Origin: a virus
DNA length: 20,296 bases
Direction: 5' to 3' (one strand)
Virus record (IMG/VR): IMGVR_UViG_3300029787_003282
Location: 4,143-24,438 of that record
Each line of letters starts with the position of its first letter. Within the stretch, counting starts at the first letter, position 1. Shown piece by piece: positions 1-20,296 of this stretch. A program made the translations under genes and the position numbers. The notes under the pieces are model-generated. The model was not told the origin of the DNA. It did not search any database and saw only the letters and a program-made list of their open reading frames with translations.

Positions 1-295
1 CAGTCCCATTGTGTGCATTCATAAGAAGCATCTCAGGGAAGGAGTCTCCAACACCAAAAGACTTCATATCGAGGTCTTCGTGCTTGAGACGGATGATATG
101 CTTGGAGTGACCCTTGCTCCACTTGCGAGGATTTACCTGCTGGGCTTTCCATGCAGTCCATCCCTCATCCTGAAGGATCTCAAGAATGTCAGTAGTGGGG
201 AGGAAAGAGTATCGGCTGGATACCTGTCCCTCTTCGGGCTCCGTAGCAAAAGCAGCGGGAGCGTAAGTGCGTAGTAGTTCTTCGTTTCTAATCAT
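1..295 (-). CDS. DUF932-family phage/plasmid protein, 3' part outside window
   Basis: The reading frame opens with ATG at 295 and runs without a stop off the left edge, giving 98 visible N-terminal residues. Visible features are a PTTDILEILQDEGW segment (about 33-46), a KHIIRLKHED stretch (about 65-74) and FPEMLLMNAHNGT at 86-98. This order (helix ending in GW, then KH-x-x-R, then P-E-hydrophobic-N-x-H-x-G) matches the DUF932/TIGR03299 family of phage and plasmid proteins, whose biochemical role is unknown. A GGAG lies 9 nt before the ATG, inside the end of the 85-aa gene upstream, which stops 1 nt before this start. Both genes probably share the promoter near 580. Family assignment is from motif memory only. 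Confidence 0.72.
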   Translation of the reverse strand, partial: MIRNEELLRTYAPAAFATEPEEGQVSSRYSFLPTTDILEILQDEGWTAWKAQQVNPRKWSKGHSKHIIRLKHEDLDMKSFGVGDSFPEMLLMNAHNGT

Positions 296-296
296 T

Positions 297-554
297 CTAG
301 TATTCTCCGTAAGTAAGTTTAAATGCTTCTTCTCTAGTCATTCCAAGTTCTTTCTGCGTTTTGGTCATGCGAAATCGCTTACCAGTCTTAGCAGTATAGT
401 CCTCGATAGACTCATAGAGAGCAGGGGTTGTTGGTGTTAGCTCCTCTTTAGGAGCAGGTTTGGTTTCTTTAATGTCGTTGCCTCTTCCAAAGACTTTATC
501 AAAAGCCTCATCAATGATGTTGGAAAGTGCGTCAAGTGCTGAATCGTCTGTCAT
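297..554 (-). CDS. Hypothetical 85-aa protein
   Basis: I do not recognise this protein. It has an acidic N-terminal helix-prone part (1-20), a proline- and lysine-rich linker (about 31-45) and a basic C-terminal part with KTGKRFRMTKTQK (about 56-68) followed by a short helix-like MTREEAFKLTYGEY end. There is no membrane segment or signal peptide. The start is well supported: AAGGAG sits 7 nt before the ATG, and an extended -10 promoter lies just upstream. It is followed at 1 nt by the DUF932 gene, so the two form a pair with their own promoter. The basic C-terminus could bind nucleic acid, but that is a guess. Confidence 0.75.
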   Translation of the reverse strand: MTDDSALDALSNIIDEAFDKVFGRGNDIKETKPAPKEELTPTTPALYESIEDYTAKTGKRFRMTKTQKELGMTREEAFKLTYGEY

Positions 555-577
555 AGGTTTTCTCCTTGTGTGCGACC

Positions 578-606
578 ATTATAGCAGATCCGTTAGGGAA
601 TACAAC
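578..606 (-). promoter_or_regulatory. Sigma70-type extended -10 promoter
   Basis: On the minus strand the sequence reads TGCTATAAT (positions 586 to 578): a perfect TATAAT preceded by the TGn of an extended -10 element. A weak -35 (TTGTAT, 605-600) lies 16 nt upstream, overlapping nothing coding. It sits in the roughly 55-nt gap between the recA stop and the 85-aa gene, and transcription would start about 15 nt before the AAGGAG site. This is the clearest promoter in the window and implies recognition by host RNA polymerase without a strong -35. Confidence 0.68.
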
Positions 607-608
607 AA

Positions 609-1595
609 CTAAACTCCAAAAAATTTGCGAAGTTCTTCAAAGCCCTCTGTCTTGGGGTCAAGAAGCAGGGTTTCAAACTCTTTTGATTGGAACTTTTTCC
701 CTGTCCCTGCTACAGTATACCATGCACCGTTTCTCTCAACCATCCCATCAGCCTCCAGATGCTTCAATGTCCCAGCGTAGGGGTTGAGGCCCTCGTTGTA
801 CATAAGCTCAAACTCGCACTCCCTGAAAGGCACAGAGCATTTATTCTTTGTGTTCCTGACTGTACCCTTGATCCCCGTAACTCTTTTGTGATCGTCCTTA
901 AGTAGATCACTAGTTTTATTTGAAATACATTTCAGGTTTACGCCTAAGTAGTACTCTAATGATTTTCCACCAGCAGCCATAGTGTCAGGGCTCCCATACA
1001 TCACACCCACTTTATTTCTAATCTGGTTGATGATGACCAGAGCAACTTTATGCTTACGCATGAGTGGGTTAATCTTTCGCAAACACGCTCCAGTAGACTT
1101 AGCTCTAATGGCTCCCTGCATGTTATTACCATCGTATCCCTCAGCTTCATACTCTGCTTTTGAAGGTGACACAGCAATGCTATCATATGCAACAACAATA
1201 GGTGTATCTTTGTCAGTCTCACGAATGGTCATAATCGCATCCTCGATAACTTGGAAACACTCTTCCAAAGTTTCAGGTGCAGCATAAATCAAACGCTTGG
1301 GATCTAAACCCAAATGTTCAGCAAACTCAGCATTATACGCATTTTCACTATCGACCAAGATAGTGTAGTGGCCTTGAGTTTGTGCCTCTTTCAAAATATG
1401 AGTGGCGAAGACTGTCTTAGCAGTCGAGGCTTCTCCATGGAACTGAGTAATCATTCCAATGGGGATGCCTTTAGTGTAGTCGCCTGAGATGATCTTGTTG
1501 AGGGCGTAGCTACCAGTTGAAACAAAGCCCATATCGGGCACTTGTTCTGAGAGTAATCCTGCGTTCTTTAGTCGTTTTAATACTGCTTGTTCCAT
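609..1595 (-). CDS. recA: RecA-family recombinase (UvsX counterpart)
   Basis: This is an ATP-dependent strand-exchange protein of 328 aa, expected to coat single-stranded DNA and drive homologous pairing in phage recombination-dependent replication. Visible motifs are the Walker A loop GEASTAKT at 54-61, Walker B VVAYDSIA with D138, the L2 region INQIRNKVGVMYGSPDTMAAGG at about 189-210, and the core end region with KNKCSVPF and E-F-E-x-x-Y-N-E-G at about 250-270. The L2 and end segments resemble bacterial RecA more than T4 UvsX. The residue before the Walker A lysine is Ala rather than the usual Gly. Its length is close to the RecA core with a short C-tail. It starts 6 nt after the deaminase stop, without a clear Shine-Dalgarno, and a UvsY-like and a gp32-like gene sit about 15 kb upstream in the same direction. 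Confidence 0.93.
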   Translation of the reverse strand: MEQAVLKRLKNAGLLSEQVPDMGFVSTGSYALNKIISGDYTKGIPIGMITQFHGEASTAKTVFATHILKEAQTQGHYTILVDSENAYNAEFAEHLGLDPKRLIYAAPETLEECFQVIEDAIMTIRETDKDTPIVVAYDSIAVSPSKAEYEAEGYDGNNMQGAIRAKSTGACLRKINPLMRKHKVALVIINQIRNKVGVMYGSPDTMAAGGKSLEYYLGVNLKCISNKTSDLLKDDHKRVTGIKGTVRNTKNKCSVPFRECEFELMYNEGLNPYAGTLKHLEADGMVERNGAWYTVAGTGKKFQSKEFETLLLDPKTEGFEELRKFFGV

Positions 1596-1601
1596 ACTAT
1601 A

Positions 1602-1952
1602 TTATAGATAATTTGACTTTTTGGTTCCACTATAAATCACATCTTTTATGCCATACTTATGGATGAGCCCCTGACAACAAGGGCATGGCTTCGCTAAGTT
1701 GTTGTTATGCCTGTAGATATAAATAGTGCTACCTTTGAGGTCTATCCCCATTCTTACAGCTTTATAGATGGCATGGCTCTCTGCGTGTAAAGTTGAGTAC
1801 TCTCCTGACCCAAACTTAGGATGTGTCTTCCTTACGTTATGAGCTTTCGCTATAACTCTCTTACCTTTGGCTATGGCAGCACCAATCTGAAACCGATGTT
1901 TTGACTTCTTGGACTCATTGATTGCTGCCCTCATCGGGGCAGGTTCACTCAT
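1602..1952 (-). CDS. Cytidine/dCMP deaminase-fold protein
   Basis: A compact 116-aa zinc-dependent deaminase. In a numbering that starts two residues earlier (a possible GTG start at 1958), the HAE motif is H58-A-E60 and the PCxxC motif is P91-C92-P-C-C95; together they supply the zinc ligands and proton shuttle of the cytidine deaminase superfamily. The likely reaction is hydrolytic deamination of cytidine, dCMP or a related base. T4 dCMP deaminase is considerably longer and has an extra zinc site, so the substrate is uncertain. I chose the ATG at 1952 because it forms an ATGA overlap with the stop of the zinc-ribbon gene upstream. The gene sits just before recA, which fits nucleotide-pool adjustment for phage DNA synthesis, but editing of a free sugar nucleotide or a base cannot be excluded. 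Confidence 0.85.
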   Translation of the reverse strand: MSEPAPMRAAINESKKSKHRFQIGAAIAKGKRVIAKAHNVRKTHPKFGSGEYSTLHAESHAIYKAVRMGIDLKGSTIYIYRHNNNLAKPCPCCQGLIHKYGIKDVIYSGTKKSNYL

Positions 1953-2164
1953 TGCCACTTGTCAGGGTAGTAAGCTCCCTCTCCAGTAATTTTAAATTTA
2001 GGCAAACCTTCAGGGAAGTGAACTTGTTTTAGCGTTCCTTCTCCTACAAAGTCTGGGTTACATTTCTTACAGTACTGGGGGGGATTCTCATCTCTTTCAG
2101 TCATGGACTGGAATACTTCCCAAACGGTTTCACACTTGGTGCATTCCCAATTATAAACGGGCAT
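1949..2164 (-). CDS. Small FmdB-type zinc-ribbon protein
   Basis: A 71-aa protein opening with MPVYNWECTKC and carrying C8-x2-C11 and C32-x2-C35, the four-cysteine zinc ribbon of the FmdB putative regulatory family. These are common in phages and bacteria and their role is poorly defined (possibly transcription-related). The rest (KQVHFPEGLPKFKITGEGAYY) is typical of family members, which often end shortly after a G-x-G-F/A-Y motif. A strong AAAGGAG lies about 8 nt before the ATG, inside the end of the GT2-TPR gene, with which it overlaps by 14 nt; it shares an ATGA with the deaminase downstream. A second FmdB-type protein lies at 19248-19760. Confidence 0.83.
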   Translation of the reverse strand: MPVYNWECTKCETVWEVFQSMTERDENPPQYCKKCNPDFVGEGTLKQVHFPEGLPKFKITGEGAYYPDKWQ

Positions 2165-3329
2165 CTTTCTCTCTCCTTTGTTTTGAGGTTAACCTATGTT
2201 TTTTAGGCACTTTCATCATTCGCTTAAACAAAGCGAAGTTTTCTTCTAATCTTCTTCTATTCGCTGGATCTAAGCGGTCAGTCTTTGGGCTGTTCAAAGC
2301 CTTTCTTATAATCTTATATGCGGTTTCGTACTCAGCATTTTCGTATAAGCATAAACTCAGCACATCAGGTATCTTCCAATTGTATACATCAGTATCTACT
2401 AAACTAAGTTCGCTTGCAGGAAACTTCATACTTGAAGCCTTCTCTAAAAGTATTCTAGCTACTGAGAAATCTCCCTCATGGAAAAACTGTTCAGCCAAAT
2501 AATAAAAAGCTTCTGCGCGATGAGGAATTACTTCTGTTGCTTTGCCAAAACTCTGAATAGCATCTAGTCTCCTACTGCTATAGTGCTGACATAATCCCAT
2601 TGAGAGGTGTGCAAGATAAATCTCCTCGTCCCAGTTTGATAGCTCGATAGCCTTTGCATATGCAGTTATCGCCTCTCCATATGCATGTCTCGATTGCTGA
2701 GTCATTCCTAGGTTGTAATAGTTACGAGAGCTAGGAGTATCCTCCAACGCCTCCTCTAAAACTGCGATATCATTTAGTATACTAGTCTGACCCTCATGCC
2801 TAGCTCCTCCACCAACTGTATAAACTCCAAACGAAGGAATAAACTCTTCGGTTGTAGGGCTTTCACAATAGGGATACTCATGTAGCCCTTCAGCCCACTT
2901 CCAATCTAAATCCCCACGAAATAACTGAGCCCTCTTATAAACCCAGGGAGACAAGTGTGTGTATGCCCTAATTAAATCCTTCTTAAATGTAGGAAAGCGT
3001 CTAAACTTCTTCTTAGTCAAAGGTTCTTTTCCTTTGAATGGAACTATCTCTTCGTCAGCATCTAGAGTTAGCAAGTAGTCGGCTTTCCCCTTGGCTCTAA
3101 CGAAAACTAACTCTCTATTGTGCGCGAAATTAACCCACTCATCTTCATAAAGCTCTCCTGGAATACCTTTATCGTCAAAGTATTGCTGGATGAACTCTTG
3201 GGTTCCATCATCGGACCCTGTGTCGCCAATGACCCAATAATCCAAGGTAGATACTACACTATCTAACGCTTTCTTTAAAACCGCAATTTCATTCTTTACG
3301 ATCATACATAAACAAATTGTCTGTTTCAT
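2151..3329 (-). CDS. GT2 glycosyltransferase fused to TPR repeats
   Basis: A 392-aa protein. Residues 1 to about 190 form a GT-A-fold family 2 glycosyltransferase: start CLCMIVKNE, nucleotide-site GDTGSDDGT (35-43), and the metal-binding DADEE at 90-94 after YLLTL. Residues about 200-345 consist of degenerate tetratricopeptide repeats (YYNLGMTQQSRHAYGEAITAY, then AFYYLAEQFFHEGDFSVA), ending in a basic tail rich in Lys/Arg. GT2-TPR proteins of this layout are known in bacteria and phages; the TPRs usually hold the acceptor protein, which suggests a peptide or virion-protein target. It begins 1 nt after the SDR stop with no good Shine-Dalgarno, so coupled translation is likely. It is the last glycan gene of the island. 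Confidence 0.88.
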   Translation of the reverse strand: MKQTICLCMIVKNEIAVLKKALDSVVSTLDYWVIGDTGSDDGTQEFIQQYFDDKGIPGELYEDEWVNFAHNRELVFVRAKGKADYLLTLDADEEIVPFKGKEPLTKKKFRRFPTFKKDLIRAYTHLSPWVYKRAQLFRGDLDWKWAEGLHEYPYCESPTTEEFIPSFGVYTVGGGARHEGQTSILNDIAVLEEALEDTPSSRNYYNLGMTQQSRHAYGEAITAYAKAIELSNWDEEIYLAHLSMGLCQHYSSRRLDAIQSFGKATEVIPHRAEAFYYLAEQFFHEGDFSVARILLEKASSMKFPASELSLVDTDVYNWKIPDVLSLCLYENAEYETAYKIIRKALNSPKTDRLDPANRRRLEENFALFKRMMKVPKKHRLTSKQRREKDARL

Positions 3330-3330
3330 A

Positions 3331-4521
3331 TTATAAATTCGTGTATTTGTTAAGGGAAGGACCTAAGATCTCAAAAGCTTTTAGCAACTCTGTGATTCCT
3401 CTCTCTAATGTGTAACGAGGTCTCCAGCCCTGATTCTCAAATTTAGCGTTGGATACAATATAATCTCTCTTATCAGGGTCTTCTGCGATATCGTCGTACT
3501 GAATGGAGAAGCCTGGGACCTGTTCTTTGATTTTTTCAGCTAACTCTAGCTTACTCAGATTAGCGGAGGATAGACCAACATTGTATACTCCAGTCATCAT
3601 CTTTTTGGGATGCGTGTAAAAATGAATTCCTCGCATAAACGCCAATGCAACATCTTGAACGTGAATGTAATTTCTTACAAAGTCTTGCTCGAATAAAACA
3701 ATATAACCGTCCTTGTAGGCTTTGTATGTAAAATCATTAACTAGTAAATCTAATCGCTGTCTAGGGGATACCCCGAACACGGTAGCTAATCTAAAAACTA
3801 TCCCTCCATGCTCAAGAACAACCTTCTCCGCATCGCATTTTGTTCTACCGTAATGGCTAATAGGATTAAGAGGCATATCCTCTGTGCATGGAACTCCTTT
3901 TTCACCTATACCATAACCACTATTGGTATTGGGGTATACAATCTTTGCTTTAGGCTTGGCGTTTTCACAGAGGAATTTAACATGCTCATAATTTACTGCT
4001 GTAGCTAACTCCTTATCTCTCTCACACGCAGGGGCTCCTACGATAGCTGCAAGAGGGATAACAATGTCTGCTTGTTCCACATACTTCTTAAGCTTATCCT
4101 GATCACGAACATCCCCATTTACAAACTCAAACTCAGGTCTATAGCAGTACTGAGTTAAAGGTGTTTGCTGGTACATTAAGTTATCGTAAACAATAAGCTT
4201 TTTAAATGATTGTAGGTTAGGGTAAGTATCTTTCCACCACCCTCCACGAGGGTCTTTCATGTTAAAGTCCTTAAGACCCCACATTTTTTTAGACTCCATT
4301 AGCTTTTGAACTAATACTGTCCCAATATAACCTGCTCCCCCTGTAATTAATATTGTAGGGTTTGGGCAAGGTTCCCAATTTTCTTTTTTGAGGTCTTCAT
4401 ACCCTGGCTTATCCTCTACATCAGCGTTGTATGTAGAAGCATCTTTAATTACCGTTTTGGCGTAAGGGTTAGGGTCTGATTCTTTTCCCTTATCGGTAGG
4501 CTCTTGAGTTCCCTCACTCAT
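3331..4521 (-). CDS. NAD-dependent epimerase/dehydratase (extended SDR) with N-terminal extension
   Basis: A 396-aa extended short-chain dehydrogenase acting on nucleotide sugars. The NAD-binding GGAGYIG is at 61-67, D139 follows the VNGD segment, and the catalytic Y224-G-R-T-K228 is in place. The later FVRNYIHVQDVA (281-292) and GVYNVG (311-316) are typical of sugar epimerases and dehydratases. The exact reaction (4-epimerase, reductase or dehydratase) cannot be told. Oddity: a polar, charged N-terminal extension of about 55 residues precedes the Rossmann fold, with no internal ATG that would remove it. The start shares TAATG with the stop of the 137-aa gene upstream. It may act together with the SDR at 4927-5838. 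Confidence 0.88.
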   Translation of the reverse strand: MSEGTQEPTDKGKESDPNPYAKTVIKDASTYNADVEDKPGYEDLKKENWEPCPNPTILITGGAGYIGTVLVQKLMESKKMWGLKDFNMKDPRGGWWKDTYPNLQSFKKLIVYDNLMYQQTPLTQYCYRPEFEFVNGDVRDQDKLKKYVEQADIVIPLAAIVGAPACERDKELATAVNYEHVKFLCENAKPKAKIVYPNTNSGYGIGEKGVPCTEDMPLNPISHYGRTKCDAEKVVLEHGGIVFRLATVFGVSPRQRLDLLVNDFTYKAYKDGYIVLFEQDFVRNYIHVQDVALAFMRGIHFYTHPKKMMTGVYNVGLSSANLSKLELAEKIKEQVPGFSIQYDDIAEDPDKRDYIVSNAKFENQGWRPRYTLERGITELLKAFEILGPSLNKYTNL

Positions 4522-4934
4522 TACCAGCTAATCTCCCAGTCCTTAAAGTCTGCTGCAAGGCAGTCGGTTTTATAATCTTTTCTCCCTCCGAACTTCTCTT
4601 CAATCTTGTTCTTAGCCGTATTTCTAATTCCGTTTAGCCCATGAGTGAGTTCTAAGTCGTTACCATCTTTAATACCTTTTCGGTAGTTTGATTCATTGTG
4701 CCAGATATGCAAGTTCATCTGTGATAGAACTACAAGGGCTCTGATAAACTTAGCATCAATTTTCTTGGGAGAAGGATTACTTAACAATTGATCGAGATCA
4801 TGCATGATCTGGTTTATCTCAATCTTGTATTCATCTTTATTATCAGGAATAAAGACTTCCTTTAGCTGCACGATAGAGAGCCTATCAATAAGCTCTGAAA
4901 AGGTCGGTAAGTATTTTCTATATAAATTATCCAT
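4521..4934 (-). CDS. Unknown 137-aa protein, possibly DUF4254-like
   Basis: I do not recognise this firmly. It is a soluble, mostly helical protein with an opening LPTFSELIDRLSIVQLKEV (9-27), a helix of acidic/hydrophobic residues (33-52), and a QMNLHIWHNESNYRKG segment (72-87). The N-x-x-I-W-x-x-E-x-x-x-R pattern resembles the DUF4254 family, which is often found in glycan-biosynthesis clusters of bacteria, but this is a resemblance only. A C-terminal part rich in Lys and Trp follows. It overlaps the SDR upstream by 8 nt and shares TAATG with the next SDR. The context between two sugar SDRs implies a role in the glycan pathway. Confidence 0.7.
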   Translation of the reverse strand: MDNLYRKYLPTFSELIDRLSIVQLKEVFIPDNKDEYKIEINQIMHDLDQLLSNPSPKKIDAKFIRALVVLSQMNLHIWHNESNYRKGIKDGNDLELTHGLNGIRNTAKNKIEEKFGGRKDYKTDCLAADFKDWEISW

Positions 4935-5838
4935 GTTGTTGATTTTCCCAGTCCAGTAACTCCTTTAATCCCTTCTCTAGCGGAGTATAGTTAAACTTTA
5001 GGATATAAGTTTTAAGTTTTCCGATGTCGAGGCATTTAGACTTAACACCTACGAACTTGTTAGTATTATAGACTATGGTTTTAGAATCATAGGATAATAT
5101 GTCCGAAATTGTATTGGCGTAGTGCTGGATGCTATACTCTTCACCTCTGCCTATATTGATAACTTCATTTGCCTTTATAAAGAGAACCCCCATCAGTAAT
5201 TCTACAAAATCGTCAACGTGGATAAGCTCGCGCTCCTGAAGACCGTCTCCCCATAGCTCTACTTCACTCCCATCTCTTGAACTCTTATATATTTTCCTCA
5301 CTAAATCAAAAATGAAATGGTTATCGTCTTCGTCATACCCTGGACCATACAAAGTAGAAGGGACTAAATACAACCACTCTAGTCCGTGCTGCTTCTCTAA
5401 GGCCCTCAATCCCGTCAGGAGCATCCTTTTTGTTTGGGCATAATAGTAGAGGTTTTCTTCAGGCTTTCCCTTCTCATAGAAATCCTCACGCAGAGGGAGG
5501 TTAGGGTCATAACTACAGCTAGTCCCCATTGCAACCATCTTAGCCTTCGGATGCCTCTCTGCCCAGAACCTAAGGATATTCGTGTTAATCTGCTGATTGG
5601 TAATCCATTGAGTTCCTGAGTTATGCACACACCAGTCACCTGCTTTCGTATTAGCAGCTAAATGAAAGATTACGTCGAAAGGCTTCTGTACGTCATTATC
5701 AAAAACTATTAAGTTTTTATAGTCTGACAAGTTCGCAGTTTTTGTATTACACACATAAACTTCCCAACCGTCATACTCTAATCTCTTCACAAGGCTTCTG
5801 CCCATGAAGCCTGTGCCTCCTGTAACTAATGCTCTCAT
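4927..5838 (-). CDS. NAD-dependent epimerase/reductase, GDP-fucose-synthase-like SDR
   Basis: A 303-aa extended SDR. The start VTGGTGFMG (5-13) binds NAD(P); MGTSCSY at 104-110 gives the catalytic Ser/Thr; Y133-A-Q-T-K137 is the YxxxK pair; STLYGPG (161-167) and RELIHVDD (203-210) are sugar-nucleotide-site motifs. The S-C-S-Y...P-L-x-E-D-x-x-x-x-G-x-P-E run is close to GDP-L-fucose synthases, which carry out epimerisation and reduction of GDP-4-keto-6-deoxymannose, but the substrate here is not proved. It starts with an ATGA overlap with the C-methyltransferase stop. A 6-deoxy-4-keto sugar would suit both this enzyme and that methyltransferase. Confidence 0.86.
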   Translation of the reverse strand: MRALVTGGTGFMGRSLVKRLEYDGWEVYVCNTKTANLSDYKNLIVFDNDVQKPFDVIFHLAANTKAGDWCVHNSGTQWITNQQINTNILRFWAERHPKAKMVAMGTSCSYDPNLPLREDFYEKGKPEENLYYYAQTKRMLLTGLRALEKQHGLEWLYLVPSTLYGPGYDEDDNHFIFDLVRKIYKSSRDGSEVELWGDGLQERELIHVDDFVELLMGVLFIKANEVINIGRGEEYSIQHYANTISDILSYDSKTIVYNTNKFVGVKSKCLDIGKLKTYILKFNYTPLEKGLKELLDWENQQHG

Positions 5839-7040
5839 GCTTCTAAGACTTTAATTTCGGGAAAAGGAACGATAAACTTAACACCGTTTCCTTTATTCTT
5901 CTCTAGAATCTCTTTCTGGAAGTTGTGTGATAGTAACAGATAGTAATCAGGTAAATCGTCAGGTGATTCTTTTACAATAGGAATATTTGACATGGGCAGC
6001 ATGTTGCCAATTTTAAGCTCGTTAATTTCTACAGCCTTGTCTATAACCTTATTATCAATCCCCTCGTAGTTTAAGAGAGTATTACCCTTTGCTGGTGCGC
6101 CATACGCATAGATAGTTTTGCCTTGTTTCTTTAAACTGTTAAGGTATGCATAAAGAACATCTTTCTGATCCCTAATTTTGTCAGCAAAACGAAGGAAGTC
6201 TGTTAAAGTAAATTGTCCATCCATCTCCTCGGTGTCATAGTATCTTCCAGTAGGCAGATAGCTATCTCCATGACAAACTTTAACAATTAACGAACCGCTA
6301 TGAATAGGTGAATGGTATGCGTCAAAGATGTTTAATCCATAAGGTTTTAACAGCTTGCCTAGGCTATCCAATGTGTAGTAACAGAGATGCTCATGGTAGA
6401 TCATGTCGAAGCTCTGGTTTTTAACCAGTTCCCCTGCATACATGCATTGCACAGTAAATACACCATCCTTCGCCAATAGATACTTAATACCTTCAATTAC
6501 ACTATGAAGCTCTTCTAGGTGAAAGAATACTCCAGCAGCATTAATTAGTTTTGCACTTTTCTCTTTGAACGCCCCTTTAACTAGATCCTTGTTGAAGAAT
6601 CCGTTTATAGTTACAATACCTGCTTCGCTAGAACGTCTGGCAATCTTATCAGCAGACTCTACATTGATAACATTCTCAAGACCCTGCTTCTTGTATTGAA
6701 GTAATTGAGTCCCATCATTCCCCCCAATGTCTACGATAAGGTCTGATGATACTAAATTAAACTGCTCGATGTTCTCTTTTGCAAGATCGTAGAAGTGCTT
6801 CTTTAGCGTATCTGTCATACCTGAAAGATAACCGTGATCTTTAAACATTACCTCTTTGGGGACGGTATAATTTAACTGCAACAGATCGCAATGTCTACAA
6901 GATACGAGATGAAGAGGGTAAGTCTTTACACTATCACAAGTCTCAGGTGTCACAAGATCGTTGCACCAAGGCTGATCTCCTAGATCTAAAACTGAAATTA
7001 AATGGCTTGATCCACAGGATCTGCACTTTTTGGTTTCCAT
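5835..7040 (-). CDS. Sugar C-methyltransferase (TylCIII/NovU type)
   Basis: A 401-aa SAM-dependent methyltransferase of the three-domain nucleotide-sugar C-methyltransferase family. An N-terminal zinc domain has C6, C9, C48 and C51. The SAM motif is DIGGNDG at 104-110, FFHLEEL (172-178) carries a His, the catalytic Y215-H-E-H218 is intact, and the C-terminal domain has GAPAKGNTLLN (314-324). Family members methylate a carbon of dTDP-4-keto sugars to make branched deoxysugars. Start: the ATG at 7040 lies 43 nt inside the preceding glycosyltransferase, and an AAGGA 6 nt upstream supports it. All key motifs are present, so it is probably active. The donor sugar nucleotide is unknown. Confidence 0.9.
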   Translation of the reverse strand: METKKCRSCGSSHLISVLDLGDQPWCNDLVTPETCDSVKTYPLHLVSCRHCDLLQLNYTVPKEVMFKDHGYLSGMTDTLKKHFYDLAKENIEQFNLVSSDLIVDIGGNDGTQLLQYKKQGLENVINVESADKIARRSSEAGIVTINGFFNKDLVKGAFKEKSAKLINAAGVFFHLEELHSVIEGIKYLLAKDGVFTVQCMYAGELVKNQSFDMIYHEHLCYYTLDSLGKLLKPYGLNIFDAYHSPIHSGSLIVKVCHGDSYLPTGRYYDTEEMDGQFTLTDFLRFADKIRDQKDVLYAYLNSLKKQGKTIYAYGAPAKGNTLLNYEGIDNKVIDKAVEINELKIGNMLPMSNIPIVKESPDDLPDYYLLLSHNFQKEILEKNKGNGVKFIVPFPEIKVLEA

Positions 7041-7966
7041 GATTTTCCTTGTTTTATGAGGTCGAACATTTTATCAGTAGTGTAGTCCAACGCTTTATTA
7101 TAGGCGCTTTCGACCATTCCTTCATAGTCTTTCCAGTTCTTTAAGATCTCATCAATCTTGTCCTCTAGATCCTCTATCGAATCAAAGTAAACAAAATCTT
7201 CATCAGGCGTGTAGTAGTCTTCTGATATGCCCCAAGGATCCCTGTACACTAAATTTAAAGTCCTAGACATGGCTGCTTCGTGCATTCTAGACTTAAACTG
7301 AGGCAAGATGCGGTTATCCAAATGAGAGAAGGCTTTGCAGGTCTCCCAGCCATCATAATTTTTAATAGTTTGTACATGCGGAGGGTCTAACGGAACTACG
7401 TTGTAACAAACAGATATCTTACATTTACTTACTTGAACAATCTTATCACGATGTGATAGATTTTTATGAGTGGCCCAGGGTAGATAATGCTTTGTTCTTT
7501 CATTTATTCCTTGAGTCATTGTCATATAGCAATAACAAAAATTTCTCATAACCCGCAGCATCTTCTCATGCTCTTCTGAGTGAATGCCACCAAAATAGCA
7601 AACATCCGTATCTTTTTTCGCTACAGGAGGAATATCTCTCTTATTAAAGGGATAAAAAATGTACTTGTATTTAGGAGAATCCTGCCTATTCAACCACTCC
7701 ACGGTGTAGGGGCATATATTGTAAACTTCTAAAGCATTTGCTGCGTGTTGTATTGGTGTAAAGCCGTGATGGTCTTTTGGTTGTGCAAATTCAGTAGGAG
7801 ACCATTGATTGATAAGCACTTGGCGATTACCTTCTCTAAGATTTATGATTGAGTCGTAACCATAATACAAGTTATCTTTTGAATCTTCGGAATGGTACTC
7901 CTCTAAACCAAATGAAAATGCGTTAGTTTCGGGGACTTCGGCTGATAAGTTTTTGCATATAAACAT
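6998..7966 (-). CDS. Glycosyltransferase-like protein, GT-B/CgeB-like
   Basis: A 322-aa soluble protein. The C-terminal half (about 215-300) has a GT-B signature: FKSRMHEAAMSRTLNLVY, then a Y-T-P-D-E-D-F-V-Y-F run and a helical IEDLEDKIDEILKN. This matches the glycosyl-transferase-1-like domain of CgeB-type proteins, which hold the nucleotide sugar with an acidic residue and a following loop. The N-terminal half has YFGGIHSEE (124-132) and many Tyr and His residues. The donor and acceptor are unknown. It shares TAATG with the methyltransferase upstream and runs 43 nt into the next gene. No signal peptide or membrane helix is visible, so it acts in the cytoplasm. Confidence 0.68.
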   Translation of the reverse strand: MFICKNLSAEVPETNAFSFGLEEYHSEDSKDNLYYGYDSIINLREGNRQVLINQWSPTEFAQPKDHHGFTPIQHAANALEVYNICPYTVEWLNRQDSPKYKYIFYPFNKRDIPPVAKKDTDVCYFGGIHSEEHEKMLRVMRNFCYCYMTMTQGINERTKHYLPWATHKNLSHRDKIVQVSKCKISVCYNVVPLDPPHVQTIKNYDGWETCKAFSHLDNRILPQFKSRMHEAAMSRTLNLVYRDPWGISEDYYTPDEDFVYFDSIEDLEDKIDEILKNWKDYEGMVESAYNKALDYTTDKMFDLIKQGKSWKPKSADPVDQAI

Positions 7967-8682
7967 TAAACTCTTTTAGCAAAAATTTCCCAAGTATCAG
8001 AAGCTCTTCCTAGGGTAAAAGGTGGGGTTAGAACCTCAAAACCAAAACGAGTCACATATTGTTCCCAGTAAGCTTTGGTTTGGACGTTACAATGAACGTG
8101 ATGCTGATCTCCTCCGTACTCCCATGCTGCTGCGGTAAAAACTAAATACGCTCCAGGCTTCGTGTGGTTCTGGATATTTTCCATCATCGCATCACAGGAC
8201 TCGACAGGGATATGTTCGAAATGCTCCAAAGAGATTACTACATCAAAGAAAACCTTATCACCTTCTTTATCAGTAAAATCTAAAGGTTTATCTGTCCTCG
8301 CCCAAAAGTGATTCTCATCTATATGAGGACTTTTATCTTTTACAACCTCATTAGCATCTACAGTTACTGTGGTAATCCCTAGTTGTCGAAACATCTCAGA
8401 AAGCATCCCACTTCCTGAGCCGAACTCTAGAATCGTTTTCGGTGCGTACAAATGGGCAATATTTTTGGAGATATGGGAAAAGCAACCTTTAAAAAAATCA
8501 ATCGTTTGCTTAAAGTCCATCGCAGGCCGATCAGTAAGAACTTTAGTCTCGCCATCCCACCACAGAGCATCGTGATGTTGATACCCTAGCGCAGTCTGAT
8601 TGTTTTCGTCTACACCAAAATCAGTGCTATCTTTTTGAAAAAAGCCAGTAACATTATTCTTATTATTTTGTAAAATTTTCAT
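7966..8682 (-). CDS. Class I SAM-dependent methyltransferase
   Basis: A 238-aa methyltransferase. Motif I is EFGSGSG at 86-92, an acidic residue follows in VTVDANE (106-112), and DVVISLEHFEHIP (147-159) is motif IV, as in ubiquinone/UbiG-like and sugar-associated methyltransferases. LVFTAAAWEYGGDQHHVH (180-197) closes the sheet and provides His residues near the active site. The substrate (sugar O-methyl, a small molecule or protein) is unknown. The ATG at 8682 is preferred over an in-frame GTG at 8697 because it sits 1 nt after the upstream TGA (TGATATG), fitting coupled translation. It is followed by a TAATG overlap with the CgeB-like gene. Confidence 0.86.
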   Translation of the reverse strand: MKILQNNKNNVTGFFQKDSTDFGVDENNQTALGYQHHDALWWDGETKVLTDRPAMDFKQTIDFFKGCFSHISKNIAHLYAPKTILEFGSGSGMLSEMFRQLGITTVTVDANEVVKDKSPHIDENHFWARTDKPLDFTDKEGDKVFFDVVISLEHFEHIPVESCDAMMENIQNHTKPGAYLVFTAAAWEYGGDQHHVHCNVQTKAYWEQYVTRFGFEVLTPPFTLGRASDTWEIFAKRV

Positions 8683-8683
8683 A

Positions 8684-9415
8684 TCAAGTCCACTCACGCT
8701 GTGATGCGTCTATACCATACTCCTTAAAAATAGGGAGAAGTTCTTCTTTGTACTCCGAGCACCATTTACCTTTTACCAATGCTGATGCAGTATAGGGGAG
8801 CACACTACTATCATAGTGGTGCTCTCCACGTTTAGGCTCGTTATCATAGTGATAAAATCCTTGAATTCCTAAGTTGTAGCAAGTCTCATGTGCAGCGACC
8901 TCGAATTGCTGGGACATATCTTCTCCCCCAATGTGTAGGTCTGGTCCTTGTGCGTGAATTGCTTTTAAATGATTTGTTCTCCAGAGCGTTGCAGTCTGAG
9001 AATAAAAGTAAGGAACGCGGACATCTAAATAACGGAGAGTTTCACCCACTTTAATATTAAAAGGGTCAATCCCTTTTTGTAATCTAATAAATGAAAGATC
9101 CTCATTCTCCTCCATTACATTAATATACTCTTGAAGCCTCTCTCTGTCAGGTGAATCATATAGAAGATAGTCCTCGTTCATGTACAGACAATACTTATGA
9201 TTAACTTGTATGAGCCCCGTAAGGAATTGTGTTCTAAAGTTATGAGTTGCGTCATACAAAACAGAAGTAACTCCTTTAGTGTCGAATGGTGGGTGTTGGT
9301 CTGTGAAAAAATACAAAGGCTCTTTCATGTATTTTTGGATTTGACCTATGTACGCTTCCCACAGAATACTGTTCTTGGAATGCGTGTTAGTGATAATGGC
9401 TAACTCGTTAATCAT
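8684..9415 (-). CDS. Putative glycosyltransferase (GT-A-like), family unclear
   Basis: A 243-aa protein beginning MINELAIITNTHSKN, a short beta-helix start like that of GT-A enzymes. YCLYMNEDYLLYD at 75-87 resembles a metal-binding acidic motif at the end of a strand, and GGEDMSQQFE at 163-172 resembles the E-D of GT2 enzymes. It also has many aromatic and His residues. These features suggest a glycosyltransferase but I cannot place it in a named family. I chose the ATG at 9415 rather than a TTG at 9427 because it forms an ATGA overlap with the DegT stop. The gene ends 2 nt before the methyltransferase start. Confidence 0.65.
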   Translation of the reverse strand: MINELAIITNTHSKNSILWEAYIGQIQKYMKEPLYFFTDQHPPFDTKGVTSVLYDATHNFRTQFLTGLIQVNHKYCLYMNEDYLLYDSPDRERLQEYINVMEENEDLSFIRLQKGIDPFNIKVGETLRYLDVRVPYFYSQTATLWRTNHLKAIHAQGPDLHIGGEDMSQQFEVAAHETCYNLGIQGFYHYDNEPKRGEHHYDSSVLPYTASALVKGKWCSEYKEELLPIFKEYGIDASQREWT

Positions 9416-10038
9416 AATACTTTGCAATCCTTAAATACTGTGTTAGTGGTTAGGTCTCGGTATCCGTTATTCTCACCGAGATCCTCCACATGCTCTGGGT
9501 AGTTCTGCATGAGAGCTAACCCATGAGAAGCCTGTTGCGGTGTCATGTACATATTCCACCCTAACATATCAATGTTATCTTCATGATAGTTCTTCTCACT
9601 TCTTCCCTCGTAGCGAGCCTTCCTAAACCACTCAGCAGCAAACTTGTTATCTGTAAGGATCATGCCTCCTTTACCTAGAGGAAGTAGCTTCTTTATGTGG
9701 AAAGATAGGCACATCATTGACCCTGGGATATACATATCGGAGGTAAACCTTTTAGCCGCATCAAAAATAGGATAAGGCTCAAGCTTATACACGCCTGACC
9801 AATCTCTGTCCTCAAAGACTACCTCCGCTCCAGAGTGGATGATAGACATTGGTACGGACAAGTAAGTGTGCTTTGGGATAGTGACTTGAGTTACATTCAA
9901 ATACTTGCAGCACAAGAATAATGCATTTGTGCAACTGTCCACAGAAATAGCGTAAGGGGCTCCTGTGTACTCAGCTACTTCCTCCTCAAACATCTTTACG
10001 ATTTTGTACGGATTATGTTTTTGGCTTTTAAAGGTCAT
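9412..10038 (-). CDS. Short DegT/DnrJ/EryC1/StrS aminotransferase-like protein
   Basis: A PLP-dependent sugar aminotransferase fold of only 208 aa, against about 370 in ordinary members. The core is readable: S33-V-D-S-C-T-N-A-L (substrate/PLP region), FDAAKRF with D93 (PLP pyridine aspartate), and LSFHIKKLLPLGKGGMILTD at 111-130 in which K117 should form the Schiff base (family S-F-H-x-x-K-x-L). The second half has only part of the C-terminal domain (to about 200). It may still dimerise, or may have lost catalysis and act as a fold partner. The ends are clean ATGA overlaps with the MBL gene upstream and the glycosyltransferase-like gene downstream, so truncation by frameshift is unlikely; short phage versions of this family may be natural. 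Confidence 0.8.
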   Translation of the reverse strand: MTFKSQKHNPYKIVKMFEEEVAEYTGAPYAISVDSCTNALFLCCKYLNVTQVTIPKHTYLSVPMSIIHSGAEVVFEDRDWSGVYKLEPYPIFDAAKRFTSDMYIPGSMMCLSFHIKKLLPLGKGGMILTDNKFAAEWFRKARYEGRSEKNYHEDNIDMLGWNMYMTPQQASHGLALMQNYPEHVEDLGENNGYRDLTTNTVFKDCKVL

Positions 10039-11105
10039 GTTATTTTATTTTGAAGTTGGTAAGCATATTTGGAGATAATGTAGTGCGCTTCTCTAATATT
10101 AAGGGTAGGATTACTAATTATAGTCCCCATCCCTCCAATCCCTAAGGATTCCAGCGTTAATTGTCCACTAAATATTCTCCTCCATACTACTTCATCAGCA
10201 CAATAATATACTTCATTCTTTTCGGGTTCACTGCTGGGCAGACCAATAAAAAATCTTACTTGCAGGTCTCCTGACACTTTAGAAGCTACCACACTCTCCT
10301 GCTCCTTGACCAAAGCAGATAAGTAACCTACCCCCTCAGAGGGTCGGATCTGTGTAATTGATTCTTCGTGTTCCAATAGTTCTTGAAGAATCTCATACGG
10401 ACTTATCGAAGATCCCAAAATTTTAGATTGGTTAGCGTAGCAAAAAAGGCTGTCTGCTCCAACGGTCCTGAAATTATTTTTAACAGATGTTATCTGTGTT
10501 GCAAGCCTGTTTCTAATAATAGATAATTTATCTTCTTCTGGGATCTCTGGGTAATGCGAGGGGAAGCAGTCAGCTATTCCTATTTGTGAGTAATAGCTAC
10601 TGTTTTTATCTTTACACAGACTCTTTATTGTTTTTAAGTGTTCTTTTTCTTGTGGATGCCAATTATCGTTAGCGTGAATAACCACCGAATCTCCTACTTC
10701 AATAGTAACAATAGCATCATGATTAGTGTAGTCCGAATTAATGAACGCTCTATAGTAGGCTTCTCCCACTTGAGATCCACTCATACCTACCTCAACCACA
10801 TTATTAAAACTTTTAGAAGCCCTACTCCTAAGACCAGGGTTTATATGCTGAGGGATTACTACTGTAGATTTAGATAAGTACCTCTTACAAAAATAATCAT
10901 CAAAGTGATCATCATGACCATGGCTAATAACCACCACCAAATCTTCAGGATTTATATTTATGATTTTTTGGATATCAGCATACGCAGGGGACGGGCTTTG
11001 ATGCCAGCCTCCAAAAGCGGGAGATATAGGCCAAGGGTCGGTTAGGATATACTTCCCGTTAGATTCAATTAAAAGGCAAGCATGGTTAACAGGATGTATT
11101 TTCAT
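10035..11105 (-). CDS. MBL-fold hydrolase, possibly CMAH-like
   Basis: A 356-aa metallo-beta-lactamase-fold protein. The metal motif S61-H-G-H-D-D-H67 is intact, and further ligands may be H129/D130 and the HANDNWH at 144-150. The start NHACLLIESNGKYILTDPWPISPAFGGW (7-34) resembles the opening of CMP-N-acetylneuraminate hydroxylase-type and UlaG-like proteins (ILTDPW, then G-x-x-W). A second domain of about 180 residues follows, of unknown fold. The role could be hydrolysis or hydroxylation of a sugar or sugar nucleotide. It lies between the GNAT and DegT genes, with ATGA overlaps on both sides. No signal peptide is visible. Confidence is good for the fold and low for the substrate. Confidence 0.78.
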   Translation of the reverse strand: MKIHPVNHACLLIESNGKYILTDPWPISPAFGGWHQSPSPAYADIQKIININPEDLVVVISHGHDDHFDDYFCKRYLSKSTVVIPQHINPGLRSRASKSFNNVVEVGMSGSQVGEAYYRAFINSDYTNHDAIVTIEVGDSVVIHANDNWHPQEKEHLKTIKSLCKDKNSSYYSQIGIADCFPSHYPEIPEEDKLSIIRNRLATQITSVKNNFRTVGADSLFCYANQSKILGSSISPYEILQELLEHEESITQIRPSEGVGYLSALVKEQESVVASKVSGDLQVRFFIGLPSSEPEKNEVYYCADEVVWRRIFSGQLTLESLGIGGMGTIISNPTLNIREAHYIISKYAYQLQNKIT

Positions 11106-11470
11106 AATATTGTATACTTAATACCGCATTTATCAAACGCTTTTTGGCTACCTATATTGTCTTTAAGGATTCGACCTGTTGCCTCTGGATATAATTTCTT
11201 TATCTTTGATAGCATGAACGATCCTACTCCCATACCTTGAAGGTCTGGGTCGGTGCAGAACCTAATATCCCCATCAACTACACCGATATAACCTGCGGGG
11301 CTACCATATAATAGACATACATAGTAGTTTAATGAGTGTTTTTCCATATAAGCCCTTTGATCTTCTGGGGTTATGGTCGCACTTACCAAAAAACCACTTT
11401 GCGTTTCAGGGTGGGTTCTTAGTACTCTTACAAATTCGTAGTACTCAGGGGTTATCTGAACTAGATCCAT
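11102..11470 (-). CDS. GNAT-family N-acetyltransferase
   Basis: A 122-aa acetyltransferase. Motif A is Q78-G-M-G-V-G83 (acetyl-CoA pyrophosphate loop) after a FCTDPDL strand, and motif B is NIGSQKAFDKCGI at 105-117. The short length is near the minimum for this fold. The probable reaction is transfer of acetyl from acetyl-CoA to an amino group, perhaps on an amino-sugar made by the neighbouring aminotransferase-like protein. AGGA lies 6-7 nt before the ATG, which is inside the end of the GT-D gene (10-nt overlap). Context favours a sugar-nucleotide acetyltransferase but a protein target is possible. Confidence 0.87.
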   Translation of the reverse strand: MDLVQITPEYYEFVRVLRTHPETQSGFLVSATITPEDQRAYMEKHSLNYYVCLLYGSPAGYIGVVDGDIRFCTDPDLQGMGVGSFMLSKIKKLYPEATGRILKDNIGSQKAFDKCGIKYTIL

Positions 11471-12291
11471 GAGTCTTCCTGTGTTCCGTACTTATTGTGC
11501 ATCTTTAATATCCAATGCTGTAAGTAGGCTCGGCTGTGCTTCCACCCCTCCAGACCCATCCAAGGACTTAGGCAGGTTCCTACATCTAAATAAGTGTTAT
11601 TACTATGTTCTTTGAAGCACTCATGTATGATATAGTTGCTAAGGGTAGAGGCAGAGAACAGGAAGATTGTATTTTCAATATTGTTTGATTTGATCCAGTT
11701 CTTAATCTCTTCAACCAAGTGATAATCATTTATGATACAGTTAGTTCCTACTGGGAAGTGCTTAATAATTTTAAGCGGTAGCTCATCAAATTTAGCAGCT
11801 TCGTTTGCAACAAAAACAATTTCTTTTTCACAGATTACAGGCAGCATCTCCTGCATGAATCGTGGATAATTATTATTGATAAACAGGTTGGAGTATGTGA
11901 GGTGTTCGTCATCCCCCTCACCGCAAAGATCTAACTGCATTTGAAATGCGTCTTTACCTGCTATGTCTTCATCAGCCACTCCTGTCAGACCTTTAAAGTA
12001 GTTATGCTGCCTGTATTGGAGGGCCTCAATTAACTTCTCCTGAAAGAAAGAATCCTTCTCAGGGTCAAAGCTTTTATGCTCCTCCTTTGTATACACTCCC
12101 GCTCCTGAGCGTTGTCCTGTGATATAGTGGTCATCAGCTAGGACTATCTTTTCACCTTTTAGCATGTAAACTTCTCCATCAGAGAATCGACTAAAAGCAA
12201 AGTTCTCTCCATCCTTCAGCTTCTGAAAGATTCGATCAAACTCTCCACTAAAGGTCTTGGCAGACGTATTCTGTGATTTTTCTTGCGGCAT
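11461..12291 (-). CDS. GT-D-fold glycosyltransferase (DUF1792-like)
   Basis: A 276-aa protein with an early FSRFSDGE (33-40), the D-G-E metal/nucleotide motif typical of GT-D glycosyltransferases (DUF1792-like). FVANEAAKF (160-168), FLFSASTLSNYIIHE (210-224) and YLDVGTCLSPWMGLEGW (234-250) follow, as in that fold. In the founding bacterial enzymes the fold adds glucose to a serine-rich repeat protein, so a virion-protein target is attractive; this is inference. I set the start at the ATG at 12291 because a GGAG lies 6 nt upstream; an ATG at 12297 is directly against that site and a TTG at 12303 is poorer. It overlaps wecB by 44 nt. Confidence 0.72.
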   Translation of the reverse strand: MPQEKSQNTSAKTFSGEFDRIFQKLKDGENFAFSRFSDGEVYMLKGEKIVLADDHYITGQRSGAGVYTKEEHKSFDPEKDSFFQEKLIEALQYRQHNYFKGLTGVADEDIAGKDAFQMQLDLCGEGDDEHLTYSNLFINNNYPRFMQEMLPVICEKEIVFVANEAAKFDELPLKIIKHFPVGTNCIINDYHLVEEIKNWIKSNNIENTIFLFSASTLSNYIIHECFKEHSNNTYLDVGTCLSPWMGLEGWKHSRAYLQHWILKMHNKYGTQEDSWI

Positions 12292-13231
12292 TTCCATCTC
12301 CAAATGGGCATTCCTGAATTACTAACCTCTTGTGGTTTAGTTTAAAATTGTCTTTCAACGTAAAAGGACTCCTACACATAACTGCCGACTGTGATGGTCT
12401 CTCAGTTACCGTCCTGCACACTAGGCATAGCTTTTTAAACCAGCTACACTCCTCTTGAATACCTCCACTATCAGTAATAACCAATTTACAGTCAGCAATT
12501 CTTTGAAGCATCTCAGAGTGAGGTAGCGGATCAATTACCTGAACCTTCTTAAATGTCTCTTCTGCAACGTACTTAACTTTAGGATTAGGGTGTGCAGGGA
12601 AAACGAAGCTGTACTGTTCGTAGGTGTTTGCAAGATCTTCTATCTCTTTAAACCAATCCCCTAATTTATCAAGATTCTCTCTTCGGTGCATAGTTATCAG
12701 AATCTCGTTACTCTCTCCTGGTTCTATGCCTACTAGATTATCAATGGCTGTATTTCCCGTTACAACAATAGTATCCTTCTCGTACCCCTCTACAATCAAG
12801 TGAATCTTATCCTGTTTGGTAGGACAAAAATGAACAGAGGCTAACGAGGATATAACTCGCCTATTAGTCTCCTCTGGGTAAGGATTACTTTTATCATAAG
12901 TCCTTAGTCCAGCCTCTATGTGATAGACTGGGATTGCTCTGTGGAAAGCTCCTAGAGCGACAGCCATAGCACTAGAAGTATCGCCCTGAACAAAGACCTT
13001 AGTTATACCCTTATACAGGTGGTTAGCGTGAGCAAGCACAGAGCCCACTATCGAGTCTAGACGATTCTCTCTATTGAAAATCTGAATCCTATCGTCGTAG
13101 TCATCATTCAGCAAGCTAGTATGTTGCCCAATTTGAACAAGCTTAAATTTAACGCTCTCCTTCTTAAACTCTTTAATAAGAGGAAGAAGCTTAATGTACT
13201 CAGGTCTAGTTCCGTATGTTAATAAAATCAT
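12248..13231 (-). CDS. wecB: UDP-N-acetylglucosamine 2-epimerase
   Basis: A 327-aa enzyme converting UDP-GlcNAc to UDP-ManNAc (or hydrolysing it), a cytosolic GT-B-fold protein. Signature pieces in order: GTRPE (7-11), QGDTSSAMA (82-90), HIEAGLRT (104-111), PEETNRR (119-125), GNTAIDN (159-165), MHRREN (181-186), AHPNP (213-217), DSGGIQEE (254-261), and TERPSQ (276-281) where many relatives have TERPE. The length is below the usual 370-380 but the C-terminal GDGNAARKI is present, so it is probably complete. It forms an ATGA overlap with the GT2 upstream. UDP-ManNAc feeds N-acetylmannosamine-containing glycans and nonulosonic-acid pathways. Confidence 0.95.
   Translation of the reverse strand: MILLTYGTRPEYIKLLPLIKEFKKESVKFKLVQIGQHTSLLNDDYDDRIQIFNRENRLDSIVGSVLAHANHLYKGITKVFVQGDTSSAMAVALGAFHRAIPVYHIEAGLRTYDKSNPYPEETNRRVISSLASVHFCPTKQDKIHLIVEGYEKDTIVVTGNTAIDNLVGIEPGESNEILITMHRRENLDKLGDWFKEIEDLANTYEQYSFVFPAHPNPKVKYVAEETFKKVQVIDPLPHSEMLQRIADCKLVITDSGGIQEECSWFKKLCLVCRTVTERPSQSAVMCRSPFTLKDNFKLNHKRLVIQECPFGDGNAARKITEYVCQDL
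12298..12301 (-). promoter_or_regulatory. Ribosome binding site deciding the GT-D start
   Basis: GGAG on the minus strand, embedded in the 3' end of the wecB coding sequence. It touches the ATG at 12297 with no spacer, but stands 6 nt before the in-frame ATG at 12291, so it selects the latter and permits re-initiation within the overlap. Confidence 0.6.
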
Positions 13232-13971
13232 TTTACACCTAGAACAGTTTCCCAGCCGTTAGTTATGCCATGCGTGATGCATTGAGACCTTTGCGTGTAA
13301 AAGTCGCTGATTGGCATCAAAGCTCCGTTGGATGAAGCTTTTTTATCATTTCCATATTGTACTGCTTTCATTGAACTATGTAGGTCAGGATCCGAAACAG
13401 GGTGAGGAGGGCAGTAGCATTGTACGCCCCCATGCTTCTTTGCTAAATAACCAAGCTGGATGTCCTCGCCATTCTCAAACGAAAACGGAGTCTCTCTCCA
13501 CATATAATTTAAATCCTCTCTACGCATAAACCATGCATGTCCAACCAAATCAACAGCCTCAGTTTTCTCATTGAGAACAGGCCAGCCCATTCTTTCATGC
13601 TCTATGTAATGTCTACTCTTTAAGATACAACCAGCACCGCCCAAAATACCAGGAGTCTCCTTCATCGTGTTCAGACAGTTTTCAAACCACTTTTTGCCAG
13701 GAATAGTATCATCATCGAAAAAAGCCACATACTTAGTTTGAGCCATTAGCCCTATTGCAAATCTCGCGTGATATTTGCAGTTTGTGTCTGATCTAAAAAC
13801 TTTATTAAAACCTAAATTATAAGCTTTGAACTTCCTGTTCTCAGGAGACCAGTTAATCCACAGCCACACGTTCTCTGGAGCAATACTCTGGTTTCTTATT
13901 GCTTCTAATTGCTCTTCCAGGTATTCAGGCCTTTTGTAGCAATTTAAGATTACCGTTATTGATTCAGACAC
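13228..13971 (-). CDS. GT2 glycosyltransferase
   Basis: A 247-aa GT-A-fold family 2 transferase. ITVILNCYKRPEYLEEQL (5-22) is the usual first strand and helix. F85-D-D-D88 with T-I-P-G-K-K-W is the metal-binding motif, and FENGEDIQLGYLAKKHG (165-181) contains the catalytic-base-type E-D. The donor is a nucleotide sugar; the acceptor is unknown. The start is uncertain: a TTG at 13989 is possible, but a GTG at 13971 is preceded by GAGGT at 7 nt and gives the standard family beginning, so I used that. It overlaps the GT4-like gene upstream by 16 nt and ends in ATGA with wecB. Confidence 0.87.
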   Translation of the reverse strand: MSESITVILNCYKRPEYLEEQLEAIRNQSIAPENVWLWINWSPENRKFKAYNLGFNKVFRSDTNCKYHARFAIGLMAQTKYVAFFDDDTIPGKKWFENCLNTMKETPGILGGAGCILKSRHYIEHERMGWPVLNEKTEAVDLVGHAWFMRREDLNYMWRETPFSFENGEDIQLGYLAKKHGGVQCYCPPHPVSDPDLHSSMKAVQYGNDKKASSNGALMPISDFYTQRSQCITHGITNGWETVLGVK

Positions 13972-14732
13972 TCTTCCCACCTCTCCCAAATTTCATCCTC
14001 AGTGAGGATAGGCTGATTATTACTCTCTCCTCGGAAGGGTATGCCAGCAAGCTTACACTCAGCCTCTACGAGCCCGTAAGTCTCTCGGAGGGATGAGTGG
14101 TAGACAGCCTCGATCTTGCCGTACAGAGCCTCACGGTCGGTCTCATGACCTTGTAGGACAGCCTCTCCCCGATCAACGTACTGAGACACTTCTTGATCAA
14201 AATACTTCATATCTGTAATGTCACCATAAAGGAACACTTTGTCATATCCATCATCCAGAGCGGCTTGAATGGAAAGATGAGGTCTCTTATGTGGGTCAAT
14301 GCTACCGATAACTCCAGCACAGTTATTTTCTGGACTCTTCCAAGTAACTTTAGGAACAATTGGAGGGATGACCACTGAAGGATGATCTACACCGTGCCAG
14401 TCTTTCTGAGAGTTGCTCACATACTGGATCTGATCATATACGTCTAAATCAAACTGAGCCAAAGGGAACAGATTAGTTTCATGGCAACTTAAAATGTGTT
14501 TCTTCCAAGTCTTATCTTTTGGCACATTTAAGAAGTGTGAAATCAAGACCTCTTCTGGCCCAATTAGTAACTTATCCAAAGTAGCCGATTTACACTTATC
14601 TAAGTGATATTTGTGGGGTCCGTAAAAGGTACACTCGACACCTCTATCATTTAGTAAATTTGTTAGAGATATGTGGTGATGGGTCGAGCCGCCAGGGTTG
14701 GACCAACCACTCAAGATTTTAACACTAGTCAT
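13956..14732 (-). CDS. Short GT-B (family 4-like) glycosyltransferase
   Basis: A 258-aa protein, shorter than the usual 350-400. The N-terminal GGSTHHHISLTNLL (14-27) fits the start of GT4 enzymes. The C-terminal half shows VIGSIDPHKRPHLSIQAA (141-158) and the E-x7-E motif: RETYGLVEAE with E217 and E225, which holds the donor nucleotide sugar. The final part of the second domain is curtailed, ending just after EDEIWERWEECL. AAGGAG lies 8 nt before the ATG at 14732, inside the end of the preceding glycosyltransferase, with an 8-nt overlap. It is probably active, though donor and acceptor are unknown. Confidence 0.83.
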   Translation of the reverse strand: MTSVKILSGWSNPGGSTHHHISLTNLLNDRGVECTFYGPHKYHLDKCKSATLDKLLIGPEEVLISHFLNVPKDKTWKKHILSCHETNLFPLAQFDLDVYDQIQYVSNSQKDWHGVDHPSVVIPPIVPKVTWKSPENNCAGVIGSIDPHKRPHLSIQAALDDGYDKVFLYGDITDMKYFDQEVSQYVDRGEAVLQGHETDREALYGKIEAVYHSSLRETYGLVEAECKLAGIPFRGESNNQPILTEDEIWERWEECLNQ

Positions 14733-15870
14733 GGATTAGCTCCTTGTACAGCTTGAGACGGTCTCCCACATTCTTATTAAGATCAAAGTTTACGTCTGTA
14801 ATCTCTTTCAAATTATTACCCATTCTTTCCCTTAGCTTTTTATCCTTAGCAACCCTGCTCAAGACTTTAACCCACTCGGACACCCCTGCATCAGGTTCAA
14901 TAAGGAAACCAGTTTCTCCGTTTACAATCCACTCGTCATAGCATCCAACATTAGATGCGATAAGAGGAACGGCATACCTACCGCACTCTGCTATTTTGAT
15001 CTCAGACTTTGAATCATTAAATGCATTCATTTCTAGAGGAGCGATAGCAGCATCCATGTTGGTAAAGAACTGACCATACCTGTCAGCGGGTAATGCGTAA
15101 TTAATTGTGAAATTAGGAGGACCTTTGAAGCCGCGCATGATAATGCTTTTGTAGTTTTTCCAAACATCAATCTGCCAGTCATCCTCTGGAGTATTAGGAG
15201 GAGGGGCTCCGTAGAAATCCCACCTAATATTCTCTCTACCTGCTCTTTGATTAACCATGTGAGGAACGCCAGCAAAGTATTTTACGTCCTGCTCATGATG
15301 AATTCCTCCAGCCCAACCGAAGCGACAGTAGTTCTTCTTTGCTCTGGTAGGTTGCATGTTCCATGCAGGTAATTCGTAATCTACTGCGTTTTTAATCACA
15401 GCTAATGTGTGAGTGCAGTAGGGTTTGATTCTTTCAGCAAACTTTCTTTGAGTTACTGTTACGAGGTCAGAGTGACTATAGATAAACTTTGTAATATCTG
15501 AAAGCCCCTTATCTTTGTACACACCATATAGTCTGTGGCCTTCGTAGAGATCAGTTAAAAGATCGTCTGTATCAAAGTGTACAAACTTACCAAACTCCTT
15601 TGCTTTTCCAACCATTCGAGCCGTATAGTTTCCTCCAAAGTTACTGAGGTTGCCAGTAACCATGATGTCACACCACTTAAGGTTCTCAAATTCGAAATCA
15701 GGTCTCCACCTGCCAGTAGCCTCATCAAGACCTAAAGGATTCTTATCCCATTTAATCTCGACCTCATCGGGGTATAGTTCTTCAAGCTTCCTGTATGGAG
15801 CTATGATTCGGTAGTACGCACAACCACCTTCATTTGCAGGACACGCTAGTATTTTTAATTTATCAGTCAT
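14725..15870 (-). CDS. GT-B family glycosyltransferase (GT4/group 1)
   Basis: A 381-aa glycosyltransferase. The N-terminal ILACPANEGGCAYYRIIAP (7-25) is the acceptor-side loop seen in group 1 enzymes, and HFDTDDL at 98-104 is a recurring motif of phage and bacterial relatives. The C-terminal domain has FGWAGGIHHEQD (184-195), SKSEIKIAECG (287-297), and VPLIASNVG with GETGFLI (301-324), the donor-binding core. I set the start at the ATG at 15870; an in-frame ATG at 15891 falls inside the terminator hairpin. No clear Shine-Dalgarno is seen in the short leader, which is unusual for the first gene of the island. Confidence 0.88.
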   Translation of the reverse strand: MTDKLKILACPANEGGCAYYRIIAPYRKLEELYPDEVEIKWDKNPLGLDEATGRWRPDFEFENLKWCDIMVTGNLSNFGGNYTARMVGKAKEFGKFVHFDTDDLLTDLYEGHRLYGVYKDKGLSDITKFIYSHSDLVTVTQRKFAERIKPYCTHTLAVIKNAVDYELPAWNMQPTRAKKNYCRFGWAGGIHHEQDVKYFAGVPHMVNQRAGRENIRWDFYGAPPPNTPEDDWQIDVWKNYKSIIMRGFKGPPNFTINYALPADRYGQFFTNMDAAIAPLEMNAFNDSKSEIKIAECGRYAVPLIASNVGCYDEWIVNGETGFLIEPDAGVSEWVKVLSRVAKDKKLRERMGNNLKEITDVNFDLNKNVGDRLKLYKELIHD

Positions 15871-15874
15871 GGTA

Positions 15875-15912
15875 TAAAAATAGAGAGACACCTATTATGA
15901 TGTCTCTCTATT
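15875..15912 (-). terminator. Intrinsic (rho-independent) terminator
   Basis: A 12-bp perfect inverted repeat (AATAGAGAGACA at 15879-15890 paired with TGTCTCTCTATT at 15901-15912) with a 10-nt loop. On the minus strand the second arm ends in a T run (TTTTTATA) at its downstream side, so it should stop transcription arriving from the lipoprotein gene. It stands between the replication block and the glycan island. The stem is AT/GA-rich rather than GC-rich, so termination may be partial. TATAAT on the minus strand (15911-15916) overlaps the upstream base of the stem, hinting at a possible promoter as well. Confidence 0.8.
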
Positions 15913-15932
15913 ATAGCTAATGCTTTCTTTAC

Positions 15933-16307
15933 TTAAGCTTTTTTCTTAACTTCTTCTGACACAGCGTGTGCTTCAGCGGAAGCCTCCGAAGAGTGAGCAA
16001 GACCCAAACCAGATCCTAGCGCCTTTACTGCTTCTCCAAACTCAACATTCTTATTCATAGGAACAACTGCCATTACCATCTTACCGTAATGCTCACGTTT
16101 CCTCGAACTAAAGATAGACCCAAAACCTTCCCAAGCTGCGAGGCTAGGCAAGAAGCCTTTTAGTAGACCCCACACGGTGTCAACCATACCTCCAAAAGAG
16201 GTCGCTTCACCTTCAGAGCCTCCAACGACTCCCTCAACAACAGAGCAGGACATTAGACCTGCTCCTAAAATAACAGCAAAAACACATGTAGTAATAATAT
16301 TTTTCAT
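15933..16307 (-). CDS. Small predicted lipoprotein
   Basis: A 124-aa protein of unknown function. A signal peptide with K2, a hydrophobic core (about 8-18) and a lipobox LMSC ending at C21 suggest lipidation and export to an envelope membrane. Met at -2 is slightly unusual. A Gly-rich stretch (27-40), a second hydrophobic region with Trp (about 46-66), a basic patch SRKREHYGK (about 67-75) and an Ala/Ser/Glu-rich tail ending KKKA follow. It lies 3 nt after the gp32-like stop and just before the terminator. A role in lysis, superinfection exclusion or the envelope is possible. I cannot place it in a family. Confidence 0.75.
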   Translation of the reverse strand: MKNIITTCVFAVILGAGLMSCSVVEGVVGGSEGEATSFGGMVDTVWGLLKGFLPSLAAWEGFGSIFSSRKREHYGKMVMAVVPMNKNVEFGEAVKALGSGLGLAHSSEASAEAHAVSEEVKKKA

Positions 16308-16310
16308 AAC

Positions 16311-17051
16311 TTAACTCTGGAGCTTAGACAGGTAATCATTATCTGAGGTCTCCTCTGCCTCAGGTGCATTTCTAGATCCCCCTTGTGTGGGACTAATGAG
16401 GCTGTCAGCTACCTGCTTGAACTCCTCGTAGTCCTCCAATTTAACCAGATCGTGAATCTCATGGACACTCTCCATGATTGATGCGATCTCGGAATTCGAT
16501 CCCAAAGGAGAAGCCTTGGGTCGAGGTTGAGACTGGTCGTACTTAGGCCACTGACCGTCCATCTCTTTTACGATCTTGAAGTCGTGACCCTCTGCGGTGT
16601 CAGTAATGTCACCGAAGTCCTCATCAAGCATTGCGCCGATGATCTTCTTGAACAGGATAACTCCTACAGAAAGAATCTTAACATCTCCACTCTCTCTATC
16701 GAGAATGTTCATGTAGTACCTTGCGCGAGGTTTGATTTGGCGAGCAAGATCCTCGTCCTCTTTGCGACCTGTCTTCCACAGAGCGTAGTAAACATCGCAA
16801 ATGGGGCAGTTCTCCCCATGTACCTTGCGGCAGTGATGGTTTTTTACATTGCCATCAGGGCCTGTGACACGGTGGATTTTAGTCTCCGCATAGAACTCCC
16901 TCTCTTCATCCTTCCAAGGAAGAATACGAACGGCATTACTGCCTTCGGGAATTTGATAGAACTTCTTGAGGAAGTCTGAGTTAGAGTTACCCGCTTGAGG
17001 GTTGTTGAGTTGTTCGTGCTTGGCACGAAGTGCATTGAGATCAATAGCCAT
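16311..17051 (-). CDS. Single-stranded DNA-binding protein, gp32-like
   Basis: A 246-aa T4 gp32-type ssDNA-binding protein, which covers single strands and organises the phage replisome and recombination. Features: a basic, polar N-terminus (1-30), FYQIPEGSNAVRILPW (31-46) at the start of the OB fold, a zinc site with H60, C74, C82 and C85 (H-x13-C-x7-C-x2-C, as in T4 gp32's H-C-C-C), KPRARYYMNILDRE (107-120) as a DNA-binding strand, and a mildly acidic C-terminus (EAEETSDND, about 231-239) as used by gp32 to contact partners. The ATG at 17051 has AAGGA about 8 nt upstream. It follows the UvsY-like gene across a 43-nt gap. Confidence 0.9.
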   Translation of the reverse strand: MAIDLNALRAKHEQLNNPQAGNSNSDFLKKFYQIPEGSNAVRILPWKDEEREFYAETKIHRVTGPDGNVKNHHCRKVHGENCPICDVYYALWKTGRKEDEDLARQIKPRARYYMNILDRESGDVKILSVGVILFKKIIGAMLDEDFGDITDTAEGHDFKIVKEMDGQWPKYDQSQPRPKASPLGSNSEIASIMESVHEIHDLVKLEDYEEFKQVADSLISPTQGGSRNAPEAEETSDNDYLSKLQS

Positions 17052-17094
17052 GTTTAGTTTCCTTATAGTTGGTGGTTAGTTAATGATAGTAATA

Positions 17095-17526
17095 TCACTT
17101 GTATAATTTGGTTTCTTCTCGTTTATTTGCAGACGCTTGCTGCAACATATCTTTCTTCTGCTCAAGAGCGCGAACAAGGCCCTTGAGGAGTTCATATTTG
17201 AAGGTAGCATCGTCCAGAGCAGTCTGTCTCTGGAAGAACTGCTTGTCAGCGAACACTAGATCGTCGAGATCTTTTGCGGTGAGCTTGACACGAGAGTCGC
17301 GTTTCGCTTCTTTGCGAAGCTGTGACATAAATCGTGTGAGTTGGAGGCTCCTTTCTGACACCATCTTCTTTGCCATGCCCATCAATCCATAATAGTACGA
17401 GTAGATAGATGCTTGTCGAAACATCTCGTTTTCTACTTCGTACTCATTGAACTGGACGAGAGCATCGCTGATGTCTTTGTAGTTTTCCCATGTAAAATCA
17501 TCAAGGGACTGAATAAGTTCGTGCAT
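17095..17526 (-). CDS. uvsY: UvsY-like recombination mediator
   Basis: A 143-aa helical protein, near T4 UvsY's 137 aa. The C-terminal half resembles UvsY: DLDDLVFADKQFFQRQTALDDA (about 86-107) parallels UvsY's ADKD motif segment, then a helix LLKGLVRALEQKKDML (113-128) parallels its L-x-x-F/G-x-x-x-A-L-x-x-I-K. In T4 UvsY loads the recombinase on gp32-covered DNA. Here gp32-like and RecA-like genes are present in the same window, which supports the call. The N-terminal half (1-60) is not clearly similar. It begins 1 nt after the 125-aa gene's stop without a clear Shine-Dalgarno, so coupling is likely. Confidence 0.68.
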   Translation of the reverse strand: MHELIQSLDDFTWENYKDISDALVQFNEYEVENEMFRQASIYSYYYGLMGMAKKMVSERSLQLTRFMSQLRKEAKRDSRVKLTAKDLDDLVFADKQFFQRQTALDDATFKYELLKGLVRALEQKKDMLQQASANKREETKLYK

Positions 17527-17527
17527 T

Positions 17528-17905
17528 TTAGTAGCTTGTAGTAGGTGTTTGTGTTGATGCTCCCATGTTCGTAGTCATGGGGACACCATCGGGATTAGCG
17601 GTGTATGCGTGAGGGAAGCGTAGTCGGTACTCTTCCTTACTTAATATATCATAGTAGCCAGCAGGATTATATGCGAGATAATCTCCAGGTTTTCCTCTCT
17701 TGTACAACCTTCTAGGATTAGTCTGCTCAGATAGTACAGTACCGAAATCTCCAGGCATATAAAAGTAGGTTGCCCCATCTGATTGTCGCACACCTTGAGA
17801 CCACACAACATTAGAAAAAACCCAATGTCCCTGCATTAATATAGCGACACGGCTAGGCGTTTGTTCTTGACGGGGGAAAATATCATATATACTTAAATCT
17901 TTCAT
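17528..17905 (-). CDS. Small PGDYG-like hypothetical protein
   Basis: A 125-aa soluble protein. KRGKPGDYLAYNPAGYYDILSKEEYRLRFPHAY (given in parts: KPGDYL at 72-77, then YDILSKEEY) resembles the PGDYG domain, and MPGDFG at 50-55 looks like a second copy. PGDYG-type proteins occur in phages and bacteria and their role is not known. A Thr/Ser-rich tail ends it. AGAGGT lies about 6 nt before the ATG at 17905, in the 28-nt gap after the helicase stop. I assign no function. Confidence 0.68.
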   Translation of the reverse strand: MKDLSIYDIFPRQEQTPSRVAILMQGHWVFSNVVWSQGVRQSDGATYFYMPGDFGTVLSEQTNPRRLYKRGKPGDYLAYNPAGYYDILSKEEYRLRFPHAYTANPDGVPMTTNMGASTQTPTTSY

Positions 17906-17933
17906 AGTAAACCTCTCATTCTATTTAGGTTCA

Positions 17934-19244
17934 CTAATCATTTTCTGCGACAAAAGGTGTTTCAGATTCTGTCATCCGTAGGACTGAATAATCAATCTCC
18001 ATAGGCACAATGAATCTAGGTCTTCCGTTTCTAGATTTAATCACATACCCACGCATTGCTCCGTTATCAAACTCCTCCTCACTCTGATTAAGAGACATAG
18101 CGAAATCACAAGTACGGATCTTTCCATAGGAATCTCCTAGCTCTGCGTCTGTAATAATCTTTACCATCCTACCCTGCCTATTCGTTTGAGTGGCAGTCCA
18201 GATGAGCATATTATATTCCATAGCTACGCCTCTAAGCTCCTCTGCAACCTTCTGCTGTGCATGATACTCTTGTTGAACATCCCTTGTGGGCCGCATGAGT
18301 TCTAGATAGTCTACAATAAGTAGATCAGGAGTGAACTCATCGTAGTTCTGAAGTTGCACAAGAAGGTTTCGAATTGTGTTGATCGAAGCTTGTCCTGTGG
18401 GGAACTCTTTAATAACTAACTCACTTCCAGGAAAGTTGTTTTGGAAAATCGTTAGCCGCTCTTTCACATTCAAGTGAGCGGCTGAGTCCTTAAGTTTACC
18501 TTGAGGAATAAGCGTCATTACAGAATCAAATCTCTGCGCGATCTTATCCTCGCTCATCTCTAGTGAGACGTACAGTACCTTGCGACCTTCCATCATGGAA
18601 TGCACACCTTGGTTTACTAAGAACAAAGACTTTCCTACCCCAGGAGGTGCTACAACCATAGCCATCTCCTTAGAGCCTAGTCCTCCCTCCAATGATTGAT
18701 TGAGAGAGGGGAGGAATGTCTTATACTTCTCCTCAGTCTTCTTGTTGAAGATTCTATCCCAGCGGTCTGCGAAAGAGGTAAAGTACTCTTGGCCTGTGTC
18801 TACATCTCGATTAATCAGGAGTGCTTTTTTAACTAACTCCTCAACCTCTTCTACTCGATCCTCCTGAATCAGAGAGATACTCTGTGAGATTGCAGTCTTC
18901 ATAGCCTCTTTCTTAGCAAAGCCTTCAACCAAGTCTAGCATATAGTCTTGGTTACTGACCGTAGAGGTGTCTAGATTATTAATGTACTGGAGTTCGTCCT
19001 GATAATCGGACACATCCTCACGGGCCTTGATGGTCTTCTTAAGATCCTGTACAATAAAATCATCAGTGGGTAGTTTGTGATACTTATCGTAGTACTCCTT
19101 TACTACACCAAAGATCTTCTGGTGACTGGGGAACTCAAAGTAATCAGGCTTGACCAGATTAACGATCTGAAGGTAGAAATCTTTATTAGACTTTAAGAAG
19201 TAGAGAATACCGCGCTGGATATTGTCGCTAAAATCGTATGCCAT
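17934..19244 (-). CDS. Replicative DNA helicase, DnaB/gp41 type
   Basis: A 436-aa helicase of the DnaB superfamily that unwinds the phage replication fork as a ring hexamer. Residues 1 to about 145 form the N-terminal helical domain with linker. The RecA-like core has Walker A APPGVGKS (199-206), VSLEMS with E229, Walker B LLIVDYLEL (308-316), Q353 in T-Q-T-N-R (352-356), and the KSRNGRPR arginine region (403-410). Length and layout match DnaB and T4 gp41. It starts a few bases after the FmdB-type gene without a clear Shine-Dalgarno. A primase, if any, is not in the window. Gene 41 is the T4 counterpart, but I do not give that symbol. Confidence 0.95.
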   Translation of the reverse strand: MAYDFSDNIQRGILYFLKSNKDFYLQIVNLVKPDYFEFPSHQKIFGVVKEYYDKYHKLPTDDFIVQDLKKTIKAREDVSDYQDELQYINNLDTSTVSNQDYMLDLVEGFAKKEAMKTAISQSISLIQEDRVEEVEELVKKALLINRDVDTGQEYFTSFADRWDRIFNKKTEEKYKTFLPSLNQSLEGGLGSKEMAMVVAPPGVGKSLFLVNQGVHSMMEGRKVLYVSLEMSEDKIAQRFDSVMTLIPQGKLKDSAAHLNVKERLTIFQNNFPGSELVIKEFPTGQASINTIRNLLVQLQNYDEFTPDLLIVDYLELMRPTRDVQQEYHAQQKVAEELRGVAMEYNMLIWTATQTNRQGRMVKIITDAELGDSYGKIRTCDFAMSLNQSEEEFDNGAMRGYVIKSRNGRPRFIVPMEIDYSVLRMTESETPFVAEND

Positions 19245-19247
19245 TAG

Positions 19248-19760
19248 TTAGCTTTGTTTGTTGATGTTTTGGTCTGAAATGTTAATGTCGTAGCCTAGGT
19301 TGTCAGCTTTATCATAGGCATCCTCGGTCAGTTTTTTGGCAGTTTTAACTTTCTTTGCTACCTCCTCATCAGATAGCTTTCTAGCTAACCCATCCTCAGC
19401 CATCTTCTCATAGTTAAACTTCATTGGCTTGTAGGTTGTAGCCCAGCTATCCCTATCTACAATTCTTCCCTCTGTCTCATTGATGGACCGCTTTAAGAAT
19501 TTGTCTCCCGCAGTCTTGTCATAGCCCTTCTCGTTAAACTTATCGTACCTACGCTTTACCGTATGGAAATCTCCTGCATTAGAATTATGGTTACCGCAAC
19601 CATTATCCTTAAAGGAAATTCCTACGTCATGGTTTCCATAATATCGAGCAACATTTTTGTTGCAAAGAGGACAATCATTAGACTTTGGAGCCTTGCCTAG
19701 TTCTTCTTCTATTTCCCAAGAAACTTCACACTCTTTGCATAAGTACTCGTACCTAGGCAT
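19248..19760 (-). CDS. FmdB-type zinc-ribbon protein with long C-terminus
   Basis: A 170-aa protein with an N-terminal zinc ribbon: MPRYEYLCKEC (C8, C11) and CPLC (C30, C33). The rest is a charged, helix-rich extension with Lys/Glu/Asp (to 170), unlike the short 71-aa relative at 1949-2164. The start at 19760 is preferred to an ATG at 19763 because GGAG lies 7 nt upstream and FmdB proteins usually begin MPxYEY. It overlaps the ferredoxin gene by 8 nt and lies just before the helicase. In T4 the helicase loader and ssDNA-binding protein sit near this place; a loader-like role for the tail is only a guess. Confidence 0.8.
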   Translation of the reverse strand: MPRYEYLCKECEVSWEIEEELGKAPKSNDCPLCNKNVARYYGNHDVGISFKDNGCGNHNSNAGDFHTVKRRYDKFNEKGYDKTAGDKFLKRSINETEGRIVDRDSWATTYKPMKFNYEKMAEDGLARKLSDEEVAKKVKTAKKLTEDAYDKADNLGYDINISDQNINKQS

Positions 19761-20010
19761 CATGAATCTCCGATAGCTTTGCGTTGATTTCTATCCACTT
19801 ATCCTCTGCTTCATCATCAATGCGAATTGCATCTACAGGACACTCAGGCTCACATGCACCACAATCAATACACTCTTCATTGTGTATGAACATGGGTAGA
19901 TTTGCAAACTCTTCCTTAGGTTCGGTTTCATAAATGCAGTCCACAGGACACACATCTACACAGGCTGTATCTTTTGTGGCTACACAAGCCTCTTGAATTA
20001 CATACGTCAT
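19753..20010 (-). CDS. fdxA: Seven-iron ferredoxin (FdxA-type)
   Basis: An 85-aa electron-transfer protein. C9, C17, C57 match the three ligands of a [3Fe-4S] cluster, and C21, C47, C50, C53 those of a [4Fe-4S] cluster, as in Azotobacter FdI; C25 matches the free Cys of that protein. The VCPVDCIYE and CIDCGACEPECPVDAI runs are diagnostic. The C-terminal extension is short, as in FdxA of proteobacteria. A host-type low-potential carrier for reductases is the known role. It starts as ATGA with the stop of the IscA-type gene, so the two are co-translated. A phage ferredoxin of this type is unusual. Confidence 0.93.
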   Translation of the reverse strand: MTYVIQEACVATKDTACVDVCPVDCIYETEPKEEFANLPMFIHNEECIDCGACEPECPVDAIRIDDEAEDKWIEINAKLSEIHDA

Positions 20011-20296
20011 ACGCTAAACGACTCTCCACATCCACAGGTCTTAGACGCTGATGGATTATTAAACGTGAACCCTCTACCCATGAGAGAGCTTTCAAAATCT
20101 ATAATAGTATCATTAAGATATAAAAAACTCTTTGGATCACAAATTACTTCCATATCCTTTGGCATCCATTCCTTGAGAGATACCTGATCGAGTTCAGTCT
20201 TGTTGTCATCAAACCCTAGCGTGTAAGAAAAGCCTGAACAACCTCCTCCTTTCACCCCAACACGAATGAATACTTTGCCTAGGCTCTGCTCATGGA
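20007..20296 (-). CDS. A-type Fe-S carrier (IscA/ErpA/HesB), 5' end outside window
   Basis: The open frame has no stop to the right edge, giving 95 or so visible residues; the GTG at 20255 is an internal Val, not the start, because conserved KVFIRVGVKGGGCSGFSY residues run across it. The single Cys in GGGCSGFSY and the terminal CGC (TCGCGESF) are the three Fe-S ligands of A-type carriers that deliver clusters to apoproteins. NNPSASKTCGCG is the standard C-terminus. The gene overlaps the ferredoxin start by ATGA, suggesting both serve Fe-S protein supply. The N-terminal part (about 15-20 residues) lies beyond the window. Confidence 0.92.
   Translation of the reverse strand, partial: HEQSLGKVFIRVGVKGGGCSGFSYTLGFDDNKTELDQVSLKEWMPKDMEVICDPKSFLYLNDTIIDFESSLMGRGFTFNNPSASKTCGCGESFSV

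Follow-up and report, generated by a model that had tools for sequence, protein, structure and literature searches.

Gene content of the glycan island

The 20,296-nucleotide window analysed here comes from a lineage of uncultured T4-like myoviruses whose DNA polymerase is of family A. It carries a glycan island (2151-15870) made of 16 tightly overlapping ORFs, all on the minus strand (Table 1), where 15 genes had originally been predicted. Gene identities were assigned by comparison with Pfam and PDB, complemented by NCBIfam and PHROG. Gene calls and family matches agree with the predicted site of the island, which has gp32, a UvsY-like protein and a DnaB-type helicase to its left (upstream) and the RecA/UvsX recombinase downstream. 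Adjacent island genes overlap or lie at most 6 nt apart throughout, and a sugar operon occupies the same position in every related locus compared, indicating that the clustering of these genes exceeds chance.

Table 1. Features of the island and its flanks, in operon order.
Feature	Position	Strand	Evidence and remarks
gp32 single-strand DNA-binding protein	16311..17051	-	PF08804 8e-17; conserved left flank
Putative small lipoprotein in the gp32-GT4a gap	15933..16307	-	Position conserved
Putative control element before GT4a	15879..15916	-	CTATAATA box, then hairpin and T run
GT4a, GT-B retaining glycosyltransferase	14725..15870	-	PF00534 5e-8
GT4b, second GT-B-like glycosyltransferase	13956..14732	-	Weak PF00534; in 15/19 islands
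GT2b, GT-A family 2 glycosyltransferase	13228..13989	-	PF00535 4e-9; in 5/19 islands
WecB, non-hydrolysing UDP-GlcNAc 2-epimerase	12248..13231	-	PF02350 2.7e-67; PDB alignment
GT-D-like putative glycosyltransferase	11461..12303	-	PF22882, weak, E 0.013 only
GNAT acetyltransferase	11102..11470	-	PF00583 1.3e-5
MBL-fold protein	10035..11105	-	PF13483 1.5e-8
DegT-type PLP aminotransferase homologue, compact, 208 aa	9412..10038	-	PF01041 3.7e-25
Uncharacterised protein	8684..9427	-	GT-A-like by eye only
SAM methyltransferase	7966..8697	-	PF13489 6e-17
GT-B-like glycosyltransferase	6998..7966	-	PF13524 1.2e-5
Sugar 3-C-methyltransferase (TylC3/TcaB9/KijD1 type)	5835..7040	-	PF08421 and PF08484
SDR 2, NDP-sugar epimerase/reductase	4927..5838	-	Nearest GDP-L-fucose synthase, below that family's cut-off
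Small conserved protein, no family	4521..4934	-	Only in closest sister islands
SDR 1, NDP-sugar epimerase/dehydratase family	3331..4521	-	PF01370 5.7e-24
GT2 + TPR protein	2151..3329	-	GmaR 1.8e-9 (PDB); PHROG 13126
Deaminase-like gene	1602..1958	-	HAE and PCPCC motifs in translation; usual right-hand boundary gene
Promoter-like element of UvsX	1596..1624	-	CCAAAAAGTCAA then CTATAATA, 4 nt before ATG; conserved
UvsX/RecA recombinase	609..1595	-	Conserved right flank; 60-98% identity among relatives

WecB scores 238 bits against NCBIfam TIGR00236, above the equivalog cut-off of 210, and keeps the active-site motifs GDT, HIEAGLRTY, PEE and HRREN. The putative sugar 3-C-methyltransferase matches D-mycarose 3-C-methyltransferase (4e-63) and, judging from its sequence, would make a branched deoxysugar. 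With this C3-branched deoxysugar enzyme, the ManNAc-type epimerase and the amino and acetyl enzymes, the island has the equipment for unusual sugars that had been predicted. The last gene encodes a soluble glycosyltransferase with a TPR domain, as in GmaR and FlmG, although such a gene is found in a minority of islands; its sequence resembles cytoplasmic protein/peptide glycosyltransferases (GmaR, SunS), the match to the SunS family (1e-4) being below cut-off. The compact DegT homologue keeps the DAA and SFxxxK motifs and lacks the C-terminal domain; a broken pseudogene was ruled out, because phage and cellular genomes alike conserve this short version. Compared with the closest island, the MBL-fold gene is an extra segment, one gene in size, inserted between the GNAT and DegT genes, and no relatives of its product were found in viral contigs. 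The uncharacterised protein upstream of the SDR and methyltransferase genes had no match in Pfam, PHROG, NCBIfam or PDB.

Replacement of the cassette among relatives

The comparison set comprised 145 related phage loci from metagenomic, incomplete records, including 19 complete gp32-to-UvsX intervals of 4.7-16.8 kb. The locus is hypervariable: besides GT4a (19/19) and GT4b (15/19), most content is unique to a single interval, and island content does not correlate with UvsX identity (rho 0.08). Two records, G004 and G009, are 99.5% identical over 40.7 kb, their sole difference being an entirely different island core of 6 kb. Similarly, L003 and L004 share 12.3 kb at 99.8% identity, and their islands are unrelated past the start codon of one gene. 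Among the zero-overlap pairs that were rechecked, replacement between truly near-identical sequences was confined to L003/L004 and L036-type/L037. The right edge of DNA similarity coincides in several comparisons with the promoter-like element of UvsX.

Exchange thus involves the cassette as a unit: the conserved flanks stay in place, and the breakpoints fall at gene boundaries or close to them. The conserved flanks, the variable core and the whole-core replacement in near-identical phages bear out the movable block proposed in the original prediction. Close relatives carry non-homologous content within shared flanks, as expected of a hypervariable island of marine T4-like phages.

A constant first gene and its control element

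GT4a is the first island gene in all 19 complete intervals and in 40/40 loci with enough sequence, and GT4b is usually present. The description of the island as inserted thus holds for most of its content, which is variable, but not for its first gene, which is core. The AlphaFold model of GT4a (pLDDT 88.6) has PglA, GlgM, TreT and BshA as nearest solved folds; the fold search returned a common GT4 fold. This fold does not decide the acceptor, because PglA uses a lipid-linked one and GlgM and BshA soluble ones. We propose that GT4a is the priming or first acceptor-specific glycosyltransferase.

The element ahead of GT4a is a putative promoter-like box followed by a terminator or leader hairpin (fold z = -4.6). 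The box is invariant and the stems are re-paired in 24/26 loci, with 22 different stem sequences. GT4a likely starts at the ATG at 15870, in agreement with the predicted end of the island, since the mechanically called GTG at 15891 falls inside the conserved hairpin. The late-promoter motif TATAAATA is absent from the coding strand of the window, and in record G001 the two strands contain it about equally often.

Export machinery and sugar supply

Membrane-helix prediction gave at most two helices for each of the 289 proteins encoded by the 19 islands, and gtrABC-type polytopic membrane proteins were not found among these ORFs; the same method detected a 6-helix protein elsewhere in G001. The window has no Wzx, Wzy, lipid-carrier transferase or nucleotidylyltransferase. 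The absence of the first three, already noted in the original prediction, extends to 30 related records, where lipid-carrier sugar transferase (PF02397, Bac_transf; control matched in 9 genomes), Wzx (PF01943) and Wzy (PF04932; positive controls matched for both) were each found in 0/30. Lipid A-core is, however, also assembled by soluble glycosyltransferases on the inner membrane face, with no need for Wzx or Wzy. Accordingly, a soluble acceptor is not forced by the missing genes, contrary to the step from this absence to a cytoplasmic acceptor in the original prediction. The further proposal that activated sugars are drawn from the host fits the window, but some sister islands carry CTP_transf_3 or NTP_transf_3 genes, so that the island class is not always dependent on host sugars.

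Candidate acceptors of the glycan

We propose that the locus is an exchangeable operon, anchored by GT4a, that builds a cytoplasmic oligosaccharide, most likely on a phage-made virion protein, a reading to which we give an even chance. Assembly of the oligosaccharide would take place in the cytoplasm of the host and would use activated sugars of two origins, the host and the island's own enzymes. GT4a would recognise a constant acceptor and add the first sugar or sugars; the exchangeable middle, going by its enzyme families, would make special sugars (ManNAc-type, amino/acetyl and C3-methyl-branched deoxysugars) and extend the chain. The acceptor would most likely be a phage-made protein that ends on the virion. 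This is supported by the likeness of the GT2 + TPR protein to GmaR and SunS, by analogy with FlmG, whose TPR part binds flagellin for cytoplasmic O-glycosylation (PMC7591256), by the precedent of virion glycosylation in mycobacteriophages (Freeman 2023, as cited in PMC12619734), and by the lack of any polytopic membrane protein, Bac_transf, Wzx or Wzy. It is weakened by the position of the operon among replication rather than virion genes, by the lipid acceptor of PglA, the nearest fold to GT4a, by the presence of the GT2 + TPR gene in only a minority of islands, by the metagenomic and incomplete nature of the records, and by the possibility that soluble glycosyltransferases modify lipid A-core without any membrane gene.

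The last point would suit a modification of the host envelope, in which lipooligosaccharide or a lipid-linked glycan is remodelled at the inner membrane face, so that superinfection is blocked or progeny are kept from sticking to debris. This is the published view of pelagimyophage glycosyltransferases (PMC7029224), and the PglA-like fold of GT4a and the similarity of island gene types to those of O-antigen loci are consistent with it. Nevertheless, we consider it unlikely, if the most serious alternative: the 19 islands have no membrane glycosyltransferase, flippase, polymerase or Gtr-type membrane protein, and superinfection exclusion would not obviously require the sugar structure to be replaced continually.

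DNA, also named as a possible acceptor in the original prediction, is disfavoured, and we regard it as improbable. GT4a and the enzymes following it would here glycosylate modified phage bases against restriction, with the cassette tracking host anti-glycan nucleases. The site among replication genes and the T4-like lineage fit such a role, hypervariability would suit type IV restriction, and viral glycosyltransferases placing diverse glycans on DNA are described (Pyle 2024, as cited in PMC12619734 and PMC13216743). However, a thymidylate-synthase-type hydroxymethylase (PF00303) was found in 0/54 incomplete records, in which the family A polymerase replication region is covered, C5-methylase (PF00145) in 0/22 and the TAGT family (PF20691) in 0/30, and the window proteins match no known DNA glycosyltransferase family. 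In the profile search for PF12851 (Tet_JBP), the positive control itself gave no match. A chain from about six glycosyltransferases would also be too bulky for dense base modification.

Finally, a free or nucleotide-linked sugar metabolite (for signalling, counter-defence or scavenging) instead of a coat would agree with the orphan MBL-fold enzyme, the deaminase and the GNAT close by and with soluble GT4 enzymes such as BshA and MshA that yield small molecules, but is very improbable, as several glycosyltransferases per island and strain-level swapping better suit an exposed polymer.

Comparison with known systems

Hypervariable glycan islands are already known in marine phages; the gp32-UvsX location, the fixed head enzyme and the clean cassette replacement are new here. 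The host-recognition cluster of pelagimyophages and cyanomyophages (PMC7029224) is likewise a glycosyltransferase-rich variable island with core flanks in marine T4-like phages. In pelagimyophages the cluster sits among structural genes, bounded by VrlC and gp14 and accompanied by tail fibres, and is described as diverging gradually rather than by complete replacement (PMC7029224). In contrast, the present island is at the gp32-UvsX site, always starts with GT4a, is replaced whole, and showed no tail fibre genes. Metaviromic islands (PMC3909814) likewise set apart marine phages that are nearly identical elsewhere, but those listed consist chiefly of genes for tail fibres, lectin-like proteins and terminases, and glycosyl terms are absent from that text.

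O-antigen and capsule loci (wzx/wzy) share exchangeable sugar cassettes, fixed flanks and the same enzyme families, but differ in having the initiating lipid-carrier transferase, flippase and polymerase that the present islands lack. GmaR, FlmG and SunS systems combine a GT + TPR protein, a soluble acceptor and nearby sugar genes; a GT + TPR gene and sugar genes occur here too, although the likeness is limited to one terminal glycosyltransferase of the island, below the SunS cut-off. T4 DNA glucosylation (alpha-GT, beta-GT, gp42) also involves phage-borne glycosyltransferases near replication genes, but neither hydroxymethylase nor DNA glycosyltransferase families were found here. Phage phi92 (Justusliebigvirus) has a GT4a homologue (24% identity) in a small cluster near its DNA polymerase (gp163-gp166), which differs in being only four glycosyltransferases in a row with no annotated sugar-synthesis genes adjoining; a literature search on phi92 glycosylation gave nothing useful.

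Implications for phage diversity

Returning to a glycan on the virion, a cassette swap would change the sugar coat of the phage, akin to a serotype switch, with homologous recombination in the flanks as the likely route of exchange. More tentatively, and with somewhat less than an even chance, the locus may be a phage serotype locus, in which a lineage-wide, fixed, acceptor-specific glycosyltransferase is kept and the virion glycan type is switched by single recombination events; pneumococcal capsule switching is the analogue that we propose for such strain-level switches. Replacement of a whole cassette between 99.5% identical phages probably reflects strong natural selection on phage sugars by some recogniser. 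Our analysis suggests that these phages evade recognition by repeatedly altering a sugar coat, which most likely sits on the virions themselves. The fixed head enzyme GT4a offers a single defined protein for finding the acceptor, and if this is a virion protein, sugar coats would be a major, overlooked axis of environmental phage diversity.

A variable locus behind a fixed head gene

Behind a fixed head gene, the GT-B GT4 glycosyltransferase GT4a, the content of the island varies. After merging loci by contig, we extracted 19 distinct complete intervals from gp32 to UvsX, which measured 4.7 to 16.8 kb and were almost fully coding, with nearly all genes on the same strand. GT4a was present in all 19 and followed gp32 in 40 of the 40 loci where 2.5 kb downstream of gp32 was available, and the second GT-B-like gene, GT4b, was present in 15. 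On clustering at 40% identity, 124 of the 162 protein clusters from these intervals were singletons. One relative, with a UvsX of only 84% identity, carried almost the entire island of the window (0.89 of clusters); another, with a 98% identical UvsX, had 0.21 of the island clusters in common with the window. Across 171 pairs, which are not independent, UvsX identity and island sharing were uncorrelated (rho 0.08, p 0.28). The window's island differs from the closest one by a gene-sized insertion (MBL) and by the absence of a 298-aa gene.

Cases of complete core replacement were read from assemblies. Alignment of two related viral records, G004 and G009, gives 99.56% identity over 34,178 bp and 99.40% over 6,528 bp, stretches that together take in capsid, sheath and replication genes. 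The alignment has one gap, corresponding to the island core; this runs from the 3' end of GT4a to ~1.6 kb before UvsX and measures about 6.2 kb vs 5.75 kb, without DNA similarity. The first core form occurs in loci L035, L036, L038, L039, L058 and L059, and the other in L037. Loci L003 and L004 would represent a second, independent case: they match at 99.8% over 12.3 kb, as far as an SDR-like gene's start codon, past which they are unrelated apart from a single piece of 0.67 kb (74%). Pairs identical at the species level and without replacement were also found (L012-L014, L031-L033, L034/L054, L051/L052).

Gene order and control elements

Since the sixteen glycan genes overlap or abut (spacing -56 to +1 nt), they look like a single operon. 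The original prediction counted on there being no flippase or polymerase just outside the window (G000:C1:4143-24438, in a virus record of 24,438 bases); the adjoining 4.1 kb encodes, from translations, AAA/Clp-like and 2OG-oxygenase-like ORFs, and nothing resembling O-antigen export.

Features of the window in order of transcription, all genes on the - strand, with two features of relatives
Feature	Position	Remarks
IscA-like, ferredoxin	19753-20294	iron-sulfur genes directly upstream of helicase block; no ferredoxin counterpart found in other loci
Zinc-ribbon protein, DnaB-type helicase, small ORF, UvsY-like, gp32		
Small putative lipoprotein	15933-16307	most relatives have it at this place, between gp32 and GT4a; others carry a longer form (175-208 aa)
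Sixteen glycan genes	15870 to 2151	
GT4a	14725-15870	
GT4b	13956-14732	
MBL-fold protein	10035-11105	356 aa; gene-sized cassette, 4-nt overlap each side; no relative among related loci or in viral_contigs scan
DegT aminotransferase homologue	9412-10038	
Sugar 3-C-methyltransferase	5835-7040	TylC3/TcaB9-type (4e-63)
GT2+TPR	2151-3329	
Zinc-ribbon, deaminase-like		
UvsX upstream element	1596-1624	
UvsX/RecA		
MazG-like gene	L014:8303-8650	between zinc-ribbon and deaminase-like gene
Family A DNA polymerase (PF00476)	G001:C1:66904-67905	~7 kb before helicase

An invariant CTNTNAT box precedes every GT4a examined, and a hairpin with a T run precedes nearly all (24 of 26 by script, with 22 different stems). 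Stem sequences differ between loci while pairing is maintained, and the window's own hairpin has a folding z of -4.6; the hairpin may end the gp32 transcript, protect the island transcript, or both. Upstream of UvsX, a conserved CAAAAAGTCAA box is followed by CTATAATA 4 nt before the ATG; a TATAAT-like box ends ~6 nt ahead of this ATG. This element recurs upstream of UvsX in the relatives compared, and the window's DNA similarity to several relatives ends there. No Shine-Dalgarno sequence was found ahead of UvsX; its mRNA is possibly leaderless, and the CAAAAAGTCAA box possibly a lineage-specific activator site. L014, whose island is the most similar among the relatives, has an extra insert of ~1 kb between the deaminase and UvsX.

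Enzymes and acceptor of the glycan

WecB scored above the curated equivalog cut-off and retains its active-site motifs. The 3-C-methyltransferase makes a C-methyl-branched deoxysugar a likely part of the product; as no clear 4,6-dehydratase was seen among the island's two SDRs, of which SDR2 is closest to GDP-fucose synthase, that step may be supplied by the host. The nearest PDB match of GT2+TPR is GmaR, with a weak match to SunS; both glycosylate proteins or peptides in the cytoplasm. Sister islands further encode FkbM methyltransferases, fucosyltransferase-like GT10, cytidylyltransferases, UDP-sugar dehydrogenases, radical SAM proteins and formyltransferases. The DegT homologue belongs to a compact, putatively catalytic family (195-220 aa) whose members retain the PLP lysine and the DAA motif and have no C-terminal domain. 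These proteins (L166-L191) come both from the phages described here and from MAGs or single-cell genomes with the labels Bacteroidetes, Neomarinimicrobiota, Alphaproteobacteria, SAR11 and Prochlorococcus; a ~320 aa gene often lies next downstream.

What remains as acceptor is a phage-made protein or host lipid A-core. We prefer the protein because of the TPR glycosyltransferase and of the strain-level replacement, which suggests that the glycan is an exposed, recognised structure; the modelled GT4a (pLDDT 88.6, common GT4 fold) does not decide the acceptor type. DNA is disfavoured because the thymidylate synthase family PF00303 (0/54 records), the C5-methylase PF00145 (0/22) and the TAGT DNA glycosyltransferase PF20691 (0/30) were absent, in records that are incomplete and with a TET search that did not detect its control. 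Lipid-linked export is not supported by the predicted proteins, since no more than two membrane helices were predicted in any of the 289 island ORFs and PF02397, PF01943 and PF04932 (lipid-carrier sugar transferase, Wzx and Wzy) were each absent from 30 records, positive controls being detected.

Phage lineage and known hypervariable islands

Close relatives of UvsX (65 loci) and of the helicase (80 loci) were metagenomic viral contigs only; against phage records, the best among the matches listed reached ~33%. The largest relative, G001 (106 kb), matches Pelagibacter phage HTVC008M at ~29-44% in its T4-type terminase, portal, prohead protease, capsid gp23 and tail sheath. All 11 large island-bearing records tested (G001 and ten others) have a family A DNA polymerase, and a family B polymerase was detectable in none of them. 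In this T4-like lineage, the family A polymerase adjoins T4-type gp46/gp41/gp32/UvsY.

Pelagimyophages, which are marine and T4-like, carry glycan-rich hypervariable islands in the structural region together with tail fibres; these diverge gradually and were interpreted as serving host O-chain modification (PMC7029224). The present locus is likewise a glycan-rich hypervariable island of a T4-like phage, but it differs from those in its genome place, its fixed head gene, its lack of recognisable tail fibres and its complete replacement. Glycan-rich hypervariable islands are known in marine phages; the place, the fixed head gene and the complete replacement are new here.
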